Source: Hexactinellida sp. DTS-2022 (lineage: Eukaryota > Porifera > Hexactinellida). Taken from it: 64,000 bases of DNA. The stretch is taken from assembly GCA_028753945.1 (NCBI GenBank), contig JAPNXP010000001.1:14684501-14748500 (forward strand). The letters run 5' to 3'. Below, in pieces: positions 1 to 64,000 of the stretch (positions are counted from its first letter, which is position 1; each line of letters starts with the position of its first letter). The position numbers were made by a program, and so were the translations under genes. The notes beneath the pieces are model-generated. The model worked only from the letters and a program-made list of their open reading frames with translations. It ran no database searches and was not told the DNA's origin.

Positions 1-175
1 CTGGATACCATCTATATATATAATACTCCTATATAGTTATAATTCACTTTTCAGCTCTATCATTGCTAATTATTCGAATAAAGATCAATTCTCCATTTTG
101 AAAATTAGAAACTGGCCTCTTTGTTTTATGGCCTTCTCGGCGACATATATAGCCGTATATTAAGTAGGCCATGCC
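1..175. other. Left flank, outside the large palindrome
   Basis: No gene seen. The stretch resembles parts of 61,980-62,130 and 63,085-63,125 near the other end of the window (shared words include GTAGGCCATGCC). Homology to the peptide-gene family starts only after about 175, so this marks the breakpoint of the rearrangement. Confidence 0.4.
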
Positions 176-965
176 ATGAGTTAATCTATAATCCGATATG
201 TGATTATTCTTAATGCACTAGATTAGTACTAAGGCTCTATAATTTGGTCTCAATCCGATAAAAACACATGGGTGATAGATTTAATGTCAACAGTCAACTT
301 GTTCGTCTATAGCTTGTTTGTTACCAAATAATACAAATTAATAAGTAATACGTGTATAGTACATGTACACACCACTTATTATCCCATAATGCGTATAATA
401 ATATTATGTATGCTACTTCTCGAATTCCAGAAATTAAGTACATATTTATAGATGATACAACAATATTATTAAAACTCGATGGTTGTTTGTATGTTTGTTT
501 GAATGAATGTTTGTCCAGATTGTATTAAAGTGATAGGGAATAAACAAGCGCATTCATAGTTGACATATAAACTAACTTTCAACTGTTTGGTAACAAGTAT
601 GCTGAACACGAATTTGGAAAATTATACATTATTGATATTTATTGTTCGGATTTACTATTGAAAATGTGCGACAGTGTGGATAGTTTACAGTTAAAAATAT
701 ATTATTTCGTATTTATAACATACTTTACGACATACTTTACCACTCAAATTCTAATGCTTCAAAAAAATACAATTTCTCAGTTTCGCACACTTCCATATAC
801 GACAAAAGTAACACTGTTGTTACTATGTATACTAACAGGGGTAATTTGAATTGCCTGTCCGTATATGATTGCAGAATAGGATTAAATGCAGGGTTATAAA
901 AGTTTATATTTTACTCTAAACTTACAATTCTTTAATCTGAACTTGCTGATCTAAACAAATATACA

Positions 966-2179
966 TCTATATTATTAAATCTCGATTGTTGTGTGTTTGT
1001 GTGTGTGTTTGTTTGTCCGGATTGTATTAAAGTGATGGGGGAATAGAAACCGCATTTATATATGAGATATAAACTAACTTTCAAATGTTATAATTGGTAA
1101 ACAAATGATATAATAGGTAAACAAGTATGCTGAACACGAATTTCGCATTTATAAATTTCTAATATTTGTTGTTGTTTACACAATAAGGTAAACAAATTGA
1201 CGAATATTCAAATCGACATAGAAGTTAGCTCTCAACGGGTATTATAGGTAAACAATTATGCTGAACACGAATTTCGCATTTATAAATTTATAATATGAAT
1301 ATTTGTTGTTGTTGTTTACACAAAATAGGTAAACAAATTAATGAAAATTCAAAATTAACCTAGAAGTTTGCTCTCAACGGGTATTATAGGTAAACAATTA
1401 TGCTGAACACGAATTTCGCATTTATAAATTTATAGTATGAATATTTGTTGTTGTTGACACAAATAAGTAAACAAATTAATGAAAATTCAAAATTAACCTA
1501 GAAGTTTGCTCTCAACGGGTATTATAGGTAAACAATTATGCTGAACACGAATTTCGCATTTATAAATTTATAGTATGAATATTTGTTGTTGTTGACACAA
1601 ATAAGTAAACAAATTAATGAAAATTCAAAATTAACCTAGAAGTTTGCTCTCAACGGGTATTATAGGTAAACAATTATGCCGAACACGAACTTCGCATTTA
1701 TAAAATTATAATATGAATATTTGTTGTTGTTGTTTATACAAATAGGTAAACAAATTAATGAAAATTCAAAATTAACCTAGAAGTTTGCTCTCAACGGGTA
1801 TTATAGGTAAACAATTATGCTGAACACGAATTTCGCATTTATAAATTTATAATATGAATATTTGTTGTTGTTGTTTACACAAAATAGGTAAACAAATTAA
1901 TGAAAATTCAAAATCAACCTAGAAGTTAGCTTTCAACGGGTATTATAAGTAAACAAGTGTGCTGAACACGAATTTCGCATTTATAAAATTCTAATATGAG
2001 TATTTGTTGTTGTTGTTGTTTACACAAATAGGTAAACAAATTAATGAAAATCAAAATCATAACGTCCCAATTTACCATTTCCATGGTAGAAAATGGGAGG
2101 AGTAAGGCCGCATAGCGGCCGTTAACTTGAGGTGCGTAGCACCGATCTGTCGCAAAGCGACCGAGACCGAAGGGCTCGT
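966..2179 (+). mobile_element. Non-autonomous Helitron-like element 1
   Basis: It starts TCTATATTATTAAATCTCG directly after an A and ends at GGGCTCGT before AT-rich DNA, with no obvious target duplication. This matches Helitron-type insertion into AT. The last 80 bases carry three consecutive mini-hairpins with 3-base loops: GGCCGC/GCGGCC, GGTGC/GCACC and GTCGC/GCGAC. The middle is a tandem array. The same ends occur in the elements at 12,059-13,315 and 39,363-41,465. Copies B and C lack it, which gives an empty site (about 9,330 and 21,590). The 3' terminus is not the classic CTRR, so the class call is tentative. No transposase is encoded. Confidence 0.65.
1125..2045 (+). repeat. Tandem array, unit about 130 bp, in Helitron-like element 1
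   Basis: About seven units, each containing GAACACGAATTTCGCATTTA, a GTTGTTGTT run and GTAAACAA. The same unit is amplified, separately, in the other two members of the family. Confidence 0.85.
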
Positions 2180-2319
2180 ATATATTAATGGCAGTTCTTG
2201 GCCTAAGGATACAAGGTTATATGTAAGCAATATCATTAATACTCACCTGTGGAACGGGCATTGAGTAGCGCCACCATCGCTACAACGCCAAACACGATGA
2301 GTACTTTGGAGATCCTCAT

Positions 2320-4780
2320 TCTTTATTGATTTTCTAGTGAAAAGAGATTGTTATACAGTTGTTGTTTAATATATTTAATTTAATCAACTCCGCTTCATTG
2401 GGTAACTTTGGTCCAAATATAGTTTGACGAGATTAAGCGGATAAACTAATTAACGGAAAATGTACATTTTGTGGGTCTAACTATTGATTAATAAGTGTAC
2501 TTGTAGAATATGAATAGTTGCATCTATACAATACTACACGAGTGATATACACACTTTGGCGATTTAAATTGAAATTTTGGACCAATATTTACAAAGATTT
2601 ATTATGTTATTGAGTCGTTCAGACCAATTTTTACCCAAATCAACCAATTACGACTCAAATTTCTTAATTTTACCCGATTAATCGAAATTTGGCCCAATTA
2701 ACCGAAAATATTTTAAATTAACTTCTGTTGATTTGATTTTGCTAACCATTGATTAGATTAAGCGAAGTTGCCATATAGTATTTAAAATTAATTAACACTT
2801 GCTTTACGGAGCACCTATTCGGTGGCAAATTGTAAGATGCAATTTTTGTAAGTTTGCACCTAAATTAATAAACAATTTAGGTCCCATGAGTGTTCTTTAT
2901 GAGATATTAAATTCAGTTTTGAGCTACCTTATATACATTATGTATCCATCTGAGGTTGGGAGATAGGCATTCTTCGATTCAAAGGGATTTATGCAAATAT
3001 TTTACATTAAAAAATTTGTCCATTCTTCCATTCTCCAAACTCTTTTGTGTAATTAACACTTGAATTGATTTTTTGATGTGAAATTTACCTCGAGGTGTTA
3101 TTTACTCCATTGTTCCTCAAATATTATTTGATATGCAAATTATTGTGAACTGATGTCATTGTTCTCAAGAATAACACAACCTAGTACTATTATACCCATA
3201 GGCCATGGGCGTAGACATTGGGGGGAGGGGGCCTGACGCCTATGGCATAGGCGTAAATTTTGGAAAATATAATCAAAGATGGGGGCCCACTTGGGCACTG
3301 GGGGGGCCACTGGGAGGTTTACTAAATTTTTCCAGATTTGTTTCTTCAGAAACAAAATCTGGATATATTGGGTAAACAAATGTGATTCTCATCCTCTATA
3401 AGTCCTAGGTCGATCAAAATTATCAATCCTCACATGAGATGGCAAAAAGGGATTACTTTGGAAGATTCCACTCTCTCAATATCTACTGAAGATAGACAAC
3501 AAGTTGTCTCTATTTACGTAGTCTTCGTTATGATGCTAATCAATGAGATCATGTTGCCGTTATATACATATGTATGTTTAAGTGCAGCTTTTCATCCAGA
3601 TTAGTCATTTTGTATTACGTAAATCGGAGTATCTTACGATTTTCGCGCACCTAGCAAGGTTTTCGTGAATATTGACAGATGAATGGAGTGTTTCGCATCA
3701 CACACGGTAAGAGAATTTTGTGCCTCCTAATTTTTTGAAGCGAGCTCCCACTTCGCGCTCCTTGTTTCAAAAAGGAGCGTGCACCCATTTCCGCTCTTGC
3801 AAAATGGAACTCTCCTTTTGTTCTCCTTCTTTATTTACCTGAATATCATTTTGTTAATAATTATCAAGCTCCCGTATGATTCACTTAGACAGCAAAAAAT
3901 GGAAAATGGGCCTTTGGATGATAATAATAATAATTTCATTGTTTAGTTTTTATTGGGGCATTTGTAATTATGTCTGCAAAATTAAAATTCATTTGCAAAT
4001 ATACTCAAGAATGTGCTTTAAATCAATAATTCCTGGCAGATGTTTGTAGTAACGTAGAACCGCTCTCCAGTGAGCGTGCTCCACAAAAAATGGATGGACG
4101 TTCTAACTTATGCTCCTCAATAACTGCACTCCTTGCTTTAGTACTCACACTAGGTCAGGAAGTCATCCATTATGTATTGTTCGTTTCCTTTTGATAATTT
4201 TTATACGTATCTTCTCACTTCTCTCTGTTTCGTTTATACCCACTCCACAGATACTTAATTTTCACACTCTGATAATTTTTCATATAGATTCAACCTTGTC
4301 AGCAACGTGCTAATTAGTATACCTAATTACTTCGTTTACCATAAAACATTATCACCATATTTACGAGAAAGGTCTTCTAATTCCAAAAGATATAATTTAG
4401 TAATTCTGTGAATTCGTATAAATTCAATAGATTCACACATCACATCGTAAAATATGTAAATAATAGTAGTATGAGCTTCCAATTTACATATTTATTGTTC
4501 TATTTGGTCTAGTGGGGTCTCATAAGGCCATTGTTTCAGAACAAATATTAATTGAGATGCAAATTTGTTAATTCAAAGTATAATCCCATTGTTCCCAACC
4601 AATCTATGAACTCTAGTACTATAGAGCTACACAAACCATACGCATACGTATGCTCTTGCAAACTCAGATACTCATCAATTTTATTCTCGTTGGCGTTGGA
4701 GTATCTAACTTCCACGGAAAACCTAGTCTATTCCGATTATTTTCGCACATTGCATAACTTGCAAGGGTGGTGAATCTGCT
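2320..4780. other. Upstream flank of copy A, no gene
   Basis: Left-arm counterpart of 6,620-9,198 (inverted) and of 21,736-23,790 (direct). Short open frames here are not conserved as proteins between the copies. It contains a TCAACTCCGCTT MITE relic just upstream of the peptide exon and short runs of G/C at 3,220-3,310. Confidence 0.6.
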
Positions 4781-4993
4781 GTTAACAGCAATTTTGGCTG
4801 TTTTCTGTTAACAGATAACTATTTGCTGCTAACAGCGATGTTAATAGCTAAGAATTCGTCCCCAATTGTCATTAAACCTTAACTGCATTTAAGTCGCCTT
4901 TAAGTTGTAAATTAACGCTAATTTAAGCTGTTAACAGCCAATGTGAGTTGTTAACGGCCCATTTTGAGCTGTTAACAACGGGGCTGACTGAAT

Positions 4994-5281
4994 AGTGGAA
5001 TCTATCGGAATCCAGTGGAATCCAGTGGAATCTAGTGGAAGCTAGTGGAAGCTAGTGGAATCTAGTGGAAGCTAGTGGATTCCAGTGGAATCTAGTGGAA
5101 GCTAGTGGAATCTAGTGGAATCTAGTGGAATCTAGTGGAATTACTAAATTTTAGTGGAATTGACTGAACGGTGGAATCGAGTGGATTTTATAAAAACCTA
5201 CTGAACAGTGGAATCGAGTGGAATCTTTGACTGAATAGTGGAATCGAGTGGAATTTGACTGAATAGTGGAATCGAGTGGAA
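4994..5281. repeat. 10-bp tandem repeat AGTGGAATCT (left arm)
   Basis: More than fifteen near-perfect copies of AGTGGAATCT/AGTGGAAGCT, then a looser ACTGAATAGTGGAATCGAGTGGAAT unit. The open frames in this repeat are by-products of its composition. Confidence 0.9.
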
Positions 5282-5671
5282 TTTGATTAAATTGTTAAAC
5301 ACTACGTATATGCTATAAGCTATGTGTGTATCATATTACGCTAATTTTCGCCCATGTAAAATTGCTTGCAACGATTAAACTAGTGTTGTGCATGAAGTGG
5401 CACAATATGATACTATATTAGTATTCTTACTAATCATCTCTATTGAACTGCCCAATGAATACCAACTGGATTTGATAAGGAATTGTTGATAAATAATGTT
5501 TATAAGATGTGTCTAAATAACATGGTACCAAAGCCTAACTAATAAATCCTATTGTGTCACTTCATGCACAACAATAGTTTAATCGTTGCAAACAATTTTA
5601 CATGGGCGAAAATTAACGTAATATGATACACACTTAGCTTTCAGCATACACGTAGTGTTTAACAATTTAAT

Positions 5672-5905
5672 CAAATTCCACTCGATTCCACTATTCAGTC
5701 AAATTCCACTAGATTCCACTCGATTCCACTATTCAGTCAAATTCCACTCGATTCCACTGTTCAGTCGGTTTTTAGAAAATCTACTCGATTCCACCGTTCA
5801 GTCAATTCCACTAAAATTTAGTAATTCCACTGGATTCCACTGGATTTCACTAGATTCCACTAGATTCCACTAGGTTCCACTGGATTCCACTATTCAGTCA
5901 GCCCC
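5672..5905. repeat. Same 10-bp repeat, inverted (right arm)
   Basis: AGATTCCACT units, the mirror of 4,994-5,281, with about 390 bp of spacer that is itself palindromic. The copy number differs between arms, so the repeat has changed since the inversion. Confidence 0.85.
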
Positions 5906-6619
5906 GTTAACAACCCAATTTGAGCTATTAACAACCAATTTAAGCTGTCAATAGCCGATTTTAGATGTTAATAGCCAATTTTTAGCTGTTAGCAGCCAAT
6001 GTGAGCTGTCAACACCCAATTTAAGCTGTTCAAATTCAATAATTGTATCAGTAAAAATTAAGGAAAAGGGACAAGCAAAGAAAGTTATACTCAAAAATGT
6101 TTAAATTCGAATTGTATATCGTATTTACATAACAGTGAAATTTGAAACTCATAACCAGCCAAAAGTATTTAAACAATATGGGTTTTAATGCACACACATT
6201 ACTTCGTCCGGTTACTAATTAACTGCTATCTAAACTACTCTGAAATGACTATAAATATATTATTATAGATATAAATTACAAAATATTGTAATTTCTATTC
6301 AATTTTGAAAAATTCACGAAGTGGCACAAGTGTTTCTGCCACGTGCCACTTGTGGCATAAGTGGCACAAATGGAAATGTGGCTGTATCACAGCAGAAAAT
6401 ATTCGGATTGATTTGAAATTAAGCACTTAGAGTAATTTAACCATGTGGAATTCAAAACTGCTTTCAGAATTAATATATTAACATTGCATCTTAATGATCA
6501 CTAATTAATTATTTAATTAGCTAATTATATATTTAATGAGTTTATATTATAATATTTCAATTATTGTATTGGTCAGCATCTAGCTGTTAACAGCTTCGAT
6601 TTTCATTTGCTGTTAACAG
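5906..6619. other. Inner right-arm region with GTTAACAGC repeats and extra DNA
   Basis: Degenerate TTAACAGCC words mirror 4,775-4,985. About 6,050-6,590 has no counterpart in the left arm. No gene seen. Confidence 0.5.
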
Positions 6620-9039
6620 CTTGGCTGTTTCCATCTCTGTGCGTAAGTTATTAACATCCTTCGTACCTCACGATAAGTTCCTCTAATAGAGAAAGAGCTG
6701 CATCGATTAGTGCAAACGAGCTGAGACAAGGTTGCAGAAGAGGGAACACTAGTTCCGAGGTCCGAGGTTGTACTAATCGATGCAGCTCTTTCTCTATTAG
6801 AGGAACTTTGATCAGAATATACTAAGGTTTTGCCTTTAGATACGCCAACGACAACGAGAATAAAATTGATGAGTGTCTGAGTTTGAAAGAGCATACGTAT
6901 GCGTATGGTTTGTGTAGCTCTATAGTACTAGAGTTCATAGATTGGTTGGGAACAATGGGATTATACTTTGAATTAACAAATTTGCATCTCAATTAATATT
7001 TGTTCTGAAACAATGGCCTTATGAGACCCCACTAGACCAAATAGAACAATAAATATGTAAATTGGAAGCTCATACTACTATTATTTACATATTTTACGAT
7101 GTGATGTGTAATCTATTGAATTTATACGAATTCACAGAATTACTAAATTATATTTTTTGGAATTAGAAGACCTTTCTCGTAAATATGGTGATAATGTTTT
7201 ATGGTAAACGAAGTAATTAGGTATACTAATTAGCACGTTGCTGACAAGGTTGAATCTATATGAAAAATTATCAGAGTGTGAAAATTAAGTGGAGTGGGTA
7301 TAAACGAAACAGAGAGAAGTGAGAAGATACGTATAAAATTATCAAAAGGAAACGAACAATACATAATGGATGACTTTCTGACCTAGTGAGAGTACTAAAG
7401 CAAGGAGCGCAGTTATTGAGGAGCATAAGTTAGATCGTCCCTCCATTTTTTGTGGAGCACTCTCACTGGAGAGCGGTTCTAGGTTACTACAAACATCTGC
7501 CAGGAATTATTGATTTAAAGCACATTCTTGAGTATATTTGCAAATGAATTTTAATTTTGCAGACATAATTACAAATGCCCCAATAAAAACTAAACAATGA
7601 AATTATTATTATTATCTTTTTTCTTTTCCATTTTTTGCAGTCTAAGTGAATCATACGGGGGCTTGATAATTATTAACAAAATGATATCCAGGTAAATAAA
7701 GAAGGAGAACAAAAGAGAGTTCCATTTTGCAAGAGCGGAAATGGGTGCACGCTCCTTTTTGAAACAAGGAGCGCGAAGTGGGAGCTCGCTTCAAAAAATT
7801 AGGAGGCACAAAATTCTCTTACCGTGTGAGATGCGAAACACTCCATTCATCTGTCAATATTCACGAAAACCTTGCTAGGTGCGCGAAAATCGTAAGATAC
7901 TCCGATTTACGTAATACAAAATGACTAATCTGGATGAAAAGCTGCACTTAAACATACATATGTATATAACGGCAACATTATCTCATTGATTTGCATCATA
8001 ACGAAGACTACGTAAATAGAGACAACTTGTTGTCTATCTTCAGTAGATATTGAGAGAGTGGAATCTTCCAAAGTAATCTCTCTTTGCCACCTCATGTGAG
8101 GATTGATAATTTTGATCGACCTAGGACTTATAGAGGATGAGAATCACATTTGTTTACTCAATATATCCAGATTTTGTTTCTGAAGAAACAAATCTGGAAA
8201 AATTTAGTAAACCTCCCAGTGGCTCCCCCAGACCCCCCAAATGGCCCCCATCTTTGATTATATTTTCCAAAATTGATGCCTATGCCATAGGCGTCAACCC
8301 CCCCCCCCCAATGGCTACGCCCATGGCCTATGGGTATAATAGTATACTAGGTTGTGTTATTCTTGAGAACAATGACATCAGTTCACAATAATTTGCATAT
8401 CAAATAATATTTGAGGAACAATGGAGTAAATAACACCTCGAGGTAAATTTCACATCAAAAAATCAATTCAAGTGTTAATTACACAAAATAAGTTGGAGAA
8501 TGGAAGAATGGACAAATTAATGTAAATATTTGCATAAATCCCTTTGAATCGAAGAATGCCTATCTCCCAACGTCAGATCGATACATAATGTATATAAGGT
8601 AGCTCAAAACTGAATCTCATATCTCATAAAGAACACTCATGGGACCTAAATTGTTTATTAATTTAGGTGCAAACTTTGCATCGTACAATTTGCCACAGAA
8701 TAGGTGCTCCGTAAAGCAAGTGTTAATTAATTTTAAATAATATATGGCAACTTCGCTTAATCTAATCAATGGTTAGCAAAATCAAATCAACAGAAGTTAA
8801 TTTAAAATATTTTCGGTTAATTGGCCCAAATTTCGATTAATCGGGTAAAATTAAGAAATTTGAGTCGTAATTGGTTGATTTGGGTAAAAATTGGTCTGAA
8901 CAACTCAATAACATAATAAATCCTTTTAAATATTAGTCCAAAATTTCAATTTAAATCGCCAAAGTGTGTATATCACTCGTGTAGTATTGAATACATGCAA
9001 CTATTCATATCCTACAAGTACACTTATTAATCAATAGTT

Positions 9040-9137
9040 AGATCCACAAAAATGTACATTTTCCGTTAATTAGTTTATCCGCTTAATCTGGTCAAACTAT
9101 ATTTGGACCAAAGTGACCCAATGAAGCGGAGTTGATT
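9040..9137. mobile_element. MITE relic in the peptide-gene promoter
   Basis: Left end has GTTAATTAGTTTATCCGCTTAAT; right end has CAATGAAGCGGAGTTGA, which resembles the inverted form of the left end and matches the MITE family at 14,075-14,240 (CAACTCCGC with GATTAAGCGGAG). Copies A and C have it at the same distance from the ATG, so the insertion is older than the duplications. Confidence 0.5.
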
Positions 9138-9139
9138 AA

Positions 9140-9152
9140 ATTAAATATATTA
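9140..9152 (+). promoter_or_regulatory. Possible TATA box of copy B
   Basis: TTAAATATATTAA lies about 50 bases before the ATG and is kept in copies A and C. No transcript data, so this rests on conservation and position only. Confidence 0.35.
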
Positions 9153-9198
9153 AACAACACTGTATAACAATCTCTTTTCACTAGAAAATCAATAAAGA

Positions 9199-12100
9199 AT
9201 GAGGATCTCCAAAGTACTCATCGTGTTTGGCGTTGTAGCGATGGTGGCGCTACTCAATGCCCGTTCCACAGGTGAGTAATAATTATATTGCTTACATATA
9301 ACCTTGTATCCATAGGCCAAGATTAATACATATGTATATTTGTTTAGATCAGCAAGTTCAGATTAAAGAATTGTAAGTTTAGAGGGAAATATAAATTGTA
9401 TAACCGTTCATTTAAGCAATTTTGCAATAATATACGACATGCTATTCAAATCACCCCTGTCAGTATACATAGTTACAACAGTATTACTTTAGTCATCTCC
9501 CTTTGTAACGAGAGTACGTGACTAGGAAATTATAATTTAAGCGATAAGATTTGGAGCATTAGAATTTGAGTGGTACTTGTACAATATAGAAAGTATGTAG
9601 ATTAATACTTTTGGCATGACGAAATGTCCACAGTCACAATAAATCAAGATATTTATGTAAGACGAGTGACGGATAACTAAACTACCCCGCAGTCTCACAT
9701 TTTCAATAGTTAATCACAACAATAAATATTAATATTATATAATTTTAATAGTAGCGAAATTCGTGTTCAGGATACTTATTTACAAAACAATTGAAATTTA
9801 GTTTACATCTCAATAAGGAGATTCCCTATCACTTTAATACAATCCGGACAAACATTCAAACAAACAAACATACAAACAACCATCGAGTTTTAATAATATT
9901 GTTATATCATCTATAAATATGTACTTAATTTCTGGAATTCGAGAAGTAGCATACATAATATTATTATACGCATTATGGGATAATAAGTGGTGTGTACATA
10001 TACTATACACGTATTACTTATTAATTTGTATCATTTGGTAACAAACAAGCTATAGACGAACAAGTTGACTGTTGCCATTACACCTATCACACATGTGTGT
10101 TTATCCCAATTTATACCAAATTACAGAGCCTTAGTTCTACTCTAGAGCATTAAGAATAATCACATATAGGATTATAGAATAACTTACGGTTATAATTATT
10201 TATAACATTGATATTGTATTATTTAGTAACGCAAAAGCTGAAGACGAAAAGGCTGACACTGACATAGAAGCAGTGGATGAAGAGGCTGATTGTCATCCCT
10301 ATTATCAAATGTCGTACGAGAAGTGAGTATCCGAGGAATTTTAAAATTTGTATTAGCATGGGCTTAATTATGATGTTATAAGAATAATCTGCTAATGCCT
10401 AGAAAATCACGGTAGAAAAAGTGTTATATACAATAGACTCTCGTAAAAGAAATGCATAGGGACTGTAGAAATTTGTTCGTGTTAATCAGAGTTATTTGCA
10501 TACATTCGTATAGGCTAGGAGAAATTAACCTTGTTGTCGTATCTATATTCGTACTAACGAGAGTCCACTTAAGTAATGCATCTAATTAATTCGCAAAATC
10601 TGCAAGTTTCTTTACAAGAATTATGGTTCCTTTGAACTTGTTAAGTTTATTCAAATTTGAGTTGTACCATTTGACAATATATAGATATAATTATTGAATA
10701 ACTTAATGTTAAAATGTTTGTATTATTTAGTGACCTAGCAGCACTAGACGAAGACGCTGACTCTTTCGCATTGAGCGAGAAGTGAGTAACTGAGGAATCA
10801 CTATTTTATGGGCTTCTTTGTGCATTGGTCAGCCCGTTTTAAATATAAAATCCTGCTTTTTATTGAGAATTTTTGAAAATGCAATTTACCTTACCAGTGC
10901 TTAAAAGTACATTAGAAAGCTGTTGACAGGTATAAAAATCCTAAATTGCAGCTGTACCGACGCATGTTCCTTTGGTGGCACTATATTTTGGTGGTGTTTT
11001 ATTGATAGTGCCTCCAAAGGAATATGCTGTCTTCACAGCTGCAATTTTTGATTTTTTCGCCATGTCATGAACGCCTCATGGTGTTTAGCCTCATTTAACA
11101 AGTTGTTACGGGACTAAGGAACTATTGTTGAATTTGAAGTTTATTTCTATCTTAAACCATCTTGAATTTATTGCCATTGATTATGTATAGATAATAAATA
11201 ATATAAATATTTAAGTGTCTTAGCAATGTTATCCAAGGTGAGTTTAAATTCAACAAATTCCTTATTTAATTAATTTAATTTGATTCAATCCATTGTATTG
11301 TATAAGTCAATTAAATAAAAGCCAGCTCGAATTCACAAGTTAAATCAATTTAATTATCGAAAGTTGAAACAATAGTGAAAGATTTAATAAGTTAAATCTT
11401 CTTACTCTCGACCAATTAAATTACAGCCTCGGTTAGGCATTCTATATGCACACTAACAATTGATAGAAAATCCGTTTATACTAATTGGATGCTAGCTGCT
11501 AATTCATACTGGGACAACCCTCGAATTTAATTGGCTAAGCCATAATTGGATTAAATAGGTGTTAAAATTATTTTATCATAAATCGTAATCCCAGGTGCAA
11601 ATTAGACGGTCCCATCGCACCTACATGCCAAGTTTCAGCCCATCAACTATAAAGCTCTGGCCAGGGCACCGTCTACGGAGAAAAAATAATAATAATAATA
11701 AAGGCAGTGATTCCAATACTGGGCCACTATAGTATAGTATAGTCGGCACAGTAAAAAGTAATTCCCCAATAATTAATTGTCAGAACATTAACTTATTTAC
11801 GGAGTCGGTTCACTGTAGTCTTACTACAAACAACTTCAAAGTTTACAGGGAATTAATGCAAAAAATTGATATATTTGCGTATCTTCGGTCATAACGCGTT
11901 GGATTTTAGTTTGTCATAAGCCCCAATAAAACTAGACAACAAAATTCTTATTCTATCATTATCCAAATTCCTACTTCCCTTTCCCTGAATCTAAATGAAG
12001 CCAACGGGACTGATTATATGACATGTAAATGTAAAGATGCAATCCGAATATATATAAAACGAGCCCTTCGGTCTCGGTCGCTTTGCGACAGATCGGTGCT

Positions 12101-13237
12101 ACGCACCTTAAGTTAACGGCCGCTGTGCGGCCTTACTCCTCACATTTTCTACCATAGAAATGGTAGAAAGGGACGTTATGATTTAGAATTTTCATAAATT
12201 TGTTTACCTATTTGTGTAAACAACAACAACAACAAATACTCATCTTATAATTTTATAAATGCGAAATTCGTGTTCAGCACACTTGTTTACTTATAATACC
12301 CACTGAAAGCTAACTTCTAGGTTGATTTTGAATTTTCATTAATTTGTTTAGCTATTTTGTGTAAACAACAACAACAAATATTCATATTATAAATTTATAA
12401 ACGCGAAAATCGTGTTCAGCATACTTGTTTACCTATAATACTCGTTGAAACTAACTTCTAGGTTGATTCTGAATTTTCATTAATTTGTTTACCTATTTTG
12501 TGTAAACAACAACAACAAATATTCATATTATAAATTTTTAACCGCGAAAATCGTGTTCAGCATACTTGTTTACCTATAATACCCGTTGAAAGCTAACTTC
12601 TAGGTTGATTTTGAATTTTCATTAATTTGTTTACCTATTTTGTGTAAACAACAACAACAAATATTCATATTATAAATTTTTGACCGCGAAAATCGTGTTC
12701 AGCATACTTGTTTACCTATAATACTCGTTGAAAGCTAACTTCTAGGTTGATTCTGAATTTTCATTAATTTGTTTACCTATTTTGTGTAAACAACAACAAC
12801 AAATATTCATATTATAAATTTTTAACCGCGAAAATCGTGTTCAGCATACTTGTTTACCTATAATACCCGTTGAAAGCTAACTTCTAGGTTGATTTTGAAT
12901 TTTCATTAATTTGTTTACCTATTTTGTGTAAACAACAACAACAAATATTCATATTATAAATTTTTGACCGCGAAAATCGTGTTCAGCATACTTGTTTACT
13001 TATAATACCCGTTGAAAGCTAACTTCTAGGTTGATTTTGAATTTTCATTAATTTGTTTACCTATTTTGTGTAAACAACAACAACAACAAATATTAATATG
13101 ATAAATTTATAAACGCGAAATTCGTGTTCAGCATACTTGTTTACCTATTATAACATTTGGAACTTAGTCTCTATCTCAATAATAAATGCGGTTTCTAGTC
13201 CCCCATCACTTTAATACAATCCGGACAAACAAACAAA

Positions 13238-13290
<53 letters not shown>

Positions 13291-13637
13291 AACAATCGAG
13301 ATTTAATAATATAGATGTGCACGAGGGGGATTGGGCTCAAAAATTGTTGAGCGGTTAATACTCTGATACATGTAAAAATATCCTATTTTGCAAGAATTAA
13401 GTATCCTTTAATCTAAAGGTTGTTTTATTTAGTGACGATGAAGCAGTGGATTCAAATGAAGAAGCTGAATTTTGGTTCTTCCGCAAAACCTTCAAAGGCA
13501 TTGGTAAAAAAATTCGTAAAGCCTTTCGTAAACTCAAGCGCGTTTTTACGGCTGTGAATAGAGAACGTCGAAAAAACCGTAGACTCCGTAAAGCTCTGCG
13601 TAAATGTCGTCGCAGTAAGAGAAGTGAAAGCGAATAG
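9199..13637 (+). CDS. Secreted acidic-propiece / cationic peptide precursor, copy B (five exons)
   Basis: Exons are 9,199-9,271, 9,348-9,372, 10,227-10,322, 10,731-10,781 and 13,433-13,637; each junction has GT (GTGAGT or GTAAGT) and TTTAG, and the phases fit, giving 450 nt and 149 residues. Residues 1-24 are a signal peptide (basic start RISK, hydrophobic core VLIVFGVVAMVALL). A long acidic propiece follows (EAVDEEAD, LDEDADS, SNEEAE). The last about 55 residues are very basic, starting FWFFRKTFKGIGKKIRKAF, with hydrophobic and basic residues alternating as in an amphipathic helix, and ending arginine-rich. One cysteine lies in the propiece and one in the basic part. Secretion and antimicrobial or membrane activity are inferred from this plan; I know no named family for it. 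Intron 4 carries a Helitron-like element. The single-exon copies elsewhere support the gene model. Confidence 0.82.
10870..11062. repeat. Foldback element in intron 4 of copy B
   Basis: TTGCAGCTGT...TTCCTTTGGTGGCACTAT is mirrored by ATAGTGCCTCCAAAGGAA...ACAGCTGCAA. A relative lies at 54,862-54,962. Confidence 0.6.
11063..12058. other. Rest of intron 4 of copy B before the Helitron
   Basis: No exon recognised. It contains the repeat word CTCGAATTTAATTGGCTAA (11,522), shared inverted or direct with 14,394, 18,361 and 52,459, and other repeat fragments such as the CCAATAAAAC segment near 11,920. Confidence 0.4.
12190..13140 (-). repeat. Tandem array, unit about 125 bp, in Helitron-like element 2
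   Basis: Units contain GTGTTCAGCATACTTGTTTAC and a CAACAACAA run. Two alternating unit variants (AACCGCGAAAATC and GACCGCGAAAATC) suggest amplification of a dimer. Confidence 0.85.
13217..13292. repeat. (CA)n microsatellite
   Basis: A CAAACAAACA run followed by about twenty CA repeats inside element 2. Confidence 0.9.
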
Positions 13638-13657
13638 GCCCTGGAGTTATCTGGGAG

Positions 13658-13800
13658 CTCTTCAGTAATTTAGGCAGTAATTCAGCTATTTAGGCAGTAA
13701 TTCACTAATTTAGGCAGTAATTCACTAATTTAGTCAGTAATTCAGTAAATTAGGCAGTAATTCAGTAATTTAGGAAGTAATTCAGTAAATTAGGCCGGAG
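13658..13800 (+). repeat. 3'-UTR minisatellite of copy B
   Basis: About seven units of TTTAGGCAGTAATTCAGTAA right after the stop codon. The same repeat follows copy D (16,548-16,605) and copy C (19,720-19,935, inverted). Confidence 0.85.
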
Positions 13801-13932
13801 TATCTACTATATATGACTTAGCTCCGATATTCAATTAAATTCAGTTTATTTTGCCTTGTAACAACTCGTGTTACTCACTTGATATCCACAAATATTGTAT
13901 CTGATTGATTGATAAGCAAGCTGCTTGTATTT

Positions 13933-13938
13933 CAATAA
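13933..13938 (+). terminator. Poly(A) signal of copy B
   Basis: AATAAA about 300 bases after the stop codon, after the minisatellite. Confidence 0.5.
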
Positions 13939-14069
13939 AATATTATGGAATGTAACGAATGAATAAAGCGAAAATCACACATCCCTCTCATCTTCCATTT
14001 TGTAATATAATATCTGTTACATTCGGAATCATTCGCCACTACGTGCGGTTCGAAGGCCGCATACTCAGG

Positions 14070-14245
14070 TTGATTGTACAGTCAACTCCGCATAATAGAG
14101 CCACCTCGGGACCAGGTTGTTTTGATCCGATTAAGCGGAGAAACAGATTAACCGAAAGTATTGTAAGCCAAACTGTAGTTCTGTCCTATAAATCCTGTGA
14201 AATTTTGACCCGATTAAGAGGAGAAACCGATTAACCGGTAGTAAT
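14070..14245. mobile_element. MITE, CAACTCCGC / GCGGAG type
   Basis: Starts ACAGTCAACTCCGCATAATAG and holds GATTAAGCGGAGAAAC twice. Related pieces at 2,390-2,455, 9,040-9,137, 15,430-15,545 and 21,785-21,880. No transposase. Confidence 0.5.
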
Positions 14246-14394
14246 GTATAGTTAGAAATGTTTAGCTAGTCAGACAGAGCACAATAACTTATTGGATGAT
14301 TGAATATATTCTAGACCAATTAAATTAAAGTCTCAGATTAGCATTTTATAAAGCATCCTTACCAACTAATGGAGACATACTGGGACAACCCTCG

Positions 14395-15380
14395 AATTTA
14401 ATTGTTTAAAGGTTTTGACACCTTTTGGGATGGAAGATTCCTATATTTCCTTAGATTTTCAATTTCTTTCTAGATACTGTATACCCTACAACAACCTTTC
14501 CAAATTTTAATTATGTAGCTCTCACCAATCCTCAATCAATTCTGAACAACAGACAAACAAACAAACCATCTAGAATTAGTATACGTATAAGATTTATGTA
14601 CATAATTAATGTGGACTAATTATAAAATAATAACATGCTAATACCTTCTCTCTGACTTCTTTGTTTCTCTTCAACTACGAATTGGTGGCGCTCAGTTGTG
14701 CCTCCAGATCTTCCATATTGTTCCCACGGCTAGCATCCATTGGGAGGGCCGGAGGAAGCAATTTTATGTTGGTAGGGCCAAATTTAGCACATCGTCGTTG
14801 CCGTAGCTAGCCACGCCAAGGCACTACGTGTTGCTCCGTTGTATTCTCGGTTCCTAACACTTTACGTGGCAACACTGTATTCCAGAGTCTTTATTAGCGA
14901 CGCAGAATGTTAGCTTGCCCAAAGTTCGCATTTTGGGCTAGCGCATGCGCATTGTGCTGATCTGCGAGCTGCTTCAAGTAGCTCGCAGGTGAGAACGAGC
15001 ACTGACAACTCCGAACATCCTGAGATCGCAAACAGCGATAACCAGACAGCTTCCGGCGGCCCTGTTCTGACGAGACAGATTTATGTTTTCATTTGTCACA
15101 TCCTAGAATCGGGTCTGCACACGCTGCAGGGCCTATACGCCAGCAATGCATTGTTGAATATGCGCATTTGTACAGTGCAAGGCTATTTTAGTCATATATT
15201 AAATCACAATTATTTGTTTGTTTGATGTTTGTTCGGAATTGATTGAGGAAGTGGTAAGAGAATTTAAATGTGGCCAGGATTATGGGAAATACTGTATCTA
15301 GAAACAAATATCTAAGAGAAGTAGTCGCATCTTCCATCACAAAGGATGACAAAATGTTTAAATCTTTGCTTTAAATTGTT
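14395..15380. repeat. Palindromic element 3
   Basis: Left arm about 14,440-14,590 is mirrored at about 15,195-15,370 (shared: AATTGATTGAGGA, CTGTATCTAGAAA, CTTCCATC). The arms look like those of the palindrome at 16,530-19,965. The spacer (14,640-15,190) is more GC-rich; the open frame at 14,989-15,225 is not recognised. Confidence 0.6.
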
Positions 15381-16370
15381 GCCTACAACCTTTGCATGTG
15401 TACCAACACAATGCGTTACATATTTGTTAAACTAGACTTCAGTCGACTCAGCTTAGTTGAGCCACCAGTTAATAGAATTCTTCGATTAATCGGGAAAAGT
15501 AACCAGGTCCGTGGTGACTCTATTAAACGGAGTCGACTGTTTTAGGAGAGATCGTCATAGCCTCATAGGTTCTTAAACTAAGTTACTTGGTTACCCACTT
15601 TACTTCTCCAACAAGCTCACGACCCCCTTAAGTAACAATTGTAACTATATATTTGATTAACATTACTTAAGTGAGATATAATTATTATAATATGTTCTTT
15701 ACACTGGGACAATTAACAAGATCGAGGGGGCTCGCATGTTGTAATTAAATTTCTGAAAATATACAATGGTGATAATTCGAAATTTTGTTATAAATGGGAA
15801 TGGTGTAAAGAAATTAATCAACTTACTTTTGTGAGCTTGACAATTTTAACTATAATATGAATGGTGCAGACAACATATCACAAATTATCTCACTTTAGTA
15901 AGGTTAATCAAATATATAGTTATATTTGTTACTTGTTGGAAAAATAAAGTGGGAGCGAAGTGGCTAAGTTTGGGAACCACTGATCTATGACGATCTCTCT
16001 TAATAGTCTAGCTTGGAAAATACGTAACGCATTGTGTCGGTACACACGCAAGGTTTGTAGGTATGTGTAAGTAATTAAGACGCAATAGCCCGGAATGAGT
16101 GGTGAAAATATGAGGTGGATATAATTTGTGTAATCAATATTTGTTTGATCTAGCTTTCAGAAAAATACACAATTTACACGAAATAGAATGTCAAATTACA
16201 CTACCAGTCGCAGGCAAGCTCATGTCTGCCAATTGAAGGAAAAATAAAGATTTAGGTACGTATTGTGAAATGAAACATGGAATGTTTGCACCAACCATAA
16301 ATCCCTAAACAAATGTCCCTGGACGACTGAACTAATGGAGCATGTTCCTGTAAAGTTGATAGGTATAGCA
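15381..16370. other. Intergenic, no gene seen
   Basis: Holds a CAGTCGACTC MITE-like piece (15,430-15,545) and an AT-rich stretch. The open frames at 16,220-16,580 are not supported: the real coding relic here is in another frame (copy D). Confidence 0.4.
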
Positions 16371-16374
16371 GCTA

Positions 16375-16525
16375 GTATCATAACAATTATGAGCGTCAAC
16401 TTCATCGACTCAAACTTATGTTTCGTAAATATCAACACCAGTGGCATTATTGCATTCTCCGAAATAGACGACTCCATGGACTTCTTCGTAGATGTCGTCG
16501 CAGTGAGAAAAGTGAAAGCGAATAG
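16375..16525 (+). pseudogene. Secreted cationic peptide gene, copy D (end of last exon)
   Basis: In the frame ending at the TAG at 16,523-16,525 the sequence reads RNRRLHGLLRRCRRSEKSESE in part, against KNRRLRKALRKCRRSKRSESE in copy B. The homology runs on into the 3' UTR minisatellite. Upstream it fades around 16,380, no signal-peptide or propiece exon was found, and a TAG lies near 16,373. It is a decayed last exon that still differs mostly in the mature-peptide part. Confidence 0.6.
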
Positions 16526-17449
16526 GCCCAACCGTTATCTACCGCTCTTCAGTAATTTAGGCAGTAATTCAGTAATTTAGGCGGTAATTCAGTAATTTAG
16601 GCCGGAGTATCTACTATACGTATATGACTTATATCCGATATTCAATTAAATTCAGTTTAGTTTGCTTAGTAACAACTCGTGTACTCACTTGATATCCATA
16701 AATATACATGTAGCATCTGATTGATTAATAAGCAAGCTGCTCTTACCAGCTACGCCCTGCTTGTATTCCAAACCGTTTCGAATGTTTTGCCGGTTGTATT
16801 CAATTAAATATTATGGAATTTTAGTAGTTTAGCAGTTTCTATTGTACAGCCTGTAGGTAGCAGAACAGGAAATTCCAAACCTTGTTTAGCTGTGCCTCCT
16901 AAGCAAGTTAATTTTATCCGTGGATCCCAGTTTTGGTTTACAGAAAATACTAACCCATTAAGCGCCGAATTATTGACGCTAATTTCAACAGACCATTTTA
17001 TATATAAGCTAGTCCGTGTGTAATATACCGAATTCCAAATATTCTAATTTCATCATTATTAAGGAACTTTATAACTTCTTGGACCCAAGTGGGAAACAAT
17101 TGTTAAACTGATTTATAAAAATGGATATCAAATAGACACAATGGAAAGTTAGAATTGTATGGCTAGACATACAGAACACGATAACTGATTGGATGATAGA
17201 ATATACTTCGAGCGATTAAATTACACTCTCAGATGGGCATTATATAAAGGACCCTTAACCATATGATAGATATACTATTTTCTCACCTTTTGGGATGGAG
17301 ATCCAAATATTTTTCATATATAATTCAATTTGATTCTAGCTACAGTATTTCAAACCACCATTCCAAATTTAAGTCTGTATCTCTTACCAGTTCCTCAATC
17401 AATTCTAAGCAAAAAAACAAACCCAAACATCGTGATTTATTAATATAAC

Positions 17450-17520
17450 AAGCTTCTCATCCGCGTTACGCGCGCCTTTACAACTTGCACTCGGGCCTGC
17501 GGCCCTCGCTTGTATTTAAG
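17450..17520 (+). other. GC-rich mini-hairpins, possible element end
   Basis: CGCGTTACGCG and GGGCCTGCGGCCC followed by TCGCTTGTA, similar in design to the 3' ends of the Helitron-like elements but different in sequence. Confidence 0.35.
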
Positions 17521-17699
17521 CAAATGCAAGGTTAAAAGTTGAATACAGAAAAGTCTAGTCTCATGTTCAGCATATCTGTTGACCTGTAAATAATACCCGG
17601 TTGGAAGCAAGCCTCTACGTCCATTTAATTTTGATTAAAAAATCTCCAATTCGTTATAATCGGTTATTTCGTTATATTTAATTTGTTATAACGGGATTT

Positions 17700-17850
17700 C
17701 ACTGTATTTGAATGTGATCCAGCGATTATTTAATCATTGAATCATTAAATTATCAATGGATTGTTAATTCCGAACAGATAATGGTGGTATAGCAAAGTTG
17801 ACCACTCTGAAAAGTGGTACGGTGATCACCGCACCTGCCGTATCGGGATG
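17700..17850. mobile_element. Fragment of the GGTACGGCG hAT-like element
   Basis: ACCACTCTGAAAAGTGGTAC and the flanking words match the element at 55,882-56,195. Confidence 0.45.
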
Positions 17851-18714
17851 CCTTCCCTGCATTATACTATCAACCTAATTAACCAAATAGATGTTACAAC
17901 TCAAAATGTTTGCGATTTGCTACTCTACAAAAAGTTTATTGCAGAGTGTATCATATGCTCTATGGGGAAATTCCAAAATACTCAGATGTTTTTTCAAAAT
18001 TTCCAAATATACTCAACTTTACTGACACTCAACTATAAACTAGCACTTTCCGAATTTCTAAAATTATTCAAAATAATTCCAATTCTACTCAAGTATTTTC
18101 AAAGAATTTCAAATCCGCTCAACTTTTCAATAAATTCACAGATCTACTCAAGTTTAGAAGGCTATATTTAGTCTATCTTATATATTAAATCACAATGTTT
18201 TTGTTTTTATTTGTTTGTGTGTTTGTTCAGAATTGATTGAGGAACTGGCAAAAGCTAAAGACTTGAAACTGAGCAGGGCGGTAGGAAATACTGTACGTAC
18301 AAACAAGTTCAATATCTAAAAAGATTTCACATCTTCCATCACAAAAAGAGTCAGAACTTTAGCCAATTAAATTCGAGGGTTGTTCCAGTATGGATTAGCA
18401 GCTAGCATTAGATTAGAATAATTGAATGCTTTAGTGTCTGTCAAATGTTAAGTATGCATCATAGAATACTGAGAGTCTGAGACAGTAATCTAATTGGTCG
18501 AGAGGAAGTTCAGGCATATAATCAGTTATTTGTGTTCTGTCTGTCTAGCGATAAATTTCTAACTTTCCATTGTATCTATTTGGTATCCATTATTATCTAT
18601 CATTACAACAATTGTTTCCCACCTGGGTCCAAGAAGTAGCGCAGTTCCTTAATAATGATGAATTATATTATTTGGAGTCGGTATATTACACACGTACTAG
18701 CATGTATATGTTAT

Positions 18715-19105
18715 GTCGATTTTGTCAAATGTTGATTTTACAAAATCAACATGAATCAACGGAATTAAAACAAGTGTTCGACTTTAGCTATATTACTCGG
18801 ATAAGCCTAGGTTTTATTGCATTTTGTACATAATTCGCTTCATCCAAGTATATACCGACTTGTATGAAGAATTTTTTACCAAAATGAAAATTTTTATTAG
18901 AATGAAAAAATATTCCAGGGTGATTTTGCAAAATCAACGAATAAAATATGTCGATTTTATAAAATCAACATTTTTTATTAGTTTATTTTGTAAAATCGAC
19001 ATTTTTTATTAGTTGATTTTGTAAAATCAACGATTTTGATTTTACAAAATCGACATTTTTGGATGTTGATTTTGTAAAATCGACTATTTGACATAATCGA
19101 CATAA
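18715..19105. repeat. Array of short palindromes (GTCGATTTTGTAAAATCGAC)
   Basis: Ten or so copies of TGATTTTGTAAAATCAAC and TGTCGATTTTGTAAAATCGAC variants, each its own reverse complement, spaced by poly-T/AT spacers. A shorter piece lies at 20,812-20,845. Confidence 0.7.
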
Positions 19106-19719
19106 CATATATATAATTGGCTGTTCAAAATAGCGTCAATATTGCGGCGCTTACTGATTTGTATTTTCTGTAAACCCAAACTGGGATCCACGGATATAAT
19201 TACTTGCTTAGGAGGCACAGCTAGACAAGGTTTGGGATTCCTGTTCTGCTATACACGCTGTACAATAGAAATTCTAAATGTCACTCTATACAACGGTAAT
19301 TTGTGCATAGACTAGCGGCGAGTCGTATTATCTACAATATGATTTTCCGCAATATAATCAACCTGTGTATCCTGCCTTCGAACCGCACGTGTATTCCGAA
19401 TGCAACAGATTACAAAATGGAAATTCGTTACGTAGGGAGAGGAGATGTATGATTTTAGTTTTTTATTCTTTACATTCCACAATATTTAATTGAATACAAC
19501 GGGCAGAACATTCGAAACGGTATTTGCTTGGAATACATGCGAGGGCCATAGCCACGAGATCTAGTTGTTAGAACGAGCGTAGTGCGGAAGAGCAGCTTGC
19601 TTTTAATTAATTAAGAAACTATATTTGTGGATATCAAGTGAGTAGCGCGAGTGGTTAGTCACCAAACCAAACTGAATTTAATTTAATATCGGATATAACT
19701 CATTATAGTTTATACTCCG

Positions 19720-19935
19720 GTCTAAATTACTGAATTACTGCCTAAATTACTGAATTACTGCTGAATTTACTGAATTACTGTCTAAATTACTGAATTACTG
19801 CCTAAATTACTGAATTACTGCCTAAATTACTGAATTACTGCCTAAATTACTGAATTAACGCCTAAATTACTGAATTAACGCCTAAATTACTGAATTACTG
19901 CCTAAATTACTGAATTACTGCCTAAATAACTGTAG
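19720..19935 (-). repeat. 3'-UTR minisatellite of copy C
   Basis: About ten 20-bp units CCTAAATTACTGAATTACTG right after the stop codon on the minus strand, more than in copies B and D. Confidence 0.9.
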
Positions 19936-19968
19936 AGCGCCCAGATAACTGTTGAGGCCTATTCGCTT

Positions 19969-21735
19969 TCACTTCCCACCGCACACAAATCGACGGATTT
20001 TTAAGTATAGGGCACGGTATTTACGGTACAGGCGATAATACTTAAGGACTTTATGTTTGAGTATACGAATGTGTGAGTTGAAGCTTTTCTTCTCAACTGC
20101 TTCGTCAGAATCTGCTGCTACATCGTCACTAAACAATACAAACATTAGATAAGAGTATTAAGTGCGCATCATCAGAGTATTAAGTGCTCATCAATTTTGG
20201 AGCCCGCTCCACCTTGTGCTCCCATTTTTATTTAGCAGGATTGGATGTTAACATTTACATGTTGTATAATCAGGTACGTCGGGTTCCTTTAGATTCAGAT
20301 AAAGGAAATTGGGAATTTGAATGATGATAAAAGAATAATTCTATTATCTAGTTTTATTGTAGCTTATGTCTTCAAAATAAATCCAACATGTTGTCTCCAA
20401 ACATACACAAAGATGTCAATTTTTTCCAATAATTCCCAGCAGTACTTTGTAGTTACACTACAGTGAGCAGGCTCCGATAAAAAGTTGATGCTCTGCCAAT
20501 TGATCATTGGAATTACTTTTATATATCAGTCAACATCTATTTTTAAGCACTGGCAAGTTAATTTTGTTATCAAAAACTCTCCTTATAAAGCCGGATTTAT
20601 ATATAAAACGTGCTGAGCGATGTACAAGGAAGCCCATTAACTATTAATTAATTCATCAGCTACTCACTTTTCGCTAGAGAAAGATTCAACTCCTTCGTCA
20701 GAATCTTCGTCTAGTGCTGCTAGGTCACTAAATAATACAAACATTTTAACATTAAGTTATTCTATAATCTATCTATCTATTAAAAGCGAAATTGTTGTCA
20801 GTGTGTGTGTAAAATCAACATTTGACAAAATCGACAAACAATAATATATTGTCAAATAGTACAACTCAGATTTGAACAAACTTGACTAGTTTTTGGCAAA
20901 TTCATTAGGTACATTACTTACAGTGGACTCTCGTTAGTGGGAAATAGATACGACAATGACAAACAAGGTAAAATTCTCCTAACCCTTACGAATGTATGCA
21001 AATAATTCCGATTAAACGAAAAATTCCGACGATCCCCTTGTAATCTTATTAACGAGAGTCTAATAGTATATAAAACTATATTTCTACTCTGATTTTCAGG
21101 CACTGGCAGGTTATTTCTAATACATCTCAAATATGCCGATACTATTATCAATTTTAAAATTCCTCGATTACTCACTTCTCGTACGACATTTGATAATAGG
21201 GATGACAATCAGCCTCTTCATCCACTGCTTCTATGTCAGTGTCAGCCTGTTCGTCTTCAGCTTTTGCGTCACTAAATAATACCAAATCATTGTTATATAA
21301 TTATAACCATAAGTTATTCTATAATCCTATATGTGATGATTCTAAATGCACTAGAGTAAGGCTCTTTACTAAGGCTCTTTAATTTTCCTCACATTCGTCA
21401 TAAAAACATTTGAGTGATAGCCATAGGGGTAATGGCACTTGTCAACTTGTTCGTATATATACTGACGGGGGAATTTGAATTTCCTGTTCGTATATGGTTG
21501 CAAAATAGCATTAAATGCAGGGTTATAACAGTGTATATTTCCCTCTAAACTTACAATTCTTTAATCTGAACTTGCTTATCTAAACAAATATACATAAGTA
21601 TTAATGGCAGTTCTTGGCCTACGGACACAAGGTTATTTGTATGCAATGTTATTAATACTCACCTGTGGTACGGGCATTGAGTAGCGCCACCATCGCTACA
21701 ACGCCAAACACGATGAGTACTTTGGAGATCCTCAT
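19969..21735 (-). CDS. Secreted acidic-propiece / cationic peptide precursor, copy C (five exons)
   Basis: Exons on the minus strand are 21,735-21,663, 21,579-21,555, 21,271-21,176, 20,727-20,668 and 20,128-19,969, all with GT-AG borders and matching phases: 414 nt, 137 residues. Signal-peptide exon, mini-exon and first propiece exon are almost the same as in copy B. Exon 4 is 60 nt rather than 51. The basic segment is quite different: it begins EKKSFNSHIRILKHKVLKYY, is rich in K, R and Y, and ends FVCGGK. The stop comes earlier because the frame has slipped relative to copy B (the nucleotides of copy B's SESE end are still there after the stop). Conserved prepro part with a diverged mature part is typical of host-defence and venom peptide families; function here is inferred. 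Confidence 0.8.
20764..20850 (+). mobile_element. Helitron-like 5' end fragment
   Basis: TCTATCTATTAAAAGCGAAATTGTTGTCAG then GTGTGTGT; matches 52,267-52,330. It lies in intron 3 of copy C. Confidence 0.4.
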
Positions 21736-23640
21736 TCTTTATTGATTTTCTAGTGAAAAGAGATAGTTATACATACAGTAGTTGTTTAATATATTTAAAT
21801 AAATCAACTCCGCTTAATTGGGTAACTTTTGTCCATATATAGTTTGACCCGAATAAGCGGATAAACTAATTAAACGAAAAACTACTATTTTGTGGGTCTA
21901 ACTATTTATTAATTCTAGTACTAGTAGAGTATAAATAGTTGCATATATACAAAACTTCACGAGCGATATACATACTTTGGCGATTATAATTGAAATTTGG
22001 GATTTTGATGTAGAGTTGCCCAACCCAATTCACCCAGTATCATCAAATTACGACTAAAATCCCTTAATTTTTCCCTTAGCAAATTTACCCAATAAACATA
22101 CAATATTAATGCATTAGCTTTTATTGGTATTATTTTGTTCCTGGGAAATGCGGAGTTTACAGTATAGTATTTCAAACTAATTAATTCTTCCTATACGGAA
22201 CACTTATTCGGTTGCAAATTACAATGAAATACTTTAACATTAGACCTAAATAAAAATCGATGTAAGTCCCATTAGTGTTCGGTGTAGGAAGGTTTATAGG
22301 ATATGAAATTTGGTTTTTGAGCTACTTTATATACATTATGTATCGATCTGACGTTGGAGATAAGATTCAAAGGGATTTATGTAAATATTTTACATTAATT
22401 TAGCTATTCTTCCATCCTCTATCTTCTTTTGTGTACTCGAATTTACACAAGAATTGATTTATTGATGTGAAATTTACCTCGAGGTAAAACACGCTCCATT
22501 GTTCCTCAAATATCATTTGATATGATAATTATTATGAACTGATGTCATTGTTCTCAAAAATAACACAACCTAAATATTATACCAGATTTTATACCTGAAC
22601 CCTTGTATTAACACACTTTACAGCATCATCTATATTTATATTTACTACTTGACGTTGCTAAATTCGTGATCAACAAATTCGTTTCCTAATTTTGTCAATA
22701 AATATAATAGATATTATTGTCAAAGGTTACTCGAATTTAACGTTGTTTACCTTTTATAACTTCTGTAAATTAGTCTATAGCCCAAATATGAATTTATTTA
22801 TCGCTTTAATACAATACAAATAAACTGACAAATATAATGCCCAGCACGGTTTTCGTTCCAATTTGCGAGTCAGGATGAAACCTGGTTAAGTGTGAATGTG
22901 AACTTAAGTATGAATGTGAATTTGAATGATAATAATAATTTTATTGCTTAGTTTTGATTGGGGCTAAAGCTAAAATTTAAACCTAAATTTAGGTACAAAT
23001 CTAAGCAAAAATAGCTTTTTATCAATAATTCCCAGGAATTGATGTAGAAAATTAGAAGTGCACTCCTGTGTGTGTGTGTGAGCTTCGAAAAAATGGAGTG
23101 GCGATCTAACCTCCGCTCCTCAAAAATAAGTGCACTCTTTCTTTAACACTCTCACATGGCCAGAAAGTCATCCTTTATCTTTTATTGTCACTTTTCTTTT
23201 TCTGTTAATTTTTAGACGTATCTTCCCACTTCTCTCCCTTTGTTGATAACCACTCCACAGATACTTAGCTAATTAACATATAAATGCAACTTTGTCAGCA
23301 ACATATTTGTATACCTTAATTACTTCGTTAACTATATAACATTATTACCATATTTTCGAGAAAGGTAGTCTAATTCCAAAAGACAATAATTCAAAATTCT
23401 GTGAATTTTATAAATTTAAAAGATTACGACATAACATCGCAAAAAAATTTAAATATTAGTATGGGACTTCCTATTTACATATTTATTGTGATATATCATA
23501 TTTGGTCTCGTGGGCTCTCATCAGGCCATTGTTCCACAAATATTAATTCAGATGCAAATTTTCTAATTCAAACCAACAATTTCATTGTTCCCAACCATTC
23601 TATGAGCAATAGTATAAAGCATACGTATGCTCTAGCTAAA
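21736..23640. other. Upstream flank of copy C, no gene
   Basis: Direct repeat of the copy A flank (2,320-4,690): shared words include TTTACCTCGAGGT and GAACTGATGTCATTGTTCTC. An insertion-deletion difference removes the G/C-run segment of copy A and adds other DNA at 22,590-22,830. Confidence 0.6.
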
Positions 23641-23641
23641 C

Positions 23642-24019
23642 TCAGATACTCTCATCAATTTTATTCTCGTTGTCGTTGGCGTATCTAACTTCCACGGCAA
23701 AACCTAGTCTATTCTGATAATTTTCGCACCTTGCATAAGTTATTAACATCCTCCGTGCCTCACGATAAGTTCCTCTAATAGAGAAAGAGCTGCATCGATT
23801 AGTAGAAACGAGCTGAGACAAGGTTGCAGAAGAGGGAACACTAGTTCCGAGGTAAGACCAGATGGTCCTGCAGTTAGCGTGCCACCAGGCATCCATAGAG
23901 ACTCTCGAAACCATCGTTTGCACTGCTTGGAGGATATAAGTGTTGAGAAGAAATGAGCGGAGGCGGTGATCAGTTTCGTTGGGACGCACGCACTTCGCAA
24001 TATGTCTCGACCTATTCAA
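23642..24019 (-). pseudogene. Coding-like segment of unknown family (copy 1)
   Basis: A 125-residue open frame whose end (YARCENYQNRLGF) and middle (IWSYLGTSVPSS) recur in the frame at 26,687-26,977 (YARCENDQNRLGF, IWTYLGSCVPTS). A broken third copy lies in the palindrome at 6,640-6,830. The two differ by a local frame change, so the likeness may be at DNA level only. I do not recognise the family. Confidence 0.3.
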
Positions 24020-24600
24020 TAACCTGTTTCACAAAACAGTTATGCTGAGCCACTTACTGGAGACACAGACAGTGCTCCAGGCGGAGTTACAATGTCCATG
24101 CCGATGCTCTTGAGAGTGGACCAATCTGGTGAGACTCTTCGAGTCACTGGCAGCTAACTTTCTGACAGATATGGCCTTTCAAGACTCATCTATACGAGTC
24201 GGTCGTGAGTATGGTTCTGAAAAAAATCACCCTGGCCTTTGAGATATGTTGCTTTCTGAAGCCTTATCGCAAAGAGTACCGGAAGTTCTACAAGGTACAC
24301 AGCAGCCACTCATCTAATTACAGCGGTGATGAATCAATCAGCTGTCTCAAACTTATCAAGAAATTTTCGCTTTCGACCATAGAGGATTGGACAACTTTTA
24401 GACTTAGGCTGTCCTTCTCAAAACCAGGACATAGCTGGCAACATGACAAACACTTCTGAATCAGTGTAATTTTCAACAAATTATGATGATGTCAACACTA
24501 TGTACTCGAAATTAATTTTATTCTAGAGAATAGTTCTCTTGGCCAATCGATTCTGTAACAATATTTTGAATTGATATCAATAGAAATAATGTAACCAGTC
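24020..24600. other. Intergenic, no recognised gene
   Basis: An 84-codon open frame at 24,205-24,459 (+) is not recognised and has no second copy in the window. Confidence 0.3.
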
Positions 24601-24631
24601 CTAGAAATTGAATTCTCTTGAAACCTAAAAA

Positions 24632-24931
24632 CTACAAATCACAGTGCCCATTGAAAATGTCGTATTTGCGCCCAAGTATGACACAAAAATTATTTTCGAT
24701 CCTCGACTTGCATGTTGGTTGAAACTTGAAGGTATATTGGTGTCCATCGAAGTTGGAAAGGGAATATGATTGGTACTCATTACCACGCAGGCTATTCGCC
24801 CTCGTGTTCGTAACAAGGCTAACAGTTTTTCCCCTCGAACTTAAAGGATGAAGGGGGATCAAAAGGACAGTGTAATTGTCGGAGTGAGACTTAGGTGCGA
24901 GTACAACTAGCTCACGATATAAGGTACTCAT
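24632..24931 (-). CDS. Hypothetical 99-residue reading frame
   Basis: Begins MSTLYRELVVLAPKSHS and has ordinary amino-acid composition, without membrane segment or signal peptide. It lies just downstream of the 60-codon frame at 25,069-25,251 on the same strand, so the two could be exons of one gene, but I found no clear splice junction. No family recognised. Confidence 0.25.
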   Translation of the reverse strand: MSTLYRELVVLAPKSHSDNYTVLLIPLHPLSSRGKTVSLVTNTRANSLRGNEYQSYSLSNFDGHQYTFKFQPTCKSRIENNFCVILGRKYDIFNGHCDL

Positions 24932-25068
24932 AATAGCGAATATCTCATAGTACGTATTAGCATAGCTATGGTATTAGGTATAATCGTATAATGCATCTAT
25001 GGAATATCTGTCTAGTTCTTCCCTACCGCGGATTGCCCTTCGGACTACCTGCCTGAGCGTGTAATTTC

Positions 25069-25251
25069 TCAATTGGGTTCGTTAAGTTGGTTAAAATCGC
25101 CCATTAGCATATCTGATTCCCCAATTTTGTGGACCATAGATTCTGCCACAAATTCTGTACCAAGCTCTTTGAGAAAAGTGTCCAAAGTGGTTTTGTTATT
25201 GTGCTCAAAGAGGAACTGTCCGACTAACCGTGACTTCTCCAAACTATCCAT
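25069..25251 (-). CDS. Hypothetical 60-residue protein with a LisH-like segment
   Basis: ATG at 25,251 preceded by an in-frame stop (CTAG). Residues 10-32 (VGQFLFEHNNKTTLDTFLKE) fit the pattern of a LisH dimerisation motif, with hydrophobic residues and a TL-x2-F core. It is short for a LisH protein and may be a first exon, though no donor is evident before the stop. Function not assigned. Confidence 0.3.
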   Translation of the reverse strand: MDSLEKSRLVGQFLFEHNNKTTLDTFLKELGTEFVAESMVHKIGESDMLMGDFNQLNEPN

Positions 25252-25261
25252 CTAGCTAAGG

Positions 25262-26184
25262 TGTGAAAATGTGATACTTAAAGACATTTTTATTGACGTA
25301 AGACCCAATGAGATTATTTTAAATGATTACTATGTTATTGTAATTTGAACAAATTTAAATTTGAGAGTCGACGCCAGGAAATAGGAACTATTATAGGAAT
25401 TAATACGTGACTACTCAATTTTCTCTAAGTCCATTTATTTTTGAAAATATGAAATCTTATAACAGAAGTGAAAGTATTTCCTTTCACTACATTCCTGACT
25501 GATGGAGTCACCATGTGCATCAGAAGAGGCGGCACACAAACAGATGCCACATTCCACTCAGTTCCACTACCTAGCTCTTGCTATAAGATACGAGCTACAT
25601 TCTTTATAGCAAGGTATTGCTTCGAATTATTTATATGTTTAAAAACGAAACAAATATCAATTATCACAAGGGATGACAACATGAGGATTAGTTTGAAGTC
25701 GCCACCTCTCAATCCATTCTCTCAATGAATACTTATGTAGTCTTCTTAATTTTGCTAGTCAGAAGAGAGAATGTTGCGTTAAATTTTTGTAAAGTTTAGT
25801 GCAAGCTTTTATCCAGACTACTCTTTTTATATTACGTGTATCGGAGTATCCTCCGATTTTCGCGGGCCTAGAAATGTTTCCCTTCCAATTTACACGCGCC
25901 TGAATGAAACCCTGATTTAGTGTGAATGATAACGGTTGAATGGAATATTTTGCATATCACATGGCAAGGGAATTACTGTGCAAAAAGGGAACACTCCTAT
26001 TGTTCTCCTTGTAAATTTACCAAAATAGCATTGTTGATATTAATTATTAGGTCCCCGTATGATTCAATAATCTTGCGAAAAAGGGAAAATTGGTAATTGG
26101 ATGATAATAATAATATTGTTAAGTTTTCATTAGGGCTTATGCAATTATGTCTTCAAAATTTGAACTAAATTTTACGTGCAAATA
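25262..26184. other. Partial fourth copy of the peptide-gene flank
   Basis: From about 25,800 the sequence resembles 3,575-3,990 (CATCCAGA..., ATCGGAGTATC, GATTTTCGCG). No exon of the peptide gene follows. Confidence 0.4.
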
Positions 26185-26325
26185 CAGTGGATGCCGGTTA
26201 TAAGCACTAAAGCACATCGTCGGGGACTGCACTTAATGTGCTTGTAACCGACATAAATTATACAGGGTATAAGGCAAACGTTTTCCAATATAGTGTGCTT
26301 ATACCCGAACATTAATACCTTGTAA
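26185..26325. mobile_element. CCGGTTATAAG MITE, truncated
   Basis: Begins TA-CAGTGGATGCCGGTTATAAG like the intact copies at 43,795 and 49,817. The right end is lost. Confidence 0.6.
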
Positions 26326-26686
26326 GCGAGAGAGCTCTTCTAATTCAAATGAGAAAATTCAGTAATTCTGTGAATTAGCATAAATTCAATATATTAACAC
26401 ATCACATCGTGGAAATATTTAAATATTCCCTCTACTATATGTTAGCTTGGAGATTCATATTTGCATATTTATTGTGTTATTGGGTCTCGTGGGTTCTCAT
26501 CAGGCCATTCTTCCACGAAGATTTATTGAGATGCAAATGTGCTAATCCATACGAACAACTCCATTGTTCCCATGCAATCTATGAGCTATAGCTAGAGCTA
26601 CATACGTAGAGCATATGCTCTAGCTAAGTTAGTTCCCTCAGATGCTCTTAACAATTTTATTTTCGTTTCCATTTGCGCTCTAACTT

Positions 26687-26977
26687 CTACTGAAAACCTA
26701 GTCTATTCTGATCATTTTCGCACCTTGCATAAATTATTATCATCGTCCGTGCCCCCACGATAACTTCCTCTAAAGTAGAGCTATATCGCATATTATACAC
26801 GAACTGATGCAATGCTGTAGATGTAGGAACACACGATCCTAAGTAAGTCCAGATGTTCATGCCGTTGGCAGCGCAGCCATGCTGCCATAGAGACTCTCGA
26901 TCGATTTCCATTGCTTTTAGGATGCAAGTGTTAAGAATAGAAGCAACAGTGGGATCATCAGTTTCTTTGGTACGCAC
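26687..26977 (-). pseudogene. Coding-like segment of unknown family (copy 2)
   Basis: See 23,642-24,019: shared LNT, IWxYLG, VPxS and YARCEN-QNRLGF words. Here RESLWQHGCAAN reads in one frame, while copy 1 needs a frame change at the same point. Confidence 0.3.
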
Positions 26978-27775
26978 TTCGAAATATGTCTCGACCTATT
27001 CGCTCACCTTATTCACAAAACATTTATGCTGAGCAACTTCCTGGAGAAAGACAACACATACAGTGCTCCAACCGCAGTTACTTTGCGAGAGTGCTCGGTC
27101 GTGAGTTAAAAAATTGAAATCATGTGGGGGGGCCCCCCAAAAAATATGCATAGCGATGTTATGTACGTGGTTTCGTCCCATCTCAGGGAATCATCGGAAA
27201 TGTAGCCCTTGACCACCATGCGTACTACCGTATAGCTCAGGTCAGGCCTGTAGCCAGAAAGATATAGTGGGTGGGGCTTTGAAATTGCATGGGGGGAGCA
27301 ACGGAGTTCAATTGGACACTAAGAATGGCCAGTGTATCGAAGGGTCCGTGGGGATATCTTCCTGGAGTCGACCATGTATCATGGTGAATTGGTTTAAACA
27401 GTAGTCAACAAATTTCGAGATCTCTGAAGATTCCCTAAGGCCCATCAGTCCTCACCCCCTGCCTCTAGTTACATATATTATTTATCGTAAAATTTATAAT
27501 CTTAAACTCTTCAAATCTTAGCTATTTATGTAGTTAGAAGGATGCCCTTTAAGAACAGGAAATATGATCGATTGTCAAATCGATTAAATGATTATTATTC
27601 TTTCGATTACGCAAAATTAATGGGGAATCCTGTTTGGGGCTTATATCACAAATATTAAAACTACCCAACTGTATACTTAAGTATATACAAGAGGTCAATA
27701 AAAGCTAATTTAATAACAATTTGGAGTAAAGAAAGTGTAATTTTAACAAATACAATTACTGATCCCACCAGTAAC
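26978..27775. other. Intergenic with a repeat shared with 37,950-38,110
   Basis: 27,150-27,290 (GTGGTTTCGTCCCAT ... GTGGGTGGGGCTTT) recurs at 37,965-38,105. A GGGGGGGCCCCCC run sits at 27,125. No gene seen. Confidence 0.5.
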
Positions 27776-30700
27776 CTAATCAACATATTTCTTCTTGTAT
27801 TTGTGTACAGCACTTAGTATTGCATTATTGGGTATTAGGTCTGCTTCCATTAACTGAACTTTTGTGATAGGATCATAGTTATGATGCTTCAAATGTTGCA
27901 AAATAGCGTCACGCTCGTATGTGTTGCCTTCTGGTGTCAATACTGGTTGGTCGAATAATTCTCTTGTGAGAGGACAGAGATATGGTTCCAGATAAGTTGG
28001 TTTGGTGATATTTAAAACACCAAAATCCTTTAAGCAATCTAAAAGTGATCTCTTAAATCCGTAACTATTTTGAAACGATTCCACATTGGATATAAAATTC
28101 TTCTTATGTAAAAGAAACATCTCCATAACTTCGTACCTCACACCATGAGAAAGTACAGGTGAACAAATCATTTCGTAAATAGAGTCCAACATCTGTCTGA
28201 GACTAAGACGTGGATGATAATCTTCAAATATGATTGGATGACATACCTCCCCTGTTAGTCGTATATTAGGATGATAGTAAGAGGAAAGGAAGCGGAACTT
28301 CGGAGGTTCTGAGGATAATTAATGCAAAAACTAATTTCTAGAAAAAGTACTGAGTTTTGATAAGGAGTATTATGTGGACCTTGAATAATACAGAGCCAAT
28401 TGTGGATATAATCATTGATAGAAAATAACTTGCAATAAGGATTGGGGCTTTTAGAGTAGTCGGATATCTGTCTAATCATCAGTTTTGTTGTACTTGAATC
28501 AATGAATTTATTTTTATATATCTGAAATTTTTTAGAAGATATGTCAGTTAGGTTCTTACTAAAGGAACGATATATTAAGTCGTAATTCTGATAGGTCCTA
28601 TGAGGTTCTAATGGATTCAGATTATCTTCAAACTTTAAATAATATCCCAATATGTAGCGAACATGGTCTTTCTCATCGCTAAAGTGGGTATCTTGGTGAG
28701 AAATACCAGACTGATCTATATATTTTCCTTTTGTACTTCTACAGAAATCATTCAATTCCTCAGAGCTCTCTTCAGATAAAATTAGGGTGTTAATAGGGAA
28801 ACTGAACTTGATCATCTTTTGTGTCAAACTATAAACTTTTGAGCCATAATATTTCGAATTAGAGAGACTATTTGCCAACATGAATACTTTAAATTTCCAA
28901 ATCTTGTTTAATAGAAAATAATCCAATAATTTTAGTAATACATTAACGAGTATACCTTGTGAAAATATTTTTGTCTTCAAGTTGCTTTGAAGTGGCGGAT
29001 GTTTTTGGAGGAACTCTTTCAAAGTATTTAGTGTTTTAACATATTCGAAAGTAGGGTATTGTAACCAAAAAATACCGTCTTTGAGTTTGTCATGATAACT
29101 GTGATTGTTAGAAATGAGAATGACACCCAAGAGATATACACTCCCTATTCCTATTAATTTATCAATTAACAGCTCAAGTATATTAATACACATTTCCAAC
29201 GGTGTTATAATTAACTTTTTTTCCGTATTTTCTTTTTGAATAGCATACTCTCTATATATTTCATACATATCTGAACTGATGTCAATAATAATTATCAATT
29301 GATGGTAAACCTGAGGTTGCTTAAGATCAGGAATATTTTGGGTTAGAGGGTAAGAAGTTATTATATCATGAGGGTTACGTGAGATAGATATTCCCTTATG
29401 GGGATTAAAGAACTGGAAATAACCATACCTCCTTTTGATCGGACCAAGGAATATCCAGTAAGTATTCAGATCAGCTGTAAGAGATTTAATTAGCCCATAA
29501 TCGATGCCTGATACCAAATACTGATTGTATAGTTCAATTGGATGATGCAAAGGAAACCTTTGATGTAATTTTCCTAAGAAAAATCCAGACTCATACAATT
29601 TCCTATGTGAGAATGGTTCATGAGCAGATGGACAATCATTCCAAGTTATAATGCTATCTTCTTTTGGCGGAAAAGCCTGCAAGAGTCTCTTCGTTTCAGG
29701 GTCTCTAGATCTGTTCCTTGTGTGTTTGGTGACAAAGAGTGTTTCGTATACTTCAGTTCTTGAATATTCCTGCTCAGTATTCTGCTCCAAGTAAAGCCAA
29801 AGTGCCGGAAAATCGCGTATTCCAGGTTCTCTATCGGTTATGAGGATTGATAGAGTTGTCATTATTCCTTCATTGATAGCAACGCGATGTGGCAGGTATA
29901 GAATGGCACCAGTTAACAGTCTGTATAGTGCGTATACCAAGGGAGGGGATCGAGAAATCCTACGGAGCAAGCCTAGTTTAGCTAGCAAGTTTGATCTGTC
30001 TTCTTTCAACTGTTCTTTAGCCAAGTAGAGAAGTAAACAATTGAAGTTATTCCAATCGATAATATTATTATGTTGTACACAGCTTTTGTAAAAATCAGTA
30101 ATGAAAGCACTCAAATAACTTTCATCTGTCCAATGGGGCAATATCTGAATCGATATTAAGATATTCTTATTTAAGATTAACTGATTTTCTATTTCATAAC
30201 TATCCGGGGGACTTTCAATTCTTTGTGTACGAACATATAGGAGATTTAGTACTATCCCATTTATTGGTATATGATACTGTAGGTATAGTAATGTCTTCAG
30301 TTCATGACAGAATAACTGACCATGGCATATCAATACACTGAGTATTATAGCTGTAGACTCGATTGTTATATCGATTGAGCGACTGTAGTTAATTTCGGGA
30401 AATTTTTCTTTCAAAGGAATATTCTTTGGGTAAACATAAACTATTGTATTAGGTTCTAAGTACCATTCAGATATTCGTTGTATATACTTAGCTGGGCTTA
30501 CAGCTAAAGGGTAGCCGGTATTAGAGTAGAGCTCTACACTCTCAAACTCTAGTCCTTTAATCGCATTGTGCAACATGTTATAAATGTCAGTTATTAACTG
30601 GAAGTACAGTTGGGATAGATCCACTACCAAAATAAATGTTGACTGCGTCATAATATGTTCTCGAGTTAATAGTCTTAATTTGAGACTGAGAGATACTTTC

Positions 30701-31193
30701 GTACCCTGAACACCTTTCTTAGCCAGAGGAATTGATTGTGATGTGAAAATAGGTTCAATTTCCTTATTCTGGATTTCCTATTGGATTAACAGTTAACAAT
30801 AAAAAGCGTGTTTTTGTTCAGAATTAGTTGAGTACCAGATAAGGGGTTCGTAATACAGAAATATAAACCTTGCTTTAATGGTTGATATTTTTGATTAATT
30901 CAAAAGGATGTAATTGCTATCATTATCAACGAAGGAAATCAACACTCAACAAAGAATTATTTATATATACATGTAACATGTACCTGAATCGTTTCTTTAC
31001 ACATTCTCTTGAATCTGTTAATCTCAAAAACAGTCATTCCTACTTCCTTCAGTTTATTTGAATCTGAGAGAAATCGAGTAAATTCAACAACACTTTTCAC
31101 AGGAAGAGGACCTTCTTCTCCGAACTTATCTTTATACTTGAATAGCTTAAGTTTAGCTAGGAAGCCACTTATTTGAATATCGTCAATCGTCAT
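27776..31193 (-). CDS. SAM - Ubl - degenerate vWA - E2 (UBC) - U-box fusion protein, paralogue 2 (one frameshift)
   Basis: Exon 1 is 31,193-30,984 (70 codons, a SAM-like domain) and is cut at CAG/GTACAT. Exon 2 runs from 30,705 (TTCAG acceptor, same phase 0) to 27,776. After a linker and a weak ubiquitin-like region (about residues 90-160 of exon 2) comes a vWA-like segment (IIIIDISSDM) that lacks the later metal-site residues. The E2 domain follows, with HPN and the catalytic cysteine kept (YHPNIRLTGEVCHPII). The chain ends in a U-box (CPLTRELFDQPV, GNTYERDAI, DLIPNN). Total about 1,045 residues. One base is missing near 28,307, between NYPQN and PPKFRFLS, shifting frame inside the E2. Likely role: ubiquitin transfer with E2 and E3 in one chain; inferred. 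Paralogue 1 lies 283 bases upstream. Confidence 0.75.
30706..30983 (-). other. Intron 1 of paralogue 2
   Basis: 278 bp, GTACAT to TTCAG, with a short Helitron-5'-like piece (AAAAAGCG...TTTTTGTTCAGAATTAG) at 30,800-30,840. Confidence 0.55.
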
Positions 31194-31475
31194 ACCTAAA
31201 CGTTATATCTGATAGCAGAATGAAAGAAGGTGAGATACTGATTAAAAAACTTTGACTAAAATACGAATTATAATATTTCAAACGTTTATTATTAACGTTT
31301 GAAATAATCTATAAAATAATATTTAGTCGGTGTAGCTTAGATGCCATACACTTTCTATATTGTATTCGCAGGACCAGTAGCACGAAGCAGAAATTTCAAA
31401 CTTTATTGGGATAACTAAAATAAAGTGAACTAACATATAATTCAACTAGAATCGCATAAGGCCTAACATCGTGAT

Positions 31476-34400
31476 TCATGTTTGTTTTTTCATATTAGCA
31501 GCAATTCTGACTGCGTCGTTGTATTGTCCAACTAGTTTCGTAACCATCTTATTTGGACGTAGATCCTCTTCAGACAGCGGTAGCCTTGAGAATGGGTCAT
31601 ATTCGTGTCCACTCCTGATATGAGCCAGGATAGCTTCACGTTCATATGTGTCTCCTTCATTATTGCTAACAGGATCTACAAACAGTTCTTGTGTCAAAGG
31701 ACAAACGAGTTCTGCATCAACTGGTGAATTGTTTCCAAGGATTTTCATTCTCATTTCGATCTTAGTTTTAAAAACTTTTGCATGTTTTTCTGTATAATCT
31801 CTTGCATTGTTGTTGTAAGAAGTTGGATTAAATCTCAATTCGTTTGCTTTCACGGAGTCGAGTGGATCATCAGGAGCAGGATCCATTAGTAGCCCATAGA
31901 CGTAATCCAATATATTCCTAATCCTAAGGCCTGGAACGTAGAACCTGTCCAGAATTGAATGACACACCTTACCAGCCTGATTTATGTTGCAGTGATATAT
32001 GGGAGTGAGGAAGCGAATATTGGGAGGTTTGGAGGGATATTGGTCTGTAAATTCAATGAATAAATGAAATATTCCACCATCATAGCATGTGTTCTCAGGT
32101 CCTACTACTATCAGTTGCCAAAAGTCGATGCTTTCTTCACAAGGAAAAATTTCGAAGCTCTCATGTGGGTTCGTAGCATAGTGTGCTAATTCTTCTAGCA
32201 AACGTTTAGTGTGAGTTAAGTTGTATATAATATTACCCAGGTGTTTCTGTCTCATAGCAAATGTGAGACATTTATGCATTGTTATTACAGGTTTGTTTAT
32301 TCTGTCAGGAACAGCATGCTCTGGAATACAATCAAAATCACTAGGAATGTCATCTGTTAACCAACCACTCAAAATCTTTTCCTGTAATAAAATATTTAAA
32401 AAGGAAGCACGAATTAGTTGATGAATATCTAGAGATCCTGGGCCTTCTTTAGATTGTAATAATTTCGGATCTGAATCTTGGCAGGGAGAAAGGAGTGGCA
32501 TAACATGTTTCCTCATCTTTAGTGTTAACATTGGTTCATTCTCAAAGATTGAGAGTAATTCTTTTGATGATTTCGGTTGAAAGGAGTACCCCCCTGAGGC
32601 TTTGGCGATATAATGGGTATATGTTAATATGTTGGCCAGTGTGACAGTATCCATGATTACTCTGCTCTTTAACAGTTCGTTGGCTGCTTGTTCAGGCGAG
32701 ATCTTAGATCAGTTATCACTTCCATCAGTGAGACACAATAACCTCTTAGGTACCTGACTGTAGAGTGGATAAGTTGTATCAAATTCATTGAACTTCTGAA
32801 TAGCAAATTTAATTGCATCATAAACTGATGTTTCTCCATGTTCGGGAAATGAATCGAATTGGGAAGAGAAATCTTTCAGATTTTCTGAGATTGGATATTG
32901 TAAAATTGCAGTTTCTGCAAATAGAATTAGTCCCATTGCATGTTTCAGTTCATAGGCATATGTTCTATCTGAGAAAGCAAGAAAAGCTTCAATAACGGAA
33001 TCGTATTTACTTTTACCATCTAAGAATTTAGATTTCATTGAAAAGCTAGTATCGAGTATAACTAAAATAATTTCAACTGGATCCCTTGTTAGTGTGCCCA
33101 TCTTACTGACAACTCGTACATTGGACATGAATCTTTCTAAGCACTTCGGAGGGTGTTGCTTTATAGTTTTATCAAGCTCCTCCACGTCAAATGATATTTT
33201 TCACCACTCATTACATCGAAATAGTCATGATTATTACTGGCATCCTTCGCGGTGCCAATATACACACCTATATTAACTCTGTCAATTGGAATCATTGCAG
33301 GCGGAATACATTCGAAGGATTTAAATTGGAGAGGAGGCAGAATACAGAGAGGGGGATAATTTGTATATTCTGTTTTTAGCCATTTCCATTCACGTGTCAA
33401 ATCAACTCCACAAGGATGCATTGGGGCACACTGCCATACAAATGCATCGCCTGCTATGAAGGATGTTGTCAGTCTCTTGTAGTCTGGGAGTTTTTGTACT
33501 TTTTCTTTCGGCCCTGTGTAAGAGTTTCTATCTACAATATGCAAACTACCTGTTGGGTTCACAACAGCAAAGGGATCCTTCATTTTATAACTTTCTAAAT
33601 GACCAATGAGAGAAAAATGTTTGAAATGCTCTGAATTACTGTGATTCCTTTCAGCTTTGGATAAAAAATAAGTCCAGAATAGGTTCGAGTATTCTGTAAC
33701 TTCACTTTCTTTTACTAATGGGCCTATAAAACCTTTCTCCTTAAATTGTTTAGGTTTTGCATTTATAAAAAGCTTTACAAGTATCTCTGAAAGTGAAACT
33801 ACGTGTGGGAGTGTGATATTCTCTTTTGTAAATAGTAAGTAGAGAGAATGGATTAGAGGAGGGCAACCAATTATAGATCTGAGATGCCCGAGCGTCTTCA
33901 AATGTAGGTCTTCATTATTATCCTTATTTTTAAACATCCAGTCAGATAACGAATAGAGAGAGCTAAAGAAATGACTGGTGCCGTATTTGCTCTGTTGCTT
34001 ATGCCAGGTAGGTTGATACTGTAGGTAACTGAAATTGTTACACCATAATGGACTCCAAAATTCACTAGTTGTCACAAATTCAATAACAACACCATTTGTA
34101 AGTGGAATGTTTAGTCTATTTAAGGGTTCATAAATTGACTCCAATATCAATCGGTTATTACACTTCAGTTGTATTAAGTGTGCTGGAATGCCTGTTATGG
34201 CTTGAATGCTATTAACAAGTTCATGATAGGTACCTAGCGCACAATTAGTTCTCAAGGAAATGTTTATAGTGACTATATGGATTTCATCAATCCCGTTGGG
34301 TAGAGATTTGGTTGTATGTTTAGTTTGCTTTAAAGTATAAATTTTAGGGCGCGGAATAGCGTATAACAGTGGAGTATCGGGATAAGCTTCTAAACACCAG

Positions 34401-35004
34401 TCAGAAAGCTTCCGGATATAAGCGCCAGGATAAATAGCTAGAGGATAGCCTTCACAGGTGTACAACTCCACCGTCATCTGGTTTCCCAGCTGATCATATT
34501 CTCGCTCACAAATAATATTAACTAAATCATAATAACGCAACTCATCTGTGTTTAATGAACAGATTTCCTTGATACGTGGCTGGAGAGTAGAATATAGCTG
34601 ATAGGTGAGATCCAAATGAATTCTTCTAGACTGAAGCATGAATCTTTCCTCAATGTGTACTGTATTTCCTGTATCTCCCTAGGTTAGATAATATAAATTA
34701 GGTTTGAAATTATAATTGGAAATTTGACAAGGGAATAATTGGTTAATTTGATCCCCATTAATTTAGTATACATTGGCTACAACTCAATAAATAATCTTAC
34801 TTTGAGATCTTCAATCTTCTTCAAGAATTTGTTTGCCTCAAGTGGTTTCATACCAATGTCCTTAGTCAGTATATCCTTGTCTACACCGTCTAGTAAATCT
34901 TCTACATCGTGAGCTCCCTGTTCCTGAAACTTTAGCAAGTATTTGTCCAATTTGTGCTTAGTTAAAAATTGTTCAAGTGTTTCTTCTTCATTATATGTTG
35001 CCAT
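31476..35004 (-). CDS. SAM - Ubl - vWA - E2 (UBC) - U-box fusion protein, paralogue 1 (one frameshift, one in-frame TGA)
   Basis: Exon 1 is 35,004-34,801 (68 codons, SAM domain: LEQFLTKHKLDKYLLKFQEQ, DIGMKPLEANKFLKKI), donor AAA/GTAAGA. Exon 2 starts at 34,678 after CCTAG, phase 0, and runs to the stop at 31,476. Order in exon 2: linker; ubiquitin-like domain (ISLRTNCALGTYHELVNSI, then ITGIPAHLIQLKCNNR); a long middle region; vWA with a full metal site (DTSFS, ETS, LTDGSD); E2 with HCN in place of HPN and its cysteine (NINQAGKVCHSIL); U-box (CPLTQELFVDPV, GDTYEREAI, DLRPNK). About 1,130 residues. Lesions: a missing base near 33,189 (YH, then DVEELDKTI) and TGA at 32,709-32,711 inside the vWA. 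They may be assembly errors, since both flanks stay conserved. No described protein with this order is known to me. Confidence 0.75.
34679..34800 (-). other. Intron 1 of paralogue 1
   Basis: 122 bp, GTAAGA to CTAACCTAG. Same place and phase as in paralogue 2, so it is older than the duplication. Confidence 0.7.
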
Positions 35005-37950
35005 AAATGCTATATCTTATAACAATGGAAGGAAAGAAAGTCATACAAAAATAATGTCCATTGAGTAAAGTCAATTAAATTTGTTATTACAAGCGATTTC
35101 GTTCGTTAGTATTGCGTAGTTTGCAAACACTTCGTGTGCGCGTCTATGCAATGGGGACAAACCTTGATCCTGTATGGTAGTTCAATAGGAAATAGGGATT
35201 TGGTTTAGTGGATACCTGGTATAAGAACATCGTTGGAAACTCCATATAATGTTCCTATAACCGACATGCTCTTATAACCGGCATAAAGTATATATGGATA
35301 TATGGCAACCATTTTTCCAGTAGAATTTTATTATATCCGGTATGTTCTTATATTATAACCGGTGTTCATATACCGGTGTTCTTATAACCGGTGTTCTTAT
35401 AACCGGTGTTCTTATAACCGGTGTTCTTATATCCGGCATCTACCGTACCAGATACCCACAAATGAAGTATCATTCACAAATAGATTATTCATTGTTGCAA
35501 ACTAAAGGGCATATAGTCCCCTAAACGTAGATCCGGACGATTGGTGATAATTGAGTTAGAATTCTATTTTAGGTTTGTTGACAAATTAGTAATATTATTC
35601 AATCATGGTTCTTGATCATACTGTATTTCATGAACATTGGAAAATTGCTAAAAAACCTCAGTGTATTATGGCTTAAACTTAAAGTCATTATGTGACCTTG
35701 ATTTCCGTACATTAAAACAACAGGCAGATGTTGCTACTTTAATGAATCGTTCATAGGCATGGTCTTGATTGCATCAACTTGGATAATTTTATTTTGAAGC
35801 CACAATTGCTATTTTTTAGAAATAGTTTTAAAGATGATCTCATAGCACATAACTCTGGATCATACGTATATGCATTTCAACTTATAGGTTTTCTTATACA
35901 GTAAAGCAAGTCGCAATTTTGCACGAAATTTGTTTGCAAACAGGCGAACTTGTTACATTTCAGAGGAACAGAATTAACGTTAAATGCTCGCTTGGGACTG
36001 AAAATAACTTGCTAATATAGAGTAGTGTAAACAATAGTGATAATATAAAGTGTTCAACAAAAAGATTCCACTTTCCCCTCGTCTTTTGGCTTTTAGTAAA
36101 TCTCGACAAATCAGTTGGTCAGAACGGTTAAAAAATGATTATGAGAAACGCGTGTCCTCATATCTTTAACTATTATATTTCAAGCAAATTTTCCTTTCCC
36201 ATAGAGTTTGGCTTATGAGCTAAAAAAAATTTGACTTTTTTATTTCTTAACCGATTTTAGTGATCTTTAGCTAAATCTTCATGTCTCGACGGGTTCTATC
36301 ACGTGGCATACAGTGATTTTGACCATCTTTGAAAAAGTAGGGGGTGTAAGATTGTGCAATTGTACCTAAATGAAATAATAAAACGAAAATACTATGTAAA
36401 ACTACCTGGGCGCAATGATATTTTTTACATTATAAATTTTTGGATGGTACATAGTTTGTGTTACCAAAGTTCTTAAATATTATAAAGTAAGTGGATCCAC
36501 ACAAGCGTAGGGAATCTTGTGGCCGTAATTAATTAACCATTACCAGTTGTTTTGAAATAATGTGTCGCATTAACTTTGTTGGTACATCGTAACTAACGAG
36601 GACACATTTCAAAAATCGTTATCCCAAATCGTTATCCCAAAGCACATACACTCGAAATCGAAACATGTTATGCGCATGTCAAACTTATATGTACTAATCC
36701 AAACCAAACTGTTGTTCCGTAATTCAAATGAAAACTAGAATCATTACGATATAGGATTCAAAAGTGGATATATGCCGTTCGCCGATATATTGTTTCGCCC
36801 CTGAACATTATAACATGATAATAATAATAAAAGAAACTCTTTATCACCATTAGTACAGTGCTATTGTGAAAAGAAACAAATCGAGGTCCAAATACTTTCT
36901 AGAACAAACCTTCTTCAGGCGTCCGTCTTTCCTCAGAAATATCAGAATTTTATACACTATTTATAAACTATTAATAAAATATTTAATTAATCCTAGGAGC
37001 ATAAAATGCAAAAAATACACATTTGACATTTGATAGAAGGTCTATAATTAAGTTATAATTGATATGCATATTTAAAGAATTGATGAATCATAATTGAAAC
37101 TAAAAGTGGTAAGGAATTTGAAAGCCGGGAGTTATTTATCATAAGCCTTAAAATGAGAAATATAATTCGCATGTAGAAAACACTCAATCAATTCAAAATT
37201 CCTCAATTCTTAATTTACCATTGCTATGATTCAATTTACTTTCAATGAATTCCAGCGAGATCTACGAATGTAACATTAAACATTACGTAATACGGAACTA
37301 ACAAAACTCGCTCGAGAATATATTATGACATGCCAGATTTTATTAATGTATGGAGAAGTGTGATATATTGATGGATTTCATTCCATAATCTTCCCTACTC
37401 GCCTTATCATTGTGAGGTGTGGAAGCTGGAATATGAGGATATTATTATTATTTAGGTCAGTAAGCTCTACACAAGCTGGTCACGTTCCCTAACAACAACA
37501 ATGGGTTGTTGGAATACAGAATGGTCAGGTATTGCTGGCATAAGATGGATGGGAGCAATTTCTCCCAGACAGGCGATGTGTTCCTCAAGGTCCCGTGTAA
37601 AAAATTTCAGGAATTCACTAATTTTAACATGAAGATTTGTAGTTATACAACAACAATAACATACGTGCTATTAATTTTGCTAGCATGCTTGTTTTGAATG
37701 TTTCTATTCACAGTTGTGACATTCCCTCAACATTAATTATTACATTTGATGCGGTGTTCAAATTTTATGCCTATATTGGGTATTATAGTACAAACAATGA
37801 ACAACCACTGAATGCGGACATTTCTCTGCAACGGACAACAGTCCTGTCCCTATGTGTCCGCTATTCAGAAGTTCACTTGTATATCCTAGTATACTATGAG
37901 ATGAGGCCACGCACTAGTATGAAGACTAGGCGCTCTTGCTGACCTAATCC
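35005..37950. other. Intergenic, MITEs and AT-rich DNA
   Basis: Contains the MITE at 35,206-35,447 and a 130-bp word at 36,240-36,370 (CTCGACGGGTTCTATCACGT) that recurs at 45,640-46,070. The open frames at 37,506-37,942 are not recognised. Confidence 0.4.
35206..35447. mobile_element. CCGGTTATAAG MITE with a 15-bp tandem repeat
   Basis: Ends TAGTGGATACCTGG and CCGGCATCTACCGTA. Inside, TTATAACCGGTGTTC is repeated about five times. Relatives at 26,185, 43,795 and 49,817. Confidence 0.65.
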
Positions 37951-38403
37951 CATAGGGATGTTATGTGTGTGGTTTCGTCCCATATCGGGGACTCATCAGG
38001 AGGGTAATTACCCCTATACCACAATGCGTACTGCTGTAGAGCTGAGGTCAGGCATGTACCATGTTACAAGCCTGTAGCCAGAATGTGATAGTGGGTGGGG
38101 CTTTTAGAATCTCTCATATATGCTGTAAATTCTAGGCATATTCAACAGAGTTTAGACAGCAAGAATTCTCAGGTGGCTCAGCCCTCTAGCCCCCCTGGCT
38201 ACGTGCCTGGCTCAGGTTACCCAACCCTACTGCCCATGTTGACCACACACATGGCATCAGTTCGTACTGAGTCTGTCCTATCCGTGTTGCCCAACCCCGC
38301 ATACTCCTGAGGGCAAGAGTCGTGACAGTAATATTCAAGTGATAATTGGAATTTTATCTGCGTAATTCGATAATACTCGAATTCCAATGCAACACACATT
38401 ATT

Positions 38404-38692
38404 AGGGCTGACTGAATATTCGAATATTCGTTCGTTTTGATGACTATGCATTAAATCAAATTCAAAAACTCAAAATACAATGGAATATGGTTTATTGTTA
38501 CTGTTACATTATTTTAATCATAGTTACAAAGTGTATTAGACTCAAATTCTTATTACTAAATTAGTTTAGGTAGGAATGCATATTTAGGATTTCTACAATC
38601 TAAACAAAAGTCATGTTGTCCAAAGGTAATCAACGAATACACGTTTCAATCAAGTACAGTATTCGTTCAAACGAATATTCGTTTCAACCCTA
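38404..38692. mobile_element. MITE with AGGGCTGA / TCAACCCTA ends
   Basis: AGGGCTGACTGAATATTCGAATATTCG at the left is loosely mirrored by CGAATATTCGTTTCAACCCT at the right. Confidence 0.5.
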
Positions 38693-38769
38693 AATATTAT
38701 CATGCTAATTTTATATATCTCTCTACAAACAAAAGTTATAACAAAAGATCATTGCTGACATATACAGAA

Positions 38770-39081
38770 CTATATGTAAGAAAACAAACTAATTACATCA
38801 TACAATTTAATCTCTGTAGCGATCTTTTGGCGTTCTAACTTCAAGTTTTCCTTCTCACTTCTCAATTCCTCAATTTTCTTATTATAACACATGCTTCTTA
38901 TACAGCGAATTTCACACCTGGCTTTCGCTCGTTTCCGTTTCATAATAAATAGATTAACAAGGTCATCGCTTGCTTTATTGGTGTACAGAATCCTTCTAAA
39001 TTCTTTCAAGGAAATATTTCTTAATGCCTTTTCGTTCAGCCACAGTGCCAATAATACTTTGCAACTTTCGTTTCTATTCAT
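38770..39081 (-). CDS. Small Maf-like bZIP reading frame
   Basis: A 103-residue frame. Residues 20-32 (LRNISLKEFRRIL) and 39-47 match the Maf-type extended homology region. Residues 48-68 are basic (KRKRAKARCEIRC), followed by IEELRSEKENLKLERQKI, a short leucine/isoleucine zipper. Maf proteins bind DNA as dimers in the nucleus. The invariant asparagine of the bZIP basic region is not found in its usual place and the zipper is short, so it may be inactive or decayed. Small Mafs are about 150 residues. It has no neighbours on its strand and no intron is visible. Confidence 0.45.
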   Translation of the reverse strand: MNRNESCKVLLALWLNEKALRNISLKEFRRILYTNKASDDLVNLFIMKRKRAKARCEIRCIRSMCYNKKIEELRSEKENLKLERQKIATEIKLYDVISLFSYI

Positions 39082-39362
39082 TACAGTTCCAAACTTTTCT
39101 TATTGTTTTAGAGTTCAACTCTTTATTTATACAAAATAATTAGTTTGTATTTCTTAGTTGTATCACTCCATATCAAGTTAATTGTTATAGGGAATAAACC
39201 ATATTCATATATAATTATGCATCTAAACCCGTCTTAAGTTTCAATTATAATACGTACAAGATTTTGTTTTTCTAAATTCCCTTGTAGTGAAAATTATAAT
39301 TGGATATATTATTTTCAATTATTCAACGAAATCGCAGAAGGTAGTTTGAGATATTCTAAAAT

Positions 39363-41465
39363 ACGAGCCCTTCAGTCTCGGTCGCTTTGCGACAGATCGG
39401 TGCTACGCACCTCAAGTTAACGGCCGCTGTGCGGCCTTACTCCTCACCCTTTCTGTCATGGAAATGGTAGAAAGGGACGTTATGATTTTGAATTTTCATT
39501 AATTTGTTTACCTATTTGTGTAAACAACAACAACAACAACAAATACTCATATTAGAAATTTATAAATGCGAAATTCGTGTTCAGCACACTTGTTTACTTA
39601 TAATACCGTTGAAAGCTAACTTCTAGGTAGATTTTGAATTTTCATTAATTTGTTTACCTATTTTGTGTAAACAACAACAACAAATATTCATATTAGAAAT
39701 TTTTAAACGCGAAAATCGTGTTCAGCATACTTGTTTACCTATAATACCCGTTGGAAGCTAACTTCTAGGTTGATTTTGAATTTTCATTAATTTGTTTACC
39801 TATTTGTGTAAACAACAACAACAAAAATTCATATTAGAAATTTTAAACGCGAAAATCGTGTTCAGCATACTTGTTTACCTATTATAACATTTGAAAGTTA
39901 GTTTATATCCCATATTAATTGCGGTTTCTATTCCCCCATCACTTTAATATAATCCGGACAGGGACTTCTTTAATATAGGGACTGTAAACTTCGCTTTACG
40001 GTAAAATTAGCGTAGGCCTAAAACAGTATTGTTACTCATTGATATCCCGTAATCCGCTAATGCTAGACATAGGAAATGTATTATTGTCGTATAGGAAGTC
40101 ATATTTTGGGAGTCCAACGGTAATATTGGTTTATCGAAAATATTTGTGGAATGTAAGTTATGCGATTTTCACACCCTTCCATATATGGTAATATTGTTAA
40201 AATCTCGAGATTACTTAACTTTATACATATGAAATGTACCATTTTCGTACAGGAAATCATATTTTGGGAGTCCAACGGTCATATTGGTTTGTCGAAAATA
40301 TTTGTGGAATGTAAGTTATGCTATTCTCACACTCTTTCATATATGGTAATATTGTTAAAATCTCGAGATTAGTTAGTTTTATACAAGTGAAATATATTAT
40401 TGGCGAATGGGAAATGGGAATTCATATTTAGGGATTCAGTAGATCACATTGATTTACCTAAGGCGTTCCCATTAGCCTATATTATTATTTTGGCACTCTC
40501 CACAGGAGGATTGCCCCGACCCTGTTTTGTAGTTTAGCTAATTCTTACATTATTAAAAAATCTTGATAAGTTTCTTTCAAATCTATATTTAAATCAATGT
40601 TGTCCAATAAAATGTATTAAGTGGTGATGAGAAATGGATTTAGGACTACATATTCTGATAAAATTCAAAATTTTTAATACTTTATACATTAATTTCCCAA
40701 TAACTCTACTGTTATTCAACAGACCGGCTACCTGGTTAATAAAATCTCTAATCGTTAACCGATGTCAGCAACGGTAACCGGTTAACCGAATCCAGCCTTG
40801 TTATTTTTTAATAAACAACATAATGAAAGATATCTGATATGTAAGAATTAGCTAAACTACAAAACAGGGTCGGGGCAATCCTCCTATGGAGAGTGCCAAA
40901 ATAATAATATAGGCTAATTTAGGTAAATCAATGTGATCTACTGAGTCCCTAAATATGAATTCCCATTTCCCATTCGCCAATAATATATTTCACATGTATA
41001 AAACTAGCTAATCTCGAGATTTTAACAATATTACCATATATGGAAAGGTGTGAGAATCGTATAACTTACATTCCACAAATATTTACGATAAACCAATATG
41101 ACCGTTGGACTCCCAAAATATGATTTCCTGTACGAAAATGATACATTTCATTTGTATAAAGTTAAGTAATCTCGAGATTTTAACAATATTACCATATATG
41201 GAAGGGTGTGAAAATCGCATAACTTACATTCCACAAATATTTTCGATAAACCAATATTACCGTTGGACTCCCAAAATATGACTTCCTATACGACAATAAT
41301 ACATTTCCTATGTCTAGCATTAGCGGATTAAGGGATATCAATAAATACCAATACTGTTTTAGGCCTACGCTAATTTGACCGTAAAACGAAGTTTACAGTC
41401 CCTATATTAAAGAAGTCCCTGTCCGGACAAACACACACACAACAATCGAGATTTAATAATATAGA
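39363..41465 (-). mobile_element. Non-autonomous Helitron-like element 3, with a nested insertion
   Basis: Ends ACGAGCCCTTCAG and ATTTAATAATATAGA then T, as in elements 1 and 2, with the same mini-hairpins at 39,375-39,440 and about three array units (39,490-39,890). Its interior is split by the element at 39,958-41,422. Confidence 0.65.
39958..41422. mobile_element. Palindromic DNA element nested in Helitron-like element 3
   Basis: Ends ACAGGGACTTCTTTAATATA and its exact inverse TATATTAAAGAAGTCCCTGT. The flanking CCGG (39,954-39,957 and 41,423-41,426) is a likely 4-bp target duplication, since the uninterrupted elements read AATCCGGACAAAC. Arms of about 600 bp, each with two 145-bp sub-repeats (GGAGTCCAACGG, ATATGGTAATATTG, ATCTCGAGATT), meet near 40,690. 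Confidence 0.7.
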
Positions 41466-43790
41466 TTAGACTTGTGAGAAATTGTTATTATATAATATTT
41501 AGTTTATCCGTTTTGGTAATTAATACCCACACACTTTACTCTCGTTAGTAGGAACACTGGGGGAACATGGATTCATAAGGAGACCATTTGTTGACTCTAT
41601 TAATTAGAAATTAACAGCAGTTATTAATTAGTGAAAGTTTTATTATTGGGGGTTTTTATACTATTGAAAATTAAGAAAAATTTATATTGGCTTATCGGTC
41701 AACACTTTTCAATATATAAACCGACTTGACAAAGTGATCTTTGATGTTAATAATGACCTTCTCAGTATACCTGGAATTACATTAGAAAGGTGTTAGCCGA
41801 TATACGGATAACGAATTCCTTTAATTAAGAGAGATTCAAACGTTATATAACAGCAGATTCTATAAAGTTACCTATTATAGGCCGTTTGCCAATTTGTTAT
41901 ACACAAAGGATGGTTTGTCACACATTGGTTAAGTTAATTAACTCCCCGGCCACTCTTGGGAGAGTTAATACATGGGCCTGGCCTCCCCAAATTATACCTG
42001 CCCCCCCCCAAAATTCTACAATAACTTTGAATAAGGATAGATCGAGCTTTCGCTCACTTTATTGTAATGACACATAAAATAATGTCCCCCCCCCCCCCCC
42101 AAATTTTTCGGGGGGCCCCCCCCTAAATGTTTGGTTGGCTACGCCCATGAGCGTTATGTACGTTAGAATTACTTCTATGGAATTGGTATCAAAATGTAGC
42201 ACATCGGATGAGATGAATAATTAGTTCTAATAAGTATTGCGAAATATCGGTTACTAATTCAAATTCTTTTCAAACTTCGAATTACTCATTAATATGAAGA
42301 AGAGTATTGGTTTCTAGGAAGAGAGTTGGGTATTTAATCTGAACTGTCCTTGATTCCCTGATACCATTTGTCCTCTGGTGTTATTTTAAGGGAATAGATT
42401 GGGGATTAATTCCAATAACATGAAAGTTATGTCATTATGAAATCGAATACTACAGTTAAACGATGTAAATTGCATAATCTGAATGTTATCCAACAAATTG
42501 AATTTAAAATTAATTCACTTTCAATATTTTGGTAAGGAATTTAGGCTAACGTAAATACAGTTTAATTATCATTTTAAAACTCAAATTATGATTAGTTGTT
42601 TAGATAATACAGGATATTCATGTCCCATTTATTGTGAGAACATACAGTCAGGTTCTTTTATTATGAACAATCAAGGGATCAAAAATTTGTTTATAATAGA
42701 GAGACTTCATAATAAGAAAACTTACCTTAATACAAAACAAACCCTATGTAAGTTGTTAAATTAGGGCCATAGGGCTTGTTAACGATAAAAAATCTTCATA
42801 TTAAGGAGATAAAATTTTGTTCACAATAAGCAACCTGACTGTATTTGTAAGACATTTCAAGCTAAGATTCTATAATAAAAAAATACACTGTTGAGGAAAT
42901 AGGAAAATTGAATTCTTGAATAATTGTCTTTAATTAAATATTTGGGACCTCTTTTTGTTTGTTGAGCCCCACATATGGCAGAAACGAAACCCAATATGAA
43001 AATTCGTATAACAAACAGAATTAGAATTCTATCGTGAATTCAATGGCCAAGTAACAAATAGGCGTTTAGTATGATTTTTTTGAGTTATGGATAAGACAAA
43101 TGTTTAAAGGTGTTACAAATGTGTCAGAATTTTTTTTAAAGATCGCTACCTCAGGTGCAAATCCGTATTTATTATTATTTGTGTTACAGTATTAGCACTG
43201 ACTTGAGTAACAACCAAATCTATAATTAAAGGAATATTATCTCAGTAATATTCATGCCATTTCTAGCTCGCAATCCTTACTTTGTGAATTGTTACTGAAT
43301 CGAATATAAATTATATAATCTCCTGTTGCTACATTAAAGCTCAGACTCAAGTTACGTAGATAGCTCTCTGTTGGTATACCAGAGTTGAACTAAATATTAA
43401 TAAAGATTTTAAGCTTATAGAATACTAGCGCATATTTTGTTAATTTATTATCTATCATTTATTGTAAGGTTACTTGGCTTGTTAGAAAGAGCCAGAGATT
43501 CGGAAAATAAATTGTAAATTCAGGGATTTCCAATTATTCATTGACACAAATTCAATAGAATACTCCTGTATCGATACAGGCGACCGCACGTTCGCCCCCC
43601 GTCCGCCGCCCCTGTGTACGTTATCAAGTTGTTGTGCGAAGATCGATTTGTTAATTGTTGAAAAACAGGTTGTATAAATTTATGATTTAATAGGTTTGAT
43701 ATTGTGTTGAAAGGATTGTAAATCCCTGTAAACACAATACAAATTTATGAAACTACATAGAAATAGTATTATAAAATAATAGGAATTAAT
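41466..43790. other. Intergenic, no gene recognised
   Basis: AT-rich, with a G/C-run MITE piece at 41,960-42,145 (AATAACTTTGAATAAGGAT, shared with 48,120). The 43,560-43,620 GC-rich word is not explained. Confidence 0.4.
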
Positions 43791-43794
43791 AATA

Positions 43795-43956
43795 CAGTGG
43801 ATGCCGGTTATAAGACATCGTCGGGAACTCCACTTGATGTGCTTATAATCGACATAATTATATAGTATAGATGGCAACCGTTTTCCAACATAGTGTTCTT
43901 ATATCCGAAATGTTCTTATAACCGGTGTACAGTGTACTTATATCCGACATCTACTG
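43795..43956. mobile_element. CCGGTTATAAG MITE, complete (162 bp)
   Basis: TA-CAGTGGATGCCGG at the left, CCGACATCTACTG-TA at the right; TA duplicated, as in mariner-like elements. Confidence 0.75.
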
Positions 43957-44169
43957 TATAATATTTTACTTGGAGGCCTGAGAAATGGTGTTACTCCAGT
44001 TCAGGGTGAATAATGACATATTCAAATCAGGAACTGCCAATTTTGTAGCTTGCAATCTAATTGGTCAATTGTTTAGGCGCCAATTGTATAGGCCTATTAC
44101 ATAGTATAAAAGGAAGTCTACTGATCGAAAATTTAATATTTTTTTTAACTTTTTTAAATTTCTATTTTC

Positions 44170-44935
44170 ATGGAGCATTCAATTGATCGTGGGTGGAGGA
44201 CAGGTCATTATTATGACCCACCAAGATGGAGTACCTGGCTATGGGTGCTGAAATTCGGCAACAGGATACCGACTGATTGGAAGAACTTTACCCGTGACTT
44301 GTGTGTTGAAGTATTTTTAACTAATCCCAAACCAATTGGCGGACCTGGACATATTGTTGAAATAGATGAATCTAAATTCGGTCACAGAAAATATTCCAGA
44401 GGTGGTTAACTTTCAGGTCAATGGGTATTTGGAGGGATTGATGGAGAGACAAAGGAGGTTTTTATGAACCCTGTACTTGATCGGACACAGCAACTTTAGT
44501 CCCGATCATTCAACAGTATATTCTCCCTGGGACTACTCTGATGAATGGGCCTCGTATAATTTAATTCCTGCTAGCACATTCCAACACTTAACCATTAACC
44601 ACAACGTAAATTTTGTAAATCCCACCACTGGTGTACATACCCAAACTGTTGAAAGAAAGCACTTGGGGTCAAGCGAAAAAAGGATGAAGAACTCCATGAC
44701 TACAAATCCGGTGTAAGCGCGCTTTGGGGACTCCAGCGTTTTAGGGGCCCCGTCCCTAAAGTCCTAGCAATTTAGGGACGGGCCCCCTTAAACGCTGGGG
44801 TCCCCAAAACGCGCTTACACCTGAACTATTGGACAACTATCTGGCAGAAATATGTTGGGGAAAAAATATGTGGAAGCTACTTTCTCCAATTTAATTAAAG
44901 AAATAAGGGATCAATACCCAGTAGTATAATTGTAC
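44170..44935 (+). pseudogene. Merlin-type DDE transposase, broken
   Basis: VEIDESKFGHRKYSRGG is the typical first catalytic Asp region of Merlin (ISXO2-like) transposases. GQWVFGGIDGETKE follows after a stop, then SDEWASYN (second Asp) and HTQTVERKHLGS (catalytic Glu). The rest of the C-terminus (PELLDNYLAEICWGKN) lies beyond a hairpin insertion at 44,708-44,822. Several stops and frame changes make it a relic. The start at 44,170 follows an AT-rich leader. Confidence 0.75.
44708..44822. mobile_element. 115-bp hairpin element inside the Merlin relic
   Basis: GGTGTAAGCGCG...GGGGCCCCGTCCCTAAA is mirrored by TTTAGGGACGGGCCCCC...CGCGCTTACACC; arms about 50 bp, loop about 10 bp. Confidence 0.8.
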
Positions 44936-45114
44936 TTACTGTAGTTTGGTATTTGTTAAATTCTATTATTAATTAAACAATTAATAATCTACAATGCAGT
45001 GGTATCCATTTCCTAAATTGTTAATCGATTAAAGTTCACCATTCACGATGCAAATTTATTACCTACAATTCAAAGTGACGTGTTGGATTTAAATAGCACA
45101 GCTCTATACATCTG

Positions 45115-45566
45115 GGATATAACTTATAAGCGCCCCCCCCCTAACGAAATAAGTGGGGGGGCGCCCCCTCCGAGCCCCCCCCCAAAAAAAAAACATCACT
45201 GGTTATAACTAAGTCGGATATAACGAAATACCTGCTTATAACGAAGTCATTCAATGGTCTTATTACATTATTAAAACTTCGGTTACAACGAAATGGATAT
45301 AACGAAATTCCGCTTATAACGAAGTCATTTGAATCAGAGTGGACCATGGGTCAACATTGGTGACCCATGACCCATCTGACCCATCGATATAGGTGACCAA
45401 TCGACCCATGGTCCACTCTGATTTGAATCTCATATAGCCTCTAAGCTATTGAGTTTACTCCTGTTATAATGAATTCCGGTTATAACGAATTCTGCTTATA
45501 ACAAACTCCGCTTATAACGAAATGAAACTACGATCCCGGCACTTCGTTATAACGGGAGTTGACAGA
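45115..45566. mobile_element. CGTTATAACG-type MITE, carrying a second insertion
   Basis: Repeated TTATAACGAA words and an end CGTTATAACGGGAGTTGACAG typical of pogo/mariner-like MITEs. Interrupted at 45,335-45,420. Left end not defined. Confidence 0.5.
45335..45420. mobile_element. 86-bp hAT MITE with exact 8-bp target duplication
   Basis: CAGAGTGGACCATGGGTC and its inverse GACCCATGGTCCACTCTG, flanked on both sides by ATTTGAAT (45,327-45,334 and 45,421-45,428). Confidence 0.9.
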
Positions 45567-45669
45567 CTATATTTGGCTTCAATGATGATTTCAATTTTTT
45601 CATAGACTTTGGCTAATGAGCTAAAAAATGTAACTTTTCTATTTCTTGACCGATTTTAGTGGTCTTTAG

Positions 45670-45962
45670 CAGAGATGGAACCGGTCGGGATTTTCATGAC
45701 CCGACCCGACCGGTGCAGTTGAAAATTTGACCCGACCCGACCGGCCGGTCGACCGGTCAATCATAGCTGGCAATAATTTATAAATAATATATAACAAATT
45801 ATGATATTATGATATCGAATAGATCATATAAAGATCTCGACCGGCCGGTCAGGGTTCGACCGGCCGGTCAAGGTTCGACCGGCCGGTCAAAGTTCCGACC
45901 GGTACCCGACCCGACCCGACCGGTCGACCGGTGCCGGTCAGACCCGACCGGTTCCGTCTCTG
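45670..45962. mobile_element. 293-bp hAT MITE with exact 8-bp target duplication
   Basis: CAGAGATGGAACCGGTCGGG and CCCGACCGGTTCCGTCTCTG, flanked by GTCTTTAG (45,662-45,669 and 45,963-45,970). Interior made of CCGACCGG words. The empty site exists at 36,255-36,275. Confidence 0.9.
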
Positions 45963-46403
45963 GTCTTTAGCTCAACATTCATGACTCGACGGGTTCTATC
46001 ACGTTGCATACAGTGATTTTAACCATCATTGAAAAAGTAGGGGTGTAAGATCATGCAATTGTATCAGGAAATGAACTGAGGAGTCAGAGACTGGTAGAGA
46101 TGAGTGCAATAATTTAAAAAATAATGGTTAAAATTCTCAAACATATCATGCCATATAATAATAATAATAATGTTTTAATTTTGATGTTTTAATTTTAGTG
46201 CTGCTTAGCATGTAAATCCCTTCGTTATATCAAATAAATGCATTCTTATATTCCTTATAAGCGCATAATAATTAATGTATTCAATCTGTTAATTCATAGA
46301 AGTTTCCCATTCAGACAGATGATAGGTGTGTGTATCTGAGATCAGACGGGTGAGCGTGGACTAAGAAATAATAAGGAAATATTAAAAAAACAGACCATAG
46401 ATA

Positions 46404-46661
46404 CCGTATTTCCCCGAATAAGCGCCCCGGCGCTTATTGTTTTCGTGGGCCAAATTATCCTGAGATTTTTGTGAAAAATCCAGAATAAAATATTTAGGTC
46501 GGTTCTAATGGTTTCTACCAACAGTATATCTGCCGAAGTTGTCAAAATCAATGGAATTATATTACAGTGATCAACTAATCTGTGTAATTTCATCATGCCA
46601 ATGTCATTTTTATTGACCCGGCGCTTATTCAAGCCCCCGGCGCTTATTCGGGGAAATACGG
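46404..46661. mobile_element. Mariner-like MITE, CCGTATTTCCCCG ends
   Basis: CCGTATTTCCCCGAATAAGCG and CGCTTATTCGGGGAAATACGG, with TA on both sides. A truncated relative lies at 62,140-62,252. Confidence 0.8.
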
Positions 46662-46789
46662 TATGTTAGAAGTGCATCGGTTATTGGTCCAATTTAGAGA
46701 GGAAATATCAACTATGTTATTTTTATTGTTCATTTAATCATTGGAAAATCTTCAATATCAATACAACACATAAGCATATCAGACTTAAT

Positions 46790-47140
46790 GATGATTTTTC
46801 CAAACCTCTTACGTGTGATGATTATCGTTTTACTTTTCTACGGCTCATTGTTAATTGGCTTGCACGATTGCGATCTCGTGAAAATAAACACGATAAATTG
46901 AGTCCCAAAACCTTCACAAGCTTCTCTCACTCGTGCCTTGCCCTGATTGAAATAGTAAAACATCTCACTCAAAATTGTGGATTTGATTACGTGCTCACAT
47001 CACGATTACAAAATGACCCAATCGAACATCATTTTGGTTTGTATCGTATGATGTCTGGTGCACATTATCATGTTAGTTAATCTCAAATAATTGAAAGTGA
47101 ACGACGGATCAAGCTATCAAGCATCCTCAAAATATTCTCG
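46790..47140 (+). pseudogene. P-element-like transposase relic
   Basis: LTSRLQNDPIEHHFGLYRMM (about 46,995-47,055) resembles the C-terminal part of P-element/THAP9-type transposases, with the upstream frame LSPKTFTSFSHSCLALIEI. A TAA at 47,078 stops the frame, but the same reading continues (SQIIESERRIKLSSILKIF). Earlier domains are absent. Confidence 0.55.
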
Positions 47141-47289
47141 AAAAAGGAACAATCAGATTACGTCAGTTTAAAGGATATGATCGATTCCTGTTCCTCCTTA
47201 TCAACGAACCTTCCAATTATGCTTTAAACCTAGATACATACCTCATAGCATTGCAATCCTTTTCGACCATTACTTTTGATAGTTCACTA

Positions 47290-47353
47290 CAAAGGTTGCG
47301 AAGCGACCTTTGTGAGAAGTGATCCGTCGCGAAGCAACCGAGACCGAAGGACT
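47290..47353 (+). mobile_element. Helitron-like 3' end, solitary
   Basis: AAAGGTTGCGAAGCGACCTTT, GTCGCGAAGCAAC and GAGACCGAAGGACTTGT, the mini-hairpins and terminus of the Helitron-like family. The inverse copy is at 52,634-52,705. Confidence 0.55.
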
Positions 47354-47603
47354 TGTATTTACAATGGATCAATCACACATGTTGATAAGAAGAATAAAGA
47401 GTAATTATACTCAGTTTGTCATATCATGAAGCATTTCTGAAATAATATGAGCAATCTAACACAAAAGTAAATAATTCAAGATTAATTAATAATTATAATA
47501 TATAATTAATGATTATATAGGTATAAATAGAATAAACAATTATAATCTATAGTAAACAAGAATCGACAGTTAAAAGCACTCAAGTAACAAATAAAATACT
47601 TGG

Positions 47604-49334
47604 TTAGAACATCTGAATACAATGTTCAGGGTTATGAGACACAACTATAACTCTACCTTCTCTATCCGTAGCTATCCCAGTAGGAGAGATAAGGTCTCCT
47701 CTTCCCTCTCCTCTCTTCCCAAACTTGTGTAGCAGTTCTCCTCTGCTAGAGAATATCACAACATAATTAGCTGAGTAGTCAGTCAGTAGAATATCAAAAT
47801 CTTTGTCGAGACAAATGTGGAAGGAGCGAATCACCTGCTTGCCTTCTCCTCGTGTTATTGTCTTTCTAATTAGTTGATGAGAGTAGTCATAGAAATGTAT
47901 GCATGGATTTCCAGCTGTCAGTACAACGATATTTTGGGGAGTTAGCCAGGCTTGGGGCTGATTACGATTACAATCGTAATCGATTGTAATCGATTACAAC
48001 TTTTCCTGTAATCGTAATCGTAATCATAATCAAGCTTTTCTTGAAGGATGTAATCGTAATCGTAATCGTAATCACCCAAATCAGCCCCAGGTATGGCACC
48101 AGGCCCCCCCCCCCCCAATTTTCCACAATAACTTTAAATAAGGATATAGTTGAGGGTTCGCTGATCTCATTGCACCTCCAAATATATATCCGGCCCCTAC
48201 AAATAATTCTTGGTGGCTCCCCCATGCACACTGGCATTATTTTTCATGCGCATGAAACTCCGGGGCTTAATCGAAACAATCGTAATTGCATCGTAAAGAA
48301 AATGAATTGTAATCGATTGTAATCGATTACAACATTTCCTGTAATCGTAATCGTAATCATAATCAAGCTTTTTCTGAAGGATGTAATCGTAATCGTAATC
48401 GTAATCACTCACTAGTAATCAGCCCCAGGTCTGGTGTTAGCTTGATATCAAGGGGACGATTATAAACAGGAATGAATGAATTTAAAGTTAAATTCAAATT
48501 CAAACATTGAATACGATTGTTGCTCGCGTCACAAATGTAAATAAGATTATTCACAGTTGATACAGCTACCCCTCTTGGATGTTGAAATTCCAGTTCTTTC
48601 TCGCCTCCTCTCCCAACTGACTGTATGTATCTACCTTCGGTAGAGAATACAGTGAGGGAATTAGTTCCGTACTGTGTTACATAGACTTTGTTAAGATGGA
48701 TACAGATACCGGCTGGGCCATTCATCTCATCACTGAAAGTGAATAAGAATTCCAAAGATTCACTAAAGACTTGTACCCGATCATTACCATCATCACAAAT
48801 ATACACATTATTCGTTTGCGAGTCAAGAGCAATTGAATTAGGCCAATTGAACTCTCCAGGAGTTGAAGAGGTCTCCTCTCTATGTTTCCCAGCTACCTTT
48901 ATAGGATTTCCTTTCTCCTTGTAGTCCGCTTCTCCTCTCACTCGAATCGATCCTGTCCTATTCAGTATTCCTTCTAGGTTTGTATCCCACTCCAGCTCCA
49001 CTCGTCTCATCCTATCTCTAGCTGTCTCCAGACTAGCTTCTAGCTCTCTCATGCGGGCATCCAACTGTGCTATAATCTGTTGGAGAAACTCTTGATTCTC
49101 ATTATCCGTAAGAGTAGCAATGTTTTGCTCTTTCGTTATTCTCAGCTGATCAATCTGTTTATCAACTCCCTCCCCCCTGTAGACATCCTCTAGCTGCTGC
49201 AGCTCTGACAGCAGTGCTGTCTCTCTCTCTCGCAGCACCTGATGAGTTCTGGCTACTCTCTCCCGTAGCTCTACTCGCACCCTCTCTATCTTGGTCAGGA
49301 ATGGATTCCCTACTGGCACATTAGCACTAGCCAT
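47604..49334 (-). CDS. Coiled-coil NHL-repeat protein, copy 1 (interrupted by a MITE)
   Basis: ATG at 49,334. Residues 1-150 are a long coiled coil (RVRVELRERVARTHQVLRER ... LETARDRMRRVELEWD) and are followed by NHL beta-propeller blades (NSIALDSQTNNVYICDDGND, GVAVSTVNNLIYICDASNN). After LDIKLTP a 487-bp hAT MITE is inserted (47,947-48,433); beyond it the frame continues to FGKRGEGRGDL and stops at 47,604. It lacks the RING and B-box of TRIM proteins. NHL propellers bind proteins or RNA; the role here is unknown. A GTGAGT at 48,412 and an AG at 47,951 could splice the insert out in frame. Close paralogue at 58,676-59,911. Confidence 0.7.
47947..48433. mobile_element. hAT MITE inserted in NHL copy 1
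   Basis: CAGGCTTGGGGCTGATTAC at the left, GTAATCAGCCCCAGGTCTG at the right; flanks GAGTTAGC and GTGTTAGC (7 of 8). The intact copy 2 reads GAGTTAGCTTGATATC without a gap. Inside are runs of GTAATCGTAATCG and a C-run element piece (48,100-48,250). Confidence 0.8.
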
Positions 49335-49500
49335 CTTGTGTAACTTGATACAAATTTTAACGGAGTATTCCTTCAGTAATTATAAACCTACATTGGTTCA
49401 GCCAATTCGTATACTAGTAGAAATGAGGTTGGAGTGTTTCGTCGTGGCCAACCATGGATGTGTTATATCTACTGTAACGAGGGCTCTAGTGATTAGTGCG
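49335..49500 (-). promoter_or_regulatory. Upstream region of NHL copy 1, shared with copy 2
   Basis: CATTGGTTCAGCCAATTCGTA and GAGGTTGGAGTGTTTCGTCG recur upstream of copy 2 (59,912-60,076). The match ends at the insertion point of the element at 60,077. Conserved flank of a recent duplication, with the promoter presumably inside. Confidence 0.45.
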
Positions 49501-49816
49501 ATTATATTTATTTAACTGTCATCAGTTCGAATCGCTTTTAGAGTATACTGACATTAGGGGACACATACGTACAATTCGTGACAAGACAATTCGTGACATT
49601 TACAATTTTTGACATTTACAATTCGTGACAATAATAAATAAGTTAACCTGTGGCTTGTAAACTACACACTACTACATAATTCATTTCAGTATGTTGTTAT
49701 TTGGAAGAATATTTTAGATTCTTACTGGGATTTACTGGGGAATATTATTTAGTGAAAAGTGTTTTTTATTACAAATCATTACAATCTACAGTTGTTTCAT
49801 TTGAATACTTTTAATA

Positions 49817-49975
49817 TAGTAGACACCGGTTATAAGAACATATCGGATATAAGAACACTATGTTGGAAAACGTTTGCCACATACCCTATATAATTTATGT
49901 CGGTTATAAGAACATGCCGGTTATAAGCACATCAAATGCAGTTCCCGACGATGTGCTTATAACCGGCATCCACTG
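49817..49975. mobile_element. CCGGTTATAAG MITE, complete
   Basis: TAGTAGACACCGG and CCGGCATCCACTG ends with TA at both sides. Confidence 0.75.
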
Positions 49976-50121
49976 TATACCCATACTATATTATACGTAC
50001 CTAACCCAGTTCGGATTAACGAGGGCAAAGGCTGGACTAACCAGTTAACCGGTCTATTAAATATTAATAGTGTAATAGGATAATTAATGTAGAAAACATT
50101 AAAATCGTGTGAATTTTGTTA

Positions 50122-50248
50122 GAAAATACAATAAATAATTTCCCATCACAAATTTCAGTAAAGAAACTTATAGAGACAGGAGAGGAGATTACTGTAAATC
50201 AACAACTAGCACTCAGAATGCTGCATGTTATAGACAAAGTAATTAAGG
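50122..50248 (+). other. Possible isolated exon, not recognised
   Basis: An open stretch between a TTTTGTTAG acceptor and an AAG/GTAATT donor, with an ordinary composition (SVKKLIETGEEITVNQQLAL). No neighbouring exon found. The rest of 49,980-51,000 shows no gene. Confidence 0.2.
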
Positions 50249-50978
50249 TAATTCCTTGGAAACTATTATGGTACTTAGTTTATCCTTTTTCCTATTTTAG
50301 GTAACTTAATTTAAGAATTAAAGAAGAATTATTAGAAGTTAGGTGTATTTAGGTAAATTTGGGATCATTTATATATACTTGATAGATATGGGGTTAAAAT
50401 ATCAGACAATGGACCTTGCTTAGCTTAGTCTAATTTGTCAAACAATATTCAACTAATGAAACTACTACTCAGCTGTACAATTAATTATATACTGGGGCAT
50501 GGACTGACCACTATTGAACTGGATCCGTCGCCCCTATATTTACTAACAAAACTAGTCCGAAGTAACAGTAATCTAGTGTCCATCTACTGTTTGACATTTT
50601 GAACTTAGTTCACGATCACTGATAAATAATGACCCAATTTTGGGGTAAAACGATTAAACTATAATCAACAATATCTTTTAAGTTGAAAGATACCTTTGCA
50701 AGGGTCAATTATCGTTGTTACAGATCAGTCATCTCGTGATAATTATATGCTTACACTGTTACAAAGAAAGCAACTAAATAGTAGACTATAACATAATATA
50801 GCTAACAAGTTAAATATGCAAGAAGTTTTATTACCTAAGTTATACGTGAGAGTAACTTATATGTTTATATTAAATTACATGAAATGTTTACCCGAGGAAA
50901 TATATGCAATAAATCCCATTTTATGTACTATAATCAGTAAGTCAATAATGCTAAGTGGATTACAGGATTCAATTTTCG

Positions 50979-50986
50979 TATAAATA
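50979..50986 (+). promoter_or_regulatory. TATA-like box before the membrane protein gene
   Basis: TATAAATA, 32 bases before the ATG at 51,018. If used, the leader would be very short. Confidence 0.3.
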
Positions 50987-51017
50987 CTCAATAATATAAC
51001 TTTTAATACAATTTGAA

Positions 51018-52118
51018 ATGCTATTAACGATCATCCTAAACTCAGTGTTTTTATCTATTTTCCTAATATTCAGTGGATACTGGGGGTTTGCTTTCGCCAG
51101 GAGAATCCATTGCTGCAGAAAATACAAGAGAGGAGTAGCGAGATGTCTCTCAGGTGATTCAGGTTATTTATACAAACAATTTTATTATCATTATGAAACT
51201 GAAATATGGAAAAATACTCTATTACTCTTGATCACTTTTTCTGAGAGTATTACTTATATATTTTTCTTCACAACATATGCCATACAGCATTTCCTTACGT
51301 ACCATAAAGTAAGTAATAATACACTCGAGTTACCATTCACTGATTGTACAAGTTATCACAAGCCTGCACTGAATCAAGTTGATATTATAGGTACGGAAAT
51401 TCCTTTCTTAAATGGATTTAGCTCCATAGCGAGATCTGCTGAGATATTTGTACTTGCTTTCAGTTCATGTTTGATGAATTATCTGATTATTCGTATCAAG
51501 AAAATAAAAAAACCGTACAACACATTGAATTCACGGCTCTTATTAATTATAACTACTTTGTTAAGTACAGTCATCATCCTAACTGGATTTATGCAATATA
51601 CCACTGTTATTAGTATTGTATTGTTCTTCCTTATTGTACTCATATATTTCTGTATTTTTGTTCGCACTTCCAAACTATTCAAATGTGCCTTGCTCCAGAG
51701 TGCTTTGGAGCGTCTCACACAACACGGTTCCAACAAGGAAGAGATGAAACAGTACAGATACTGCAAGCTCACTATTTATCTTATAACATGCGGATATCTG
51801 CTCATAATATTAGCAGAGATATTAGTCGATCTTCCAGAATTATTGATTAGTGCATTATTCTTTGGAGACTGTTATTTCCCGTTTAATTTGTTCAGTTCGT
51901 TAAACTATGTTATCCAAACTGAAGAAGCTGTTGAAACATTTTTGATAGCAATGCAATATACGGAATTGGTTGGTGAAGCAATTTTCTTTGTATCTGCATT
52001 TTTATGCTTGTCACTATTCGCGTTCGTCACTATCTGTAATTGGATTAAACATATTCTCAATTGGATTTATGGCAATGAAAAAATAATGTATAGTGCTTTT
52101 AATTCTGGTCTGAAATAA
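51018..52118 (+). CDS. Multi-pass membrane protein of unknown family (366 residues)
   Basis: A single-exon frame with about seven hydrophobic segments: near residues 3-27, 66-92, 140-160, 172-190, 193-214, 250-280 and 323-347. Several basic loops (RRIHCCRKYKRG, KKIKK) suggest cytoplasmic sides, with N-glycosylation-type NNT in the loop after the second segment. The seven-pass plan recalls orphan receptors, but no DRY, NPxxY or other receptor motif is present and I do not recognise the family. The codon use and length are those of a real gene, and there are no lesions. The ATG at 51,018 is the first in frame, close after a TATA-like box. Confidence 0.7.
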   Translation: MLLTIILNSVFLSIFLIFSGYWGFAFARRIHCCRKYKRGVARCLSGDSGYLYKQFYYHYETEIWKNTLLLLITFSESITYIFFFTTYAIQHFLTYHKVSNNTLELPFTDCTSYHKPALNQVDIIGTEIPFLNGFSSIARSAEIFVLAFSSCLMNYLIIRIKKIKKPYNTLNSRLLLIITTLLSTVIILTGFMQYTTVISIVLFFLIVLIYFCIFVRTSKLFKCALLQSALERLTQHGSNKEEMKQYRYCKLTIYLITCGYLLIILAEILVDLPELLISALFFGDCYFPFNLFSSLNYVIQTEEAVETFLIAMQYTELVGEAIFFVSAFLCLSLFAFVTICNWIKHILNWIYGNEKIMYSAFNSGLK

Positions 52119-52139
52119 TTATTTGTTAATAATTAATTA

Positions 52140-53095
52140 ATTAATTAATTGATGCATTCCATAATATCCATACAATAATTGATATATTAAATGTTACAAA
52201 ATTATTCTTACAATTTGAAGGTGATAACAAATTATAGTGGACAATATAGTGGGCTTGAATTGAAAATCTATCTATACGTGTATATTAAAAGCGAAATTGT
52301 TGTCAGTTTATGGGTTTGTTTGTCCAGAATTAATTGGAAAGACTACGAGTCCTAGAAAGCTGAAATTTGTATACAGGGGTAATTTTGTACTGCGACAACG
52401 ATTGGTTCTATTGATTTTTGAAGAGAAATATTCACATTTGAAGGTGACAAAATTTGTTAGCCAATTAAATTCGAGGGTTTGTTAGTATGGATTAGCTATA
52501 CTTCATTCAATTAGTATAAATAGACTGTGCATAATAGAAAGATTTTCTGAGGCTGCAATCTGATTGATTGAAAATAAATTCATTTAACCAATCAATAATT
52601 GTCTATTCTATTGCCTGTTTTTCTTTTAGTATTACGAGCCCTTCGGTCTCGGTCGCTTCGCGACGGATCACTCTCTCACAAAGGACGCTTCGCGACCTTT
52701 GTTCGTTCGTGGTAGACACTATGTAATACAAATAACTTTTGCTTATCAAAATAATGTAAGTGTGAAATGTTGATTTTTGATCCCAAAAGTTGTTTAGGAT
52801 CATAAATTTCTGAAAAATCATTTGTTCGAGCAGAGCTTTGCGATTAGAGTGTCGATGCTCACAGAATCAGTTAATGTTTACTCAGCAAATGTAAAATTCA
52901 CCAAATATGGAGGTGTTAAAACCTCAAAATTTGGCTGGTATAGCTGATTAAATTTAAAATTGAGGGTGGGGCGGTAAATATCTAATATTTGTCTGTATTT
53001 TAACGGAATTTCAAATTTCAAATTTGTAATTAGTTTCATGCTGCGATGCCTAAGTATTCTAGAGCATATGCAAATATACAATTTGTCTTCAACTT
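52140..53095. other. Intergenic, Helitron-like end fragments
   Basis: 5'-end piece on the plus strand at 52,267-52,450 (TCTATACGTGTATATTAAAAG) and 3'-end piece on the minus strand at 52,634-52,735 (ACGAGCCCTTCGG with two hairpins). The word TTAGCCAATTAAATTCGAGGG is at 52,459. No gene. Confidence 0.5.
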
Positions 53096-53099
53096 AACT

Positions 53100-53970
53100 A
53101 CTGTCACGAAATATTTCGGTCCGCGTTTTTATTATTATTCGGTCCCCGTTGGATCGGGGAATACTTGTGAAGTTTGGGCTCGGAGGCCAAGTAATACTAG
53201 CCAAGATCAAGGTTTTTGGAATCTGCCAGAATCCTATTCAGGATATAGGAAGAGTAACAGTAGACATAAATACGGGCCAATGTAAAACAGTTGTGCGAAC
53301 TGTAATGGTTTGGGCAGTCAGGCCGCCACCGTCCTTTGGTGGAGAATTAATGGCGCAACTAGACCAAGTTACTCTCGATTTCAGAAAGGGACGTTACTGC
53401 TTGGGAGAGACATGGGGACCAGTGTATTATACAGACATTTGTAAATACGCTCCCATTCCTCGTCTAATCCAATTTTAATACGCCAAAATCCCAAATTAAT
53501 GTTAAGGTATAGGAGAAGATTTCAAATTTTCGCACACATAAATCAAATTTTTTCAAAAGTCATACTCCAAATGGAACGTCTCGCGCTCCTGGATAATTCC
53601 TTGATGGGAACCAATCGAATCCACGATAAATGGAGAAACTCACTTATTTAGGGGACAGACTGCTAGTCGCGAAGTCACATTTCCAACTGTAGAAGCTGGT
53701 TATAACACGTTGCCACCTCAGAAACGATTCGAGTGAGACGAACTCTTGCAAGAATTTGGTAATATGTTCGCAGTGGATCCTAAGAAAACAGGATGGACGA
53801 CCCTTTGCGAGCATAGCAGTGAGAGTGGTAATTCTACCTATAAAGGATAGACCGAGGCGCGCATGGCGGAAAAGTGGGAAGTGGAAGTAGAGCGACAATT
53901 GGATGAGATGCTTACAAACGGAGTGTGTGGGCCATCACATTCTCCCTAATCCCTACCACGAGCTTAGGAC
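53100..53970 (+). pseudogene. Ty3/gypsy retroelement relic, plus strand
   Basis: At 53,846-53,948 the frames LPIKDRPRR and EKWEVEVERQLDEMLTNGVC ... GPSHSP are the usual start of a gypsy reverse transcriptase. Frame changes and a TAA follow directly. The 109-codon frame at 53,149-53,478 upstream may belong to the same relic, but I do not recognise it. Beyond 53,970 to 54,840 no gene is seen. Confidence 0.55.
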
Positions 53971-54861
53971 TTTAGATAAACTCCTATTCGATAAACTATT
54001 CAATCTCTAACAATTAGCTGATTCAATAAATAGGAAGAACAAACAAATCTTCGAATATTGACATTAGCACGAGAAATTGATAATAACCAAATATGGGAAT
54101 GCATACCTACTAACCGTACAGGGATTTTGGTTGTTCTGAACAGGCATACAGGAATAGTTATTTGAGACAAAATAACTGATTGTGATTCTAATACATGGAG
54201 TGCCCTGAAATCTGAAAATGTCTACACCCTCAGATGTAGCATTTTTTGTTTTGTGTAAATTAGCATTTCCGATTCAAACGTTCAGGGATTCCCTGTACAG
54301 TCAATCTATTGAAATGTCTACTTTCCAGAGTATATTTGAATTATGTTAACCTTAATTAACAAATACAAGCAGCTCCTTATATTTTAAGCATGTTCCTTTA
54401 TAAAGCATATGTCGTTCTTGAGCAGTGGTCCCTAGTAATCTATTATATCCGTGGTCCCTAGTAATAGGTATAAATAAAGACAGTCAATAACTAAGTTTAA
54501 CACACCTTGAATACCTAGATATCCTACACGACATGAAAGTGACCCAAGACTGAAACGACCTGAAAATGACCTGACCACCACCAGAAAATGACCTGATTCC
54601 AATATATTTTCCTAAGCAACTGACCTAAACTGAGTTAATAATTAGGGAACTTTTGACAAGCCTGGTTGGTTGGTGTTGGGTGAACACCAACACGCCATCA
54701 AAAATGCTGACTCGTCACCTTTTATATTCTACTGAAACTTGAATATCTCTGAAAGTGAGCTAAAACGAAACTTCCAACTCACAAAGGGTCGTTACATTCC
54801 GAAACAACTTTCTGAATTGGTTTAACATCTTCATAGTGATGATGACAAGGCGAAAAACTCC

Positions 54862-54962
54862 AAAATTGCAGCTTTTCCTTGGAGGCACTATCAATTACCC
54901 AATCAATATCCACCAAAAGATAGTGCCTACAAAGGGATATGCGTCGGCACAGCTGCAATTTT
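54862..54962. repeat. Foldback element, relative of 10,870-11,062
   Basis: AATTGCAGCTTTTCCTTGGAGGCACTAT is mirrored by ATAGTGCCTACAAAGGGATATG...CAGCTGCAATT. Confidence 0.6.
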
Positions 54963-55601
54963 GGATTCTATATTTGACAATAAGATCACTTCACATGTCC
55001 GAGGGGACATCTGATCCTAGGGCCACAAGTCCGGGGGATCATCTGACACGGGGGGACCGCTGGCACTCCGACACCTCTGTAGTCAATGGAAAAACGTAAG
55101 GACCCGTCTCGTTTCCTTACTAGCACTACATTGCTGGGACAAGCAAGGAGACTTCGACTCCCTGCAAATGTCATTGTCTATCATTTTAGACACTTGTGTC
55201 TCTATTTCACACTCTCAGAAGGGGGAGGGACTTCACGGGTGTGCTGTCACCAGTGATAATGTAGTGTTTTTCCTTCTCCAGGGTTTGATACATAATTCTT
55301 TCCTGGGGGGAAAATTTCCTAGAAACAGACTTCTCTTGGATAAAGGAGCAGCATATACATGTAGAGGCAAAAATAAGACAATTCCTGGGGGGGGGATCCC
55401 AGTCCCCCCCCCCCCCACTCTGTATCACACCCTGTTCTCAGTTCGCTATAGTCGTCCGAGAAGCTGTGGTACAGTTGCAAAATTTCCTCACGATCTGCTC
55501 TACCTAGCTCCTTGTTGATCTTCAGGGATGGATCCACCGGGGGGGTTCAGGGGGGTTGCACCCCCCCCAAAATGGCTCAGGGGGTGTTCGAACCCCCCCC
55601 A

Positions 55602-55880
55602 GTGGCGTATCCAGGGGGGGATTTGGATGTTCAAACACCCCCATCATAACTGGTTTCCAAAAGGGATATGTTCTTATTTATAATACCTAAACATCTAAAC
55701 ATATTTGGTACAACTCCACAATATTACACTCCTCCTACTATGTGACAAGAATAGCTGTACATCGATGTTTGAGCGTCTAACATTCAAAAAAACTTCTGGG
55801 GGGTGCCCCCCAGAACCCCCTTTATCGTTGCTCGCTTCGCTCACTCCAGAGCACCCTCCTCACGATAATCTTGGATACGC
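55602..55880. mobile_element. hAT-like MITE, AGTGGCGTATCCA ends, nested
   Basis: AGTGGCGTATCCAGGGG and CTTGGATACGCCACT, bordered by C-runs that hide the target duplication. Confidence 0.65.
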
Positions 55881-55881
55881 C

Positions 55882-56195
55882 ACTACCCCCCCCAGGGGCG
55901 GCACGTCATTTCGAAAAGTGGTACGGCGGAGAATTTTACTGTATTCTAATGTGGTCCGGCGACGCCGCACAGGGTATTTGAATGCGGTCCGGCGGTTTAA
56001 CACCAGGTATTTGAGTGTGGTCCACCGATCATAAAAGCATTATTGGATAAATTGTCAATGAATTGTTTAATTTCGAACAGATAGAGGTGGTACTACACAG
56101 CTGGCAATCCTGAAGTGGTGCGGCGACGCCGGACCACTCTGAAAAGTGGTACGCCGCTCGCCGCACCAGCCGTACCGGTTGTTCCGCCCCTGCCC
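55882..56195. mobile_element. hAT-like MITE, CAGGGGCGG ends, nested
   Basis: CAGGGGCGGCACGTC at the left, GGTTGTTCCGCCCCTG at the right; inner GTGGTACGGCG words. A fragment lies at 17,700-17,850. Confidence 0.65.
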
Positions 56196-57258
56196 CCTCC
56201 CAAGAATATGATAATATAATCCAAAATTATATCTAGGGACTGGCACAACTTCCGAGATTGGTGGAGAGAAATATATGATAGATCTCTTCCCTATCTTTTC
56301 TTGAGTACTTTTGGGAACGTTGTATATCAAATATCAGGAAAAATCATTAACTGTTGATTCTTTGTGATTGTTGGTTAATTGATAGTTTAATTAACTCATT
56401 ATTAATTTATAGTTATGTATGAATTTAGAAAATATTTCTTTAACGTATATTAAATATATTTCAACTTTCTTGAAAGTTGCTTTCTCAAATGCAGTTCTTA
56501 AAAAAAGAACGTCCAAATACTGGCACATTTGACCCGCGGGCGCTTCCTACGGCGTCCACAATTCTAAGGCCCAACCCTGGGCATTGCACCCCCTAGATAT
56601 TTTGTGCTGGATCCATCCCTGTTGATCTTTATCCCGCTTCGCGGTTCTTCAACCTGAGCGAGACATTCTTCTCTCATAGCGGTATCGACTCGAGATATAT
56701 AACTATAGGTACCTCCCATTATGGCAGCTTTTATCGGGACACGGGATCTCCCTACAGTGATAGTCCCCTTGTCAAAGTCGAAGTTCACGCTCCTAAATTT
56801 CCGAGAAATTCGCGCCCAAGAAAGATAGTCGTCTCTTGGCTGTTGAGTTACTTTAACGCGTTACGACGGGGGCTTAGTCTGCGACCTGGATTTCGACATC
56901 GACGTAGCCTCTTCCTCTTACCTCCACCGGGGGCTTGCACGGCCCATAAACTTGGCGATTTCGCTAGCTTACCTTCTAATCCTAACTGCGCCAATGTACG
57001 TATATCGATTAATGAGGGCCTGGCACCTGTGTACAAAATCGTAATCGTCGCCTTCTTATTCCCTTCAATCATAATTTTCTTTAGTAACAGACTTTTATCG
57101 ATAGACGAAGGTATTGCCTGTAACGGCGTTAATTGTTTCTTATTTTTTAATTTCTCGTCGGGCACGTAAGTGCACTGTGCACATCTCGTCGGGCTCCGTA
57201 TCGGCTTTGGTTCCTCTTTCCCTCAACGGACAGCTCAACGGACAATGGTGGTTTGCAG

Positions 57259-57595
57259 CACAGTGGAGCATGGGTCAACATTGGTGACCTATGACCCATC
57301 TGAGTCTGACCCATCGCATTTGTGACCCATTGACCCATCGTGTACCCATTGACCTTTTTAAATATGAAATTTTAAATTTCTAAATATTATGTAACACAAT
57401 CTCACATATAATAAATGTATGATGCTTGTCAATTAGTTAATTTTGGTAGACTTCAATACCAAAGAAATACCCTGTAATGTTTCTGGGTTAATTTGATTCG
57501 TACTATAACTGGACGAAAATCGAAATTCCAAATGAGTCATGGGTCATGGGTCACAGAGCCGTGACCCATGACCCATCGACACATGGCCCACTCTA
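57259..57595. mobile_element. 337-bp hAT MITE with exact 8-bp target duplication
   Basis: CACAGTGGAGCATGGGTC and GACACATGGCCCACTCTA ends; GTTTGCAG on both sides (57,251-57,258 and 57,596-57,603). Same family as the 86-bp element at 45,335. Confidence 0.85.
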
Positions 57596-58085
57596 GTTTG
57601 CAGGGTCATGTCTTTTATTGCCACATTTGTTACAAACCCTGTCTGGGAAATTTCTCTATCAGTGTCCAGTTCGTTTGCAACAATAACAGCTGCGGTTGCT
57701 CCTACGAGATTCCTTGAAGGAACCTCCGCGTCCTAGCCGGTGCAACGCATTGAGCCACTATCACCACTAGGAGCCTCCGTCCAAAGATCCTTATCCGGCA
57801 TGATGTGGACGTGTCAGATGTACTTTGGCGCCATCCATAATCTATGGGGAATCCACCCTCCATGAATATTGTTCGTATCCTAACCATGAACACTAGAGCA
57901 TCTTCATCCGATAACTCGTAAACCTTTCCATCAATTCAAACATTCATCGAAACTGCAACCTTCTCTGGCAACTGAGAAATCAAGTTGGTACATGATTGGC
58001 GATTGGTATGTTTGGCGTGTTTCGCCTCCCTCCACATGCAAACGAAGTAATCCTCCACACACTGACAAGCGGCCCAATGCATGTC

Positions 58086-58675
58086 GAATACCTTCTAGTC
58101 TTTACATAATAAAGTACATAGTAATATAGTGATAATTTGGCAAAAAATCCCATGTCACCACCATTATCACTATATTCATTATATACTGTATAGAAAAATT
58201 GGTCCCATTAAAATTGTCGGAACATTTTCAGCTTTTGCATAAGAATTACCAAACTTATATGTTGAACTACGTATATTAATAGATTATGTATGTTATAGAT
58301 TCACTACAAAGTCTGCATGGATAGGACAAATGCATTCTGTACATTATACTTTGCACTGGAAGTCGATCTGGGTAAATTAACCGAAATTAAACCGAAACCG
58401 AAACCCGATTCCACCTCTGAGATGTAATACAATTTGAGTAATCTAGGCGCGCAAATAATCTTGCCTGAATAAGAGCCTGGTTACAGACCATTCTTTGTAT
58501 TATAAAAAGGTTATAACGCGCGGAGAGAATTTCGCGTTACGCAACCTGTGAAGTGCCCCCAAAAGTACGAATGTAGTTAATAGAGAGGAATTATTTGAAT
58601 ATAGGAGAGCAAGTGAATAAATAGAGGAATGACGAGTTTCAAGAACTATAAAAAGTATAAAAAGGAAGAAATTAC
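58086..58675. other. Intergenic, no gene seen
   Basis: Only short open frames; holds the likely 3' UTR of NHL copy 2. Confidence 0.4.
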
Positions 58676-59911
58676 TCAGAATAGCTGAATACAATGTTCA
58701 GGGTTTCGAGACACAACTATAACTCTACCTTCTCTATCCGTAGCTATCCCAGTAGGAGAGATAAGGTCTCCTCTTCCCTCTCCTCTCTTCCCAAACTTGT
58801 GCAGCAGTTCTCCTCTGCTAGAGAATATCACAACAGAATGAGCTGAAAAGTCAGCGAATAGAATATTAAAATCTCTGTCGAGACAGAAGAAATAAGGGCT
58901 AATCACCTGATTGCCTTCTCCTCGTGTTATTGTCTTTCTAATCAGTTGATGAGAGTAGTCATAGAAATGTATGCATGGATTTCCAGCTGTCAGTACAACA
59001 ATATTCTGGGGAGTTAGCTTGATATCAAAGGGAGTGTTATTAACAGGAATGAATGAGTTGAAAGTTAAATCCAAATTCAAACATTGAATACGATGGTTAT
59101 CCACGTCACAAATGTAAATAAGATTACTTACAGGTGATACAGCTACTCCACTTGGATGATGAAATTCCAGTTCTTTATCGCCTCCTCTCCCAACTGACTG
59201 TATGTATCTACCTTCAGTAGAGTATACAGTGAGATAATGAGCTCCATACTGTGTTACATAGACTTTGTTAAGATGGATACAGATACAAGTTGGCCCATTC
59301 ATCTCGTCACTGAAGGTGAATAAGAATTCTAAAGATTCACTAAAGACTTGTACCCGATCATTACCATCATCACAAATATAAATATTATTCGTGTTAGAGT
59401 CAATAGCAATTGAATTAGGCCAATAGAACTCTCCAGGAGTTGGAGAGGTCTCCTCTCTATGTTTCCCAGCTACCATTATAGGATTTCCTTTCTCCTTGTA
59501 GTCCGCTACTGCTCTCACTCGAATCGATCCTGTCCTACTCAGTATTCCTTCTAGGTTTGTATCCCACTCCAGCTCCACTCGTCTCATCCTATCTCTAGCT
59601 GTCTCCAGACTAGCTTCTAGCTCTCTCATGCGGGCATCCAACCGTGCTATAATCTGTTGGAGAAACTCTTGATTCTCATTATCCGTAAGAGTAGCAATGT
59701 TTTGTTCTTTCGTTATTCTCAGCTGATCAATCTGTTTACCAACTCCCTCTCCCCTGTAGACATCCTCTAGCTGCTGCAGCTCTGACAGCAGTGCTGTCTC
59801 TCTCTCTCGCAGCACCTGATGAGCTCTGGCTACTCTCTCCCGTAGCTCTACTCGCACCCTCTCTATCTGTGTCAGGAATGGATTCCCTACTGGCACATTA
59901 GCACTAGCCAT
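58676..59911 (-). CDS. Coiled-coil NHL-repeat protein, copy 2 (intact, 411 residues)
   Basis: ATG at 59,911 in the same context as copy 1 (CAAGATGGCTAGTGCTAATG). Residues 1-150 form the coiled coil, 155-411 about six NHL blades (NSIAIDSNTNNIYICDDGND, GVAVSPVSNLIYICDVDNH, GIATDREGRVIVVSRNPEHC). One exon, no lesions, no RING or B-box. The overall plan is that of the C-terminal half of TRIM-NHL proteins, so it likely binds partners by the propeller without E3 activity of its own; this is inference. It is the uninterrupted version of the gene at 47,604-49,334, which shows where that gene was hit. Confidence 0.85.
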   Translation of the reverse strand: MASANVPVGNPFLTQIERVRVELRERVARAHQVLRERETALLSELQQLEDVYRGEGVGKQIDQLRITKEQNIATLTDNENQEFLQQIIARLDARMRELEASLETARDRMRRVELEWDTNLEGILSRTGSIRVRAVADYKEKGNPIMVAGKHREETSPTPGEFYWPNSIAIDSNTNNIYICDDGNDRVQVFSESLEFLFTFSDEMNGPTCICIHLNKVYVTQYGAHYLTVYSTEGRYIQSVGRGGDKELEFHHPSGVAVSPVSNLIYICDVDNHRIQCLNLDLTFNSFIPVNNTPFDIKLTPQNIVVLTAGNPCIHFYDYSHQLIRKTITRGEGNQVISPYFFCLDRDFNILFADFSAHSVVIFSSRGELLHKFGKRGEGRGDLISPTGIATDREGRVIVVSRNPEHCIQLF

Positions 59912-60076
59912 CTTGTGTAACTTGATACAAATATTAACTGAGTATTCCTCCAGTAATAAATATAAACCTACATTGGTTCAGCCAATTCGTAGACTAGTAG
60001 AAATGAGGTTGGAGTGTTTCGTCGTGACCTACCATGGATGTACTACATCTACCGAAACGAGGGATATGCTCTAGTG
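59912..60076 (-). promoter_or_regulatory. Upstream region of NHL copy 2, shared with copy 1
   Basis: Nearly the same as 49,335-49,500 up to CTCTAGTG, where the element at 60,077 begins. Confidence 0.45.
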
Positions 60077-60269
60077 CAGTGTCGGCAACCAGTGGGCCGC
60101 GACCCAATTGTGGGCCGCGAGGCTATTTTGTATGGGCCTCATGAAACTTCTGACATGTTTATATTGTGGGCCGTAAAACAAAAACACTACTCATGTAAAT
60201 TAAACCTGGGCCACATGACATTTTGTTCTTGTAAAGTGGGCCACCGAGAAACCAAGTTGCCAAACACTG
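60077..60269. mobile_element. hAT-like MITE, CAGTGTCGGCAACC ends
   Basis: CAGTGTCGGCAACC and GTTGCCAAACACTG; interior with repeated GTGGGCCGC words. A target duplication is not evident. Confidence 0.55.
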
Positions 60270-60297
60270 CTATAACACAATCGAATGTTACCAGTTA

Positions 60298-60656
60298 GGC
60301 CATATAAAATAAATAACTTGTTTATCATCCCCGTCCGTCCCTATATTTACCCCCCGTCCGGATCTATTTTATTATTATTTTATGAACATAATTGTACAGA
60401 TATTAACTATAAACTTGTGTAAAGTACTCCTAATTTAGCAATTTTTAATTAGGCTTGTATTTAGAAGATTACTTTCATTATTTGGGCATTGTCATGTGAT
60501 TTTATAATTTAATTTATATATTAATATTTATTGATTGCCATAGGGTAATGTTTTTTGCATATTAACGGAAATAAAAAATAAAAATAAAATCCCGTCCGCC
60601 GTCCGTATTTTCTGAAAAAATTCGGATGATAAACAAGTTATTTATTTTATATGGCC
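60298..60656. mobile_element. 359-bp MITE, GGCCATATAAAAT ends, TTA target
   Basis: GGCCATATAAAATAAATAAC...CATCC and its inverse over about 33 bp, flanked by TTA (60,295-60,297 and 60,657-60,659), as in PIF/Harbinger elements. Confidence 0.75.
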
Positions 60657-60659
60657 TTA

Positions 60660-62260
60660 GGTTGAATGCTACTACAAACATAAATTATCATTTCACTGAC
60701 TAAAACCGAAACCAACCAACCTACCAAACAAAATCCAACAACTTTATAATTACACCACCAAATATCTCAAAAAGGTACAAAATATACATTTAATTGCTTT
60801 ACAACACTGATTAGCACAGCCCAAATTTAGATTTTCTCTTCGCTAATTAATGTGGCATCCAAGTGGCAGATGTCACTTTTATGTTACGTCATCATAAATT
60901 TTTGAAAAAATTAATTTTATGATTGAAATGATAGAGAGTAAAGAACCATGTCTAAATCTAATATTTTTTGAAATTTGAATAGTCTTTACCCCCATTTATG
61001 CAAATTGTTCCAAATATGCCACCTGACTGTATTTGCATAGCCGAATAATTAAAATATGCCTCATCAAATAATTATGAGATAAGACCACTGTTAGTTGGAA
61101 TCTTGTTTGTTTAGAATATTGTTTGTCTTGTTTTGGATTCTGTTAGAATCTTGTTTGTCTTGTTTCGACCGCCATAACGCTACGTCAGATTTCACTCCCG
61201 TACGAATATTGTCATTATTGTCATTATTTCCAATATTACACCTGCTTTCAAAGTAAGGCCACTATTCGTAGCCAATTTTGGATAGGATTAACTTTTAACA
61301 GACTCTAAAATAGCCATAATTAGCTATTTAAAATCAGAAACTAGAACAAGAATTATTACCCAACCCATGGCCTACTATCAGTGGCGCAAACAGGGGGGGC
61401 GCGGGGGGGGCGTGCGCCCCCCCGTAAAAGTTGAAGGGGGGAAACATTAATGGTGCGGGTGTTACCGTGCCCTCTGGATAAAAAATAAATGTCAATATAA
61501 TTTAAGATAGTAAATTATACGTATAAATCATTCAAAAATGTCGTTTGTGCAATCAATTTTTTTCCTGGGGGGCAAGCCCCCCCAGGAACCATATAAAGAA
61601 TTAACTGTTAATAATCTCATTATCTCAAAGATTATCGAAGTTAGGCCTAGAAAATGTATTATCAATGAATAGGAAGTTAATAATGGTGGATAGATCAGTA
61701 CTAGCATAGTTTACAGAAAATCGATAGTTTTTGAGTTATGGCTCATTTTAAGAAATATGCATTTCCCTGGCAACCGAGGAATGTGTCAACATTCCATTTA
61801 TATTTTCGATATATTTCATTCAACGAGATATGGACATCCTCATGTTTCAATTTTGAACATTTATAACGCGTTTAACTATGTTAAAAGCAGGCTATAAAAA
61901 CACGATAATTCCCACGAAAAATAGCGATTACGTAATCAAATGGTGATATATCACAATTCTAAAGGGTGTTATATATGCCTTGATATCATGTTCTTAACTT
62001 CCTATATAATTATAATGCATTTCTCAGGTCTGTCATTACTAGCTAATGAGATAAAGATATGTCAGCTAATAATCAATGGCCTTCCATTAATCCATGGTTC
62101 AGAAATATATAGTTGGTGATCAGGCCTTTTATTACGTAGGTCACGAACCGACCTAAATATTATATTCTGGATTTTTCACAAAAGTTTCAGGACAATTTTG
62201 GCCCACGAAAACAATAAGCGCCGGGGCGCTTACTTATTCGGGGAAATGCGGTAATTTGAG
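60660..62260. other. Intergenic, no gene recognised
   Basis: G/C-run element with AGTGGCGCAAACAGGGG at 61,379-61,590, the family piece of the window's left end at 61,980-62,130 and a truncated CCCCG MITE at 62,140-62,252. Confidence 0.4.
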
Positions 62261-62580
62261 ATGATTGTGAAGTTAGCAGTGAAAAAAACAAAAAACCGTG
62301 TGCAACTTAACACCCTATAACTTAGTCATACATCATCCGATTGAGGTGCCATTTGGACTCAGATGATTTCAGCCTAGGAGGTTTCTGTCATTTTAATTAG
62401 AACAATCCCTAACACCTCTACACAAGACAGTGACATTGTTCTAATTAAAATGACAGAAACCTCCTAGGCTGAAATCATCTGAGTCCAAATGGCACCTCAA
62501 TCGGATGATGTATGACTAAGTTATAGGGTGTTAAGTTGCACATGTTTTTTTGTTTTTTTCACTGCTAACTTCACAATCAT
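62261..62580. mobile_element. 320-bp near-perfect palindromic element with 9-bp target duplication
   Basis: Arms 62,261-62,406 and 62,435-62,580 pair with equal length and very few mismatches; the loop is 28 bp. TAATTTGAG flanks both sides (62,252-62,260 and 62,581-62,589). Long inverted repeats and a 9-bp duplication fit a Mutator-like non-autonomous element. Confidence 0.88.
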
Positions 62581-62589
62581 TAATTTGAG

Positions 62590-63172
62590 AATCTAACTTT
62601 GCCGTTTTTATCCTAATGCATTTTTCTTGTTAAAAACTAACTACAGGAACAAATTATGTCATTCCTTTCACTCAAATTCTTTTCAACGTCAATGTAAGTA
62701 AATAATTATACTATTGTTATAAAACCATATGTTTTGTATTTTTTCGAAATGTATAGTTAGATTTTATCTAAGTCTTAAAAGTGCTGTTTGACGATGTACA
62801 TGTTACCCAGTAGTTTAATGACCGTTCTTGTGACTTATTTAGCTAATGTTCACAAAATCTCTACTTCAAATCTCAACTTCATAATTAGTATTAATTACCA
62901 TATATGGGTATGTATATTTGATTACGTCATCGTGGTTAAATCCGATGAGAAATCTTTCTCAAAAGTATTTTAGATGTTTCCAGCGTATTTGAAAACCTAA
63001 GTTTTGTTTATTCCAGGAAAATAGGTAATTTATTTTACGAGCAATTAGAAAGTAAACACTGGCCTGGAATTAAAATGGCAAATACTTGACTTATCTAGCC
63101 GTATAATATAGTAGGCCATGCCCAACCATTGCATATTTTGGCAAAAAGCAATCACAAATTATAGAATTTACT
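62590..63172. other. Intergenic, no gene seen
   Basis: AT-rich; GTAGGCCATGCCCAACCATTG at 63,111 is shared with position 165 of the window. Confidence 0.4.
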
Positions 63173-63176
63173 TATA

Positions 63177-63331
63177 CAGCAATCATCGGTAGCACCGATC
63201 ATCGGCGTTTGTTCTAAATAACTGGCTAGTTTCTACCGATGGTGTTTTTTATAAACATAAAAAACAATCGGTAGAAAGTTGCCAGGTTTTTTAATACAAA
63301 CGCCGATGACCGGTGATACCGATGATCGCTG
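63177..63331. mobile_element. 155-bp MITE, CAGCAATCATCGG ends
   Basis: CAGCAATCATCGGTA and TACCGATGATCGCTG, TA on both sides; inner GGCGTTTGT/ACAAACGCC also paired. Confidence 0.75.
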
Positions 63332-63685
63332 TATATGTATTAAACTCCAAATTATAAAACTTGCTCAGATAATTATTAACTATGCCGCATAAATAATGAT
63401 GGAAGAATGAAAATGAGATAATTATAATACACTTTCTAATCAGAAATGTGTGCTGCTTAATATGAATTAGTTCCATATTACATAACTAGCAGACTCTTTG
63501 GTTACCATGATGTTATGTTAGAGCTGGCACCTGGTTAAATAATGAATAATTATTCCAGGAATTATATGCTTGTGTGAGGTTAATTTCATCAAGTATAATG
63601 AACTATCGAACAAAGTATAAAGATATCCTAAATTGTAAAATAATAAATATACTGAAACAAACAAGTAATATTCAAATATACACAA

Positions 63686-64000
63686 ATGGCGACTCAAATA
63701 CCTGAGCTAATCCCAGTGCCGATCGTAGACCCCGTGTCGATGCAAATCAATGAATCTATAGACAGGTTGATACGCTCTCTCGAGCAGAGAAGGCACCAGC
63801 TGTTGACCGACTTAAGGGACAGACGGGAGGAAATGGGAGCCAATCGGGTGGCGCGACAACAAATGCAACAACAAATCGCAGAAACCCGCGCATTTTTGGA
63901 AGGCCAAATGACGCGCACAATTTGCTACATTCCTTTCAGGAGAAAATGGTCACAGATTTGGAAGCGAAAATGGCAGAAATGCAAGTGGCAGCACCACCTC
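63686..64000 (+). CDS. Start of a coiled-coil protein gene, cut by the window edge
   Basis: ATG at 63,686 opens MATQIPELIPVPIVDPVSMQ and a charged heptad-like region (SIDRLIRSLEQRRHQLLTDL, ARQQMQQQIAETRAFLEGQM). Near 63,920 the coiled-coil character jumps to another frame (LLHSFQEKMVTDLEAKMAEM), so a base seems to be missing or extra there. The layout recalls the N-terminus of the NHL proteins of this window, but sequence likeness is weak; a retroelement gag is the alternative. Confidence 0.5.
   Translation, partial: MATQIPELIPVPIVDPVSMQINESIDRLIRSLEQRRHQLLTDLRDRREEMGANRVARQQMQQQIAETRAFLEGQMTRTICYIPFRRKWSQIWKRKWQKCKWQHHL

Follow-up and report, generated by a model that had tools for sequence, protein, structure and literature searches.

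Twelve genes of the glass sponge Hexactinellida sp. DTS-2022 share one leader, and we consider with moderate confidence that they form a family, specific to this lineage, of host-defence prepropeptides for secretion, in which a conserved leader precedes a fast-changing payload. This reading is based on predicted gene models, and it would make the family a previously undescribed peptide arsenal, probably directed against microbes. The antimicrobial or membrane-active role proposed in the initial annotation of two of these genes is a putative one.

The two genes, copies B and C, lie in a 64,000-nt stretch of DNA (the window), and their start codons (copy B at 9199, copy C at 21735) bound the segment 9199-21735. 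Both had been described as complete five-exon genes with GT-AG junctions that close at 450 and 414 nt, all of which was reproduced; all eight introns are GT-AG, with phases 1, 2, 2, 2. Copy C ends in another frame than its relatives, and its stop therefore falls 10 nt ahead of theirs. The features of the two genes are as follows.

9183..9184, + strand: copy B, candidate splice-acceptor AG in the 5' UTR (like site in 12/12 genes)
9199-13637, + strand: copy B, whole; five exons, 73+25+96+51+205 = 450 nt; 149 aa plus stop
9199..9271, + strand: copy B exon 1, predicted signal peptide, MRISKVLIVFGVVAMVALLNARST (gene model and DNA identity)
9348..9372, + strand: copy B exon 2 (gene model)
10227..10322, + strand: copy B exon 3, acidic propiece, end CHPYYQMSYE (gene model)
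10731..10781, + strand: copy B exon 4, acidic propiece (gene model)
13433..13637, + strand: copy B exon 5, cationic amphipathic payload after an acidic header, then stop (gene model, charge and moment)
13661..13791, + strand: copy B 3' flank, 20-nt tandem repeat with WAWTTTAGGC motif (motif search)
21750..21751, - strand: copy C, candidate splice-acceptor AG in the 5' UTR (sequence)
21735-19969, - strand: copy C, whole; five exons, 73+25+96+60+160 = 414 nt; 137 aa plus stop
21663..21735, - strand: copy C exon 1, predicted signal peptide (gene model)
21555..21579, - strand: copy C exon 2 (gene model)
21176..21271, - strand: copy C exon 3, acidic propiece (gene model)
20668..20727, - strand: copy C exon 4, acidic propiece (gene model)
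19969..20128, - strand: copy C exon 5, acidic header followed by KK, a cationic payload with CGGK at its end, and the stop (gene model)
19722..19941, - strand: copy C 3' flank, 20-nt tandem repeat (motif search)

Copy A starts at 2319 on the - strand and runs past the left edge of the window, with exons 3-5 outside it at C1:14682848-14683909; the start of copy D is 11 kb outside the window. An exon 5 remnant also lies in the window, and matches to exons 1-4 sought around it, between 13800 and 19960, were not found.

2247..2319, - strand: copy A exon 1, predicted signal peptide, DNA same as copy B (genome search and model)
926..950, - strand: copy A exon 2 (gene model)
16487..16529, + strand: remnant of the end of exon 5, 40/43 nt like copy B, followed by the 3' repeat (sequence match)

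Genome search placed the leader in 12 related genes on three contigs, within C1:14673181-14706235, C7:196736-217019, C13:4481142-4483276 and C1:13962408-13964228. Reading frames are open in all 12 gene models, whose intron phases run 1,2,2,...,2; selecting models with GT-AG introns was built into the modelling. The architecture is beyond chance, because the same plan recurs in every modelled gene and a degenerate 32-place leader pattern matched exactly those 12 sites, compared to 0 for the reversed control. Exon 1 DNA is 99-100% identical among the four C1 genes (copies A-D) and 83-87% identical between these and the six C7 genes. The leader is a predicted signal peptide, with a cleavage site placed by eye; after a basic start, residues 6-18 form a hydrophobic core (Kyte-Doolittle mean 2.99-3.21) in 12/12 genes. 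Retention of this core in all 12 genes argues against an exceedingly improbable alternative, that the leader is spurious and the products are non-secreted, arginine-rich, protamine-like binders of nucleic acids. Copy A does match Protamine_P2 weakly (E 0.009; 16.9 bits, cut-off 25), but the propiece is acidic, and neither the C7 nor the CX3C products are rich in Arg. The nucleic-acid-binding reading was set aside because all 12 genes retain the leader and some members are not basic.

Three classes of payload stand behind the leader. The four C1 genes carry a cationic payload, the six C7 genes have duplicated exons in which an acidic header is followed by Cys/His/Pro-rich repeats, and two genes (C13-1 and C1b-1) carry a CX3C...CX3C motif. 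Both genes of the third class have C1X3C2XnC3X3C4 spacing, with 4/4 Cys aligned. The initial annotation had proposed one family of cationic secreted peptides; this description fits 4/12 leader genes, but the other eight bear different payloads (six Cys/His/Pro-rich, two CX3C...CX3C) and the family is wider. The leader is therefore the mark of a secreted-peptide set rather than of one cationic peptide. The propiece consists of short exons joined by phase-2 introns, and it is strongly acidic in C1 and C7 genes and mildly acidic in the two CX3C genes. Because all introns after the first are phase 2, an exon encoding an acidic header plus payload can duplicate with the frame intact. C7 genes show such duplication, with one to four Cys/His-rich exons ahead of the last, each behind an acidic header and in variable repeat number.

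This exon pattern would also fit matrix, mucus or adhesive proteins, in which opposite charge blocks would drive coacervation and Cys/His/Pro repeats would crosslink through metal or disulfide bonds. We regard this explanation as quite unlikely: the products of the C1, C13 and C1b genes are short, at 85-149 aa, with one C-terminal payload each and without such repeats. Against the host-defence reading, one leader before three chemistries could also mark a general cassette for secreting matrix or mineral proteins.

Silica-forming or spicule-surface peptides are an unlikely explanation, and a silica-forming or matrix role is possible most of all in the His-rich branch. Cationic and His-rich chains would speed silica condensation while an acidic partner sets its timing, like the silaffins of diatoms or glassin and perisilin, which are His-rich proteins of glass sponges. 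In one cathepsin-like gene of the genome (C1:17465759-17466850), Ser occupies the place of the catalytic Cys and the His and Asn are kept, which is the silicatein hallmark. C7 products contain 27-30% Cys+His after the signal, and they resemble glassin and perisilin as secreted His-rich chains. Glassin and perisilins are described as having signal peptides, and the His-rich regions of glassin and some perisilins as linked to silica deposition (PMC10772126). The silaffin-1 precursor is likewise described as acidic then basic (PMC3820600), as in the C1 class. However, C1 payloads are short and non-repetitive and, unlike silaffins, low in Ser (B 3/55, D 2/40, A 4/49, C 2/40), and the CAP/GLIPR-like Cys-rich domain of perisilin is absent from the 8/12 members scanned with Pfam. 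No role in silica formation is evident for the CX3C payloads, and condensation does not require amphipathic helices.

Propiece and payload have opposite charges in 4/4 C1 genes (B -22/+22, D -26/+18, A -24/+19, C -24/+14), with a boundary set by eye whose shift by up to 5 residues alters each charge by ≤3. These charges and the gene models uphold the prepro plan with a basic C-terminal segment that had been annotated in copies B and C. The charge balance does not extend to the eight non-C1 genes, of which C13-1 (-7/+4) and C1b-1 (-6/0) were counted. For the amphipathic character first ascribed to the cationic end, the signal differs among copies. With each test taken singly, the moment of copy B (0.89, 18-residue window) was reached by 0.0045 of shuffles, and copy A was also above shuffles (0.011). 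Copy D was mixed (0.16 with the 18-residue window, 0.019 with the 24-residue window), and copy C was not significant (0.12 and 0.073). Copies A, B, and D end in SESE and copy C in CGGK; a dibasic pair (KK) at the payload start occurs in copy C only (1/4 C1 genes).

Substitution patterns indicate that the leader is constrained at the protein level. Across its 21 codons in five genes, dN is lower than dS in 9/10 pairs, and copy B compared to the other four has dS of 0.52-1.27 and dN of 0.02-0.12; the pair C7-1 and C7-6 is a counter-example, having 2 amino-acid changes but no synonymous one. Among the four C1 genes, the prepro coding part is 93-96% identical and exon 5 is 45-62% identical; introns 1-3 are 80-97% identical. 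The payload is less alike than the 3' flank in 6/6 C1 pairs. Set against the last 150 nt of intron 4, it diverges more in just 3/6 pairs, so part of the contrast between payload and prepro part is attributable to an older or less homogenised 3' half of the gene. Exon 5 has dN of 0.47-0.99 and dS of 0.62-0.98, values resting on a doubtful alignment. Focal hypermutation of the payload was considered and set aside, the end of intron 4 being equally divergent in the remaining 3/6 pairs.

The flanks of the genes are also shared. A pyrimidine-rich stretch ending in TAG lies 13-14 nt upstream of the ATG in 12/12 genes. Because this stretch resembles a splice acceptor, a further non-coding 5' exon is likely, with the candidate acceptor located before the ATG. 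Past the stops, 26 of the 32 matches to WAWTTTAGGC in 171.5 kb fall within 300 nt, and 11/12 genes have them.

No matching family could be named in the initial annotation, and database searches agree. Pfam gave nothing above cut-off for the 8/12 members scanned. Its nearest entry, DUF5956, scored 22.7 bits (cut-off 24) with C7-2, which is Cys/Pro-rich; ETRAMP, DUF7637, BUD22, CDGSH, Protamine_P2, and DUF5956 were rejected as identities, all being under cut-off and probably driven by composition. NCBIfam searches with 9/12 members gave a best E of 0.026. The comparison of precursors with other proteins that had been advised was run with copy B and a nine-member alignment against 5.8 billion proteins, where multi-exon genes may be under-represented, and found no relative, with nothing at E ≤ 1 for copy B. 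In a control search with an NHL-repeat protein of the window, E ≤ 1e-10 was reached by 1060 relatives, the best at 84% identity, and the 120 of these that were listed all came from ENA. The missing peptide relatives are weak evidence, since the collection has the relatives' DNA but looks like gene calls, from which short-exon genes may be absent. PDB sequence search with the nine-member alignment and copy B exon 5 gave only matches at E 0.75 or worse, and Rfam gave no match at gathering score in the whole window.

As host-defence prepropeptides, the products would be routed into the secretory pathway by the leader. The acidic propiece may bind the basic payload by charge (in copy B, -22 against +22) and keep it harmless inside the cell until a protease, acting at putative cleavage sites, strips the propiece upon release. 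Freed cationic payloads would form amphipathic helices on bacterial membranes. Cys/His/Pro-rich payloads may bind zinc or copper, leading to metal withholding or pH-dependent charge, and CX3C...CX3C payloads may fold as a two-disulfide helical hairpin, which in alpha-hairpinin-like peptides is closed by Cys1-Cys4 and Cys2-Cys3 bonds. In C7 genes, the header-plus-payload exon would have been copied frame-neutrally, so that as many as four of them precede the last exon.

Several known systems resemble this plan. Dermaseptin-type frog precursors have an acidic propiece and a dibasic site directly before the payload, and Vanhoye 2003 is said to have reported a conserved frog-skin leader with a changing payload. 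By description only, the present family is alike in its conserved leader and changing payload; it differs in having a dibasic pair before the payload in copy C only and in having five or more coding exons. In Hydra, AMPs are described as restricted to their taxon, encoded in clusters, equipped with a signal peptide and, for the most part, charge-bipartite (PMC10945409), and arminin-like placozoan precursors are described as having the same prepro plan (PMC12013895). Compared by description only, Hydra arminins and periculins and placozoan arminin-like AMPs share with the sponge genes a signal peptide, an acidic N-terminal part, a cationic C-terminal part, and gene clusters. Unlike arminins and periculins, one leader here serves three payload kinds. 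Arminins have a C-terminal glycine for amidation, whereas copies A, B, and D have none and copy C (CGGK) could yield one after trimming. Mussel myticalins are described as combining conserved signal and anionic regions with a hypervariable cationic peptide, and as having a 5' UTR intron directly upstream of the ATG (PMC5577615). The conserved/hypervariable contrast is found here too, as is, likely, the intron, but the cationic peptide of myticalins comes first and the anionic part is C-terminal, the reverse of the order in 4/4 C1 genes.

Cone-snail superfamilies are peptide groups marked by their leader. Several payload frameworks behind one leader would likewise suit venom-like or signalling peptides, with the leader marking a superfamily of channel or receptor ligands, an explanation we find improbable. 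The C1X3C2XnC3X3C4 spacing of C13-1 and C1b-1 is described for plant alpha-hairpinins, kappa-hefutoxin-like peptides, and scorpion and cone-snail potassium-channel blockers (PMC7191063), a likeness in spacing. The CX3C motif, however, is short and missing in 10/12 genes, leaving alpha-hairpinin spacing in only two of the twelve members.

Dense microbial communities live with many sponges. Few gene-encoded AMPs are described from sponges, a defensin-like peptide of Suberites domuncula being among the few well characterised (PMC12466427). Tentatively, the host-defence genes could form a single-leader, multi-framework sponge arsenal, with a logic like that of cone-snail or frog-skin superfamilies. 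The gene ends (5' UTR acceptor, leader, and 3' repeat) would be kept while phase-2 header-plus-payload exons are swapped, duplicated, and rapidly changed, so that one ancestral gene would have given rise to membrane-active helices, Cys/His peptides that bind metal, and hairpins held by disulfides. The family supplies twelve concrete precursors for testing. If its His/Cys branch acts on silica, it would be equally useful for the question of silica control in demosponges. One leader with three payload chemistries through frame-neutral exons, if true, would show an early animal lineage building and renewing a secreted peptide repertoire.

Copies A, B, C and D are four related peptide genes on genome contig C1, and two of them (B and C) lie wholly inside the window. 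The initial annotation described B and C as complete five-exon genes with GT-AG junctions and closing phases. Both copies were found as described, and all eight introns are GT-AG with phases 1, 2, 2, 2. The features are as follows (window positions unless a contig is given).

9199-9271, 9348-9372, 10227-10322, 10731-10781, 13433-13637, + strand: copy B, exons 1-5 (450 nt, 149 aa)
21735-21663, 21579-21555, 21271-21176, 20727-20668, 20128-19969, - strand: copy C, exons 1-5 (414 nt, 137 aa)
2319 (start), - strand: copy A, exons 1-2 within the window, exons 3-5 just beyond its edge
C1:14673181-14675738: copy D, the fourth copy
2467-2848 and 8670-9051: example arms of the A/B inverted duplication (96%)
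3293-3818 and 7711-8236: example arms of the A/B inverted duplication (98%)
16487-16529: remnant of a further exon 5 end

The DNA surrounding A and B is a near-perfect inverted duplication. A tandem repeat of approximately 138-145 nt occurs in opposite orientation at 1068-2056 (copy A intron 1) and 12165-13157 (copy B intron 4). Oppositely oriented arrays of a 10-nt unit (4993-5280 and 5662-5900) are close to the palindrome centre.

The genome searched comprised 112.4 Mb in 18 contigs. With the signal exon as query, C1 yielded four genes and contig C7 six (C7-1 to C7-6), and a protein search added C13-1 (C13:4483276, - strand) and C1b-1 (C1:13962408, + strand). A degenerate leader-core pattern of 32 places, with up to one mismatch permitted, gave 12 matches genome-wide, all exact and precisely at the 12 family genes; leaders more divergent than this would escape it. 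The reversed pattern had no match in the genome. All 12 gene models closed in frame with one stop, at the end, and their intron phases run 1, 2, 2,...,2. GT-AG was present in 53/53 introns, in part by construction, GT-AG models having been selected. Models of the short genes C13-1 and C1b-1 were assembled by hand, guided by the family plan, and exons 2-4 match in length between the two genes (22, 60, and 42 nt).

The family combines one leader (the common signal-peptide part) with three chemistries of the C-terminal payload, which is a more unusual setting than initially described. In class 1 (A-D), an acidic propiece precedes a Lys/Arg-rich end. Net charges of propiece and payload are -22/+22 in B, -26/+18 in D, -24/+19 in A, and -24/+14 in C, with the boundary set by eye; shifting it by up to five residues alters them by at most 3. 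The suggested check for a helix in the basic part, done by helical moment against 2000 shuffles, favours one in B and A, weakly in D, and gives no significant signal in C. The largest 18-residue moments (fraction of shuffles reaching them) were 0.89 (0.0045) in B, 0.83 (0.011) in A, 0.69 (0.16) in D, and 0.63 (0.12) in C; the fractions for 24 residues were 0.001, 0.0115, 0.019, and 0.073, respectively.

Class 2 (C7-1 to C7-6) has one to four exons ahead of the last, each encoding an acidic header (for example, ETKALEEQANDDVEAVDDETD) and Cys/His-rich repeats. The repeats are often Pro-rich, and many have CHPCHE at the end. Because phase-2 introns flank these exons, they can multiply with the frame unchanged. 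Class 2 products contain 8-41 Cys and 26-48 His, and C7-1 and C7-4 additionally have one acidic exon without Cys or His. Class 3 (C13-1 and C1b-1) consists of products of 85 and 87 aa ending in CX3C-X9-CX3C or CX3C-X7-CX3C, with all four Cys aligned. Their charge is +4 and 0 from the first Cys onward and -7 and -6 in the preceding part; therefore, charge balance is not a rule in this class.

A cathepsin-L-like gene at C1:17465759-17466850 has CGSSWAF at the active site, with Ser for the catalytic Cys and with the subsequent His and Asn retained, the mark of silicatein. Of seven cathepsin-like stretches that span the active site, five carry Cys there, one is unusual, and only the gene above carries Ser. 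The host is probably a siliceous sponge. A further cathepsin-like place at approximately 12.76 Mb on C1 has the form CGSCYAF. The main rival explanation for the peptide family is a part in silica formation. His-rich regions of glass-sponge proteins are tied to silica deposition (PMC10772126), and a silaffin precursor is acidic first and basic after (PMC3820600), but such a role for the whole family is disfavoured by the low Ser content, the amphipathic-helix signal, and the CX3C class. Other rivals are that the products form a crosslinked matrix or are venom-like ligands; for the latter, the CX3C spacing is shared with alpha-hairpinins and certain channel blockers (PMC7191063).

Gene ends are also shared. 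A pyrimidine-rich stretch with a terminal TAG lies 13-14 nt ahead of the ATG in 12/12 genes, and its resemblance to a splice acceptor suggests a non-coding first exon. The motif WAWTTTAGGC occurs within 300 nt 3' of the stop in 11/12 genes (C1b-1 is the exception); 26 of its 32 hits are in those flanks and none in gene bodies (171.5 kb, both strands). In the C1 genes it belongs to a 20-nt tandem repeat, and it is tandem in several family genes, perhaps serving as an mRNA element or gene-conversion substrate. Leader, intron phases, and 3' flank agree in favouring a common origin of these genes despite their differing payloads.

Among the four C1 genes (six pairs), identity is 93-96% in coding DNA up to and including exon 4, 80-97% in introns 1-3, 84-92% in the 3' flank, and 45-62% in exon 5. 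The acidic header of exon 5 is kept at 36/37 nt between B and D, to a lesser degree in C, and barely in A. In all six pairs the payload stretch is less similar than the 3' flank, but compared with the final 150 nt of intron 4 it is less similar in only three (B-D, B-C, and D-C), with no significant difference from the intron in the other three. These identities indicate that the payload has drifted at least at the pace of the adjoining intron while leader, propiece, and 3' flank were held, and homogenisation of the 5' half may account for part of the contrast. Over the first 21 codons, dN was below dS in 9/10 pairs of five genes from three classes; the exception was C7-1 and C7-6 (no synonymous and two amino-acid changes).

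The initial annotation could match no family, which agrees with the Pfam, NCBIfam and protein searches within their scope. Nothing exceeded the Pfam cut-off in the 8/12 members scanned, and the best NCBIfam match for 9/12 members was only E 0.026. Against 5.8 billion proteins, neither copy B (34 candidates) nor a nine-member alignment (5355 candidates) had a relative at E ≤ 1. Two NHL-repeat proteins are encoded in the window (48405-49334 and 58676-59911, - strand). The second, used as a control query, had 1060 relatives at E ≤ 1e-10, up to 84% identical, so it belongs to a large family and DNA of relatives is represented in the collection. The lack of peptide relatives is weak evidence, since the collection consists of apparent gene calls and may miss short-exon genes. 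Titles and abstract openings listed for sponge peptides do not describe the family.

The window also has a 392-aa open frame (31476-32654, - strand) that joins E2 and E3-type domains in a single protein, namely a ubiquitin-conjugating (E2) domain (151-287) and a U-box (315-376). Its neighbours are as follows.

32709-33185: VWA domain
28255-30651: weak E2 match
27776-28192: U-box

Hydra AMPs are described as clustered and restricted to their lineage; they carry a signal peptide, and most are bipartite in charge (PMC10945409). They and arminin-like placozoan precursors (PMC12013895) have the same plan as the present family. Removal of the acidic part would activate the payload; of the four copies A-D, C alone carries a dibasic pair where its payload begins. 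The best explanation from our analysis is that the 12 genes constitute a taxon-restricted host-defence prepropeptide family, and the antimicrobial or membrane-active role initially proposed for the encoded peptides is plausible.
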